Part shown: piece after piece, positions 1 through 64,000 of the stretch
How the letters are laid out: each line of letters opens with the position of its first letter
How positions within the stretch are numbered: position 1 is the first letter of the stretch
NCBI GenBank assembly: GCA_025094145.1
Contig: JALLLS010000037.1
Coordinates: forward strand, 186,001-250,000
Source: Spinellus fusiger
Taxonomy: Eukaryota; Mucoromycota; Mucoromycetes; Mucorales; Phycomycetaceae
Length of the DNA stretch: 64,000 bases
Direction of reading: 5' to 3'
Notes under the pieces: generated by a model
The model's input: the letters and a program-made list of their open reading frames with translations, nothing else
What the model was told of the DNA's origin: nothing
The model's database searches: none
Program-made: the position numbers and the translations under genes

Positions 1-1066
1 TGGCTGTAAAGACAAGAAATAGAACAAGAATCACCCCAAAATTGCAACTCAGTCACTGATATTCTTCTCTTAACATAATGTGTTATCCTTAAGCCCACAC
101 TATTTGCAGCATAACACTGCTTAAGAAAGATGTATTACAGAACTTATAGAGTTAACTCTAGTGGTCATTGTCCATAAAATAGAACCAAATTCACTTACAT
201 TGAGAACTGTATAGTCATTTATTGACTCAATATTCATAATCACTTTAACAACTACTTCATTTTAACTGGTATTAACAGTGGTGCTTAATGATAACAGGGT
301 ATTGTTTCTAATAATGTCCTTTAGGCCCAAGACAAAAAGAGTGTGAATTATTTGACTTGTGAATTATTTGACTTGTGAGTTTTATGAGCGGAGGCTAGTA
401 TATTTATCACCAGAATAGAGAAATATAAATTATTATTTGTTTTGATACTCCCCTCTTTTTGTTATTTCCCACACTGCACATACAACTCAACACCCAAGTA
501 ATCGTCAATATGAGCATAACTGAGCAAGTTAATGTGCCATTATTAACAAAGAGAAACAATAGAAGGAGGTGATAGACACTACCAATGACTATTCTAGTGA
601 TAAAAAGGTAAACAGTGTCTTCATCTGGGCTATAGCTTATTCTAATGTACAAGATACTCATTGTATTGTTATTAGGCAAGTAAATACTCTTTTCAAGTCA
701 GTCCCAGGTGGTCTTGTACAAGGTCAATAATGTATAGGGTATACTCCTGAGCATAGTTATCTATCTCCCAAGGATAAATCACAACACTTTTAGGGTGTGG
801 ATTCTATTGCTATGAGGGAATGCACTTGGGCAGTAGCTATAGTCATAATATAGTATTAGCTACATTATTATAATAAACAATTTTATTCATAAACAATATA
901 TTTTACTGATAATACAATTTGATACTGAGGTATCCACAAAAGGAAATATTATTTTTGATATCCATAAACCTTTCGTTTTAAATGCAGTTCCATAAAAGAC
1001 AAGAAATTTTCAGTTTTAAAGGTCGAAGATATCATCGCTTAAAGGCCAGAAAAATCTCCTGGTGTG
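1..1066 (-). mobile_element. MITE-T copy 1 (left arm of palindrome, cut by window start)
   Basis: This is a non-autonomous TA-flanked element continuing beyond the window start. Its sequence matches the copy at 26678-27963 in the same orientation. The right terminus reads ...AATCTCCTGGTGTG followed by TA at 1067-1068, which is also the TA of the next copy in opposite orientation. It contains no transposase. The 90-codon ORF at 407-679 (minus) recurs identically in the other arm and is not gene-like. It is assigned to the Tc1/mariner-type MITEs from the TA flanks and the CACACC... termini. Confidence 0.8.
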
Positions 1067-2135
1067 TACACACCCAAAGATATTTTTGGCCTTTAAGCGA
1101 TAATATTTCCTTCTTTTTACGTCACGGATTTCTTTCTTTTTATGGATATGTGATTAAAGTCAAAGGTCTGCAAGTATCCAAATTATTATTTCCTTTTGTA
1201 GTATACCTCAGTATCAAATTGTATTATCAGTAAAATATATTGTTTATGAATAAAATTGTTTATTATAATAATGTAGCTAATACTATATTATGACTATAGC
1301 TACTGCCCAAGTGCATTCCCTCATAGCAATAGAATCCACACCCTAAAAGTGTTGTGATTTATCCTTGGGAGATAGATAACTATGCTCAGGAGTATACCCT
1401 ATACATTATTGACCTTGTACAAGACCACCTGGGACTGACTTGAAAAGAGTATTTACTTGCCTAATAACAATACAATGAGTATCTTGTACATTAGAATAAG
1501 CTATAGCCCAGATGAAGACACTGTTTACCTTTTTATCACTAGAATAGTCATTGGTAGTGTCTATCACCTCCTTCTATTGTTTCTCTTTGTTAATAATGGC
1601 ACATTAACTTGCTCAGTTATGCTCATATTGACGATTACTTGGGTGTTGAGTTGTATGTGCAGTGTGGGAAATAACAAAAAGAGGGGAGTATCAAAACAAA
1701 TAATAATTTATATTTCTCTATTCTGGTGATAAATATACTAGCCTCCGCTCATAAAACTCACAAGTCAAATAATTCACAAGTCAAATAATTCACACTCTTT
1801 TTGTCTTGGGCCTAAAGGACATTATTAGAAACAATACCCTGTTATCATTAAGCACCACTGTTAATACCAGTTAAAATGAAGTAGTTGTTAAAGTGATTAT
1901 GAATATTGAGTCAATAAATGACTATACAGTTCTCAATGTAAGTGAATTTGGTTCTATTTTATGGACAATGACCACTAGAGTTAACTCTATAAGTTCTGTA
2001 ATACATCTTTCTTAAGCAGTGTTATGCTGCAAATAGTGTGGGCTTAAGGATAACACATTATGTTAAGAGAAGAATATCAGTGACTGAGTTGCAGTTTTGG
2101 GGTGATTCTTGTTCTATTTTTTGTCTTTACAGCCA
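1..2135. repeat. Large inverted repeat (palindrome) made by two head-to-head MITE-T copies
   Basis: Left and right arms are reverse complements with the centre at about 1068 (GGTGTGTACACACC). The outer ~930 nt of each arm are almost identical; two single-base differences were seen near the ends (around 29 and 42 on the left). The inner ~140 nt on each side of the centre are clearly diverged. The identical 90-codon ORFs at 407-679 (minus) and 1457-1729 (plus) illustrate the symmetry. Confidence 0.9.
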
Positions 2136-2310
2136 ATTCTATACTTTTCAATTGCTAAGTCAATTATCTTTGTTCTGATAGGCAGGCAGAGTTTGAAATC
2201 GACCATCTGGACAACAAAAAGGCATTTTCAAACACATTAGCCAATCATAAGAAAATTTTGATTTTATCCTCAGAATATTTCTTTTTATATCCCAAAAATC
2301 TCCTGGTGTG
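1069..2310 (+). mobile_element. MITE-T copy 2 (right arm of palindrome)
   Basis: The element is 1242 bp long. It starts CACACCCAAAGATATTTTTGG after TA 1067-1068 and ends AAAATCTCCTGGTGTG before TA 2311-2312. It is the reverse complement of the left arm: positions pair so that coordinates sum to 2136 (for example 1 with 2135). The last ~400 bp (1903-2310) are essentially identical to 7218-7625. There is no transposase. Confidence 0.8.
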
Positions 2311-2312
2311 TA

Positions 2313-4445
2313 TGTTCACAAAAGAGTGAGACAGTTTTAAATTAAATATAGCATGACCCAAGTTATGGAAGAATCTTTTCACACTATAATCAGCCCTAGA
2401 TATTATGCAAGATGTTATGAAGATAGTATCATATAAGTTCTCAGAGGACTTGTAGATATATAAGATGGATTACTGGCAAAATTATACACAGCAAAGAGAT
2501 CGATAGTCAATGTAGGCTAAGCCGTTAGTTTTTTGACTTCTTGGCAGGATGCTCATCTTGCATTGACAGAAACAGTGACAGGAGGATAGCAAGAGGTAAC
2601 ACAACACAATACAATACAATAACAGAAAGAAGTTTTCCTATAAAAACCTAATAGTAGGTCCAGAGCGACTATGTCACAGAGACATATTTCCTGAAAAATA
2701 GTAAAGAACGAATGTATACTTAAGAAATATATAACAGGTATTTCTATAGACAGTCTATCTTAAACTTCAGGTGTTAAGACATTTAGCATATATAGTTATA
2801 TGGCCTTAGTACCATATCACAAACTAAGCCAACAATCGTCAAGTCTACCTACCACACAATAAGATAAAATATTCATTATCAAAAATATCAAACCATATAA
2901 GATACTGAATTCTATACACACTATATTTAGTGTAGAGAAATAAAGAGAGAAAACAAGCTGTATTGGAAAACATACAGATTTGTTTCTTCTGATCATTTTA
3001 TATATCTAATTGCTATTACTGTGTAATACTCTTTATTAAATCTTATACTGTAGCAAACAATTAAATGTTACTTGACTCTATTATCTTACAATATATATTT
3101 ATGTAGGATCTCGAAGTATTTCTTTTAGGTCTCTCAGAAAATAAAAGTATTCTACTGAACTACTGTTTGGTCCATCAACTATATTTTAACTTGTGCATTA
3201 ATAATGATGCTCACATAACATAAATGAATGTCTATATCAACATATTTAGTTTTAACTAGAACCTAAACCAGACATTCACCGACTCTATTGTAATGTTAAG
3301 GATATATGATAATAGAAATAGGAATGGGTATAAGACACAACCTTGTAGTAGAGTATATGATACTTTTTATTATGTCTATATCGTCTATTATTTATACTAG
3401 TTCTTGACTATGGATCTACTAGTAGTTTTCCTTCTATGAGTTATTGGCTTTCTATCTATCATAGTCTTGTTCTCAACACTCTTCGTCTTGGTTTACATGT
3501 CAGTCCGTTAGGTCACGGGATCGACATATGAAACATTGTAAGTCCGGAATGGATTAACCATTACATTCATATCGGATTCTGAGTGACTTAATTTCTGTAT
3601 AATGGTTTGCTGAAACTATTAATAGCTTATATTGCTCGCTTTACAGTAGTCCTGTACTTTAGTATGCTATTCAACTTTCAGCTAGTATCTATAAATTAAG
3701 TTTCATTTTCGATTTTTAGATAATGAAAATAATATTGTAGAGCAATTTATAATTGTCGTTATGTATTTAACATTTTTCTCGTATATAGAGTAATATATTG
3801 CTTGTATTAAAGCCAATTCAAATGTGGTGTATTTTGCAGATACTATATTTTTGTATTAAAATTAAACGTGCTATTACTCATCCATGGATTTAATAAAATA
3901 AGGTTTTTTTAATACTAATGTTCACTAATAGGAAGACATGTTGAAAGTATCAAACGTGCATTTGTCCTTGTAAAGGTCAATAACCCGAGATTAAATAGAA
4001 TTCGTAAAAAGTGGAAAGTATATCTGTAAATTCAGCCTATCAAAGAAGAGAAAATGATGAGAAAAGCATATATATGTTAAGCTTTGCTAAGGATTAGTCG
4101 ATGTAAGATTAATAATATCAAACAATAGTGATTACATAATCGCTTTTTTAAATTAATCATAGTTTTACTTAGCGAAAAGACGCAAACTTTCTTTTTAGCT
4201 TAACCAGCCTTTTCCTTTACAATAAAATGACAAGAGAACCTTATACACTTTAGCCAATGAATACGTCATCTCAATTTATCCTTCTCATATTATCCTTATA
4301 TGGCCTTAAACAATTCGTGTGTTACCTTGTCTGCTTACGACTTGTCGCTATCCAAAGACACTAGTTAAACGTGTATGCACTGTAGTAGCTTAATAGAAAA
4401 TCAGCAGATCCAACCGCCGCAACAAAACAGTGATCTGTCAAAAAC
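2313..4445. other. Non-coding stretch upstream of oxidoreductase copy 1
   Basis: I see no coding ORF in this AT-rich region. It is repeated at 7628-9758. The part 3280-3570 resembles, in reverse complement, an insert found inside the MITE-T at 27226-27510, so it probably holds a further short repeat family. The last part should hold the promoter of the gene at 4509. Confidence 0.6.
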
Positions 4446-4453
4446 TATAAAAG
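4446..4453 (+). promoter_or_regulatory. TATA box of oxidoreductase copy 1
   Basis: The sequence TATAAAAG lies 56 nt before the ATG at 4509. The same element in the context ACTATAAAAGACAC is present in front of all three paralogues (4446, 9759 and 17156 on the minus strand). This conservation supports a core-promoter role. Confidence 0.6.
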
Positions 4454-4508
4454 ACACTGTTAGTTTTGAGATCCCCATTATTTTCATCACACTATTCCTT
4501 CTATTAAC

Positions 4509-5546
4509 ATGGTCTCAAACACTAAAGTCATCTTCTCCAAGATCCCCATTGGTCTTCCTGTCGTTGGTGAACACCTGACTGTTAGAAAAGATGAGATCAA
4601 TCTTGACAAGGAGCTCGCTGAGGATGAATTTCTCATCAAGACACTTTATCTTTCTGTTGATCCCTACATGCGTCCTCGTATGCGTGATGCAAGCATTGAC
4701 TCGTACACACCCGCATTCCCTCTGAATGAGCCTATGAACGGCCATGCCATTAGTGTTGTTCTTAAGTCCAATAACGACAAATTCAAGGTTGATGATTTAG
4801 TCTATGGTATGGCCTACTTTTCTGAATACACACACGTCCCTGCTGCCTTTGCCAGTTACTTTGAAGTGCGCAATGAGTTCCGCGAATCAAAGTTTCCCCT
4901 CTCTTATTCGGTTGGTGTCCTGGGCATGCCTGGAATGACAGCCTACACTGGTTTGCTCAACATTGGTAAACCCAAAGCTGGTGAGACTCTCTATGTATCT
5001 GCTGCTTCTGGTGCTGTGGGTCAGTTGGTGGGTCAAATTGGAAAGGTTCTCGGTCTTCATGTCGTTGGATCAGCTGGTTCAGAAGACAAAGTACAGTGCC
5101 TCAAGGACATTGGATTTGATGGTGTCTTCAACTACAAGACAGGTGATATCAGCTCCAAGCTCAAGGGGTTGTGCCCCAAAGGCATTGACATCTACTTTGA
5201 TAATGTGGGTGGTGAGATGCTCGATATTGTGCTTGAACAAGCCAACACCTTTGGTCGCATTATAGCTTGCGGCATGATCTCTCAGTACAACAGTCTTGAC
5301 ACTTACCAGATCAAGAATATCTTGAATGTTGTTTCCAAGAGATTAGTGCTTCAGGGAATGATTGTTTTTGATTATGAAAGTCAGACTGAAGAGTTCAGAA
5401 CTACAATGACTGCATGGTTGAAGGATGGCAAAGTGCAGTACAAAGAAACTGTTGCTGAGGGTATTGAGAACACACCCCAAGCATTATTGGACTTATTCCA
5501 GGGCAAAAACTTTGGAAAACAAGTTGTTAAAGTAGCTGATTTGTAA
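4509..5546 (+). CDS. NADP-dependent MDR oxidoreductase (PTGR1/alkenal reductase type), copy 1
   Basis: This is a single-exon gene of 345 aa in the zinc-independent medium-chain dehydrogenase/reductase superfamily, leukotriene B4 dehydrogenase/prostaglandin reductase branch. That family reduces the C=C bond of alpha,beta-unsaturated aldehydes and ketones with NADPH in the cytosol. Visible motifs are DPYMR (residues 51-55, a family hallmark), the Rossmann nucleotide loop AASGAVG (165-171), the NYK lysine (210) expected near the NADP 2'-phosphate, YFDNVGGE (229-236) and CGMISQYN (254-261). The length is normal for the family. The start is the ATG just after the TATA-containing leader, and AATAAA follows the stop at 5578. 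It is identical to the copy at 9822-10859 and diverged from the one at 16065-17102. The exact substrate cannot be told. Confidence 0.9.
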   Translation: MVSNTKVIFSKIPIGLPVVGEHLTVRKDEINLDKELAEDEFLIKTLYLSVDPYMRPRMRDASIDSYTPAFPLNEPMNGHAISVVLKSNNDKFKVDDLVYGMAYFSEYTHVPAAFASYFEVRNEFRESKFPLSYSVGVLGMPGMTAYTGLLNIGKPKAGETLYVSAASGAVGQLVGQIGKVLGLHVVGSAGSEDKVQCLKDIGFDGVFNYKTGDISSKLKGLCPKGIDIYFDNVGGEMLDIVLEQANTFGRIIACGMISQYNSLDTYQIKNILNVVSKRLVLQGMIVFDYESQTEEFRTTMTAWLKDGKVQYKETVAEGIENTPQALLDLFQGKNFGKQVVKVADL

Positions 5547-6350
5547 TATGTATATAAAAAAAAGTAAAAAAGTAAACAATAAAACCTTATTCTGAATGAA
5601 TTACATTATAGTCTTGATACATTTTTAATTATTCGACTTTTTATATGGTCGTCTCTCTTATATCTTTATGATTATTGTGAGATCTATACGCTTATTAAAA
5701 AAACTACTCTATTTAGAAAGGCAGTTGCATGAAATGCATATAGACACAATTATGGTACAGCTTACATTGATTTCATTTGATAATTTATACCCTTAAGTTA
5801 GTAGTATCTTTATAAATACACACACAAACAGTTTTGTTTGCGTATATTATTCCTTTTATAAACAAAAACATTATAAAAATTATCATTATGTATCATGTTT
5901 AAAATATAATTTCATGTATGTTAACAGTTAAATAAATAAACATATATATAAATACCTTCTGTGTTTATGATGTATAGCATAGGCTTTATATAATATTGTT
6001 ATTATAATTCTTAGAAACATAGATTTGCTATGGCCACCTTAAAAACTCATGCATTCCTCTTTTTTCCATAAATGTTCTAAACACGGTACTGCTTTTATCA
6101 TAAAGACAACAAGTGTCGTGTTCCGACTTCAATCCAAAATATTCTCTATGAATTGGTCAACATGAGTAGTATGCTGTGACATTCAGAATACTCTATGTAA
6201 GCTTGAGTGCACACAAGTACCATAGTACATCTCTGTATCATCTCACTAATCGGTCGTAACTACAAATCAACCTTCTAAGCTCAGTGTACCATCGGACACT
6301 TAATAAAAGCTACTATCATCTATATATCTTTAGTGGATAAGTATGACCTA
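5547..6350. other. Intergenic, downstream of oxidoreductase copy 1
   Basis: This stretch is AT-rich, with an AATAAA signal at 5578-5583 just after the stop codon and no further gene visible up to the MITE-T at 6351. It is duplicated at 10860-11663. Confidence 0.6.
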
Positions 6351-7625
6351 CACACCCAAAGATTTTTCTGGCTTTTAGGCGGTGATATCCCCTTCCTTTT
6401 ACGTCCATCCCAAATATTGCCCTTATATAGAAATGTGTTTAAAATCAAAGGTTTGCAAGTATCTAAATTATTGTTTCCTTTTGTGGATATCTCAATATTA
6501 AATTGTATTATCAATGGAATATATTGTTTATTGTCGTGAAGACATTTTCCATATTTGGATGGATCACTTCTTTTGGAATGAGCACTCATTTATTACCAAA
6601 CTAAGAAGGAGACTCTATTGAATATCAAGGGATGTCGATAGTTCAGAGCATTTCGATAGTTAGCCCCTGAATCTATACGATTAGAAAAGTATAAAAGACG
6701 TAGTAATTCCATTTAATAAACAACAGAGTTTAACTACACGTTCTACTGTTCCGTATACCTTTGGCCTAAAAACCCAAAGACGACATTATGAATAAAATTG
6801 TTTATTGTAATAGTATAGATAATACTATAGTATGACTATAGCTACTGCTGTTCTAGGTGTATTCCTTCATAGCAATAGAATATATACCCTAAAAGCTTTG
6901 TACTTTATCCTTGGGTGATAGATAACTATGCTCAGGAGTATATCCTAGACACTGTTGATAGTATAGAAGACCATCTGAGACTGACTTGAAAGGAGTCTTT
7001 ACTTGCCTAATAACAATACAATGAGTGTTTTGTGGATTACAATGAGCTCAAACCCAGATGAAGACACTGTTTACCTTTTTACTATCAGAATAGTCTTTGG
7101 TGGTGTCTACAATCTCCTTCTATTGTTTCTCTTTGTTAATAATGGCACATTACCTTGCTCAGTTATGCTCATCTTGACGAGTACTTGGGTGTTAAGTTGT
7201 ATGTACAGTGTTTATGGATATTGAGTCAATAAATGACTATACAGTTCTCAATGTAAGTGAATTTGGTTCTATTTTATGGACAATGACCACTAGAGTTAAC
7301 TCTATAAGTTCTGTAATACATCTTTCTTAAGCAGTGTTATGCTGCAAATAGTGTGGGCTTAAGGATAACACATTATGTTAAGAGAAGAATATCAGTGACT
7401 GAGTTGCAGTTTTGGGGTGATTCTTGTTCTATTTTTTGTCTTTACAGCCAATTCTATACTTTTCAATTGCTAAGTCAATTATCTTTGTTCTGATAGGCAG
7501 GCAGAGTTTGAAATCGACCATCTGGACAACAAAAAGGCATTTTCAAACACATTAGCCAATCATAAGAAAATTTTGATTTTATCCTCAGAATATTTCTTTT
7601 TATATCCCAAAAATCTCCTGGTGTG
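6351..7625 (+). mobile_element. MITE-T copy 3 (chimeric)
   Basis: The element is 1275 bp, flanked by TA at 6349-6350 and 7626-7627. It starts CACACCCAAAGATTTTTCTGG and ends AATCTCCTGGTGTG. The left part (to 7217) matches the copy at 11664, while the right part (7218-7625) matches the copy at 1903-2310. It is therefore a recombinant of its two neighbours. Small ORFs in it are not conserved as genes. Confidence 0.85.
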
Positions 7626-7627
7626 TA

Positions 7628-9758
7628 TGTTCACAAAAGAGTGAGACAGTTTTAAATTAAATATAGCATGACCCAAGTTATGGAAGAATCTTTTCACACT
7701 ATAATCAGCCCTAGATATTATGCAAGATGTTATGAAGATAGTATCATATAAGTTCTCAGAGGACTTGTAGATATATAAGATGGATTACTGGCAAAATTAT
7801 ACACAGCAAAGAGATCGATAGTCAATGTAGGCTAAGCCGTTAGTTTTTTGACTTCTTGGCAGGATGCTCATCTTGCATTGACAGAAACAGTGACAGGAGG
7901 ATAGCAAGAGGTAACACAACACAATACAATACAATAACAGAAAGAAGTTTTCCTATAAAAACCTAATAGTAGGTCCAGAGCGACTATGTCACAGAGACAT
8001 ATTTCCTGAAAAATAGTAAAGAACGAATGTATACTTAAGAAATATATAACAGGTATTTCTATAGACAGTCTATCTTAAACTTCAGGTGTTAAGACATTTA
8101 GCATATATAGTTATATGGCCTTAGTACCATATCACAAACTAAGCCAACAATCGTCAAGTCTACCTATCACACAATAAGATAAAATATTCATTATCAAAAA
8201 TATCAAACCATATAAGATACTGAATTCTATACACACTATATTTAGTGTAGAGAAATAAAGAGAGAAAACAAGCTGTATTGGAAAACATACAGATTTGTTT
8301 CTTCTGATCATTTTATATATCTAATTGCTATTACTGTGTAATACTCTTTATTAAATCTTATACTGTAGCAAACAATTAAATGTTACTTGACTCTATTATC
8401 TTACAATATATATTTATGTAGGATCTCGAAGTATTTCTTTTAGGTCTCTCAGAAAATAAAAGTATTCTACTGAACTACTGTTTGGTCCATCAACTATATT
8501 TTAACTTGTGCATTAATAATGATGCTCACATAACATAAATGAATGTCTATATCAACATATTTAGTTTTAACTAGAACCTAAACCAGACATTCACCGACTC
8601 TATTGTAATGTTAAGGATATATGATAATAGAAATAGGAATGGGTATAAGACACAACCTTGTAGTAGAGTATATGATACTTTTTATTATGTCTATATCGTC
8701 TATTATTTATACTAGTTCTTGACTATGGATCTACTAGTAGTTTTCCTTCTATGAGTTATTGGCTTATCTATCATAGTCTTGTTCTCAACACTCTTCGTCT
8801 TGGTTTACATGTCAGTCCGTTAGGTCACGGGATCGACATATGAAACATTGTAAGTCCGGAATGGATTAACCATTACATTCATATCGGATTCTGAGTGACT
8901 TAATTTCTGTATAATGGTTTGCTGAAACTATTAATAGCTTATATTGCTCGCTTTACAGTAGTCCTGTACTTTAGTATGCTATTCAACTTTCAGCTAGTAT
9001 CTATAAATTAAGTTTCATTTTCGATTTTTAGATAATGAAAATAATATTGTAGAGCAATTTATAATTGTCGTTATGTATTTAACATTTTTCTCGTATATAG
9101 AGTAATATATTGCTTGTATTAAAGCCAATTCAAATGTGGTGTATTTTGCAGATACTATATTTTTGTATTAAAATTAAACGTGCTATTACTCATCCATGGA
9201 TTTAATAAAATAAGGTTTTTTTAATACTAATGTTCACTAATAGGAAGACATGTTGAAAGTATCAAACGTGCATTTGTCCTTGTAAAGGTCAATAACCCGA
9301 GATTAAATAGAATTCGTAAAAAGTGGAAAGTATATCTGTAAATTCAGCCTATCAGAAGAAGAGAAAATGATGAGAAAAGCATATATATGTTAAGCTTTGC
9401 TAAGGATTAGTCGATGTAAGATTAATAATATCAAACAATAGTGATTACATAATCGCTTTTTTAAATTAATCATAGTTTTACTTAGCGAAAAGACGCAAAC
9501 TTTCTTTTTAGCTTAACCAGCCTTTTCCTTTACAATAAAATGACAAGAGAACCTTATACACTTTAGCCAATGAATACGTCATCTCAATTTATCCTTCTCA
9601 TATTATCCTTATATGGCCTTAAACAATTCGTGTGTTACCTTGTCTGCTTACGACTTGTCGCTATCCAAAGACACTAGTTAAACGTGTATGCACTGTAGTA
9701 GCTTAATAGAAAATCAGCAGATCCAACCGCCGCAACAAAACAGTGATCTGTCAAAAAC
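7628..9758. other. Non-coding stretch upstream of oxidoreductase copy 2
   Basis: This is the duplicate of 2313-4445. No gene is seen. Confidence 0.6.
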
Positions 9759-9766
9759 TATAAAAG
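9759..9766 (+). promoter_or_regulatory. TATA box of oxidoreductase copy 2
   Basis: TATAAAAG occurs in the same context as at 4446, 56 nt before the ATG at 9822. Confidence 0.55.
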
Positions 9767-9821
9767 ACACTGTTAGTTTTGAGATCCCCATTATTTTCAT
9801 CACACTATTCCTTCTATTAAC

Positions 9822-10859
9822 ATGGTCTCAAACACTAAAGTCATCTTCTCCAAGATCCCCATTGGTCTTCCTGTCGTTGGTGAACACCTGACTGTTAGAA
9901 AAGATGAGATCAATCTTGACAAGGAGCTCGCTGAGGATGAATTTCTCATCAAGACACTTTATCTTTCTGTTGATCCCTACATGCGTCCTCGTATGCGTGA
10001 TGCAAGCATTGACTCGTACACACCCGCATTCCCTCTGAATGAGCCTATGAACGGCCATGCCATTAGTGTTGTTCTTAAGTCCAATAACGACAAATTCAAG
10101 GTTGATGATTTAGTCTATGGTATGGCCTACTTTTCTGAATACACACACGTCCCTGCTGCCTTTGCCAGTTACTTTGAAGTGCGCAATGAGTTCCGCGAAT
10201 CAAAGTTTCCCCTCTCTTATTCGGTTGGTGTCCTGGGCATGCCTGGAATGACAGCCTACACTGGTTTGCTCAACATTGGTAAACCCAAAGCTGGTGAGAC
10301 TCTCTATGTATCTGCTGCTTCTGGTGCTGTGGGTCAGTTGGTGGGTCAAATTGGAAAGGTTCTCGGTCTTCATGTCGTTGGATCAGCTGGTTCAGAAGAC
10401 AAAGTACAGTGCCTCAAGGACATTGGATTTGATGGTGTCTTCAACTACAAGACAGGTGATATCAGCTCCAAGCTCAAGGGGTTGTGCCCCAAAGGCATTG
10501 ACATCTACTTTGATAATGTGGGTGGTGAGATGCTCGATATTGTGCTTGAACAAGCCAACACCTTTGGTCGCATTATAGCTTGCGGCATGATCTCTCAGTA
10601 CAACAGTCTTGACACTTACCAGATCAAGAATATCTTGAATGTTGTTTCCAAGAGATTAGTGCTTCAGGGAATGATTGTTTTTGATTATGAAAGTCAGACT
10701 GAAGAGTTCAGAACTACAATGACTGCATGGTTGAAGGATGGCAAAGTGCAGTACAAAGAAACTGTTGCTGAGGGTATTGAGAACACACCCCAAGCATTAT
10801 TGGACTTATTCCAGGGCAAAAACTTTGGAAAACAAGTTGTTAAAGTAGCTGATTTGTAA
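9822..10859 (+). CDS. NADP-dependent MDR oxidoreductase (PTGR1/alkenal reductase type), copy 2
   Basis: The 345-aa protein is identical to the one at 4509-5546, with the same DPYMR, AASGAVG and YFDNVGGE motifs. Promoter, 5' leader and 3' flank are duplicated too, so both copies should be expressed alike. It belongs to unit 2 of the 5.3 kb tandem duplication and probably raises the dosage of the same enzyme. No inactivating change is seen. Confidence 0.9.
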   Translation: MVSNTKVIFSKIPIGLPVVGEHLTVRKDEINLDKELAEDEFLIKTLYLSVDPYMRPRMRDASIDSYTPAFPLNEPMNGHAISVVLKSNNDKFKVDDLVYGMAYFSEYTHVPAAFASYFEVRNEFRESKFPLSYSVGVLGMPGMTAYTGLLNIGKPKAGETLYVSAASGAVGQLVGQIGKVLGLHVVGSAGSEDKVQCLKDIGFDGVFNYKTGDISSKLKGLCPKGIDIYFDNVGGEMLDIVLEQANTFGRIIACGMISQYNSLDTYQIKNILNVVSKRLVLQGMIVFDYESQTEEFRTTMTAWLKDGKVQYKETVAEGIENTPQALLDLFQGKNFGKQVVKVADL

Positions 10860-11663
10860 TATGTATATAAAAAAAAGTAAAAAAGTAAACAATAAAACCT
10901 TATTCTGAATGAATTACATTATAGTCTTGATACATTTTTAATTATTCGACTTTTTATATGGTCGTCTCTCTTATATCTTTATGATTATTGTGAGATCTAT
11001 ACGCTTATTAAAAAAACTACTCTATTTAGAAAGGCAGTTGCATGAAATGCATATAGACACAATTATGGTACAGCTTACATTGATTTCATTTGATAATTTA
11101 TACCCTTAAGTTAGTAGTATCTTTATAAATACACACACAAACAGTTTTGTTTGCGTATATTATTCCTTTTATAAACAAAAACATTATAAAAATTATCATT
11201 ATGTATCATGTTTAAAATATAATTTCATGTATGTTAACAGTTAAATAAATAAACATATATATAAATACCTTCTGTGTTTATGATGTATAGCATAGGCTTT
11301 ATATAATATTGTTATTATAATTCTTAGAAACATAGATTTGCTATGGCCACCTTAAAAACTCATGCATTCCTCTTTTTTCCATAAATGTTCTAAACACGGT
11401 ACTGCTTTTATCATAAAGACAACAAGTGTCGTGTTCCGACTTCAATCCAAAATATTCTCTATGAATTGGTCAACATGAGTAGTATGCTGTGACATTCAGA
11501 ATACTCTATGTAAGCTTGAGTGCACACAAGTACCATAGTACATCTCTGTATCATCTCACTAATCGGTCGTAACTACAAATCAACCTTCTAAGCTCAGTGT
11601 ACCATCGGACACTTAATAAAAGCTACTATCATCTATATATCTTTAGTGGATAAGTATGACCTA
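10860..11663. other. Intergenic, downstream of oxidoreductase copy 2
   Basis: This is a copy of 5547-6350 and shows no gene. Confidence 0.6.
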
Positions 11664-12937
11664 CACACCCAAAGATTTTTCTGGCTTTTAGGCGGTGATA
11701 TCCCCTTCCTTTTACGTCCATCCCAAATATTGCCCTTATATAGAAATGTGTTTAAAATCAAAGGTTTGCAAGTATCTAAATTATTGTTTCCTTTTGTGGA
11801 TATCTCAATATTAAATTGTATTATCAATGGAATATATTGTTTATTGTCGTGAAGACATTTTCCATATTTGGATGGATCACTTCTTTTGGAATGAGCACTC
11901 ATTTATTACCAAACTAAGAAGGAGACTCTATTGAATATCAAGGGATGTCGATAGTTCAGAGCATTTCGATAGTTAGCCCCTGAATCTATACGATTAGAAA
12001 AGTATAAAAGACGTAGTAATTCCATTTAATAAACAACAGAGTTTAACTACACGTTCTACTGTTCCGTATACCTTTGGCCTAAAAACCCAAAGACGACATT
12101 ATGAATAAAATTGTTTATTGTAATAGTATAGATAATACTATAGTATGACTATAGCTACTGCTGTTCTAGGTGTATTCCTTCATAGCAATAGAATATATAC
12201 CCTAAAAGCTTTGTACTTTATCCTTGGGTGATAGATAACTATGCTCAGGAGTATATCCTAGACACTGTTGATAGTATAGAAGACCATCTGAGACTGACTT
12301 GAAAGGAGTCTTTACTTGCCTAATAACAATACAATGAGTGTTTTGTGGATTACAATGAGCTCAAACCCAGATGAAGACACTGTTTACCTTTTTACTATCA
12401 GAATAGTCTTTGGTGGTGTCTACAATCTCCTTCTATTGTTTCTCTTTGTTAATAATGGCACATTACCTTGCTCAGTTATGCTCATCTTGACGAGTACTTG
12501 GGTGTTAAGTTGTATGTACAGTGTTTATGGATATTGAGTCAATAAATGACTATACAGTTCTCAATGTAAGTGAATTTGGTTCTATTTTATGGACAATGAC
12601 CACTAGAGTTAATTCAGTGTGTTCTATAATAAATATTCTTTAAACAGTGTCATACTGCAAATACTATGGGCTTATAGTTAACACATTATGTTAAACAATA
12701 AATACAGTGACTGAGTTGCAATTTTGGGGTGATTCTTGTTCTATTTTTTGTCTTTACAGCCAATTCTATACTTTATAATTACAAAGTCAGTAGCTATTGC
12801 TAAAACAGGCAGGTAGAATTTGAAATAGCTCATTTAGACAGCGAAAAAGTATTTTAAAACACATTATCCAATCATAAGAATATTACAATTTTATTCTCAG
12901 GATATTTCCTTATATATCCCAAAAATCTCCTGGTGTG
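11664..12937 (+). mobile_element. MITE-T copy 4
   Basis: The element is 1274 bp with flanking TA at 11662-11663 and 12938-12939. It has the same termini as copy 3. The left 949 nt up to 12612 equal copy 3; beyond that the right part diverges (12613 onward) and resembles the copy at 26678 more closely. Confidence 0.85.
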
Positions 12938-13148
12938 TATTGTGTAATATTTTTTACTTGTTATAAAAATATACAGACTTTAGATATACTATTTTCGGAA
13001 ACTATTTGTTCATCTTTTTATGGACTTACAGACAGTATTTTATTCAACGATTTCGAATGGATTTTTTCTTCAAAAAGTGAACAAAGAATCTCATTAAATA
13101 GTTTATTATTAAATAGGATCGGTATTTGAGAATTCTCAGACCCATGTA

Positions 13149-14704
13149 CACCTTTTTCGGAAAGTATTCGCACAACCTCAGAAAAAAATCGCATAGTTTT
13201 TTTTTCACTTTTCGCATACTTTATATTTTACTTTTTGCACAATTTCATAAATTCTTTTTGCACACTTTTCGAAATACAATTTTTTCAACAATGAGCTTAC
13301 AAATCTACTATGAAGATGGACAGGGAAATACTATCGATGAATCGGGCAATGAGCCCATATTGATGGATGTAGATAAAGAATATTTTCCTCTTCAAAACAT
13401 CGAAGACTACAGTACTTACTTGGACTTAAAACCACCCGAGAAGCCTCAGCCAAAACCCAAGGCCACCAAAAAGGATACAACTTCTACTCCAGCACCTGTG
13501 TCTTACTACAAGAAACATGGTGATGATGTTAAAGGTCACCTTTTTCATCTGGTTTATGAACTAGATATGACTGCAGGTAAAGCAGCTAAGCAGTTGGGTA
13601 TTGCTCGTAGAACCGCATACGACTGGATTGAAAGAGATCAGGAACAAATCATGCAAAATATGAACAAAGATCTCGAAGTTGAGCCAGTAGAGACCCCAAA
13701 AATGGGCCGACCAGCATTATTAAATGAAGACCATAAGAAAGATCTTTCTGAAAAGTTTTTGGATCACCTTTCTGCAACGTTAGATCAAGCAATGGATAGT
13801 TTTACTGAACAGTTCAAAGACTTGAAAGTTGCCAAGACAACGGTTTATAGCTTTATGACAGAAAAGTGTGCCTTGTCATTTAAGAAAGCACAACTTTATT
13901 CAAAGGAAAGAAACTCGCCTAAGAGTATTGAGAAAAAGTTTGACTGGGTTATCAGATGGAACCAAACAGACATGGATTACAATAGTAACTGTTTGTTTAT
14001 TGATGAGTCCGCTTTTCATATAAATCTGAAAAGAACCATGGCTTGGTCAAAGAAAGGAACCAGAGCAGAGGTTGTTCAGCTCATAACAAGAGCAAAAACA
14101 ACAACAATTTTGGGAGCTATATCTTCTCGTGGCATTATTAATGTTAAAGTAATAGTGCCTTATACTTCTTCACCAAGAAAAAGAAAAGCAAACGGAGCAA
14201 CCAAAATGCAGAAAACTACTGTAACAGTTACTGGTCATTACTTTAACTTTGTTGCAAGCACTTTGGATATTTTGGATCTTTACAATGAATATAAAGGACA
14301 TTATATAATAATGGATAATGCACCTATCCACAAAGCTGAAAGTATTAGCAGACTTATTGAAAGTCGTGGCTATGGATGCATATACCTTCGACCCTACTCT
14401 CCTGAGCTTAATCCCATCGAGCAATTTTGGTCTGTTGTGAAGAGTAAGCTTAAAAGAGAAAAGCTCTTAGAAGATGAGACGTTAAACATGAGGATCACTG
14501 AAGCATGTAGCAATGTTTTTATCAGTGATCTTAAGGGATTTTTTCGTTACTCTTCTTCAAAATTTAAGACATGTTTAAGTAGACATACCCTTTAATAAAT
14601 TTCGCACACTTTGTGCAAAATGAATTTATGAAATTGTGCAAAAAGTAAAATATAAAGTGTGCGATTTTTTTCTGAGGTTGTGCGAATACTTTCCGAAAAA
14701 GGTG
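13149..14704 (+). mobile_element. Intact Tc1-like DNA transposon (DD34E)
   Basis: The element is 1556 bp with TA target duplications at 13147-13148 and 14705-14706. The terminal inverted repeats begin CACCTTTTTCGGAAAGTATT; the first 44 nt match perfectly. The similarity continues for a further ~45 nt after an extra ~23 nt present only in the left arm. One intact transposase ORF fills the centre. Perfect termini and an open frame suggest recent, possibly ongoing, activity. Confidence 0.9.
13291..14595 (+). CDS. Tc1/mariner-type DDE transposase
   Basis: The protein has 434 aa, taking the ATG at 13291 (MSLQIYYEDG). The open frame extends upstream to 13126, but that part is translated terminal repeat and flank. 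A helix-turn-helix region is followed by the linker GRPALLNEDH. The DDE catalytic triad is in place: D238 in FIDES, D342 in MDNAPIH and E377 in NPIEQFW, i.e. 34 residues between the last two (DD34E). It cuts and re-inserts the element at TA dinucleotides. It is similar along its length to the broken transposase at 20165-21484. No frameshift or stop is seen. Confidence 0.92.
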   Translation: MSLQIYYEDGQGNTIDESGNEPILMDVDKEYFPLQNIEDYSTYLDLKPPEKPQPKPKATKKDTTSTPAPVSYYKKHGDDVKGHLFHLVYELDMTAGKAAKQLGIARRTAYDWIERDQEQIMQNMNKDLEVEPVETPKMGRPALLNEDHKKDLSEKFLDHLSATLDQAMDSFTEQFKDLKVAKTTVYSFMTEKCALSFKKAQLYSKERNSPKSIEKKFDWVIRWNQTDMDYNSNCLFIDESAFHINLKRTMAWSKKGTRAEVVQLITRAKTTTILGAISSRGIINVKVIVPYTSSPRKRKANGATKMQKTTVTVTGHYFNFVASTLDILDLYNEYKGHYIIMDNAPIHKAESISRLIESRGYGCIYLRPYSPELNPIEQFWSVVKSKLKREKLLEDETLNMRITEACSNVFISDLKGFFRYSSSKFKTCLSRHTL

Positions 14705-14706
14705 TA

Positions 14707-15230
14707 TAACACTCTTTTCGTCTCCATTTGTCTGCATTTATTTTCTCTCCTATTTATTCTTGGTGAAATAAATGCACATAAATCACCAAGAATAAACATA
14801 AACTATTGGCTGTTCATTCAACCTGATGTTTAAGCAACAACAAAAAATAACTAGCAAAATTTTCCATTAGACTGGATAAGATAAATATGGAAGGGTATTA
14901 GGTCTTCATCCTTTATCTCCCACTAAACATATTGTTTATAATGTATTATAGAAAGATGAGAACAGAGGTATTAATTATAGAAGGAAATTAAGAATATTTA
15001 TTATTATTATTATGAATGATTAAAAAGACAATAGTAAAAACGACAAAGATAAGAAGTGTACAAATCACACGTTGTGTGCCAAAAAGATGGAAGATTAGAA
15101 ATACTTGAATTTTTTAATATGGTTCGTATGGTATGTTATATTTTTTTTTATATAAAGGAACCTGAGCTCAATTTTATTATGAAAATCTATGCGAAGTAGC
15201 TGTAGAGAGTCACTAGTTTTTTTTTTCTAA
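14707..15230. other. Intergenic, AT-rich
   Basis: Nothing recognisable is seen apart from short ATT runs near 15000. The sequence right after the transposon (14750-14800) contains a short imperfect inverted repeat around TTCTTGGTGAAATAAATG. Confidence 0.45.
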
Positions 15231-15960
15231 ATTATTGGATTTTGAGATTTTGAATTTTTTTCTGTTTTATGATGTTAGGGCTTGGGGGGAGAGCGGAGCC
15301 TTTGCTGAAGGAAGATCAATGTCCATTTCAGCTGTGAATTGCTGTAAGAGTCTATTGGCGGAGGAAAGAACAAGAGAAGAGGTGAAGGGTTGGTTCTGGA
15401 AAACATTGAGCCAATGATGGCGCCAGATAGAGAGCAAGAAACTGCTGAAGATGGTGACGGAGGGAGAGCGAGAGCAGGAACTTGGCAGGGAAAGTGAGAA
15501 GAAGGCCTCTCGAAGGCTGGGCAGTTTCAGGGTAGTGTTGAAATGCGTGAGCCAGCACGAAGACCAGACCGAGAACTTGATGGGGCATAGAAAGAGGAAA
15601 TGTTCCAATGTATCCTCTTCAATATTGCATATAGGGCATATCGGTGTAGGGAAAAGAAAAGGCATAATGGTATGGAGAAGAGAGCGGAATGGGAGCTTCT
15701 TGTGGACGATACGGAACCATAGGGTGCGGACTTGGTGATGAATTGGGAAGGCCCAGAAGGAACGCCACTGCTTGGTGTTTAGTGGGGGTCATAGGTGGGA
15801 AGAGGGTGGGTTTTGGTGGAGCATAGGCGGCGGAAGGAGCGAGAAGACAGACGAGACCATGAGAGAGGGGCGACGAGACTTGACAGGAAAGGAAGTGGAT
15901 ATACGCTGTCACCCGAGACGGGGGGAAGATCTGGATGAAGGTGGTATATTTGCTCGGGAG
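15231..15960 (-). pseudogene. LINE 3' fragment (reverse transcriptase C-terminal zinc-binding region)
   Basis: On the minus strand the frame through 15740-15267 reads a segment with TLWFRIVHKKLPFR followed by CPICNIEEDTLEHFLFLCP and a W. This is the zf-RVT pattern that follows the reverse transcriptase of many LINEs (Cys-x2-Cys...His-x4-Cys). Upstream frames are broken, so this is a 5'-truncated, decayed insertion. It is visibly richer in G+C than its AT-rich surroundings. Confidence 0.6.
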
Positions 15961-16064
15961 GGAAAGTGGTGCGAAGAAGGAAAGGGTGTAGGAAACGAGA
16001 GTGTGTGTCGAGTTGCCGGAGTATGGTATGTTATAATATTTTATTTTTAAGAATTAAAAGTTAT

Positions 16065-17102
16065 TTAAAAATCAGCTACTTTAACAACTTGTTTTCCAAA
16101 GTTTTTGCCCTGGAATAAGTCCAATAATGCTTGGGGTGTGTTCTCAATACCCTCAGCAACGGTTTCTTTGTACTGCACTTTGCCATCCTTCAACCATGCA
16201 GTCATTGCAGTTCTGAACTCCTTGATCTGGTGGTCGAAATCAAGAACGATCATACCTTGAACCACTAATCTTCTATTAAGGATGTTTATCATATTTTTTG
16301 GCTGGTAAGAGTCAAGACTGTTGTACTGAGAGATCATGCCACAGACTATAATACGACCAAAGTTGTTGGCTTGTTCAAGCACAATATCGAGCATCTCACC
16401 ACCCACATTATCAAAGTAGATGTCAATGCCTTTGGGGCACAACCCCTTGAGCTTGGAGCTGATATCACCTGTCTTGTAGTTGAAGACACCATCAAATCCA
16501 ATGTCCTTGAGGTACTGTACTTTGTCTTCTGAACCAGCTGATCCAACGACATGAAGACCGAGAACCTTTCCAATTTGACCCACCAACTGACCCACAGCAC
16601 CAGAAGCAGCAGATACATAGAGAGTCTCACCAGCTTTGGGTTTACCAATGTTGAGCAAGCCAGTGTAGGCTGTCATTCCAGGCATGCCCAGGACACCAAC
16701 CGAATAAGAGAGGGGAAACTTTGATTCGTGGAACTCATTGCGCACTTCAAAGTAACTGGCAAAGGCAGCAGGGACGTGTGTGTATTCAGATAAGTGGGTT
16801 ATACCATAGACTAAATCATCAACCTTGAATTTGTCGTTGTTGGACTTGAGAACAACACTAATGGCATGGCCGTTCATAGGACCATTTAAATCAAAGGCAG
16901 GTATGTATGATTTAATGCTTGCATCACGCATACAAAGACGCATGTAGGGATCAACAGAAAGATAAAGTGTCTTGATGAGAAATTCACCTTCAGCGAGTTC
17001 TTTGTCGAGATTAATCTCATCTTTTACAATATGTAAATGCTTTCCAATGACAGGAAGGCCAGTAGGAATCTTAGAAAAGATCACTTCAGTGTTTGAGACC
17101 AT
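16065..17102 (-). CDS. NADP-dependent MDR oxidoreductase (PTGR1/alkenal reductase type), diverged paralogue
   Basis: The protein has 345 aa starting at the ATG at 17102; the in-frame ATG at 17147 would add 15 residues that are not conserved in the other copies. It has the same motifs as the tandem copies: DPYMR, AASGAVG and YFDNVGGE. The middle of the protein (about residues 105-260) is almost identical to the tandem copies. The N-terminal third and the segment around 265-300 differ substantially, a mosaic that suggests partial gene conversion. The TATA element upstream is conserved. It lies in inverted orientation 5.2 kb from the end of copy 2. Confidence 0.88.
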   Translation of the reverse strand: MVSNTEVIFSKIPTGLPVIGKHLHIVKDEINLDKELAEGEFLIKTLYLSVDPYMRLCMRDASIKSYIPAFDLNGPMNGHAISVVLKSNNDKFKVDDLVYGITHLSEYTHVPAAFASYFEVRNEFHESKFPLSYSVGVLGMPGMTAYTGLLNIGKPKAGETLYVSAASGAVGQLVGQIGKVLGLHVVGSAGSEDKVQYLKDIGFDGVFNYKTGDISSKLKGLCPKGIDIYFDNVGGEMLDIVLEQANNFGRIIVCGMISQYNSLDSYQPKNMINILNRRLVVQGMIVLDFDHQIKEFRTAMTAWLKDGKVQYKETVAEGIENTPQALLDLFQGKNFGKQVVKVADF

Positions 17103-17155
17103 GTTAAGAGAAGAAATGGTGTGATAATAATGATAGATCTCCAACATAACTGTGT

Positions 17156-17163
17156 CTTTTATA
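17156..17163 (-). promoter_or_regulatory. TATA box of the diverged oxidoreductase
   Basis: On the minus strand TATAAAAG lies 53 nt upstream of the ATG at 17102, in the context ACTATAAAAGACACAG shared with the two tandem copies. Confidence 0.55.
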
Positions 17164-17164
17164 G

Positions 17165-17704
17165 TTGATAGTTGGTCCTCGTGTCTTATTTAAATGGCTG
17201 ATGATTTGGTTCTTATTGATAGTAATACAAACGTAGTCATTATTTAATTTTTCATTGACATTGTAGTGTACACATTTTTTGTCAGTAATTTCTAATTTCG
17301 ATGCTTCACAAGTAAACAAGGTTAGAGTTTGTGCGAGAAAGCTTCATTCTAATTTGTAGATTTTACTGTAACGTATTGATTAAACTAAGTCTCAAAATTT
17401 CTAGATAAACTATTCAACTGTTGTTTACCTATTCATACCCCTAATAAATCCGAGTATACTTATAATATAAAACAATATCTTGCTCATTGATATTTCTTAA
17501 AATAGTTGGCTAAGATGGCTTTTTATTTTATATGAGTAAAATGGGACTTTTCTATACTGGGTTTTCCAAACAATTTGTATATCTGATTTTCTTTATGTCT
17601 TGAAATTATTAATTTAAGTATTAAACTTTTAGGTTTGTGTATGACATGAAATATATGGGTTGCTGAAGCAAAGGACATAGAAGTGGTAACGTTCTCAGTA
17701 CTTG
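17165..17704. other. Intergenic, AT-rich
   Basis: This lies between the oxidoreductase promoter and the end of the DIRS relic. No gene was recognised. Confidence 0.5.
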
Positions 17705-20022
17705 AAAACATTAATTATTGTATTTTGCTCTTGCCATGGACAATCCTGTTTAGTTTGTAGTAGTATTTCTCAAATGTTTTTGCTTTTAGGCTTCAGTTTG
17801 CATGTTGTTTTACTTGTTCAATGGAATTACCCAACATCACTGCCTTTGTACTTGCTGCTGATCTCACTGAGTGTGGAGTATATTCCTCTAGAATACCTGC
17901 TGCTTTCATATTCCCCTTCACCTATGCTGCTACTGTGGCCAATTTAATTTCACGAAGTTGTTTTCCTGTATTGTTCAGATAGGTCAAGAATAATGTATGC
18001 TCTGCTTGTAGATGGTCTCGTTTGTTCTCTGTTTTTTCAGAAAGATACTCAAGGTTTTTTACCACACAAATTTCTTGCATATCTGCTTCTTGTATTACTC
18101 CCAATCTTATCGTTTTTTGTTGGCTTCTTTGGATTTTCTTGTATGTATGATCACCCCTTCCAACCTTTGGTCTTGATTGTAAATCAGTATGACATCTCTG
18201 TGCTGAAGCCTGCCTATGCCTCCCCTCGGCCTCCACATTGTGTATATGCACAACAATAATATAGTCTTCTGTTGTAGTTTGTATGTCGACAGCTTTTCTG
18301 TTAGAGATAATGTTCTCCTAATATGCATTATCATATCGTCCAAGTCCCATGTCACCAGTTGTGTTCTTGTAGGATTTCTTACGCTTATTTGTTTCTTTGC
18401 TTGGGAAAAATCCCTTATATCAAAGTCATCTGCCAGGTTACATCTCTCTGGATGTATAATGCGAAATACTGATATAATAGCCGAACAATATCCATTCAAG
18501 GTGTTGTGTGTCTTGTTTGGATGGGCCATCAAAAATTCTAGGACTTAGTTAATGTTGTACTCCTCTAGATCCTTATTATTTGTTCTGCATCATGACACGT
18601 ATTTCATCCAGTTATTGTCATAAGCCTTTTCTGTATTTGTTCTTCTGGCTTTTGCCAAGTGTGTCAATAAATTCTTGCTTAAACCATTGGCTTTCCTTTT
18701 GTTGTTGATGATCTCCATGCGGTAAGAGTCCACTTGTTGCTCATTTTCCAGTGTAAAGTATGTGATATATGTCTCACCTTCATAAGCATAGGGTACCAAA
18801 ACTGTCCCTTCCATAATAGTGTCACCAAGGTTGCTTCTCTCGTCCCATCTTTCATCTTCAATATTTTGGGAATCAGTTTCCATTGCGGAAATATGTAAAG
18901 ATTGTCCTTTTGCCATGACTGTTGGAATGCATCTGTCTTTTCTGAAAACGGGTCCTCTTGGTAACTACAGTATCTTGGACACTGGTAATTGTTCCATGAT
19001 ACTAATGCATCCATCTAAATCCTTGTTCTCCAAGACCTCTTGATCATTTTCATGAATGGCTTGGGAATCGTTACTTTATATAATGGTTTCCTCACCCTGC
19101 TCAAAGCATCTATTTGTATGTTATGGATACCAGGAATAATTTGGTATTGTACTTGAAACTTGTAGTCGGTGCAAAGGTCTTGGATCTTCACTGCTAATTC
19201 TTGTACTATCAGAGAAGCAGTACCTCCTGTCTTCGTTACGTATTTGATCGCTGTCATATTGTCTGAAAACACTCTCAAGGACATATTCCTTAAGAATCTG
19301 GCATGCATCTTGAGTAAAAAGTATATTGCTTGTAATTATCTCAAATTTATGGAGTTCATTTTGTCCTTTCCCCCCAAAAAAATCCTGATGTGCTTATCAT
19401 CTTGGAGTGGACTCCCAATCCTGAATCCGAGGCATCCACATAAATTGTTGCTGTTTGTTCTGGGAAAGGAATCTTGTGTATAAGTAGATCATTTTTCTCT
19501 GCCAGATACTTCTTCCACCACTGGATTTCCTGCAATGCTGGTGATGATAAGGGGCATTGTACTTCCCAAGAGTGTCTCTGGATATATAGGCTCCATGCTT
19601 GGTCCTTATGCAGGTATCTTATATGTATAAGTGCTTCCCCCAATAAACTCGATATCCATCTGTATGTTCCTACTGCTGGTTTTTTTTTTGCTTGTTTCAG
19701 TCGCTGTAAAAGCTTTGCCATCTTGGCCTGTAGTAGGTAGATCTTCATTTTTTTGTATCAAATGTGAATCACAGATACTCCTGGCTCTTTTCTGGAGTAG
19801 GTCATACTTTTGGCCTTGTTTATGATGAAACCTAGCAACTCCAAGTGCTTGATAATGTACACTACTATTTCCACCATTTTCTTCTTAGATTTTTCCAGAA
19901 TGCAGACGTCGTCCAAATAATACACTAGTCTTATCCCTTTTTTTCTCAATGGCTCCACTGCATGTCTCATGAGTTTGGAGAATATTCTTGGCGCTACACT
20001 CAGACCAAATGCTAATGATTTG
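17705..20022 (-). mobile_element. Decayed DIRS-type tyrosine-recombinase retrotransposon
   Basis: Read on the minus strand, the order is reverse transcriptase (20022-19758), RNase H (19748-19015) and tyrosine recombinase (18532-17705). RT shows FGLSVAPRIFSKLMR and the YLDD catalytic box. RNase H shows IYVDASDSGLGV, VFSDNMTAIKYV and PGIHNIQIDALSR. The recombinase shows an arginine motif TMWRPRGGIGRL, HSVRSAAS (H-x-x-R box) and FEKYYY (catalytic tyrosine). RT-RH-YR order is diagnostic of DIRS elements, which integrate by recombinase rather than integrase. Several frameshifts and stops (for example TGA at 19758-19760, a shift near 19350 in a G run, and a shift near 18130) show it is dead. The N-terminal RT half is missing: a Tc1 element sits at the break. 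Confidence 0.85.
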
Positions 20023-20024
20023 TA

Positions 20025-21621
20025 CACTATTTTCACTTATTATTGTCGCACTTTTAGAGAAAAATATGTCGCATTAATAAATTAAAACTTGACATAGTAA
20101 TAGATTTAAAACTGGCGTATTCTAAGTACTTAAGGCTTTTTTACATTTTAATTTTCTTAAAAAAATGAATAACATTGTGCACGAAGACGGCCAAGGAAAT
20201 ATCTATAATGATGAGGGAATAGCCTTTACACTAGTGGAGATGGAGGTAGACGGGGAGACGTACCCCATTGAGACGGTTACAAATTTCGGGATGTACCTTG
20301 ACCTCAAACCACCTGAGAAGCCAGAAAGAAGAACTTTACAACAATCCGTAGACAGAGATGTCAATACGGAAGAGGATAACAGAGCTCCTGGCATCCACAG
20401 GCATTACAAAGATTCTGAGAAAGAGCAGTTATTTGTGTTGATTTATGAAAGGGGTATGAGCGTCAGAGCTACTGCACTGAAACTTCAAATCCACCCACGC
20501 ACTGCTCAGCAATGGTACTCAAACGATCAGCAGAATCCTCGGACATTCATTGCTAGAAAAGAAGGTAGTGGAAGGCCAGTTGGTAAACCAGCACTACTGG
20601 ACGAAAGCCATAAAAGATTCTTAGTCGATTTATTGGACGATCAGCCCTCTTTAGTCTTGGATCAAATGATGGAGAGTTTGAGAACGTCTTTTATTGATTT
20701 AGAGATATCGAAAACAGCTCTCTACAATTTTGTCACCAAAAATTGTAAGATCAGTCTGAAAAGAGCCCATTTTCATTCAGTTGATCGTAATAGTCCTGAA
20801 AAGATCAAGAATCAAAAGGAGTGGGTACAGAAATGGATGGAGACAGACATGGACTACATGAGCAACTGTGTCTTTATAGATGAGGCGGCATTCCACATCA
20901 ACATGAAGCGTACTTTTGCTTGGTCAAAAGTAGGTACTTGTGCAGTAGTAAAAGTACCAAGAACGAGGGCCAAAACAACAATTATTATGGGAGCAACATC
21001 TGCTCAAGGCCTTGTCAACATAAAAGTAAGACGGCCTCGAATGTTGCCTGTTTCAAAGAAGAGAAGAACTACTGGATCTGGTGGGCCTTCTCAAAAACAA
21101 AGCAAAGGCACTGTTACTGGCCACTATATCAATTTCTTGAACGATACAATGGATGTCATGGACAATTTTCCAGATGTTTTCAAGGATAATTACTTGATTA
21201 TGGACAACGCCCCCATCCACATGAATGAAGACATTAAAAGCTTCATTGAAGGCCGTGGGTACAAGTGTGTTTATCTTTCCCCTTAGTCACCAGAGTTGAA
21301 TCCCATTGAGCAATTCTGGTCTGTTTGCAAAAGCAGGTTAAAAAGAGAAAGACTCTTGGAAGAAGAAACTCTGTCATCTAGAATCGCCGATGCATCTAAC
21401 CAAGTTCTTCTCGGTGACCTCAGAGGGTTTTGCAAATACTCTGTCGATAGATTTGAGGATTGCTTACAAGAGAAGCCTCTTTAAAAATAAAGCATTGATG
21501 TCACATTTGTCGCATCCAACTTATACGCCATCTTTTAATTTATTAATGCGACAAGTTTTTTTCAACTTGTGTGCTAAGTTTTTTTTTCCCAAAAGTGCGA
21601 CAATAATAAGTGAAAATAGTG
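20025..21621 (+). mobile_element. Tc1-like DNA transposon, almost intact
   Basis: The element is 1597 bp. The left terminus starts CACTATTTTCACTTATTATT after TA at 20023-20024; the right terminus is its reverse complement ending at 21621. The left TA lies inside the DIRS reverse transcriptase frame, so the element inserted into the retrotransposon. The right flank is TG instead of TA and runs straight into another relic, so the original right flank has been lost or mutated. The transposase is open except for one stop. Confidence 0.85.
20165..21484 (+). pseudogene. DDE transposase with a single in-frame TAG
   Basis: The protein would be 439 aa. It opens MNNIVHEDGQGN, has the linker GRPVGKPALLDESH, and carries catalytic D in FIDEAAFH and D347 in MDNAPIH. 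Codon 374 (21284-21286) is TAG where the homologue at 13291 has a tyrosine codon. The frame then continues with SPELNPIEQFW (E382, DD34E) to the natural end at 21484. Because the stop lies between the second D and the E, the truncated product would lack a full active site. No other damage is visible. Confidence 0.85.
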
Positions 21622-21623
21622 TG

Positions 21624-22310
21624 CACTATTTTCAGAAAATATTAGCGTGTTTTTTTTTGGGGAAAAATTGTCACACCAACAAAAAATCTTTGGCTCATGA
21701 TTGTGAAAAAGATTATCGCATAAAGAAGTTATAAATTGGCGTCGTATAAAGATTAAGGCTGTTATATATATATTTGAGCAACTGTGTGTTCATTGATGAA
21801 GCAGTTTTCCATACCAATATGAAGCGATTATTTGCTTGGTCAAAGGTTGGAACTCGGGCTGTAGTAAAAGTTCCAAAGACTAAAGCAAAAACTACAGCGA
21901 TCTTGAGCGTGGTATCCTCTCATGACCTTGTCGACATAAAGGTCAGACAAACATAGGCAATGACTCTATTCACGCCAATTGTAATATCGAATAGTTCATT
22001 GAAAGTAGTAGTTATAGGTGCGTATATCTCCATCCATATTTACCAGAGTTGAATCCAATTGAACAGTTATGGTATGTTTGTAAAAGTTGAAAAGAGAACC
22101 ACTTTTGGAGGAGGAAAATTGTCTTCAAGGGTTGCACATGTATCCAAATAAGTCTTAATCAGTAGATTCAAAGGCTTCTATAGATATTCTGAAAACAAGT
22201 TTGATGGTTGCTTGAATGAAAAGCCTATTTAATAATAAAATCGTATTGTCGCATTTGGCGTATTCAAATTATGTCATTTATAACTTCTTTATTAAGAAAA
22301 AAAAAGTCTT
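21624..22310 (+). pseudogene. Tc1-like transposon relic
   Basis: It abuts the previous element and starts with a similar terminus (CACTATTTTCAGAAAATATT). Fragments of the same transposase family are readable: SNCVFIDEAVFH...FAWSKVGTRAVV at 21774-21956. After a large internal deletion, PELNPIEQLW-like and C-terminal sequence is recognisable around 22040-22230. It is heavily rearranged, and the right end was not defined. Confidence 0.65.
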
Positions 22311-23281
22311 TGGAAAAATTGTCATAATACAATGGCTGTGTACTTAAATAATCATCCTATAATAAAGCACTATATATAAAAATGCACAGGTATTACATTT
22401 AAGATGTAAGAGTAGGCTATTCAATAATGAGAATTTTCATGCCTGTATACATATTCTTCCTGATCAAGTGTAGAATATGTACATGTTGGAAATAGGAAAG
22501 AACTAGCCACTTATTTCAGGAGAACTTAGTATAGAGGTTCCATATAAAAAACGTATAATATTGTCACTAGTAATAACAACTGTCAATAATCTCCACAAAA
22601 TGAGCAGCCTTGGTCAGTTTGATAACATTAGTTTCGTTATACTCTTCACAGTACAACATACAGACTATCGTTCTCTTGTAATAAAAACTGATGTTGTTAA
22701 TTTTGAAGAAAGGAGAGCAGAGTAAACTCGATCTTATATATATTTACATATATAACTTTCTGATAGTATTAGTTTCAGACATATTATTGTATGTTATGAA
22801 CTATTGTTATTCCTTGCTATTCAATGGCATCTTCCTTCTCAATTGAGTAGTCGTTGAGCTATTGATTCCCAAAAGAGTAATCTCTTCAAGATGGTGAATG
22901 TCTTTTTTTTTATTTTATTTTTTATTTTATTACAAATATGTACTACTATGGCTACTGCTGTTCTAATTACATTAACTTATAACAATATAATCTACATCCT
23001 AGACACTATTGGCACTGTAGATGGAAGAATGTCTTAACTCTCAGATATATTCAAGATGTAATAAATACCATAGCAATACGAAATAAAAAGCTTATTTTAG
23101 TCATTATGATCCACTCAGTCATCAACACATGTTTAATACTCGATAGATATATGACAATATGGTTAGTACAATCATTTGTTCTATTATTATTTTTGGCTAG
23201 GAAACAACAATAACAGACCTTTACCTTCAGGAGAGGGTAAGTTTTCTTTTTGTTTCTATTTTGTATCAATTCAGATTTTAT
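22311..23281. other. Intergenic, AT-rich
   Basis: I see no gene or mobile element with confidence here. Confidence 0.5.
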
Positions 23282-23304
23282 ATTATTACTATTATTATTA
23301 TTAC

Positions 23305-23402
<98 letters not shown>
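23282..23402. repeat. (ATT)n microsatellite, ~120 bp
   Basis: This is a run of about 40 ATT/TTA units with two or three ATTACT interruptions at its left end. ORFs reading through it (poly-Tyr or poly-Leu) are artefacts. Confidence 0.97.
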
Positions 23403-23403
<1 letters not shown>

Positions 23404-23680
23404 GTACTGTTGATGAGTCTATTCATTCTAGATTCTATCCTTTATAACAGTGAGATAACCCATACTTACATATCCCTAAAGATATAAGAAATAATAGAGT
23501 TATTTCTTTAAATATCACATGATTGATTCTGCACATCCCTTTTCTCCTTTTATAGTCCATGTTGTTCTGTAGTGTATTATTTTGTATATTAATAATATTC
23601 TTATTCTTATTCTTATTCTTATTCTATATCTTCTTACTATCATTATTGAATATTTATTGAATATTTTTTATATACTTGAG
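23403..23680. other. Intergenic before putative small membrane-protein gene
   Basis: This region holds a short TTATTC repeat at about 23600-23625. The promoter of the gene starting at 23681 would lie here, but no clear TATA box was chosen. Confidence 0.4.
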
Positions 23681-24299
23681 ATGCAAAACTACAAGTGCTA
23701 TTACGTTGATTATGAGATTGACAGTTACCATAGCACTTCTCACTCTTCTCTTTCAGCAGTCACTCCACTAGTGCTATCCATAGGCACGATTGACACGTCT
23801 CTTTCTTCAGCGTCCCATCTACTCACCACTAAAGCAACAGAGCCACTGCCTGTAAGCTATTCTGTCCTAATAAATAGCACTCACTTTTCTTCTGTATAGC
23901 CTTACACATCAAAAGAAGCACTACCACTCTATTCCACTGCCAGTGACACTTCTGCATACCAAGATGAAGCTTATTCAGTATCTATAAGCCCATGGATACT
24001 AAAAGTGGTTATGGGAGGCTTGGGTCTGTTGCTTATGTACTGTGGGAGGAGTTTCTATGGTAGGTACAAGTGTATTTACAACAGTATCATTCACTCGCTT
24101 ATAGGCAATAGTGAAGAACACCCTTTAGCAGTATGCAGTGTTATTTTTGGTTGGTTCCTTGTCGTTAGAGCAGTCACATCCGAGAAAGAAACAGAGGAGA
24201 AAGAAGTCTCTTATTGAAGCACTGCTACTTGGAGAAGTCAACACAAGACTGTCTTTCCTTACTGCCCTACTTATAGCCCTATTCTTGGCTCTGCCTTGA
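23681..24299 (+). CDS. Putative small single-pass membrane protein (4 exons), function unknown
   Basis: Proposed exons are 23681-23851, 23900-24059, 24105-24130 and 24174-24299 (161 codons with stop). All three introns (48, 45 and 43 nt) have GT-AG ends, joined exons keep one frame, and intron 1 has a CTAAT branch-like motif. The predicted protein has a Ser/Thr-rich N-terminal ~90 residues, a hydrophobic segment WILKVVMGGLGLLLMYC, a basic stretch RKKQRRKK and a second hydrophobic tail. The last acceptor could instead be at 24168, giving a different C-terminus. I recognise no family. The gene is supported only by splice logic. Confidence 0.35.
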
Positions 24300-24879
24300 T
24301 AGCTCCATCTTTTCTATTTGTTATTGTCCTAATAGCTACAACCTTAGTTCTAACCCTGGCTATACTTACAGCCACAGTCATGACCGCAGTTATAGCCCTG
24401 TTCTAGTGTCTCTCGAGCAAAGATGCCTTTATTATCTTCCACTAGGGAAAAATAATAATACAGTTATTTTCTTGCATTTCTAGCTTCTTTTTCAAGATTT
24501 TCTTTAAATGCCTTCATAAAGTCGTTGCTTGCTTTTGAACCTACACCATGAGTCTTCTACCTGTCTTATTTTGTATGTTTACCTTTGTCAGTCACAGAAG
24601 ATACTTTCTGGTGAGTTCTTGCTGCCATGCGATGAAACAGTGGACTTGCCAACAGTCGCTCAGTCACAAAAGAAGACAGCCAAAAGTTAGCGAGTTTCTG
24701 GAACATGAGAATAAATAAGAGAGAGAAAGAGAGAGAAAAAGAAATAGAGAAACAGAAAGAGAGAGGACTGCTCTTTTTCTACCTCCACTTCTTACTTACA
24801 TAATTCATACCCTCATACATTTATGTTTATCTCTTTATTATAATTATAAATAGTTTGTATATATAAAAAACTACACAAG
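24300..24879. other. Intergenic between putative gene and actin 3' end
   Basis: A purine-rich AGAGAGAA tract lies at 24717-24765. No gene is seen. Confidence 0.5.
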
Positions 24880-26127
24880 TTATGCGCATTTTCTATGGAC
24901 AATAGAGGGACCAGACCCATAGTACTCTTCCCTAGTAATCCACATACTCTGGAAGGTAGGAAGAGAGGCTAATATGGATCCACCGATCCAAGCAGAGTGG
25001 TTTCTATTGGGAGGAGCAATAATATTGACCTTAATGCCACTATTGGCAAGAGTAGTGAGTTCCTTCTTTACACGGTCTGCCATGCCAGTATACATGGTAT
25101 TGCCACCAGACAAGAGAATATTAGAGTACAAGTCCTTACAGATGTCCATATCACAGTTTAGGATAGAGTCATTGATGAGTTCATGGATACTCTTGGACTC
25201 AATATCAACCATTCTAGGCTGGAAAATAATATCAGGAGCACGGAAACTATATACAAAAAGAGTGCACTTATAAATACATTTTTTTTGTTCGTTCTATAGA
25301 GGAAAAGCAACTTACCATTCGCTGCCAATATTAATGACTTCACCATCAGGAAGGGTGTAGCTCTTCTCAAGATCAGAAGATTGAGCAGCAGTTTGTACTT
25401 CTTGATTATAGTCAGAAGCAACATAACACAATGTCTCCTTGATATTACGGACAATGTCAAGTTCAGCAGGAGTAGTGAAAGAGTGACCACGCTCATTAAG
25501 AATGCATGCCAAGTAATTTGTCACATCACGACCTGCCAGGTCTATACGTGAGACAGAACTTTGGATAGGATAACCTTCAAAGATGGAGACGGCATAGGAA
25601 GTATTATCACCAGAATCCAAGACAAGACCTGTAGTACGACCAGAGGCGTACAAAGAGAGCACAGCCTGCATAGACAAATAGACAGAAGGTACATCGAATG
25701 TTTCAAACATGCATTCAGACATCCTTTCACGGTTACGCAAGGGATTCTTGGGAGGTTCTGTAAGAAGAACATTATGCTCTTCAGGAGCTACACCCAATTC
25801 ATTGAAGGTGTATTGCCAGACATTCTCCATATCCTCCCAGCTGTTGATAATACCACGTTGAATGGGGTGATTAAGAGTGAGAGTATCACATCTGGATTGG
25901 GCTTCATTACCAACGTAATATTCATCTCTGATGGTACCAGCCATCGATTTATGAAACTTGGAGCGACCTGCAACAGAAGGGAATATCTACAAAGTGTTAT
26001 TACATACAGTAGAACAGTAGAATAATAGGTTGCTTACAGAAGAAGGAGCGTCCTTTCCAGCAAAACCAGCTTTGATAAATCCAGATCCATTGTCAATAAC
26101 AATAGTGGTTCTATTTCCTATGTCCAT
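24880..26127 (-). CDS. Divergent actin
   Basis: Exons (minus strand) are 26127-26038, 25986-25316 and 25246-24880, giving 375 aa, the length of conventional actin. Both introns (51 and 69 nt) are GT-AG. Actin signatures are present: [47 protein letters not shown] (Q137), [25 protein letters not shown] and the C-terminus [10 protein letters not shown]. However, many positions nearly invariant in actin are changed. DSGDGVTH becomes DSGDNTSY (H161 to Y, G158 to N), and the methylated His73 in PIEHG is Arg in PIQRG (R74). The N-terminus lacks the usual acidic cluster. The family role is ATP-driven filament formation. The changes suggest a specialised or fast-evolving paralogue rather than the main actin. 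The frame is fully open. Confidence 0.9.
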
Positions 26128-26195
26128 TTTGTGTGTATGTATGTGTGTGTTTTATTTATCAAAAAGAAATAAGCCCCATACACATAGAGACTTCT

Positions 26196-26203
26196 TATTT
26201 ATA
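26196..26203 (-). promoter_or_regulatory. TATA box of the divergent actin gene
   Basis: TATAAATA on the minus strand lies ~69 nt upstream of the start codon at 26127. Confidence 0.5.
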
Positions 26204-26677
26204 CTTGTATGATGGTTAGGCTTGGTGATCCTTAGCTCGGGATACACCAAGATTCTTGTAGTACATACTTTTATAGAACTATTGGACCAGAGTAAGTGTG
26301 ATTTGGACGAGCCACAAATGAAGGTAGAAGAGAGAGATTTACACCCTAAACAGTCATCAGTCTTTGGTATAGAATACTTTCAGATACTGTAGAGTCTTAT
26401 AAACTATTATTACTGGCACTTTCTGGTTTATTCAAGTCACTCTTACTCTGGTCTATAGATTTCTTGGATGTTAGCTCAACTGTCTCGGGAAAGAGTGTAT
26501 AGAAGGCAGCGATCTGTGCCTGGATGCTCTACAATGCCTTAATTGGCTAATACGACCTTTCTCGGTTTAAGTGAGTAAGAAAAGATTTTTATAGCCTAAT
26601 TGGGCCAAGTGAAAGCACCTCTGAATTTATTGTACCCAATGCTAAACTAAGCTTGTCCACTATTTTCAAGAGGTGTA
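26204..26677. other. Intergenic upstream of actin
   Basis: No gene is seen. It ends at the TA (26676-26677) of the next MITE-T. Confidence 0.5.
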
Positions 26678-27963
26678 CACACCAGGAGATTTTTGGGATA
26701 TATAAGGAAATATCCTGAGAATAAAACTGCAATATTCTTATGATTGGCTAATGTGTTTTAAAATGCCTTTTCGCTGTCTAAATAAGCTATTTCAAACTCT
26801 ACCTGCCTGTTTTAACAATAGCTATTGACTTTGCAATTAAAAAGTATAGAATTGGCTGTAAAGACAAGAAATAGAACAAGAATCACCCCAAAATTACAAC
26901 TCAGTCACTGCATTTATTGTTTAACATAATGTGTTATCCTTAAGCCCACAGTATTTGCAGTATAACGCTGCTTAAGAAAGATGTATTATAGAACACACAA
27001 AATTAACTCTAGTGGTCATTGTCCATAAAATAGAACTAAGTTTAATTACATTGAGAACCGTATATCCATTCATTGACTCAATATTCATCATCACCTCAAC
27101 TGTCTCATTGCAACTGTTCTCAATAATAGTACTTAATGATTACAAAGTATTGTTTCTAATACTGGACTATAGGCTTAAGACAAATAGAGTGTGAATTGTT
27201 TGACTTTTGAGTTTTGTAATGGTTGATCCATTCCGGACTTCCAATGTCCACCGTCGATCCCGTGACCTAACGGATTGACATGTAAACTAAGACGAAGAGT
27301 GTTGAGAAGTAGACCATGATAGATAGAAAGCAAATAACTCATAGAAGGAAAACTACTAGTAGATCCATAGTAGAATACTAGTATAAATAAGAGAAGATAT
27401 CTTCACAATAAAAGATATCTTTCTCTACCTTATATTCTATTTTCAAGGCCTAGTGCTATTCCTGTCATATCTATTATCATCTATCCTGAACGTTACAATT
27501 TTGACTTGTGAATTTTGACTTATGAATTTTATGAGTGGAGGCTAGTGTATTTATCACTAGAATAGAGAAAGAAAAACCATTATTTGTTTTGACAATCCCC
27601 TCCTTTTGTTATTTCCCACACTGCGCATACAATTTAACACCCAAGTACTCTTCAATATGAGCATAAATGAACAAGGTAATGTGCCATTATTAACAAAGAG
27701 AAACAATAGAAGGAAATGATATACACTACCAAGGACTATAGTCATAATATTTATTAGCTACATTACTATAATAAACAATTTTATCTATAAACAATATATT
27801 TTACTGATAATACAATTTGATACTGGTAACTACAAAAAGAAATAATAATTTGAATATCCACAAACCCTTGATTTTAAACACAGTTCGATAAAAGAGCAAA
27901 ATCTTCTAGTGTGTAAAAGAAAGGAGATATCACCGCTTAAAGACCAGAAAATCTTTGGGTGTG
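26678..27963 (-). mobile_element. MITE-T copy 5, with a nested insert
   Basis: The element is 1286 bp, opposite in orientation to copies 3 and 4. It begins CACACCAGGAGATTTTTGGG after TA 26676-26677 and ends ATCTTTGGGTGTG before TA 27964-27965. Relative to the other copies it carries an extra ~285 bp at 27226-27510. There is no transposase. Confidence 0.85.
27226..27510 (-). repeat. ~285-bp insert inside MITE-T, related to 3280-3570
   Basis: Its reverse complement matches 3280-3570 (and the duplicate near 8595-8883) at high similarity over most of its length, for example the shared run GAAAACTACTAGTAGATCCA. The other MITE-T copies lack it: their sequence joins directly across this site. Confidence 0.75.
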
Positions 27964-27965
27964 TA

Positions 27966-28237
27966 GAGAAAAAGAAGATTTTTAGGGATATTTCCGATTC
28001 AGACTAAAATTTTATCATTAAGTTTTTATTTTAAATTTTATTATTAGTCTTTTCTGAATGTGTGTATCTAATCTGTCATTATGTGCAGAGATTTTTTAGG
28101 TTTACGTAGAGTATGAAATAAAAGAATAGTCTTCTACAATCTTACTGTCTTTTAACAAAGATAAGTTTTTAATTCATAGTACTATTTATCATATCTTTGG
28201 CTCAATGACCAAGCCTACATCAAAAGCTGTTGGAAAA
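27966..28237. other. Intergenic, AT-rich
   Basis: Nothing was recognised between the MITE-T and the following transposon relic. Confidence 0.5.
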
Positions 28238-28680
28238 TAATAATCAATAAACATTGTTCATTTCTTACTTTTCTACTTTAATGTCTATCTCATCTAACAA
28301 AGTTAAAAAAGAAAAAAGATTGACTTCTCCCAAAGAATATCAAAACAAAGAAGTTTGGTAGTAGTGGTATGATGGTGTAGGGGTTTCTCTCTCTCTCTCT
28401 CTATAGTGAAGGTGTTGGAACATTAGTGCCTTTAAAAAACATTATAGACTGTACAAAAAATACATTAAGATCTTAAAGGAGGATTACTACCCAGAGCCAA
28501 TCCACCTCAATACATTGGCATATAGAAAAAGTCTTTAAGATTAGGAGGCTGTCTTGTTAGAAGAATGGGAGAAGATCCCCAAGGACACTACAGAGAGTTA
28601 TTTCGAGCATGCATCGGAGATATAAGGCTGTGATAGAAGCAAAGGGTAAAAGAGAGAGTGGAAGATACTTAGCAAGAAAT
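28238..28680 (+). pseudogene. Tc1-like transposase relic related to the element at 56333-57694
   Basis: The 5' part matches the start region of that element (TTAATGTCTATCTCATCTAAC around 28280). The sequence then jumps to the middle of the transposase (CTCCCAAAGAATATCAAAAC) and continues in fragments to its C-terminal part near 28670. About 540 bp of coding sequence are missing. A (CT)n run at 28386-28402 expands one site. There is no open frame. Confidence 0.7.
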
Positions 28681-29928
28681 AGCAGATATCAGACCACCGT
28701 TTCATTCAGTAAATTATATGATTATGTGTAGTAAAAAAAGTGTCTATGATCTATAATTGCTTTTCTAAACTGGGATGAGATGAGTGCTTTGGTTATTAGC
28801 ACTATATTACAAGGGTAGCCCCAGTACACATGGTCTTTATATAGAGCATAATAATTTCCTGACACTAGATTAATATAGAGATTATTATTGGTGTTTATTG
28901 GTGTTTCTGTGCTTGGAGATGATCTGTGTCTTAATGGTACTTCTTTTTCTTTTATTATCATGGGAACTAGAAAGTGTAATTAACTAGGAGATAGAGAGAG
29001 AAGTATAAACAAATAGTATTATTATTATTTTCGTATTCATGATTTAGAAATGTTGATCTCAATAAAGGTTGATGACAAATGAGGATTCATTGGCATCGCG
29101 TTCTATACAATTCAGTAACATTTTCTTCTTCAAATGGTGACTCGGACTCCAGAGAGAAATAAAAAAAATGGATGTGTCCAAACCGTTTATGATTTTATAA
29201 ACTTATATAGTCTTTCTTTTTCAGGCACAGGGTGAAGTTTCTATTTATTTATTTATTTATTTATTTAACCTACCTACTTTTAATATTGCTATAGCTTAAG
29301 TTTAAACAGAATATAATTGGAACCTTCAATAGGTATAAAAGATCGTCTATAGAATGTACTATAAATATTTTATAATAAAAGCATTGGTATTTGACATGGT
29401 TACTTTTGATATTGATGACAGCTTGGAATCTCCACCTTATGTCATCCATTAGGCCATGTGTCTATGCTTTTAGGATAACATCCCAGTTTGGCATAAGAGT
29501 AGCCTTTTTTCTTTTTCTTTTCTCCTTCCTCTGAAAAGAACAAAGACTCTTTCTAAGATAGAGATAGAGATAGAGATAGTCTTCTTTGTTGAACTCAAGG
29601 ATGCCAAACTGGATTAACACCAAGACTATAAAAAGACCACCAAGCAAGTGGTTTTATATCGTTTATAGCAAACCTGTTGATATTAATGGTACATATTTGA
29701 AGGAGGATGCTTTTATGACTTTTTTATTTTTTTAAAAAAAAAATAAAAAATAAAAAAGGGGAGGGCTTTCAAAAATCCTTAGGTGACTAAGGATGAAGAA
29801 TAAATAAAATAAAAAGAAATGTGTAAAAGGTTCGGGTCATCCTGAAAAAGGCAATATTTCTCCACACACACACACATACACACGCTATTTCCGATGATAT
29901 AGAAGAAAATGTATGTTCCCACAGATAC
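28681..29928. other. Intergenic with simple repeats
   Basis: No gene is seen. The region contains an (ATTT)n tract at 29238-29268, a short AGATAG repeat at 29559-29578, A/T homopolymer runs at about 29722-29757 and a CACACA tract near 29861-29882. Confidence 0.55.
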
Positions 29929-29976
29929 ACACCCTTATAATTATATACTAATATTAATATATAATTATAAGGGTGT
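29929..29976. repeat. 48-bp near-perfect palindrome
   Basis: The left arm ACACCCTTATAATTATATA faces its reverse complement ending GGGTGT, with the centre around 29952. It could form a stem-loop. The ends (TACACACCC / GGGTGTA) resemble the termini of MITE-T, so it may be an extreme internal-deletion or fold-back derivative. Confidence 0.75.
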
Positions 29977-29979
29977 AAC

Positions 29980-30417
29980 TTTGCTGGGTCATATGTCATC
30001 ATCAGTGGTCTGATAGAATTCTCCTGTTCTCTACACATCTTATTTGTAATAAGAATAGATACACATTTACACACCTATGTTTGGCAATGGACAGTACTGT
30101 GTCTTGGCCAGAAACCCACTTACGTTTGATAATAATAATAAAAAACAAGACTGAAATCTAGATTTCTAATTGACTTTTTCTTTTCTTTTCTTTTTTTACT
30201 TCTCCGAAAACAGGAAAGGCGAGAAAGAAGATTCCATGACAAGACACCCTCTCTATTTATTTTCTTATTTTTAAAGAGAATTCAAAAAGAAAAGAAACTG
30301 TAGTATCTTAACTGACTGTTTATTTATTAAAGTCTATGCACACAAGACATAGTTATAGAGTTGTATAATTGTATAAAGAAAAAAGAAAAAAAAAGAGAAA
30401 AAGAGAGAAGCAATAGA
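29980..30417. other. Intergenic
   Basis: No gene is seen. There are A-rich purine runs at 30371-30412, just after the stop codon of the minus-strand gene that ends at 30418. Confidence 0.5.
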
Positions 30418-31405
30418 TTACGCCTCGTTTGGTTTATGCTTTGATTCCAGCACATCTGGTTTCTGTGGACTAAAATACACAGAAGGATAGGGACTCTCAA
30501 AGACTTGGTTCCTATTGAAAATAGGTGTTTGCAAAGAAGTCATTTGTTTTTCTGGTGACATGCTTTTTATGGGGTTTTCTTGCAATGTCTCGATCGTCGA
30601 AGTGTGTGTTAATGTGCTTGAAAAGGGATCGAGATAGTTTCCATAATTCGTTACCGCAGGATCAGGTGCTACAAGAGGTCTTATTTGATGGGAAGCAATA
30701 GAGGGTGCCATTTGTGTGTCGGTTTCTGTCTCTGTCTCTAGCATAGCCTCTTCTCTGTGATAATAGGTATACGGGTTTATGAAATTATTCTTTTGGCTTT
30801 GTTTTCTGCTGCGATGTCGACGGATAAAACATACCACAATGCCCAAAACAATGGTGAGGACAGCTGTTATAATAAGCAGGCATCAGAAAAACAGAAAGAT
30901 CAGTAGTGTGGATCTATTACTATTTCTTACCAAGAATGCCTACAACGGAGGCGGCGATGGCGGCTGTATGATCAATGGGTCGATCGTTTGATGTCTGTGG
31001 AGAGACAGAAGTCACCATTCCAGCAGTTGAGGAAGGCCGAGACGCAGTATATATTGACGACTGATCTCTGCTAGAAGAGGGAGTGTAATATGAATCACCA
31101 GTATAGGATGGTGTGCCGCGCATATCAGGTGTAGTTGTTGTTTGACCATAGATATTAGTGAATGGGTCCTGCGTCTGCGTCTGTGTTGGGTACTGTGTTG
31201 GGTACTGTGTTGGGTACTGTGTTGGGTACTGTGGAAAGTACTGCGTCCTTGTTTGCCCCTGTCCTTGTGTCGACTGATTAATGGTGTTGAAAGGATAGTT
31301 GGTGTAGGTAGGGTATGCACTGTAGGTGGAGGGATTGTAGCCGTTATCGGTGCTGGTAGGATTTTGTGTATACCCCTGGCCTTGGTTGGGATATGCTTGA
31401 CTCAT
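30418..31405 (-). CDS. Single-pass membrane protein, Tyr/Pro/Gln/Thr-rich N-terminus
   Basis: Exons are 31405-30931 and 30863-30418, with an intron of 67 nt (GT-AG) in phase 1, giving 306 aa. Residues 1-145 are low complexity with four QYPT repeats (about residues 52-68) and many Ser/Thr. Splicing joins AAIAASVVGIL to AVLTIVLGIVVCFI, forming one transmembrane segment (about 147-172). It is followed by the strongly basic RRHRSRKQSQKN, so the C-terminal ~130 residues should face the cytosol. No cleavable signal peptide is obvious. The architecture resembles fungal mucin-like sensors or receptors, but I recognise no specific family. Confidence 0.7.
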
Positions 31406-32788
31406 TGAATTATTGTATTAGATAGTGTCCCAGATAAATAGAAGGAGAGTGTTACTACTGAATTAACACCAAGAGAAGCAGAAAAGATGAGATGACCAAA
31501 GAGGTGGATGCTGATTATGCTTTGTAGCAAAGTGTAGCTTTTGTTGGTACAAGTACTAGGTTGTTTGGCTTTGACAGAACCTTAATTGAAGAAGAATATA
31601 TGCAGACTGATACTTTAGAAAAAGAGATATAGAAGAGGTTGACATTGACCATGGAATAGATTATATCTAAATGTTATTTCAAAGATCGTAACTAAGCTAA
31701 TTTATGGGGTAAAAATAGAACTATAAACGAATAACAGTTCTTTACTGACTATTATCCCGATTCATCAATAAAGAAATAAAGTTAAAACACATACTCTACA
31801 CCCTTTATTGTTATATTTATACTAATATATATATTTATATATTCTTCTATTACTGTAAGTGTTTCTTTAAGAATGAGAGTTCTTTATTATAGACACACTG
31901 GGTGATTATTATCTCTATTTTCACTTTTGTGGCTATGATAAAAGGAGACTCTATTCACAGACATTGGGTCTACCCTATCGAACAATATACGATAGAGTAA
32001 TTTTCATCTGAAACTATTTATCGTCTCTAGTTTCTTTTTCAGCCTATGATATACCTTGCTGCCATTCTATTTGTATGAGAAAGATAAAGCTCATGCTTAC
32101 TCTCTGATGATTTGAATCTAAGCAATAAGAACAGCTCAAATAGAAATGCAGAGAGCCTTAATGATTGGATCCTGAATGGTCAGGAGAAAAGGTGGCAAAC
32201 ATGGTGCTTCTGAAACAGGTAGGCTGTACGGAAATCGCAGTATAGCACCCATCCTCACATGTGTATAAATATGTATTTATACCCTTTTTTTGGGAATACA
32301 TCTTTTCTTTAATGTAATAGTGTTATTTCCTAACTTGACGAGTGTGTAAAGTCAACACACTTTATAGTAGAAAGCAGAATAAATATACTTGCTGATCTAA
32401 CAAAGTAAAAGCCCTTCATGGGGACTTAACGTATCTAGACATACAATGCAATAAAATAAAAGACAGCCTCTTTCTTGGGGAGGTCATGCAATAGAATCGA
32501 TGGTTGAAGCCTACTCAACTTTCTTAAGAAAGTCACTTGAAGCCGAGCTGCAAGCTGATTTTTACGAAATAAAGGAAGAAGTGTCTGATATGGTATTTCC
32601 TCCCTTAAAGCTAAATGTCCTAATAAGAAGTGAAACCTTTTATTTTTGCATGAAAATATTCCAAAAAAAGACTTTAGAGAATAACCATAAATAAAATATA
32701 GCTTTTTCAGTGGCCCTGCTCTCATCGTTGTCCCACTCTTTGCCATTTAATGTGAATGTTGATCAGCGGGTGAAACATCACGCAATAT
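31406..32788. other. Intergenic, 1.4 kb
   Basis: No convincing gene is seen. A 103-codon minus-strand ORF at 32435-32746 is overlapped by an open plus-strand frame and shows no family features. Confidence 0.5.
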
Positions 32789-32867
32789 TGTGGTTGTGAT
32801 TGTGGTTGTGGTTGTGATTGTGGTTGTGGTTGTGGTTGTGGTTGTGGTTGTGGTTGTGATTGTGGTT
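32789..32867. repeat. (GTTGTG)n-type minisatellite
   Basis: About 13 tandem hexamers TGGTTG/TGATTG occur here; the minus-strand translation is a His-Asn repeat. There is no sign that it is coding. Confidence 0.9.
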
Positions 32868-34603
32868 ATTATTTTTTTGTAAATAGTCTACTTTAAATAG
32901 ACTATGGCAACCAAATACTTTCTCTTTCCATGATAAAAATCTATGTCTTTTGAGTGAAATGGACACATCAGCATATCTTATTTATTCTTCTCTTTTTTTC
33001 ATAGTATAGGTTGGGTGGAGAGACGATAGATAAGCGGATAATGATACGTTAGGGTGTATTTCATATTCCTCAATGACCACCGACACTTTGGTCTAATACA
33101 AACCATTCAATCTGTTTTGGTAATATCGTTCTCTACAGTGATCCTGGATTGTATATCCATCTTTTCTGCGACACTAAAAAAGGAATTCAAAAAGCATAAG
33201 AAAAAGAATAAAGTACTAAATTGAAAGAAAGAAAGAAAGAAAAAGAAAAAAAGGAAAACAGAAAGATAACACAAAGGTACTTGGCCTATAGATAAAGCCA
33301 TTGAGCTCATCAACGAATGTAAATGTCCTCATCTCCATGATGTTCATTTTCTATAGAATCCTATGGGCTAGCTGTATTATCTCCTATGCATGTGGAGGGT
33401 CTGTCAATAGAGGTGTGTATGTTTAAGTATGTCCACCCTTTGACATTCGTTGCTGTGTATGATCAAAAACAAAGAAACAAACGAAAGAGTCCAACCTGAA
33501 GATGTATGTGTCAATGCTCAATAAGTCAATAAAGTACATGGAACACATTTGCTCTTGCAGAAATAAATAGGTTAATAATGATGTGCAAGGTATATCTCCA
33601 ATCTTATTCAATAGGATGCCCTCTTGTTATCAAACCAATAGTTTATTTGTTAGTGGAAGAATAAAAAAAATAAAAAATAAAAAAGATTGGCGTGTCGTAT
33701 ATAGGGCGTCAAAAAGACTCCGTTTTCTTTTTCTCTCTTATCATTACTATTATTATGATTCCATGTATTGTACATGTGGCCAATGTAGATAGTGTTGCTT
33801 TGCCTAATTTCCTCAGAATGCCTTGTGTAAATCTTTTTTATTTTGTTTTTTGTTTCAACTATTAAGTTCTACACTAAGCACTACATACTAAGATCTCTAG
33901 TTTCATATTCTAAAAAGGAAAAGGAAAAAAAAGACATTAGAGTCTTTACTTTTTCAATAAGTGTATTCTTATAAAAGAAAACACACACACACACACACAA
34001 GAGAAAAAGAGTAATGTTTATTGTATTTAGTACAGCTTAGGGAGTAGATCCAATACCTAAGATGCTTAAGTATCAGTAACATGAGTAAGACTGATTTAAT
34101 GAAGCCAATTTTAGATTAAAAACCATACACAATACAATAAGCTGTAGGTGGAAATGTACTTATACTTGCACTTGTGGGAGAGTATCACTACCTAAAATAA
34201 TAGTATCTGTCAATCCAATGTGTGATGGACGAGTGAATTTTATCCTTGTTCTTTTTCTCAAGTCTAGTTCTTTGTGAGCAGGTGAATTGACTCAAGAAAA
34301 GTAAAGTCAAATAGATGATATGTTCTATGTATGGTTTTTGTATATAAACACCCATTCCTTTTTAATAATATTCACTAACACACACACACATATATATATA
34401 CAAGAATAGAAGAGTAAAGTATCTAGTGAGATTCCTTCTTCACTGACATTCACTAAAAAACCTTTTTTATTTATTTATTTAATTTTTCTGCACAGTAAAA
34501 ACATAGCATTCAAACTCATCTCCTTTCTATATTATTTACCTCAGGAGGTATTTCAACATAGAAGCCAGATACAAGGTTACTTTATTTATAATGAATATTG
34601 TAT
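32868..34603. other. Intergenic, 1.7 kb
   Basis: No gene was recognised. Simple sequence includes GAAA repeats at 33223-33250 and CACACA runs at 33981-33999 and 34379-34390. Confidence 0.5.
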
Positions 34604-35551
34604 TTAGAACAAGTCAACATTGGCAGGGAACTCAAAGACGACATCCTTGCCAGTAAGCTTCTTGTAGACAGCAGAGAAGGTGTCAAGCTTGTACTCAAGG
34701 GAGGTAGCATCCTTGGTATCAAGGAACCTAAGATAAATAGCAAGAGATGAGTCCACTGTATACATTCTATGGTGTGTCTGTAGAGGATGGATTCTTTTAT
34801 ACCACCGTGCCAAGCACTTTGTCATATCACCCCACCCACCCACTACTACTCTTCTAAAATAAAATAAAGACTCTTTCTATTTCTCTCTCATATAAGATGC
34901 TTTTACTTACACCTTGATAGTCTTGGTACCATCAACAGCAACACGAGTGCGCTTGCCAACAATCTCGGTGGGATACACAAGATCCTCAAGGATAGAGTTG
35001 TGGACAGCAGTCAAAGTGCGAGATCTAGGACGGGGCTGCTTGGGGTTCTCACGACGAGTAGGGGTCTTCAAGATACGACGCTGGGCAACAAAGACAACGT
35101 GGCGGTCAGAGAACTTCTTCTCAAGCTCACGGGTGAGTCTATAGAAAGTTTATATAGAAAGAAAGAAAGAACGTTAGTCTTCTTTTTCTTTCTTTCTTTA
35201 TTGATCCATTCATTTATAGAATGCCCACTTGTATATTTACCTGGCCTGGACCTTGTTGAAGGCCTTTTGGGCAGGAACAGGAACAAAGACAACAATAGCC
35301 TTCTTGCCACTGCCGATTTCAATCTAGACACATAACACAATGTCGTATTAGAAACTAATATATACATAGGTATATATAACTTGAGTCATCTCACTTACTT
35401 CCTTGGCACCAGTGATCTGGAATGCCTTCAAATCCTTCTTCAACTCGGGGACATTGTTTTCCAAGTCCACGAGAGCCTGAGCAACAGAGAGCTCAAACTC
35501 ATCAGCGGGAGCAGTAGCGCCAGCGGGCTTTGCAATCTTGTGAGAAGCCAT
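34604..35551 (-). CDS. RPS7: 40S ribosomal protein S7 (eS7)
   Basis: Exons are 35551-35399, 35323-35241, 35138-34911 and 34727-34604, giving 195 aa; human eS7 has 194. All three introns are GT-AG (75, 102 and 183 nt). The protein starts [20 protein letters not shown] and contains [36 protein letters not shown], a basic [19 protein letters not shown] segment and ends with [14 protein letters not shown], all typical of eS7. It is a structural component of the small ribosomal subunit in the cytoplasm. The 5' region holds short GTAGTG/GCAGTA repeats. Confidence 0.96.
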
Positions 35552-36256
35552 AGTGACTGGCTTATAAGAGAAGAAGTAGGTAGGTTATGAACACACCACC
35601 ACCCATATCGACACAAGACACGTAGGTGTAAACACGCGAGTGTATTAGAGTAGAGTAGAGTAGAGTAGAATGTAGGTGTAGATACATGAATAGTGGTAGT
35701 GGTAGTGGTAGCAGTAGCAGTAGCAGTAGTGTTACCATGGAAGTGGTGTGTATGGGTGAAGGGTCATAATAGAAAACAGTCTCGTTAGTACACTAGGATT
35801 CCAATCCATCGTTTATCCCATCCTATCTTATGTCCCGTCTTCTTTTATCCCATCTTTTCATCCCATCCCATTTTCATCCATGCATCCATTCACTGTGTTG
35901 TTGATCCATCTTTAATATTATCCTATGAACTACGTACGTGTTGCAAATGGAAAGGAAGGAACTGGCAATAGCGCCTTTGCTCCTCTTTCTTCATCCCACT
36001 GCTGTGCGCTGCCACGAATCGGAGCCATTGCAACTCGGAGACGAAACACAGTCACAGTCCGGGCCTAAGAATGAGTGGCATGGACAGGTTTTTTTTATTT
36101 TTTATTTTTTAATTTCATTGGACACTTTGTTGGATACTCTATGTATTTTCCCATTTTCCCTGTGCTGCCTTTTATGGAAAGTGCGGAGAAGACAACGGAC
36201 ACACTTTTGTCTCCTCTTTATTTCGTCTCTTTATTTTGTCTGTTTATTTTGTCTGT
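35552..36256. other. Intergenic: eS7 promoter region
   Basis: Short tandem motifs lie upstream of eS7: TAGAG repeats at 35646-35669 and GTAGTG/AGCAGT trinucleotide runs at 35695-35735. They may be part of its promoter. An open plus-strand frame at 35938-36342 overlaps the end of the next gene and shows no family signature. Confidence 0.5.
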
Positions 36257-37503
36257 TTATTTCGTTTCATTCCATTTCAAGTGGGGCTGAGGGATGTTCA
36301 GGCGGTCGAGAACATATTCAGGCATACAGTAGACTGGGTTGACAGGTCGAAGGCCAGGATAGCCTAGCAGGGACAGTCCTGCCACACCAAACAGAGTATG
36401 AAAGACATCCACCATGTCGCCTGGTCTGTCTGAAATACCGCCATGCTCAGGATCCTAGGACACCAAAGAAAATGAGCTCTATTCTTTCTATTCTTTCTCA
36501 AAGAAGAGGTGCATCTACTTTACCTGGGCCGACAGAATAAAAGAAATGAGTTTGTTCCTATCGATCCAGTGGATTCTTCCGAGAATAGAGAGAGAAGAGA
36601 GCACCCACCAGGAATAGCACACCTAACCCACACCATTCAACATTGCTGTTGATTTGCTTGTAGAAAGAGAAAAATGAGAAAAGGCCACCTACATCCTCCA
36701 ACTTCTCAGGCCTTCCATTCAATCCACCGTTCTTCAACTGTCGCTCACACAGCCACCAGCTCAACGTGTCCCTGTCCACATGATGAAGAGCATTGGCAAT
36801 CGACAAGGCTGCCACACAACAAAAGATCTGTCCTGCATGAGACTCGCTGCCTGGCTGACTGCCAAATCCACCATCGTAATTCCTGCACTGGAGAATCCAA
36901 GCGACTGTGGCCTGCACATCAATGGCCTCGAGTCGGTTCAGCAGAGACAGAGAAGACAGGGCAATGTAGGCGAATCGAGAATCGACCTCTCCCCATGTGT
37001 CTCCATAAAACGAGCCATCGGGTTGCTGATGACTAGCAATGTCTATCAAGTCTCATTCTTTAAGGAATGAGGAAGATAGATAGATAGATAGATAGATAGA
37101 TAAACAAGAGAAAAAAAGAAGAAAAAGAGAAAAAAAAGAAAAAGCTTCCATTACATTCAACTGCCTTGTCCACTTGCAGACACTCCACAGCATCTAGCGT
37201 CACTGCCACTTGAATAGCAGAAAGCGTGTAGAGCAGGTGAGGGTCATGGCCATGATGACCACCAAACCCGCCGTTTGAGTGCTGGAGACTGCTGATATAA
37301 GTCATCATGTTTTCTCTGGAAAGGGCCTCTACGTGGTGCATAAGGTCAAGTGCTGTCATGCCCCAGTAAAGGCCGTTCAGACGCAGGTGTTCTGTGAGCC
37401 AGTACTCCAGGTCCTGTTTCTTGGTGTCAAGAGACTGTATGTAGCTGACATGGAGAGGAATCAGTAGAGTCGTAGGGACTGTTTCTGTGAGTTCAGTAGT
37501 CAT
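36257..37503 (-). CDS. BET2: Rab geranylgeranyltransferase (GGTase-II) beta subunit
   Basis: Exons are 37503-37155, 37051-36693, 36622-36524 and 36454-36257, giving 334 aa (human RABGGTB 331). Introns are 103, 70 and 69 nt, all GT-AG. The prenyltransferase alpha-alpha barrel repeats are visible ([68 protein letters not shown]). The zinc ligands of the family are D236, C238 (DVCYSWW) and H288 (DVFHTLFG). With the alpha subunit and Rab escort protein, the enzyme adds geranylgeranyl groups to C-terminal cysteines of Rab GTPases for membrane traffic. It shares a 138-bp upstream region with the divergent gene at 37642. Confidence 0.95.
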
Positions 37504-37641
37504 GGCGTACGGCCCAGTAAGAAATGAGAAGAGAAGACAGTATCAGAAGAAGAAAAGGGAAAAAAGAAAAAAGAAAAGGGAAGAGAGCAGAAGCAACAGT
37601 CACGTTTTCTCTTCTCTTTCTTGTTAAGCCAACACAACGCC
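37504..37641. promoter_or_regulatory. 138-bp bidirectional promoter region (BET2 / LARP7-like)
   Basis: The start codons of two divergent genes (37503 minus, 37642 plus) are only 138 bp apart, so both promoters and 5' UTRs must lie here. It holds a purine-rich GAAGAAAAGGGAAAAAAG tract followed by a CTTCTCTTTCTT tract. No TATA box is evident. Confidence 0.6.
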
Positions 37642-39264
37642 ATGACAGACCAACGCAAACTAGCGAATATTCTAGAGACGTATTTTAGTGATGCTCATTT
37701 ACTGTGGGATAAACTACTGCAGAAGCACCTCAAGGAAAGTCCAGAAGAATGTAATGAGTTCTACAGCAAAGAAGAGAAAGAGAAGGAGAAAGAAGAATAA
37801 GCCAGTAATACTTTTTATATTTATATTTATATACCATTACCATTATCACTGTGGATGTGTGGTTGTGTGGTTGTATGGTAGTGGTGTTGTTGGAGACCCT
37901 TGTCAAGCTGCCACGGTTCAAGGCACTGGGAGTGACGCCAGATGCACTTTATGACGCAGCCACTGCCTGTTCTCTGTCTAAACTCAAAGTAAAAGAGACA
38001 CCTGCATTTTAGTGGTTCTATTTCTTACTAGCAGGTACCAAACTTATGAGTGCAGTTTGATACCACAGGCACTCGTCTTGGAAGAATCAAGCCATTTGTA
38101 GCCAATAAGAAGCAGGTTCTGGATCCATGGGCTATCTATGTGGCAAGTGAGGTGGTCTTTATGTCTCGATGTCTCTGTTTATTTGCTAACACAGGGCCAT
38201 GGTGCCCACTGTCTAGGAGGGACTGGAGAAGCCTTACACAACAGAACACACGATTGCCAATCTATTCACTGATCTAGTGGGCCATGTCTCCTTTGTCCAC
38301 TTCCCTAAGGACCAGTATGGCAAGGAGGGGTTCTATGGGTTTTGCTTTGTGGAGTTTGATGATGAGAGCAATGTGGAGAAGGCAGTGGAGTGTATGAATC
38401 GCTATGAGCACACGCCTAGTGCTGAGTGGCAGGACAAGTACCCAGAGACAGTGGCCAAAGGAGATAAGCTCTATTTAAGAGTAATGACAAAGTAAGTACT
38501 GCAGGAGACCCTCTATGGACCCTCTGGACACTCAGGACAGATGGCTTTATAGAACGACATGGAATGCATTAAGAGAGGAGTATATTACAGTGCAGGAGAG
38601 GTTAAGAGTGTCCAAGCGTCAACAGTGGGAGGACTATGAGGCGAGTGCAGCCACAAAGACAAAGACACAAAGGACACACCAAGAGTATGCAGTGGGGAAA
38701 GGTATGGATCTGTCCTTGGCAGAGAAGACACCTGCCTATGAAAAGGGAATCATTGCCCTTGTCAGCAGAATCCATCCCAAGTGTTCAAAGACAGTGATCC
38801 ATGTAAGGGCGTGGTGTGGAGTAGCATTGGCTTATAGATGCCTGTACAGACATTTCTCCAGCAGTCAAATGTATCCATTCCCTTTGTGAATCGTAGAAAG
38901 GGCCTTGATTATGCAAGTATTTCTTATTCTATGGTTGTATTCATTCTCCCTCTCCAGTGCCATGTTCGGCTGACATCTCCCAAGGATGCTCAGACACTTG
39001 TGGACTATTTCCAACAACACCTCACACTGCAGGAGACCAACACAGATGCCATTGGAAAGACAGCAGGGGCGGATGATGGATTCCAGACAGTGACTGTAAA
39101 AGTAATCACAGGAAAAGAAGAGGAGATTTATTGGCAGGAGGATCAGTCAAAGGCATGTTTATATTTTGGTTTATATTTTATATTGGTTTTGGTTTATATT
39201 GGTTTATATTGCTCAAGAGCAGGTCAACAGGCCTGACACTGACTCTTTTCTACAGACCCATTGA
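37642..39264 (+). CDS. La-related protein, LARP7/Pof8 type
   Basis: Exons are 37642-37750, 37882-37988, 38056-38142, 38217-38491, 38553-38802, 38838-38912, 38958-39152 and 39223-39264, giving 379 aa. The order is a La motif (residues ~1-75: LANILETYFSDAHLLWDKLLQKHL, LVKLPRFKALG, TGTRLGRIKPF), then RRM1 (~97-190: DPWAIYVEGLEK, GFYGFCFVEFDDE), a charged linker, and a C-terminal RRM (xRRM-like, from ~250: GIIALVSRI, YCHVRLTSPKDAQTLVDYF). LARP7 proteins bind 3' ends of pol III or telomerase RNAs; the fission yeast member Pof8 is a telomerase subunit. Three introns (38143, 38913 and 39153) start GC instead of GT. The 45-nt intron at 38913 could also be read through in frame. The 3' end is the least certain. 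Confidence 0.85.
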
Positions 39265-40143
39265 TACTTCTCTATCTGTAAAGGCTCATGGAAGCAGACA
39301 ACTCACTAGGAGAAGGGCTATTTGTCTTATTTGTCTTGTTGGCTGGATGGATTGATTAAACCCTGCTACTGCATTTTGCCCATCTCTATTTATGACTGTG
39401 ACGTTGCATTGTCTTATTTATTTTTAATAGGAAATGTGAGCAGTGGGGGATGCTTGCTTGCTTTCTTTTTCTCTCTCTCTCTCTTTTTTTCTCTTTTTCT
39501 TTCTCTTTCTCTTTCTTTCTCTCTCCTCAACCCTACTCAATAACGTCACAGGCTCTGTTATTATCACCCTTGGCTGGCATAAAAAGAAACCTTTTGGCTA
39601 CGTCGTTCTTTCTTAGCATTTCCTCGATTTCTCCCTTGCAATTTATATTTCTTTCTTTCTTCCGCTCTCATCCTTTTTATCTTTATCTTTCTATATATTC
39701 TATATATTCTATATATTCTATATATAGCTGCTATTTCCCTCTTGTTACTATTATTGGAAATACACGTACAAGCACACCTGTCGACCTACCTACCTACTTA
39801 CCTACTCACTCACTCACTCTCTCACTCTCTCACTCTCTCACTCACTCACACACACCTATAAATATACGAATATATATACATACACCTATAGTGTACCTAT
39901 AGTGTACCTATATTATACATAGATATACCTACAATACATTACCTACAATACCCACTTCAATACACTTTTTACTCTTTCACTGCCGTTGTTAGTGTCTTTC
40001 TGTGTGAATAACTCCAGATATCTCTACTGTAGACTGTGCTCTACTGTCTATTATCTACTGTCTACTGTGCTATAGTCTATACTCTTCTTGTGTGGATCAT
40101 TTATTCAACCCAACCCACTAGAAACACCCCTCTTTTCTATTGA
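39265..40143. other. Intergenic with pyrimidine-rich and simple repeats
   Basis: This stretch contains long CT-rich tracts (39467-39528), a 4x TATATTC repeat (39693-39724), ACCT/CTCACT repeats (39783-39846) and TACTGTCTA repeats (40020-40080). ORFs in it are artefacts of low complexity. Confidence 0.6.
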
Positions 40144-41756
40144 ATGGAATCCAACCAGGGCAGTATCCATGTGTTCCGGGTTGCTGGTAGAGTGGGTCGT
40201 GCTCGGAGCATGTCAGCGATCAACACTCTCGGCACCAAATCCCGCACCAGTTTATCAGCAGAAACCAAGCGCAATATCTGCAAAGACCATGAACAGAACC
40301 CAAAGTGGACTCAGGAAGAACTTGCTAAAAAGTATGGCTGCAAACGCACCACAGTAGCCAAGGTAGTCTGATTCTATATTTTCTATACCTTTTCTATATA
40401 AATAAATACATAGACAGATACATACATACATAGACAAATAGATAGATACATACATGCATATTTAACAAGTTACTCACCACCCTGTAGATCATCAAGGGCA
40501 AAGACAGGTGGCTGGCCATTGATCCTCATGCTGCTGTAGCCAAACGCCTACGCCAAAGAAGCTCTCGCTACCCATTGGTGGAGAATGCCGTGATGATATG
40601 GCTAGAACAGGCCCAGCAACAGACAGCAGTAACGGACCAAATGATCCAGGACAAGGCACGAGAAGTAGCCCAGGCATTCACAGTGATGGGAGCAGAGGAG
40701 TTCAAGGCGTCTACTTCCTGGCTAGCCAAGTTCAAGCAACGGTACTTTGTAGGCACACAGCAAAACTTTACTGTCCGTAAACTATCACAGCGGCCTGAGG
40801 TGTCGGATGAGCAGTGGGCGTATCGATCTGCAGTGCAAAAGTACCAGAATGTGTTTCCTGCCACACAATTGTCTTCTCAGCATCCGTCGCCCTCGTATCT
40901 GTCTTCTCCCATCATTGCTGAACTGACATTTGACAGTGAACCCCACGACAGCCCTGAACATACTGAGCACGACGATAGTTCTGATCCTGACCATCATCAT
41001 CACCACCACCACCACCATCACCATCCTATTCACGAGGAAGAGGAGGATGAAGAAGAGGAGGAGGAGGAAGAAGAGGTGGTGGTAGTGAATGATACTACAC
41101 CTGTAGGAGTAGCATTACGACCTAATACCATCACCAACACCAGCACCAACACCAATACCAGCACCAACACTACGACTAATACGACTAATACGACTACTAC
41201 TGCAACAGAGACACTCTACCGCACCAGTCCAATGCCCAATAATGACACCCAGAAAACATTGAGCAGCCTCACCCACACCGTACGAAAGTCCATCCAAGCC
41301 CTTCAACGCATGTTAGTCGACCCACACACACTCCACAATGAAACACTCTCCTCTGCCCTGGATCCCCATGCTGTTCTTCTCCTGCCTGCCACCTCTCTCT
41401 CTACAGAACCCACCACTGCAGTGGGTGTGGGGGGCAAGGTACCCGCCACCCTGGGCTATCCCACCGACACCTCTCTTTCCGACAGCATCAACATTAAGAG
41501 TATCCTGAGTGATCTTGTTCAATTGGAAAAGGACATCAAGGAGGCTGAACTCCAACACTACATCCGCACCATGGCAGACTTGTTTGATCCAGACAGGGCC
41601 ATGGAGCATCATCGTAGGCAGGAAAAAGACGAACAGGCAAGAAGAAAAGCACAACAGCATTTGGAGAGGGTGCTGGCGTACTATGAGACACAGGGACTAG
41701 AAAATGCCATGCCAGCACGTCTTATTCAACTCATTCTTCATCAGGACTTTCAATAA
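40144..41756 (+). CDS. CENP-B-type HTH DNA-binding protein without transposase domain
   Basis: Exons are 40144-40362 and 40488-41756, giving 495 aa. The intron of 125 nt (GT-AG) is full of TAGA/TACA repeats. Residues ~35-85 form a CENP-B N-terminal HTH (AETKRNICKDHEQNPKWTQE, LAKKYGCKRTTVAKII). Residues ~95-165 form a Tc5/CENP-B second HTH (NAVMIWLEQAQQQ, ASTSWLAKFKQRY). Then come a His run (HHHHHHHHHHH), a Glu run and Asn-Thr repeats, and a C-terminal helical, charged region (LEKDIKEAELQHYIRTMADL). There is no DDE nuclease, unlike pogo or Tigger transposases. It is probably a domesticated nuclear DNA-binding protein. The target is unknown. Confidence 0.85.
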
Positions 41757-42064
41757 ATGTATACAGAAAAAGAAGAAAAGGAAAAAAAAGGGAAAACATG
41801 CACATTCTTATCATTTACATTCATCCTCCAGCTCAACTTTGTACCTACACCCTACTCACTTCAACAGCAGCAATTTCAGCAGCACCTATGCAATGACACA
41901 CGCCTAGAAATAGATAGCTAGTGTTTCTTCATATAAAGAATAATAAGAAAAAATAAGAAAAACAAGAGAAACAAAGGAGAAATAGATGTGTTATAGATAG
42001 ACGTAGAAGGGTGGGTTGTAGAGTGAAAATAAGAAAGAAGAAAGTCTATAGGGATCCAGAGAGA
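41757..42064. other. Convergent 3' region
   Basis: This is 308 bp between the stop codons of two genes facing each other (41756 plus and 42065 minus). It is A-rich, with no gene. Confidence 0.6.
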
Positions 42065-44447
42065 TCAACGCTTAGCACCTACAATCCGTTCCAATAACCG
42101 TTGCTTGACTGTCATGGGGGGTGGTTTTTTACTAGAGCGAGGATCCAAGAGTCTTTGTTTTCTTCTTTGCTTCTTTGGCTGTGTTCCTAGTTCATCTTCA
42201 CTACTACTGTCTTGAGTCTCATGAAGGGTCTTTTTTGGTATAGGAAGAGGCCGTGGATGAGAGGCAGGTTTCTTTGTTTCGATATACTCGTCATCTTCTT
42301 CCTTCTCTTCCTCAGCATCATCGTCTTCTTCGTCTTCTTCCTCAGCATCATCGTCTTCTTCGTCTTCTTCCTCAGCATCATCGTCTTCTTCCTCCTCCTC
42401 TTCACCTAGTCCATGCTCCCTGTACTCTTCCTCTTCTTCTTCATCTATTGTTTCTCCTTCTTCTATAGGTTCTCCTTCTTCTCCTACAAAGGATCGCACA
42501 GGCATGGGACGCTCTTCTACCCTCAATGTGAGCTTCACCCTCTTCTTCTTTGGCTCCTCCCATCCCTCTAATGGAACCGACCGCTCCACCAACACCTTGC
42601 GGATCCTCTCCATCCACGCCTGCAGAAGCCGAGATGCCTCTCCCACTGACCACGGGATTTCTGCCTTGGCTGCCCTCTTCTGTTCAGCCGTAGCTTCCGA
42701 CGACTGCAGCACCTGGAGGTCCTTTTGCAGCCACTGGACAAGGGCAACCCTTCCCTTGAGCTCATACAGCGACAGGGTGTGTGGAATGTCTGGATACACA
42801 TACACACACACATAGAGAGAGAGAGAGAGATGGGCGTGAGTAGGGTCATCCATGTCTATCTCCATGTCTATAGCCACCACTCTGTAGAATGATGGCCATC
42901 AGCACTTACCCTGCAGTTGCTGGTGGTAAGTGTGGGCAGCGTACCAGTGAGTGCGCTTGAAGTAGGGGAATCGGAATTTGCGAGGGACATGGGTGGCTTC
43001 TTCAATGGCATGAACACGCAGCTGGGTGGAGATGTTCATGCCGTGAAGAAAGTTGCCTCCAATGACAATGGCGTCTTCAGGAGTGTAGACAGCATGGATC
43101 CAGCCAGTAGGGATTATCCTAGAGACAAGAGCAGAATGGGTGGGTGAGTGAGGTTGATAGAAAGACCCTCTTTACATGGTATTGCCCTGAACAAGATGAA
43201 CTGCATAGCATTCTTTCACAACATCACCAAAAAACGTGGATGTTTGGTCGGGTGAAGAACTCCATTTCTGGTATTTGTTGAGGTTCTTGGAGGTGGGTTC
43301 AATAAAGTAGAATGTCTTGGAGCCACGCACAATATGATAGAAGACCTAATAAAAACAAAAACAAAAACAAAAAAGAGTAAGTCTTGCTCCCATGGACAGG
43401 GAGGGGAAATCTTACAGAAGTGCCACCAAAATCAACATGGCTAGAAGAAAGACAGTCAATCACCCCATTCCTTAGTATCGGCACTCACAAATCAGTGTAG
43501 GAATCCTTTGTTCCCATCAGACAGTACAGTTGCACCTTGGGATACTCCACAGGCTTAAGATCAGCAGGCCACACATGGTCAATCCAATCCATGTCTCTGC
43601 CAACACCCTCTATATAAGCCATCCTCTTCCGTTCTATGGTTACCTGACAAATGCAGGGCGCTGGATTGAACGTCCAAAGTCAGTATGGCTGATCTCCAAG
43701 CTGATCACATTGCGGATCCTGTCTCTGTTGGGGTGGTGATAATACGCAGCCCAGCGACCCACTGTCCATCCTGCCAGTTCAGACTGTGTACCTACATCTG
43801 ATGTTTTCTCCCTCCTTCAGTCCCTGTATGTTTTTCTTTTCTTTTCTTTCTCGATGCCAACTTACCAATCACTTCCACTGGCTGGTCTTTTCCAATCGCC
43901 ACAGCAATGTCTTCTACTGTTATGTCACTGGACGGCATCTGCATCCCCAGACCCTCACTCTTCTCCACCACCCATGGCTCTGTGAATCCCGTCTTTCGTG
44001 CCAATGCCACTGTGATCTGGTCGCCTGTGTACCGAGGAAATGGATCCAGAGCAAATGTCTTGGCCTTTAGCATCTTGGCCCATATCTTCTCGTCGCCTGT
44101 TTTGCCTTCGTTCAGGTCAGCATAGTTCAACCGGGCATGGGTTCTGCTTGTCTTTCTCGGTTTTTTTTTGTCTATTGTAGATAACAGTGTCAGCATCCGT
44201 ATCAGCATTCGTATCAGCATTCGTCTTTTTGTCTCTGTGTGTAGGCGTACTTACAGGTCATGGGCCCGTGGCTAGGCACACACACAGAACAGTGGTAGCG
44301 TTCAATCCTATCACACTCTTCTGCTGACATGGAAAGACACTCTGTATGGTACCAGGTCGAACATACATCACACTGGAGCCAAGTGTCTCCGAGTAAAGCA
44401 GACGCCTTGTTCTTACACAGTGGACATGCCTCTAGAGTAGAGTCCAT
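42065..44447 (-). CDS. PHD finger + JmjC histone demethylase (KDM2/KDM7-like)
   Basis: Exons are 44447-44255, 44171-43866, 43791-43644, 43596-43489, 43440-43416, 43345-43176, 43118-42910 and 42789-42065, giving 627 aa with all introns GT-AG. The PHD finger C4HC3 uses C8, C11, C26, C29, H34, C37, C53 and C56. The JmjC core holds the iron triad H253, D255 (HVDFGGTS) and H325 (PTGWIHAV), with T250 and K270 for 2-oxoglutarate; spacing equals that of KDM2A. The C-terminal 180 residues include a Glu/Asp tract with three near-identical [10 protein letters not shown] repeats and a basic end. Family role: PHD reads methyl-H3 and JmjC removes methyl groups from H3 lysines in the nucleus (H3K36 or H3K9 cannot be decided). 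The HxD lies on a 25-nt exon. Confidence 0.93.
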
Positions 44448-44707
44448 TCTGTTGCTTATACTATAGAGACACTAGAGACACTCAGAAAGAGAAAGAGAAA
44501 GAGAAGAAAGGGGTCTTGTCAGTGACATCCTACCCTTGGTAACACTCACAACCTACATTGTCTTGTACACAATGATAGACCTTTTCTTGAGTGACTGTGA
44601 AGTGAAGTGAACTGAACTCATTTCAATTCACAGTCACTCACTGCCAAAGTTCTTTTTTTCTTTTTCTTTCTATATTTGGACATCTACTTCTCTTCTTTAC
44701 ACGCCTA
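44448..44707. other. Upstream region of the JmjC gene
   Basis: The promoter of the minus-strand gene should be here. It contains a short inverted repeat (GAGTGACTGTGAA...TTCACAGTCACTC at about 44594-44641). This 48-bp stem-loop was the only structure noticed. Confidence 0.5.
44594..44641. repeat. Inverted repeat with ~13-nt arms
   Basis: GAGTGACTGTGAA is followed by ...TTCACAGTCACTC, with GTGAAGTGAACTGAACTC in between. It lies ~150 bp upstream of the JmjC start codon. It could be a binding site for a dimeric factor or a hairpin. Confidence 0.6.
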
Positions 44708-46706
44708 CAGATTGTTGGGATATAAAAGTAAATATACGGACAATAAGATAACACTATTTTTTATGATTGGCTAATATGTTTTAAAAAGTGTATTTTCAGA
44801 AAATATTGGTGGGTTTTTGAGGAAATAAAAGTGTAGAAATGTAGTATGATTAAAAAAAAAGAAAGAAAAAAGACTTATCTGTATCTTGATGTAGTGTAGT
44901 GATAACTACACTGGATCCCTTTTTTGATGTCTTGGTGGGTTGTCTACTACTAGCTAGATGTTTGTCTGATTGTTGTTGATTAATAAAGATCAAAGGCTTT
45001 ATTCTATGAAATGGGAGTAAACTGTTGACATTCTGGCTTTCTACAGCAGAAGTATCTTTATTTGAATAATTAGTTATGCAATTCTGGGGTAACTCTGGCT
45101 TTCTCCTCAAGGTCCTCTTGCAATTTCTAGAACCAGGGAAGAAAGTATTTAGTAATTACATTAATATACCTGTCTTGATTAACTGATCTCTCCAAGAGTA
45201 CAAGAGGTCCTACACCTCCACGCCAAAAGCAACCCTACGCCATGACTGAACCCTTGCCATATTTGTATGTTCTTTGGATATGTTGCTTCTCATACCTTTC
45301 ACTTTTCTTCCTGATCACTCTAGTCATCTTATCATTGCCTAAAACTGTAAAACGGGACTCATCAGACCAAACGACGTTACTCCACCTCTTCACTGGCCAA
45401 TCAGCCTTGTTTTTACACCATTCCAATCATCTTTGTTTGTGAGTAAGTGTCATACCAGGTTTTCTTGATGGTGAGCATAAACCCCCCGAGTTCATTCATG
45501 TATTTTAGAAATGTCCTATGGCAAATATCCACGCCTGCATCATTCATATTTTTCAAATGATATGCAATTGTTTGCACAGGGTTTCTGCGAATAGACAAAA
45601 CGATAGCCAGTTTTGAAGTAGATGACATCTTTTCATTTCTTTCTGTACGCAGTTTGAGTTGAACTATGCCTTTGTTTTTATACAATAGAAGAGTCTTGCC
45701 CATTGTGCTCTTTAGGATATCAAGATCGTCAACAATCTCTTGATAAGTAGCACGTCTTTCCCGTTGTCCTATGATTTGACCTCTGATAAATATATCATGC
45801 TCTCTTCTTTTAATAGGAATATCTTTATGTTCTTGACTAAGAGTTGACTGATTTTTATTGAAGTCATCTTTTGAATAAGTTGTAAAATAAAAATAGAATA
45901 AAATGATTTGCCATCTACTCATTTATTGCATAGGACTGTATACCTCACCAGAATAAGAATATTTTTTATTCTTTGGTCTTGTTATTATCGTGTTATTTCT
46001 TACACTGTCTATACAACCTGATACTCAAGTACTCGTCAAGATAAGCATAACTGAGCAAGGTAATGTGTTATTATTAACAAAACAAAACAATAGAAGTTGT
46101 AGACACTACCAAAGGCTATTCTCGAAGTAAAAAAGATAAAGCATCTTCATCTGGGCTTGAGCTCATTACAACCCACAAGACATGGTACTGACTCTTCTTC
46201 TAATAGATAATATATGGCTTATTATTCTAAAGACAAGCATTAAGTACAAGGTAAGCATACTATCTCTCTTATTGAATTATTACTAATACACTCTTCTGTT
46301 ATTAGATAAGTTAAGATTCTTCTCAAGTCAGTCTCAGGTGGTCTTCTTCCTTCTATACTGTCTAGGGTGTCTAGAGTATACTCCTGAGCATAGTTATCTA
46401 TCTTCCAAGAATAAAGCATAATGTTTTTAGGGTGCACATTCTATTTTTATGAGGGAATACACTTAGAACAGAAGTAGCTATAGTAATAGTATATTATTAG
46501 CTACAGTATTATTCATAAACAATTTTATTCATAAACACTATATTCTATTGATAATACAATTTGATACTGAGTTATCCACAAAAAGAAATAATAATTTGGA
46601 TACTCACAAACCTCTTGATTTTAAACACAGTTCCATAAAAGGTGCATTTTTTTACTTAACGGGAAAAATATATCACCGCTTAAAGGCCAGAAAACGTTTG
46701 GGTGTG
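44708..46706 (-). mobile_element. MITE-T copy 6, long form containing a transposase relic
   Basis: The right end, AACGTTTGGGTGTG before TA 46707-46708, and the region 45950-46700 match the other MITE-T copies. The left end (44708, CAGATTGTTGGGATATAAAA, then ATGATTGGCTAATATGTTTT) matches the CAGGAGATTTTTGGGATAT end, though worn. Between them lies ~1.1 kb of Tc1-like transposase relic absent from the short copies. Either this is an old autonomous parent of MITE-T or a different transposon landed in it. Confidence 0.65.
45110..45922 (-). pseudogene. Tc1-type transposase relic
   Basis: Read on the minus strand, an HTH-like part (IGQRERRATYQEIVDDLDIL, then SKLAIVLSIRRNPVQTIAYHL) is followed after a frame break near 45420 by VVWSDESRFTV (first catalytic Asp). 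After a TAG, FWRGGVGPLVLLERSVNQDRY resembles FWAGGFGPLVFIDGTVNQDVY of the element at 52769. The C-terminal part with the last two acidic residues is not recognisable. Confidence 0.7.
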
Positions 46707-46745
46707 TAGCAAGGAATGATGTTTTATTAAGACACATGATTTATA

Positions 46746-48004
46746 TTACAAGAAGAAGCGTTTACGACTGGTCTCCATATCTGGTTTGAACATCCATTCA
46801 TATTCACCGTCTCGCTGATATGTGCCTTTCTGAAGCCACCTTAATTTAAGGGTGAACTTGGGGCCAAGTTCTTGCAATCCCACTTTCTCCGTATCTCTAA
46901 ACACATAGCCTGGATCAAGGGAGTCAGTACACAAACAAAGTAAGTCTCTTTATCATTTGGGACTGAGGAAAGAATAGATGACAAGAAAAGAGAGCAACTT
47001 ACGGTGACGGCGGACAAAAATAAAATCACGCTGGTTGTGGAGCGTGACGACTTGTCTTCCTTGGAATTCAGGGACTTGTGGAAACAGTGCTTGGAACATG
47101 CGTCCTATCGTATGGCCGAGTCGAGTGTTGAAGTTATTCAGGATGATTTCTGGTGTATGAGCCGTCACTCTTCCGTGGTTCTTATTCATTCGAGTGAGTC
47201 AAGACTAAGAACAAGATCTCACTTACTGCTATTTTACTGGAGGGTACAAAGCTAGATAGTTTGAAGTAGGCAGTAGGACCATTGGGAAGATGGATAAGAG
47301 TGATGGCGTCTGCAAGATGGAAACAAATGGGATAAGAGATCTGTCTGTCTATGTATCTATGTATCTATGTATCTTTTTCCAACTCACTTGGAATCTTACG
47401 ATCTTCATTCACAATAAGAACATCTGTAAACTCCTTCTCCTTGGCCACATCAATGACCTGCCGTAATTCATGCTTAGGACCACGTTTGCCAAACTGAGCC
47501 TCGGGAAACATGGACACAAGTTCCGCACAGAAATCATAACATGCCTACCAAGATACCTAAAGTCAATTCTTTTCTCCAACACCAAAAATAGATAGAAGAA
47601 AAGAGGGGAGACATGCTTGTCCACTTACAGGAGAAGGCGATTTACTCGAAGTCACAAGCACCTTGGATGCCTTGCCTGTAAAATAACTCGATAACTCATC
47701 CATCGATGTCTCTAATGCCACCTCATCATCATTATTGACCATGGTCTCATCATTCTCTCGTGTGTTTTCCAGAGTCTTGGGGACATTGGCCTCCAGTCGT
47801 TTCTGTTCCTCATTAATAATGGATTCATTTTTATTGTATATAATGTCACTGTACCTGTTTGAGTTCAGGACGTTTGCCTTCTTCTTTAGCCAACTGCTTT
47901 CTTTTCTGTGACTTTTGTTTCTGCTTTTCGACTTTTTGTTTTTTATACAGATCCTCTCGCTTCTGTTTGTTCTTTAGCTCGGAAGGGCGTTGGGCGGGGG
48001 CCAT
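46746..48004 (-). CDS. RPF1: Ribosome production factor 1 (Brix-domain protein)
   Basis: Exons are 48004-47855, 47802-47629, 47544-47388, 47309-47227, 47180-47003 and 46909-46746, giving 301 aa. Introns are 52, 84, 78, 46 and 93 nt; the 46-nt intron ends in AAG, a weak acceptor. The N-terminus is a highly basic coiled region ([20 protein letters not shown]). The Brix domain follows: [79 protein letters not shown], ending with [15 protein letters not shown] as in RPF1/Bxdc5. RPF1 acts in the nucleolus in 60S subunit (27S pre-rRNA) maturation. It diverges from the syntaxin gene at 48338. Confidence 0.94.
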
Positions 48005-48337
48005 GGTAGTACTGAGAAAATAAAATATAAAATATAAAATATAAAAAAGTAATGTGGAATGAAGATCTGAAAAAGAAAAAAGAAAAAAAGAGAGAGAGAA
48101 ATACTACACTACACACAACACACTATACACAACACACAACACACTACACAACAGGGATTATTTTTTGTCCGCATTAAAAAATATCAGACAAGAAAGAACG
48201 AGTCACAAAGTGACGTGGAAAATAGCCATGACAAAAGAGGAAGGAGGAAAACGGACATCGGACATCAGAAAACGGAAAACGGAAAGAAGGGAGACACGTT
48301 GAAACACCGACACTTTTCACTGTTTCATAGAGTTATC
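48005..48337. promoter_or_regulatory. 333-bp bidirectional promoter region (RPF1 / syntaxin)
   Basis: This is the shared upstream region of two divergent genes. It contains four AAAATAT repeats (48016-48045), ACACAACACACTA repeats (48102-48150) and the run CGGACATCGGACATCAG (about 48251-48270). No canonical TATA box was identified for either gene. Confidence 0.5.
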
Positions 48338-49691
48338 ATGTCGTTTAATGACTTGGAACAAGGGTATGGGTCTTCCAACACCACACGTTCTATGCGTCCC
48401 ACAGACAGAATAGAAGGCAAGTGAATTCTCATCAGTAAAGAAGAGAGTGTGAGTGGAGAAGGAAGCTCATGGGTGTTGATATTAGATGAAGACCGAGAAT
48501 ACAAGTCTCTTACTCAGCGAGTGTCTCAGCAAGTGTTTCATATCAATGGCAATATCTCCAGTATTGAGCGTCTGGTGGGATTCCTTGGTACAGCAAGAGA
48601 TACACCTGACATCAGAAATAAACTGTAAGTAGGATCTCTCTCTCCTCTCTCTCTATAGATACATGTGTAATAAAGGAACTCACTCACCTTGAACCAGCCA
48701 CGATGTGACAGAAGCTACTCGAGAATTGATCAAGGATTCCACCAATGACATAAAAAATCTGTCTCAGTACCCCACACAAGAAGGTAGAAAAGCTGTAAGT
48801 AGAGTGCTCTTGTTATTGCTGTAGGAATGAGAGTGAATAGACCCATATATTTATAGAATGCTTATAAGATGGGGGACATATGTCTATGGAAGAAGGATTC
48901 TACACTAGACCCTCCAGATAAAACTAACGGCGGTGGTGTTTTATTTATTTATTTATTATTAGCGTCAACGAAAACTAGAGCAACAGAAGCTCTCCAAAGA
49001 CTTCCAAAAGGTTATGGCTGACTTCCAGAAGGTACAAAGAATATCTGTAAGCAAGCAGAGAGAGTATGTCGACAAGGCCAAGGCAACAACTACAGCTCTT
49101 CTTCAGTCACAAGTAGCGTAAGTACAGGCTATAAAAAGAAAAGAAAGAAAAGAAAGAAAAAGGGCTATAGAGACTGATATCCACCATGACTCATCTATGC
49201 ATTCTTATGGGGGGAAATGTCTTTAGGCTGGAGGAAGATCAGACATCTGAACAGCAAGTACATGTGCCATTTGATGACACCCAGCGCAGAATACAATTAC
49301 AAACACTTGACAATGAGATTGAATACAATGAAGTGATGATATCCGAGCGAGAAGGTGAAATCCAAGGCATTGAGCAGGGAATTACAGAGTTGAATGAAAT
49401 CTTCCGTGATTTGGGCATGTTAGTGAATGAGCAGGAGAGTGGTATTCGTAAGTCATTGTAAAAGACAATAAGAAAGAGTATTCCGAAGCAACTCACACAA
49501 CTAATGTGTAATGTACAGAGAGCATCTATGGAAATGTCCTTAACATTGCACAAAACACACGACAAGCAGCAGATGAATTGACAGTGGCCAATCGTCACCA
49601 GAAGAATGCAAGAAAGAACATGTGCTGTCTATTGCTTATTGTTACTGTGGTGGCCTGTGTTTTGGCCCTGATTGTAGTGGTGGCTAAATAA
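48338..49691 (+). CDS. Endosomal Qa-SNARE (syntaxin, Pep12/syntaxin-7 type)
   Basis: Exons are 48338-48416, 48486-48624, 48698-48794, 48963-49117, 49227-49447 and 49519-49691, giving 287 aa. Intron 1 is GC-AG (GCAAGT...TAG): reading through gives a stop at once, and the GC splice restores D-E-D-R-E-Y. The Habc domain includes LTQRVSQQVFHINGNISSIE and GTARDTPDIRNKLHDVTEAT. The SNARE helix (about residues 195-255) contains IQGIEQGITELNEIFRDLG with the zero-layer Gln. The C-terminal anchor is CCLLLIVTVVACVLALIVVV. The family drives fusion at endosome or vacuole membranes. Confidence 0.94.
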
Positions 49692-49927
49692 GGGGGAGTT
49701 ATGTTAATGAGATTGTTAGTAAGTGAATAAGTATGTGTTATTATGTATATGTATCTCCTTTTCTTTATTATTATTATTATCTCTTCTTGGATAGTATGGA
49801 GGTTGTCTTGTATTAAATTATTATTTCTTGTTAACATCTGTTGGCTGTGTATGAGAGAGAGAGAGGGAAGAATCCCTAGAGTCATAATGATAATGATAAT
49901 GATAACAGCATATATTTCAATTGATTA
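49692..49927. other. Convergent 3' region
   Basis: This is 236 bp between the syntaxin stop and the stop of the ZNF277-like gene. It contains ATT and GATAAT repeats. No gene is seen. Confidence 0.55.
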
Positions 49928-52178
49928 CTACTGCTCTTTTTCTTTATTAAAATCCACAGCAGAGAAAACATTGATAGTGTCTGTAGCAACTGACTTTTGC
50001 TGTTGGCGAGATGTATCAATAGCAAGCGACATAAATTTCTTGTTAGCCTCAGCATCAGATAATGCCAAGTCTTCCAAATCACTTTCATCTTGACTAAATC
50101 CTGTCAATAAAGGATCGTCCTCATACGTAGGCAGCAAATATCTAGTCATGGATAAGTCCAATGGATTCACCCCATACTGTTATTATGTCTTACTTTGGAT
50201 CTTTCCAGAATTCTGCATCTTCCTGTACAAAGTGATCAAGACACTGTTTTGCCTCCATATGAGTCACAAGAAGAGAAAAGTCTTCAAGTACTTCATGGCA
50301 TGAGAAACAAGTGGCCAAGGAAGATTGATGGCGAATGTAATTGATCAATACAATGGTTCGGTAGAAATCATAACCTAAAACAAAAAGGAAAAAATAAGTT
50401 TCTCTTGGTAGCATTTACAAAATAAAAAATAAAAATAAATAAAAAACTATGCCCATGTACCTCTTTCTTTTCGAATGGCCGTCAGATCAAATCCATGCTT
50501 CTGTTTCATGTGTTCCAATGTCTCTTCAGGAGATGGAAAGACCTGTTCATCAAATAGACACATGGTAGGCTCTGATTCTTCTTCTTCCCAATCAGCCCAA
50601 GACCTTGAATACAATCCTAGTAGTAAGATACATATACATACAGTGTGTGTGTGGGTGGGTGTCTTTAGTGTACTTACTCATCATGTTTATCATCATCACT
50701 CTCATATACATCTCGCTCAAAGTTCTCCCAGTTCTTTCCAGGTTCAAGGTAATTAATAACATAGAATCGGTCGTAGTATCTATTCTTGGCAGCAATCTTG
50801 AAATGCTTCTTTTTACGCATGTGTTTACGAAGTACGGCTGGACTTGTGAATGTCTTTTCACAATAAAGACACTGTAGACTAGAAAGAAAGAAAGCATCCA
50901 TTATAAAAATGTGCATTCTGTGGCCGCTCTCATCTTCCACACTTCCTATCTCTTATAAACACACTTACCGGGAAAGCTTTTCTTCCAATAGATCCAAGAA
51001 CTCACTAATGTTCACTAGATTATCAGGAAGACCGATGTTGAAGTTGTGTTCTGAGAACATGTGCTTGAACAGTGCTTGTCTATTTTATAAAGAGATGAGT
51101 TGATATTAAAAAAAAGGTGGGTGGGTGGTGTTTGTTGGAGACTTATTGACCTGTTATCACAAATGACCTTGCAAAATAAACATTTCTGAGTACGTTTAGA
51201 GTCTTGGTCTCTTTCATTCTGTTGAATTTGAAGGACTTCATTCTAATAAGAAAAACCAGTAGCCATAAGAGTAAGAATAAGAGAGTGGATTTAACAGATA
51301 GATGATGGCAATCTCCTTCTTTCTATTATACGTAGGATCCATGACTTACTAATTTTGAACGTTGCATTTCATCACGAATGGTTTTATCCAAAGCACAGTA
51401 TTTTGCATCAATCACATACACTGATTCCACAATACATATATATCAATATATCAACATATCAATATATTAACGCATCCAATGGTATCCAATGCCATTCAAG
51501 GGTGTGTATTGCTGTGTCCATTGAGTCCATAGCACACATACCTTGTTCATCTTCCTTGTCCTTTTGTCCATATGTTTTTAATCCATTGATCTGAGCTTCT
51601 TTTGCCCATCGTGCTAAATAAGAATCAAGTGCCATGTACATATGGTGGAGGTTCTTAAACACAGTATGATGTTCTTCTCGGATATGAGTCACTAGCGAAG
51701 TTGTATCTAAAAAGGGATGGGTTATACTGCACGGATGAAAAGGACACAAAACAAGAATAGTCGTGTGGTATGGGGGAACAGGAAGATCAATAGGATTGGG
51801 CAAATTATCATCGTCCTCGTCGTCTTCGTCGTCTTCGTCGTCTTCGTCTTCTTTATCGTGAACACCACCTGTCTCGGATAAATGATAAGGATTGCTGCGA
51901 ATGGTGGTTGTGTCTGGTACTTTAACAGAAACACTGCGTCTTTTATCTTCGTGAATCGTGTTGTTAGGACTGGCTGCCAGAGGAACAGACTTCTTTTGAG
52001 GAGAAGGAGCAGGTTTGGCGTGGGTATAAGTGTGGGGATGGGGATGGGCAGAAGACGTAGGTTTTCCTCTTGGTTTTGACTTTGATTTTCTGTGTCCTTG
52101 AGGAATACTGGGTGCTGGAGGGGGTGTCCGAGTATTGTTTTTTGAGGGACCCACGGTTTGCCACTCTTCTTCTGACAT
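49928..52178 (-). CDS. ZNF277-like C2H2 zinc finger protein
   Basis: Exons are 52178-51542, 51420-51350, 51242-51151, 51079-50969, 50878-50678, 50603-50461, 50374-50194 and 50141-49928, giving 549 aa with all introns GT-AG (52-121 nt). The N-terminal ~140 residues are Pro/Ser/Lys-rich and end in a DDEDDEDDEDD tract. Zinc-finger-like units are CPFHPC...H, CLFCKVICDNRQALFKHM, CLYCEKTFTSPAVLRKHMRKKKH and CFSCHEVLEDFSLLVTHM. The spacer sequence FNIGLPDNLVNISEFLDLLEEKL, shown here only in part, and YYDRFYVINYLEPGKNWE are typical of the ZNF277 family. Animal ZNF277 is linked to polycomb and ribosomal protein uS5; the fungal role is unknown. Start ATG follows from MSEEEWQTVG. Confidence 0.88.
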
Positions 52179-52766
52179 TATTATTATTCTTTCTTTAGTC
52201 TGTAAAAAATAAAATAAAAATACAATAGGCACTAGGGATAAATCACTGAGTAAATTGTTATTTCTTTCTGTTTCTTTCTGTTTTAAATTTCCGATTGCTT
52301 GGATCGTGCTTTAAAGCATGTGACTTGTCTCTTACAGAGACCATAAAAGGAGAAAATAAACTCATTCTGCCAATGATAAGGTGATATGGCAAAAGAAGCT
52401 GGGTCTTTTAAACACAAATCTCCTTTTATATAAATATATTCTATCTTGATAGTGTTATCATTCTATGGATTTATGAGATAGAGGCATTGAATCTTCAATA
52501 CATAAAGAGAAAGGTGCTGATATTAAAATAAAATAAATAATAGGTTTTATTATAGATTGTTTAGTAACTAATATCAAAAGTGACAGAAAACTACATGGCC
52601 TGGTATATCCACCCTATGATGGCAATGAGAGAGTCTATATGCTTTTTTTTCTTTTTCTTTTTTTCTTTTTCTTTTTGGGATTGTAAATAATTCCATTAGA
52701 TGCTTATGGCACAAGAGTTTATTATACTTTTTCAAAATTCTTCCTTGTGAGGTTGATCGCTTCTAA
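52179..52766. other. Intergenic upstream of the zinc finger gene
   Basis: No gene is seen. The part 52385-52620 is weakly similar in sequence and order to 55960-56200 (shared GGGTCTTTTAA, CTTTTATAT, TATCTTAATGG-like, CAGTAACTA and CCTGGTAT blocks), suggesting an old repeat pair. Confidence 0.45.
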
Positions 52767-52768
52767 TA

Positions 52769-54115
52769 CAGTCACACAACATTAGAAAGTATACGAGCCC
52801 ATAATTTATACATTTTTAAACATGATTCTTCTTGTTTTTACCACTGAATCACATTCCATTAAGCAATCTCAAATTTCAAACGCAGAATCCTCAACTAAAA
52901 ACTCTAGAGTTTATGATAAGCTTGAAGAAAGAGAGTACTGGGGTGTTTACTGGCTTAAAAAAGAAAAATACTCCATGGGTGCCATTTCAAAGGTCATTGG
53001 CATTAGCAAGTCTACTATCCAAAAGATCATTAGTAGAATAAAGACTAATGGTACACCTCTACCAAGACCTAGTTCTGGTGCACAAAAAAAACTTAACGAG
53101 AGAGACCTCAGACGACTTGAGGCTATTATAAAAGGCAACCCATTTGTCTCCTATAACTTCATAAATTTGGAACTCAAGGCTCATGAGATAATCATCTGTA
53201 GAGCAACATTCATCAGATATATACATCAGATTGGGTTTAGTTCCTACTTCGCACCACACAATCTAAGGCTGTCTGAAGAAAACATGAAGAAGAAGGCTTT
53301 GTTGGGCGAAGGAACGGGTCAATTGGACTCCTGAGGACTGGAGACGCGTTGTAGGGTCTGATGAGTCACGGTTTGAAGTAGAGAGTTACCAGGAAAGAGC
53401 CAGAGTTATTAGAAAGATCGGAGAGAGGTATAAGGCTGCTCATATCATACCTAAAACCAAATGGACGAAAGGCAGCATAATGATCTGGAGCTGTTTCTGG
53501 GCAGGTGGATTTGGGCCTTTGGTCTTTATTGATGGCACTGTGAATCAGGACGTATATGTCAACATTTTGGCAGAAAAATTTCTGCCGTGGTTCATTGAAT
53601 TGAATGAAAAGGAGGATAAGGACTTCATATTCCAAGAAGATAGGGCTAGCTGCCATACAGGTGGCTATACAACATGGTGGAAAAACACACATGTAATCAG
53701 GCGCTTTGATTACTGGCCTGCCCAAAGTCCTGATCTCAACCCCATCAAACATCTCTGGAGCTGTCTTGATAAGCTCATTGATAACAAGAGAGTCAGTATT
53801 AATAATATCGATGAGCTCAAGACAGCTTTAGAAGAAGCTTGGGGAAATATCCACGTTGATCTTGCCGAACGTTTAGTTGACTCAATGAAGGACCACTGCC
53901 AGGCAGTTATTGATGCCAAATGTGGCCCAAAAAAACATTAAATAGAAACTTTTTTATATGTACATTAATATAAACAGTATGTTAAACTAACTTTGTGTTG
54001 ACTTTGAAGTCATTAGTATGTGTTTTGAGGTCGTAACATTTATATCCGTAAAGCATGCTTTTTCTCAGGATTTCAAAAAAATGAAAATCGTATACTTTCT
54101 AATGTTGTGTGACTG
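52769..54115 (+). mobile_element. Tc1-like DNA transposon with perfect 28-bp terminal repeats
   Basis: The element is 1347 bp, flanked by TA at 52767-52768 and 54116-54117. Termini start CAGTCACACAACATTAGAAA, with 28 nt matching perfectly in inverted orientation. It holds one transposase frame broken by a frameshift. Intact ends mean it could still be moved by a transposase supplied elsewhere. Confidence 0.9.
52822..53941 (+). pseudogene. Tc1 transposase, frameshifted and lacking the catalytic Glu
   Basis: The N-terminal half (52822-53334) has an HTH (YSMGAISKVIGISKSTIQKI, PRPSSGAQKKLNERDLRRLE). A 1-nt deletion near 53303 (in TTTGTTGGGCG) shifts the frame; the second half continues in the +1 frame (KERVNWTPEDWRRVVGSDES...) to 53941. 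The first Asp (SDES) and second Asp (QEDRASCH) are present. The third acidic residue is Lys (SPDLNPIKHLW, AAA at 53747-53749) instead of Glu, so the enzyme would be dead even without the frameshift. Confidence 0.88.
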
Positions 54116-54276
54116 TAATTGCAGAATAAAAGTGTAACCTCACCTTCTGTCTACTAATCATTGGCCCAAAAGTAAAAAAACATGATAAAAGGTTGTGATA
54201 AAAAGCAACAACAGTCAAGTATTTATATTCATTAACTATGGTGAAACAGTTGGAATATGAAACAATGCTAATTTGG

Positions 54277-54908
54277 TTAGGGTATTATTTTCACAGGAGT
54301 AGATGCAACTACACGCCCTCCATTAACAGTATAATTGGTAGTTAATATAAGTATATATGGGCCAGAGTTAAGATCTTGAGTAGCAGTGACTTCAATGGAA
54401 CCTTTGCTGATAGGAATCTCATGGCCCAAGTAAGCTAAAAAATTATAACATTATTAGTATATATTATACATATTCCTCAGCTTGTTTACATGTTTGAGTC
54501 AATCCTTCCCCAAGATGCTGAAAAAGCTTCAGTTCACCACTAAATACAGAAACATAAATACAAGTTGACTATGACATCTTCAATACTTACATGGTGCTAT
54601 CGAGCTCCTTTCCAGAAAGATCTGTTGTCCTGGATAACAATATAAACATTAATAAAATAAAAATCAAGTGCGTGTTGAAGGTATACCATCTAACAGTGTA
54701 GTTATTTCCAACCTCCCATGAATTAAACGGTTTGGGCTCTGTACTAAGTTGCTTATTAGTACAAGCCAGTAAAACAATGTACAGTTAAATACAATTAATA
54801 ATAAATGCCTTACAATCTGATGATATCATTGGTATTGTCACCAGGAGCAGGATAGGCAGAGATAAGAGGAACCAGGGCAAGGATAGGGATCAAAAGTGAT
54901 TTCAACAT
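54277..54908 (-). CDS. Small secreted KRE9/KNH1-like cell-wall protein
   Basis: Exons are 54908-54814, 54743-54687, 54629-54591, 54539-54490 and 54434-54277, giving 132 aa. Four GT-AG introns of 70, 57, 51 and 55 nt all keep the frame. A signal peptide is clear (MLKSLLIPILALVPLISA, cleavage likely near AYP). The mature part starts with a motif of the fungal Ser-Thr-rich/KRE9-KNH1 Ig-like domain (FTEPKPFNSWEVGNNYTVRW) and ends SGPYILILTTNYT...VASTPVKIIP. Such domains occur in proteins of beta-1,6-glucan assembly and in many small secreted fungal proteins. No GPI signal or Ser/Thr-rich tail follows. A TATA box lies 63 nt upstream. Confidence 0.78.
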
Positions 54909-54970
54909 AGTAGTAGGATAGTGGCAGCTAAAAAAAAGTATAAATAACAAAAAGCTGGTCTTTAGGCTAC

Positions 54971-54979
54971 CTTTTTATA
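54971..54979 (-). promoter_or_regulatory. TATA box of the secreted protein gene
   Basis: TATAAAAAG on the minus strand lies 63 nt before the ATG at 54908. Confidence 0.5.
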
Positions 54980-56330
54980 CTAATCTCTGTATGCATGTTA
55001 CAGTATTTGTAGTTACATCAGTTATACTACTCTATCTTTATCAGACATTCTTGTTCAGGTGTTTATTTCTTCTGTTGGATAGCTTTTGTCTAAAATAATT
55101 GTTCTTATTAACATCTTTATTCTCTTTTTCTCTCTCTCTCGAAAGTTACTTTTTGTGTGTATCAGTTGAATGGCTTCATTGATATCCTTTGTAGTAGTTA
55201 TCTTATTACACACTTTTATACAGTATTGTTTACCTTGACCGCTTATAAATTACGGTAGTATTATGATTCTTCTTTTTCTTTTTTCCTATCATAAAGTTAG
55301 CATTTTAGATATCTACATGAATACTCATATTTGGAAATTTTCTTCTTACTCTTAAGCCTTATTTATAAATATATTTATAAATAAAATGTATACAATTTCT
55401 TATCCTTTTTTTTCTTTCTCTTTCTGTAGTGTTATATTTTATTGGCATGTCTATAGATTATAAGGATTTTTTTATGTGGAATTCATCTCTATTTTTCATT
55501 GAAGCAACCATTCTACATCATCCACTCAAAAACCACAGTGTGATTTTATGTAAAAGGAATAACAATAATAAAAGACCGATCCATTATGGTGTAGGCATTA
55601 TCAAGGACAATTCTAATCGGCATAATGCGGCATCTTTAGCAGGTGATTTCGACCACTGCTAAAAAATCAGACTAGTCATCCTATATCTATGCATCATGAA
55701 TTTATACAGTGTGGGGCATGTCTGTAATATTATGCACCAAGACAAGTTAGGAAATACAAAGAGCTTAAGCTTTGCACTCATATTTCAGTGAAAAGACGTA
55801 TGTGTATTATTATCATTACACTTTTTACTTATTTCCAACCTTCAACCACTCACACTTTTAATGACCGCGGGAATAAGCCATTAGAGCACCCATTCCCAGA
55901 CAATGTCTATTACTGTTTAAGACTCATCAATAAACACCAAGCCTACTTCCGATAGTGTATGTAAAGTGACTGAAAGAAGGAAGTAGGGTCTTTTAAGTGT
56001 CAATTTTCTTTTATATCTACATACTTTATCTTAATGGCGCTATATCTTTGAGTCCTTAGATAGACACGTAAAACTTTTAATAAGGAAATAAAAGAGTGTT
56101 TAAACAAGAATAAAAATAGGCTTTATGGTAAAGTATTCAGTAACTACTGCCAGTCTTCAGCATCTATCGTAGCCTGGTATCTCCGTCACATGCTGTTAAT
56201 GCAGTCGTCTGATAATTATTTTGATACTTCACAATTATGCCTATGAATTACTGAGCATCTAGGATGTTATGTAGTCACGCATCTATTCTCTAATAATCTC
56301 TAGTAGATTGATAATGTTCTTTTTTAAATA
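54980..56330. other. Intergenic, 1.35 kb
   Basis: No gene was accepted; the open frame at 55429-55662 lacks family features. CT-rich tracts lie at 55120-55140 and 55407-55426. The part 55960-56200 weakly resembles 52385-52620. Confidence 0.45.
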
Positions 56331-56332
56331 TA

Positions 56333-57694
56333 CAGTGGCTCCTAACAAAACAATGGCTATTTCAAATTTAGACCATAATTTTACCCTTGAAATTTTTTTT
56401 AATTAAACATTCTTCATTTATTGCTTTTCCACTCTAATGTCTACCTCATCTAACACCACTGAACAACCCATGAGACCTCTTTGGAACAGAAAGAAGAATA
56501 TCGATGACTTCACCCAATGCCTCATTGCTCACGAGGCCACCGTCAATGGGACCAGCCTGGTTGCCATTTCTGCTAGGTTTGGAGTTAGTAGGCAGTCTGT
56601 TTCCCTTATCGTAAAGAGATATAAGGAAACTGGCTGTTTCAAGGCCAAGAAGAGCACTGGGCGCAAGCCCATTCTGAAGGAGAGGGACGAAAGAGAAGTT
56701 GCTTGCGAAGTGGTAAGAGATTCATTCCAGACGATGGATGAACTTCGCAAGCAGATGACCACCAAAGTGTGCATGAGCACTTTTAGAAAATTGATGAAGA
56801 AGCCTGGCCTGTTTTCTTGAAGGGTAGTTAAGAAACCTTCTCTCACTACTAAACACAAGAAGTTGAGACTCGCTTGGGCTAAGGCTCATCTTCACTGGAC
56901 AGAAGAAGACTGGAAGACAGTTATCTGGTCCAATGAGTCAAAGTACTAACTGATGAGGACCAACAACTGCAACAGAGTGGTGCAAAGAAAGAAGGAGGGA
57001 CTGCTCCCAAAGAACATCAAGCCCATCATGAAGTTTGGTGGTGGTAGTATGATGATGTGGGGTTCCTTCTCTAGTGAAGGTGTTGGAAGGTTGGTGCCCG
57101 TGAAGGGCAGTATAGACAGTAGAAGATACATTGAGATCTTGAAGAATAACTACTGCCCTGAGCTGGCTCAACTCATGGTACTGAATCCAGTGGTATGTTA
57201 CGTTCTTCAAAAGGATAATACTGGCTGCCATAAAAGCAAAGAGTCCAGGTTGTAGAAGGCAAATGAGAGCATTGCCACTATGGAGGGGTGGCCCTCACAA
57301 AGCCCCGACCTCAACCCCATAGAGCATTTGTGGGAGGTGCTTGACAGAGCAATAAGAAAGAGGATAACCCCAGCAAGCTCCCTTCAAGATTTAGAGGTGC
57401 TTCTGTTGGAAGAATGGGAATAAAATCCCCAAGGATATTACAGACACCCCTATTGCCAGCATGGGGCAGAGATGTAGGGCTGTCATTGAGGCCAAGGGTG
57501 GAAGCACCAAATATTAAGGGTTTCCACCCAATAAATTTGTATTTATTATTCTGTTGTCCTTCTTTATACTTCATCCAATTTTCAAGTCTCTACTGTGTGT
57601 TTAATTTATGTTTTTATTACAAAGAATAAGTATTTTCTATTGCAGAATTATACCAGGGTATGAAAAAAAACCATTGTTTTGTTAGGAGCCACTG
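56333..57694 (+). mobile_element. Dead Tc1-like DNA transposon
   Basis: The element is 1362 bp with TA at 56331-56332 and 57695-57696. Terminal inverted repeats start CAGTGGCTCCTAACAAAACA (at least 24 nt). It sits directly next to the start of the LINE sequence that follows. A further relic of the same family is at 28238-28680. Confidence 0.9.
56437..57510 (+). pseudogene. Tc1 transposase with several in-frame stops
   Basis: It begins MSTSSNTTEQPMRPLWNRKK, with an HTH (ARFGVSRQSVSLIVKRYKET) and STGRKPILKERDEREV. In the same frame there are stops at 56818-56820 (TGA), about 56947 (TAA), about 57256 (TAG) and about 57421 (TAA). The catalytic regions read WSNES (first Asp changed to Asn), KDNTGCH and [11 protein letters not shown]. 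It is non-functional. Confidence 0.85.
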
Positions 57695-57974
57695 TAGTTT
57701 TGTTATAAAAGGCTCTTTTGCATAATAAATATTACCCCAAAGAGTTATAATAAAATCTACAGCAAACATTACAATCACCCATCCGTCAACACCAACACCC
57801 CCCGCCACCTATATCACACTGGATCCATTAACCACGGACCCCACCTCAGCACCACCCGCCAAACCCTTCGAGTTTGGCCTTACCAACGTCCCCACCACCT
57901 ACGACGTCCCTAAAAGCAGAAAAGAAAAACTGCTTGCCAAACGCACCCGAGCAAGAACCAACAAGGAGAACAAA

Positions 57975-58919
57975 ATGTCCGAGGTGGAAAAGGCCGACAC
58001 CCACGCCCAACAAATGCTGCAGATGATGGCGGCAATCCAAAAACAGATGGAGATCTTTGGACTCCGTATCCAGGAATTGGAGGCCCAATTGAAGGCCAAG
58101 GATGCAATGATTGCATCCCTCCAGGCTCAGGCCACTACCAGCACCACCAACACCACCACCACTGCCACCCCTGCCACCCCTGCCAAGCAGGACAACTCGA
58201 CTGCTGCTTCAAAGCATGCCCCAACCTCCACACCCACACCCACACCCACCACCTACGCCAGCATGGCAAAGAAGAACCCCCAGGCCAAGAAGCCTACAAA
58301 GGCCAAAGCAGTGCTTAAGGCACAAGCAGTACGTGCCTTGCAGGAGCCCACTGGACCCTCAGTGTACGAATTCGTATACGTCCCTTGCCGCCAATACCTT
58401 AAGTACGGCCAGGTCCGCAAGATGTTGGGATCGTTGAAGATCCAACAGTCACGGATCATTGACATCCACTTCCCGGCAAGGGGAACAGTTGCGCTGCTGG
58501 TCCACAGCAGCTACAAGAAAGAACTCGAGGAGCACCTCGAGAAGCTTAAGATCAGTCCAGTGAAGGACTTCAACCCTGTGTCCGCTGCAGTCATTGCAGA
58601 CCCAAAGCTCCAAGGGGAAACCAACAGTACCAAGGCTGCAAAGGCCCAGGAACTCTTTGACCAGAGAGTGTCAAACACCTGTCTTCGTTCCCCCACCCAC
58701 TTAGGGTACAGCATTGCTCGCCACTTTGGCTCTGGTAATGCCACTCCCCGCCTCTCTGCCACTGCCTTTGAGAAGCTCTTGGCGGATCTCAAGGCCAAGA
58801 CCCCAGTTGCCAGCCGCCCCGCCACCCTTGAAGAAGAGGCCATCCAGGCATTTGGATCAGGCTCAGCTATGGAAGAAGATGAGGGAGACGCCCAAAACAT
58901 CCACCGAGAAGAATTATGA
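57975..58919 (+). CDS. LINE ORF1 protein (coiled-coil, RNA-binding type)
   Basis: The protein has 314 aa from the first in-frame ATG (MSEVEKADTHAQQ). The frame is open another ~75 codons upstream (Pro/Thr-rich), so the natural start may be lost or non-AUG. Residues ~5-55 form a coiled coil (QMLQMMAAIQKQMEIFGLRI). This is followed by a Thr/Pro-rich spacer and a folded region (EFVYVPCRQYLKYGQVRKML, VALLVHSSYKKELEEHLEKL) resembling the RNA-recognition-like ORF1p fold. It probably coats LINE RNA. Its stop TGA (58917-58919) overlaps the ORF2 ATG. Confidence 0.75.
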   Translation: MSEVEKADTHAQQMLQMMAAIQKQMEIFGLRIQELEAQLKAKDAMIASLQAQATTSTTNTTTTATPATPAKQDNSTAASKHAPTSTPTPTPTTYASMAKKNPQAKKPTKAKAVLKAQAVRALQEPTGPSVYEFVYVPCRQYLKYGQVRKMLGSLKIQQSRIIDIHFPARGTVALLVHSSYKKELEEHLEKLKISPVKDFNPVSAAVIADPKLQGETNSTKAAKAQELFDQRVSNTCLRSPTHLGYSIARHFGSGNATPRLSATAFEKLLADLKAKTPVASRPATLEEEAIQAFGSGSAMEEDEGDAQNIHREEL

Positions 58920-61900
58920 ATAGACTGAAGATTGGTCTATTGAATGCTTGTGGAATCAGGCCCAAACTGGTGAACGTTCTGAATGTGTGTGTGCAGAATG
59001 ATATTGATATACTTTTAGTGACAGAGACTTTCCTGACCAAAGACATGCAAATGTTGAGGTGCCCCTGGATACAAATACACAACTATGCTACAGCCCATGG
59101 TGATGCTGGACAAGGTTTTGATAGAGTTTTGTTCTTTATTTGTCCTGACTTTCCTTACCATATACATTCCTTACCAATTACTAATCCTTTTGTGGTCTCC
59201 TGTAGGATTGGCCCATATACACTCCATGGTCTGTACCTACCTCCAAGGCTGTTGTCTAGTGAGGCTGCGGAAAGGTTGAATTCACTACCCATAGACAACT
59301 TCACACTTGTCCTTGGTGACCTGAATACACGTTTAGGCCACCTGACTGGAGATCATGGCATAAATAACAGACATGTGGGATTTGAAGACTGGATCTGCCA
59401 TCAGGATCTAACCTTGTGGAACTCAGAGTTGGCATTTGGCTTGCCTACATATGAGCAAATTCTAGCAGATGGTCATTGGTTTGCTAGCATTATTGACCTG
59501 TTCCTGTCAAGAAGCTACAACTTCTCCAAAGTGTGCTTGCACATTAGGGACAATCTGACGTTAGGTTCAGACCACCACTTGTGTGAGCTGTCCTTTCAGC
59601 TGGTGCTCATGCCACCGCTCATAACAGAAACAGCTGTCCGTCGCCTCTGGAGACTGCAATGTTTAAACAAACAAACAGTCTGTGACCAGTACAAGCAATG
59701 TTTTGCAGAGAACACAGGTGAACTGCAAAGAGAGACCCAAAAAATATTGGAAGACAAAACCCTGTTGTGCTCTGTTAAGATGGAGGACTTTGCTGAGAGA
59801 CTCAATGAGTCAATCTACAAGGCCCTGGATGATAGTGTAGGGCATGCACAATCCCATCCAAAAGCTTGGAAAAGCTACTGGAATGCTGATCTACAACAGT
59901 TAGCTGACCGTCGTCAAGAACTTTATTGTTTTAGATGACGGGTAGGCAATGATATTGAATGCATTGAAGCCCACCGCTTGTATGAGGAAGCGTGTTTAGC
60001 TTTGAAAAAGGCTATAAGGCAAGCACAATGACAAACCTGGCATGTATTTTGTGATAAAGTCCATAAGGGCTTAACAGAGATGACAAGTGCTGTGAAAGGA
60101 ATGAGGCTGCAGAGACGTTTGCCAATTTCCCTGTCATCTCCAGAGGGCCCTTGGCATACTGCCAATTGCATGATTGACCACCTAGAGAGTGTGTTTGGCG
60201 GATCTATGGAAAGACAGGAGCATCAGGAGTTTACTCTCCAAGACAATCCAGTCCCATGGGACGTAGACTTTATTCACTCTGCTATTCGAAAGATGCCAAA
60301 TCAAGAAGCACTAGGCATTGATCATATTAGAGCAGAAATGCTCAAACCCCTAGTTCAAGTGCTAGTGCCTCTGTTATATCAGATCTTCACATTGTGTTGG
60401 AGATGGTTGTGGACGCCTGTGGCCTGGAGAACAGCACAGGTGGTACCTATTTACAAAAACAAAGGAGAGCAGGATGACCCTAGTAACTATTGGCCTATTA
60501 GCTTGACATCAGTGTTTTGTAAGCTCTTAGAAAGATGTATAGCTGGGGAGCTCCTTTCAACCATGCCTGCATTGGACATGGCTCAAGGTGGATTTCGCAC
60601 TTGTTGTGGAACTCTAGACCAGGCCCTCTGTCTCCACAAACTTATGGGGTTGTATGCTGCCCAAGGATCAGGAGAGCAAGATCCAAAACCTCCAGTTGTT
60701 GTCTTCCTAGATATTAAAGCTGCATATGATAGTGTGGAACGCTCTGTCATATGGGAGTTGCTGATGCCCTTTGTGTCTCAGCCACTGCTCTTGCTACTAC
60801 AGAATTTGTTTGATGACATTGTGGTGAATGTGATTCTGAAAAATGTAGCATCCCGGGACATTGCACCTAAACGAGGAGTCTTACAGGGTAGTATTCTTTC
60901 TCCATTTCTTTATTCTATTTTCATTGATACTCTTCCACATTTCTTGAGGTTTGCTTTGGTATCCCCAATACTGGTTGGTATGCACCCACCTACCATGGGA
61001 CGGTCCATTAATCTCTGTGCTCGAAATCCTTTCTCTTTTGCTTCCCCACAGGCAACTGTTCATGCATTGCTTGACGAGTTACAGAATTCCCTTCACAATC
61101 CTTTTCCTACTTCTACAGTTTCGGATGACTCTTCTGAGTTGTCAGATTCCTCTTACAGTCCGTCTCATGTCACTGTTACTTGGGCTCCTGTGAATTGTTT
61201 GTTGTATGCTGATGATGTGGCTCTTATGGGGTGCCCAGAAGATATACATTGAATGCTGGCACTTGCCGAAATTCACTCGACCCTCCTTGGTTACAAATGG
61301 AGTCCCTCCAAATGTGAAGTACTCAATGCCCTGGCCAATGTGCCGTTTTACCTCTATGGCAATGAGCTTCCAACCTGTGATACTTTCAAGTACCTTGGTA
61401 TCCCCTTTTCACGTCAAGGTATTAACCAAGACGCACTTTTCTCACACTCACAAGTCAAGGCAATTGCAGTAATGCAAAAGCTGAGAGGAATGGGTGTAAA
61501 CATGTATGGCTTTGGGATTACAGCAGCCCTAAGAGCGTATACTGTTTTTGTTTGGCCTATCCTTGAGTATGGGTTGGCTATTTGTAATGTCAATAGACTA
61601 GGCATCCACCCGCTACAAATCTGTCAGTCTGCTTGTCTGAGACTTTGTCTTGCTAGATCTGCTACTGCTAGGTTTGGAACGATCCAGGTTGCCCAATTAG
61701 CTGCCCTCCCTAACATATACTCTCGTTTTCTTTATCTGCAAGCCAAATTTGTTGAGCGCACAGCTACCCTTCCTGAAGACACCCTCCTCTGGTGCCTTGT
61801 CCCGCAGCTTGAAGCACCCCAGAGTAAAGCCAGATGGATTAAGCTACGTGGCAATGTACTCCGGCAAAATGCTCAAAGAATAGGATGGGCTCACAACCCT

Positions 61901-62347
61901 CCTAAATATCCATTAAAAGTAGCTTATCTTGAACGTCTTCAAAGTGAAATTACTAGTCTAGTACGTGGCAAGAATCCGCTGGTGACGGTAGCCCATGGAC
62001 TATGTAGACCTGTTTGGGATCCAATTCTTCTACTACCGTGCATGCACAAAGAAAGACATTGTCTACTAAAATGGAGGATTGCTTGGTTACCACCAACACC
62101 TTCAGTTCCTTGCCAATGTGGCCACCCATCTGCCAATTGGGACCACTTTCTCACTTGCACATTCGTTGACCATGAATGCTCCACGTTCTTGTTCTTCTTA
62201 GTTCCTGCACCACCACAAGACGTTCATCCAATTGACTATTGTCTAAATCTTCTGCCGCACATGGTTAAGTCTTTTGTTAAATGGCAAGATCTTTGGCCCA
62301 GTTTGTTAATACTGCTGCAAGCCATTGATCAAGCCACGTCTACTTGA
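58916..62347 (+). pseudogene. LINE ORF2: endonuclease-reverse transcriptase with three in-frame TGA codons
   Basis: 1143 codons stay in one frame. N-terminal endonuclease: LLNACGI, TETFL, VLGDLNTRLG, IIDLFLS and GSDHHLCEL with the catalytic SDH. Reverse transcriptase: PLYKNKG-like VPIYKNKGEQDDPSNY, VFLDIKAAYDSV, KRGVLQGSILSPFLYSIFID and NCLLYADDVAL (catalytic YADD). The C-terminus has a zinc knuckle CQCGHPSANWDHFLTC. Stops are at 59936-59938, 60029-60031 and 61250-61252, all TGA; no frameshift was found. Changing one C each (CGA, Arg) would explain them. ORF2 starts inside the ORF1 stop (ATGA). Confidence 0.88.
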
Positions 62348-62500
62348 GACTTTAAGGTAGAGCCATCAGCTGGTAGCCTGCTCATTGAGGCTGCTGATGG
62401 GTGTGTTGAGCGGGAACACCAACGCTGCCATAGAGTGCAAAGACTCCTGCAGCAACAGACGCTGTATCCTCACTTCTCCTCTGACCTCTCCTCTACCACC

Positions 62501-63638
62501 CATTCTTAACCCGTTTAGCAAAGCCAGAAGCTGCTAGTGTAGTTGCTGTATTTGTGTCCTCAGGATTGTCCGAGTTGCTCTAAGTATCCCTCGTTGGATT
62601 TCGAATCGCCACAGAATGACAGTTATCTTTTTGGTGTCCTAGTTTCCTTGCTGACTTTATGGCCTTTTGGATGTCTATTCATAATTCTCATTTTACCATC
62701 ATTTTTCCCTCATTTGAGGTTTTGTGTTTCTCTGTCCTTGTGTTTCCTTCTTCTTTGTATTATTTTTTCACTTTCGTATTTAAAGTGTTTATATGTTTAT
62801 TCTTATTTTTCTCAAAATTTCTCATAAGGTAGCTAATATGCCCAATGCGCGAATAGCAAATCACACCCAAAATAAAAATAAAATACTTTGAACTGTCCTT
62901 AGAAAATGATTGCAATTTTTCAATTATAATTTAGTCATTATTTAATATAAATACTCTTGGTACTTTGTCAATAAATTATCAAACAATCTGAAAGATAATG
63001 TTAGCTATTATTTTATTCTAGAGCAAAATCATACAGGCTAAAGAATAGTGCAAGCCATACTACATTGCATGTGATATATAGGCTTTTATTTATATTGTTA
63101 AGCACCAGGTTTTCTATTTGGAATAGCTTCTAGTCTCCAAACTTTTTATTCGCCCTGTGGATTCTGAGTTTATACTTATTCTTCACTTGGTGTCTTTTAT
63201 CATTATCATTTTTATCTTGTTCTTATTGCAGAGTCTAATGATTGTTTTCTCTTGTTTTAACTGTAATTTGTTCAACTGTGTACACCCAAAGACCCAATGT
63301 TAATCATGAAATGCTACGAGATGGTTTTAGTGGCAAGAGTGATGGAAGCATGTGCTTTATAAGAGAGAAAGCCCATCATTGTACTGGAGTAAAAATCTAT
63401 TCCAAAAGTATGTACAAAACACACCATTTAGAGAACCCTAAACCTTCTTTAAAATCTACTTTATATCCTTAAAAGTAGAGTTAAGAATTGAAGAAAGAAT
63501 AAACGGTGCTTTCTAATGTCAAGACCAATTTTCTGGTGTAACACATTTTATGAGCTTAGAAAAGTAGAGGTGAGGTGAAAAATGTGTTTATGAGGCTATA
63601 GAGAAAAATATAGTGAAAGCTGTGTGAAGCAAAGTTTT
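62501..63638. other. Intergenic, T-rich then AT-rich
   Basis: No gene is seen. A sequence resembling one MITE-T end (GTACACCCAAAGACCC) occurs at about 63280 but without the rest of the element. Confidence 0.45.
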
Positions 63639-63710
63639 ACTCTAGGTGAGGGTTGGACTCACGAATTATTGATTCGAAAGTAGCAGCTCTACCAGTGAGC
63701 TATCCAGAGC
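63639..63710 (-). tRNA. Degenerate tRNA-like sequence (possible tRNA pseudogene, anticodon UCG)
   Basis: On the minus strand 72 nt fold largely as a tRNA. The acceptor pairs GCTCTGG with CTAGAGT (two G-T wobbles), the D-arm is GCTC-ACTGGTA-GAGC, and the T-arm is GTGAG-TCCAACC-CTCAC. The anticodon loop would be TTTCGAA (anticodon TCG, Arg). However, the anticodon stem (GCTAC/TCAAT) does not pair well and the B box deviates from GGTTCGANTCC. A decayed tRNA or tRNA-derived SINE head is more likely than a working gene. Confidence 0.45.
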
Positions 63711-64000
63711 ATTCTGTATCTATCCTGTTTTCAAGGAGCAATGCCCTGATGCTCAGGTATGCTATCTCTAGTTGCCCCTCCTTTCTTTATGTGTAAATTT
63801 ATAGACAGCATATCTTATTCAGAGTCATTTAATCAGTCACATAATGCACTGAAGCCAAAGAAAGCATGCAACATTTCATATTCTAGATAGTTTTCTTGTT
63901 TGTGTATCCCACCTTTCTATTTCTATAACTTCATGTATATATTTATTACTGACGTCGAGTCTTTAATCAGTAGATAAGATAATGTTTTTATAAGCGTGAT
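63711..64000. other. Window end, no feature
   Basis: No gene or repeat was recognised. Confidence 0.5.

What the first reader, a model, noticed from the sequence alone, without database searches (positions are those of the whole stretch)
1903..12612. Gene duplication by unequal crossing over between MITE copies, breakpoint within 82 bp
Copy 3 (6351-7625) is a hybrid: its left part equals copy 4 (11664-) and its right part equals copy 2 (-2310). All three share an identical 82-nt tract (1903-1984, 7218-7299, 12531-12612), which must contain the crossover. This is the product expected from recombination between two flanking MITEs, and it doubled the oxidoreductase gene.
Basis: seen in the sequence. 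Interest (0 to 1): 0.75.

Follow-up and report, generated by a model that had tools for sequence, protein, structure and literature searches.

The report
Gene doubled by MITE recombination
In what is most likely a mushroom-parasitic fungus, two copies of a small mobile element on either side of a metabolic gene recombined and recently doubled the gene; the process is ordinary, but here it is preserved very cleanly.

Summary
The window carries a 5.3-kb direct tandem duplication (unit 1 starts at 1903, unit 2 at 7218), bounded and split by three copies of a TA-flanked non-autonomous DNA transposon (M2, M3, M4). At 147 substitution sites where M2 and M4 differ, M3 matches M4 at all 87 left of the tract and M2 at all 60 right of it, so there is one switch, inside an 82-bp tract identical in all three. 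Between the two units I found one substitution and two small indels. Both carry an identical intact 345-aa double-bond reductase gene. Three element copies with a hybrid in the middle is the signature of recombination between non-allelic direct repeats; unequal crossing over is the simplest version. Assembly artefact and reversed-ends transposition fit worse.

As a mechanism this is textbook. Less expected: the only other locus found for this gene (contig C180) is also doubled, by another route: a 4.2-kb inverted duplication, 99.7% identical, around a mariner-like transposon. More near-identical inverted repeats surfaced in a small, selected sample, so this genome may be unusually prone to local duplication. 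The organism is most likely Spinellus fusiger, by protein match. No reads or second isolate were available.

The parts
1..1066 (-). M1, element copy 1 (continues about 205 bp left of the window); head to head with M2
   Evidence: Self-comparison with the 10 kb upstream; alignment
1067..1068 (.). single TA shared by M1 and M2; centre of GGTGTG-TA-CACACC, the only exact match to that 14-mer in the 38-Mb genome
1069..2310 (+). M2, element copy 2: left parent of the crossover
   Evidence: Ends CACACC...GGTGTG
1903..1984 (+). 82-nt identical tract in M2
1903..7217 (+). tandem unit 1 (5315 bp)
4509..5546 (+). double-bond reductase gene, copy A (345 aa, no stop inside)
6114..6348 (.). another short repeat (about 235 bp, here called MITE-B; its ends were not examined) abutting the TA of M3; the unit-2 copy at 11427-11661 abuts the TA of M4
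   Evidence: positions 568-802 of the query 5547-6348
6351..7625 (+). M3, hybrid element: left part M4-like, right part M2-like
   Evidence: 87 of 87 left substitution sites M4-like, 60 of 60 right ones M2-like
7218..7299 (+). 82-nt tract that holds the crossover
7218..12530 (+). tandem unit 2 (5313 bp)
9822..10859 (+). double-bond reductase gene, copy B, identical to A over the coding frame
11664..12937 (+). M4, element copy 4: right parent of the crossover
12531..12612 (+). 82-nt identical tract in M4
13147..14708 (+). mariner-like transposon (DDE_3 transposase, ends TACACCTTTTTCGG); relatives elsewhere in the genome, one at the centre of the C180 inverted duplication
16065..17102 (-). third, older copy of the reductase gene, 91% identical to A and B

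Best explanation
Two copies of one non-autonomous TA-flanked transposon, M2 and M4, stood in the same orientation on either side of a 4.0-kb segment carrying a double-bond reductase gene. M2 on one chromatid paired with M4 on the sister or homologous chromatid, and a crossover inside their longest identical stretch (82 bp) gave one chromatid with M2 - segment - hybrid M3 - segment - M4. Shown: the tandem units, the single switch, its position, the near-identity of the units and the identical intact genes. Inferred: that recombination was reciprocal unequal crossing over rather than a one-sided homology-driven repair event, and that the assembly is right.
For: 87 of 87 left and 60 of 60 right substitution sites follow one switch. 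The switch lies in the longest exact M2-M4 tract, 82 bp against 53 for the next. Three element copies, as the NAHR model demands (PMC3744419, abstract and passages). No difference between the units from 4042/9355 to 7300 (so M3-left equals M4-left) and none from 1903 to 2852 (so M2-right equals M3-right). The tract is not specially conserved in the family: mean majority-base frequency 0.899 against 0.923 for the rest of the module in 27 rows (one place, window 26676-27094, enters twice; matches shorter than about 330 bp were dropped), so the breakpoint follows this pair's homology and not a family-wide motif. The units carry three private differences, which one unit entered twice in the assembly would not give. 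The window has no N runs.
Against: One assembly, no reads and no second isolate. Reciprocal and one-sided recombination leave the same duplicated product.
Confidence: 0.84

Rival explanations
1. Homology-driven but one-sided repair: break-induced replication or synthesis that started in one element and ended in the other, or excision of the segment as a circle and reinsertion by homology.
For: Gives the same three-copy product with one hybrid (inference). The M1/M2 pair suggests that non-reciprocal exchange happens here: 42 differing columns next to the shared TA, then none for about 890 bp (window 43-933 against 1203-2093), then divergence again.
Against: Needs more steps than one crossover; nothing in the sequence asks for them. 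Not separable from a crossover on this evidence.
Confidence: 0.12
2. Assembly artefact: a repeat loop entered twice at the 82-bp tract.
For: The switch sits in the longest shared tract, where a short-word assembly graph would also loop. The sequencing method is not known to me.
Against: The two units differ by one substitution, a 3-nt indel and a 1-nt indel that are not homopolymer-length changes. A loop through one real unit would give identical units. No N runs.
Confidence: 0.05
3. Reversed-ends (alternative) transposition using the outer ends of two nearby elements, as shown for maize Ac/Ds.
For: It makes tandem direct duplications next to DNA transposons (PMC3744419, abstract and passages).
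Against: Its breakpoints lie at element ends with target-site duplications, and the duplications of that paper lacked an element at one breakpoint. Here the switch is inside the element and all three elements are present.
Confidence: 0.02
4. M3 is an independent insertion or an old mosaic element, and the duplication has another cause.
For: The family is mosaic: M3 and M4 share a deletion and an insertion relative to M2.
Against: M3 is identical to M4 over the whole left part and to M2 over the whole right part, and the unit boundaries coincide with the switch.
Confidence: 0.01

Closest known systems
TE-mediated non-allelic homologous recombination, e.g. the model for EPSPS tandem duplication in Kochia scoparia (PMC6808082)
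   Same: Mobile elements up- and downstream of a gene; unequal crossing over between them gives more gene copies (abstract and passages read).
   Different: There the element is about 16 kb with four putative coding sequences and the model is called hypothetical; here the element is 1.2-1.3 kb and the crossover is placed within 82 bp.
ace-1 amplicons of Anopheles gambiae (PMC5137868)
   Same: NAHR is named as probably the most parsimonious cause of duplications with conserved breakpoints near a transposable element (passages read).
   Different: 203-kb amplicon with a Harbinger transposase at one end; no hybrid element is described in the passages read.
Bar duplication of Drosophila (transposon at the breakpoint)
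   Same: Duplication tied to a transposon. Only the title of Tsubota et al. 1989 was seen, in the reference list of PMC6808082; the rest is recalled.
   Different: Retrotransposon and a far larger segment (recalled).
Foldback inverted duplications of yeast (PMC10622511, PMC10164571)
   Same: Relevant to the C180 locus only: inverted repeats anneal within one strand and prime an inverted duplication (PMC10622511: start of abstract in listing; PMC10164571: passages).
   Different: Those are laboratory rearrangements; C180 is a finished product in one assembly and its cause is inferred.

Membership tests
Tandem duplication by NAHR between transposable elements | Three element copies in direct orientation: outer two parental, middle one hybrid | tested here: met
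   M2, M3, M4 all in the same orientation
Tandem duplication by NAHR between transposable elements | One switch of parental type in the middle copy, in a stretch of shared homology | tested here: met
   87/87 and 60/60 substitution sites; switch inside an exact 82-bp tract
Tandem duplication by NAHR between transposable elements | Reciprocal deletion or single-unit haplotype exists in the population | not testable with these tools
   No second isolate was at hand: the genome search says the window's genome has no relatives held here
MITE of a TA-targeting (Tc1/mariner-like) superfamily | Terminal inverted repeats and TA target-site duplication | tested here: met
   TA|CACACC...GGTGTG|TA at M1-M5; 1058 matches in the genome to TACACACCNRRAGATTTT, 0 to its reversed control. 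The superfamily is inferred from the TA alone
MITE of a TA-targeting (Tc1/mariner-like) superfamily | Short (usually under about 800 bp, recalled) and without coding capacity | tested here: inconclusive
   M2-M4 are 1242-1275 bp; of the ORFs of 80 aa or more listed, the longest lying largely in M1-M4 has 90 aa; those small ORFs were not searched against families
MITE of a TA-targeting (Tc1/mariner-like) superfamily | Related autonomous element with the same ends | not tested
   The neighbouring mariner-like element has different ends, TACACCTTTTTCGG; no autonomous partner was sought
NADPH-dependent double-bond (2-alkenal/CurA-like) reductase, MDR superfamily | ADH_N_2 plus ADH_zinc_N domains and full-length similarity to solved members | tested here: met
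   Pfam PF16884 and PF00107 above cut-off; best solved relatives pulegone reductase, allyl alcohol dehydrogenase, ketone/zingerone synthase and 2-alkenal reductase, E below 1e-85. Substrate unknown

The most novel reading that the evidence does not exclude
This fungus duplicates DNA locally through its transposons at an unusual rate, mostly as near-identical inverted duplications with a single-copy spacer and sometimes, as here, as direct tandems, with gene conversion keeping some copies alike. The reductase gene was doubled at both of its loci by two different routes because extra dose is favoured.
Probability: 0.3. Interest if true: 0.6.

Novelty: new member of a known kind. Interest (0 to 1): 0.34.

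Why it matters
It is a clean natural record of ectopic recombination between short transposons that are only 81-87% identical over the matching pieces, with a crossover interval of 82 bp, in the order Mucorales, where the library searched gave no paper on such elements (Mucorales with miniature inverted-repeat elements: 0 papers; Spinellus fusiger with genome: 0; Spinellus, Phycomyces and transposable elements: 0). It shows how little homology sufficed. If the inverted duplications seen nearby prove common, the species would be a natural system for asking how transposon ends seed palindromes.

Tried and rejected
Conserved recombination motif in the 82-bp tract: rejected; the tract is no more conserved than the rest of the module (0.899 against 0.923), and 30 of 351 pairs among 27 rows share an exact stretch of 82 bp or more (median 44). 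Those rows come from 28 of the cut loci plus C129 and C180, that is from the best matches to M4; matches under about 330 bp were dropped, M1 is not among the rows, one place enters twice, and the pairs include M2/M3.

The neighbouring mariner-like element as mobiliser of the M elements: not supported; the ends differ.

Frequent head-to-head insertion of M elements into each other's TA: not supported; the exact 14-mer joint of M1/M2 occurs once in the genome, against 1058 matches to the end motif. Diverged joints would be missed.

Palindromes as unsplit-adapter read artefacts: unlikely for C180, C121, C35, C150 and C145, which have spacers of 1.4 to 6.7 kb, four of the five with differing arms; not excluded without reads.

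Genome-wide base rate of recent duplications: could not be measured.

Two papers from the listings were read in passages for a MITE-crossover precedent and gave none: PMC12405883 did not explicitly test unequal crossing over; in PMC5137868 'mite' meant the animal. Searches were otherwise seen as listings only, apart from the four papers cited with passages.

Full report
WHERE IT IS. The window is G000:C129:186001-250000 in a 38.1-Mb, 197-contig genome. The listed protein most like the reductase outside the window (91%) is given as Spinellus fusiger on a contig of 147,128 bp, which is the length of contig C180 here. I take the organism to be S. fusiger, Mucorales, Phycomycetaceae; its habit as a parasite of mushrooms is recalled.

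THE OBSERVATION. The window compared with itself gives a direct repeat, 1879-7628 against 7194-12940. In a global alignment of the two units, the differences outside the element ends are C/T at 2852/8167, a 3-nt indel at 3450/8764 and a 1-nt indel at 4042/9355. Seven differences fall in 1883-1902, left of the tract; all others lie from 7300 on.

THE ELEMENTS. Copies M1-M5 begin and end TA|CACACC...GGTGTG|TA, the layout of a TA-targeting DNA transposon. The end motif TACACACCNRRAGATTTT occurs 1058 times (532 forward, 526 reverse) with 0 matches to the reversed control. In an M4 search of the genome only 40 of 1925 first-look candidates were scored, so copy numbers from it are lower bounds. The elements are mosaic: M3 and M4 carry an insertion of about 258 bp and lack about 230 bp relative to M2.

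THE CROSSOVER. Of 645 informative columns between M2 and M4 (147 of them substitutions), M3 follows M4 at the first 584 (87 substitutions) and M2 at the last 61 (60 substitutions); none is of a third kind. The switch lies between 7217 and 7300. The 82-bp tract is the longest exact match between M2 and M4, followed by 53, 39 and 29 bp. It is not a specially conserved stretch of the family. A crossover in the longest perfect homology is what homology-dependent recombination predicts.

WHICH MECHANISM. PMC3744419 sets the criterion in print: duplications by NAHR between two elements should contain three copies, one at each outer end and one between the units, while the duplications made there by reversed-ends transposition lack an element at one breakpoint (abstract and passages). 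The window meets the NAHR prediction. I cannot separate a reciprocal crossover from one-sided repair that used the same homology. An assembly loop is unlikely because the units have private differences.

THE GENE. Each unit holds the same 1038-bp open frame, with no difference, an NADPH-type double-bond reductase by domains and by nearest solved structures. A protein search of the genome gave seven matches: five over the full length and two weak partial ones (10 of 10 candidates scored; introns are not modelled). The five are A and B in the tandem, a third at 16065-17102 (-) in the window, and two on C180. A against the third copy: dN 0.061, dS 0.219, ratio 0.28; A against C180: dN 0.044, dS 0.165, ratio 0.26. 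So the older copies were kept under constraint, and the tandem pair is far younger than that split.

THE OTHER LOCUS OF THE SAME GENE. On C180 the gene is also doubled, but inverted: arms 124171-128327 and 129700-133865, 99.7% identical, with 3 substitutions and one 9-nt indel, two of the substitutions within 8 bp of the outer edge. The 1372-bp spacer is the inside of a mariner-like transposon. In the window, the matching site 3' of the gene (near 5685-5690...GATCTATACGC...) has no transposon, and the sequence beyond it is not what stands on the other side of the transposon on C180; homology of that block ends at 5689, though a later piece, 5719-5936, matches at 86% further out in the C180 arms, so the two loci also differ by other rearrangement. 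It appears that the transposon inserted beside a single gene and that the flank on one side was then copied, inverted, to the other. Foldback at the transposon's inverted ends would give this (mechanism: PMC10164571, passages; PMC10622511, start of abstract in listing). That is inference.

EXCHANGE ELSEWHERE NEARBY. M1 and M2, head to head around one TA, have 42 differing columns in the stretch next to the TA (to 934/1202), then none until 42/2094 (about 890 bp). Beyond that come two substitutions and a 31-nt indel within about 50 bp, and from -43/2148 to the end strong divergence. A gene-conversion tract between inverted copies is the natural reading. The 14-mer joint occurs once in the genome.

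A POSSIBLE PATTERN. In one search with the short repeat MITE-B (40 of 437 candidates scored, 42 rows) I took 41 places, dropping one row that matched another part of the query. Six pairs lie within 12 kb of each other, five inverted and one direct (the tandem itself); random placement gives 0.51 pairs on average and at most five in 10,000 trials. Random placement ignores clustering of insertions, and the search kept the best matches to my query, so pairs copied together are favoured. I read four of the five inverted pairs; C10 was not read. C121: arms 2886 bp, 99.4%, spacer 4.7 kb. C35: at least 1494 bp, 100%, spacer 6.7 kb (the arm reaches the end of what I fetched). C165: a 1-kb palindrome without spacer, 96.5%. 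C116: only 315 bp at 88.6%, an ordinary pair (all). From other searches: C150, picked for equal scores of two inverted mariner copies, has arms of 1971 bp at 98.3%, spacer 5.4 kb; C145, picked because two inverted M copies share a 415-bp exact stretch, is a 998-bp element pair at 99.6%, spacer 2.2 kb, with reading frames between. This is a selected sample, suggestive and not a census.

VERDICT. TE-mediated unequal exchange that doubles a gene is known, so the finding is a new, unusually clean member of a known kind. The better open question is whether this genome duplicates DNA around transposons unusually often.

Noticed in passing
C180:124171-133865 (L007, L008): 4.2-kb inverted duplication, 99.7% identical, of the same reductase gene around a mariner-like transposon; the window's matching site has no transposon.
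   Followed up: partly
window 1-2310: Head-to-head elements M1/M2 share one TA and are identical over about 890 bp between divergent flanks, which reads as gene conversion; the joint 14-mer occurs once in the genome.
   Followed up: yes
L058/L062/L063 (C121:757072-767552), L059 (C35:413501-423147), L057 (C150:111609-120952), L019/L020 (C145:233157-237349), L061 (C165:466282-467280): Further inverted repeats, 96.5-100% identical, with spacers of 0-6.7 kb, in a small sample chosen by paired hits.
   Followed up: partly
L012 (C99:3264-7113) and L013 (C146:17097-20926): 3.7 kb at 99.1% on a 12.7-kb contig and a 258-kb contig: alternative haplotype, duplicated contig or another duplication.
   Followed up: no
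window 17922-20036: Reading frames on the - strand that look to me like a tyrosine recombinase and reverse transcriptase of a DIRS-like element (by eye; not searched).
   Followed up: no
window 23275-23400 and 32787-32867: Short-period tandem repeats seen in the self-comparison.
   Followed up: no
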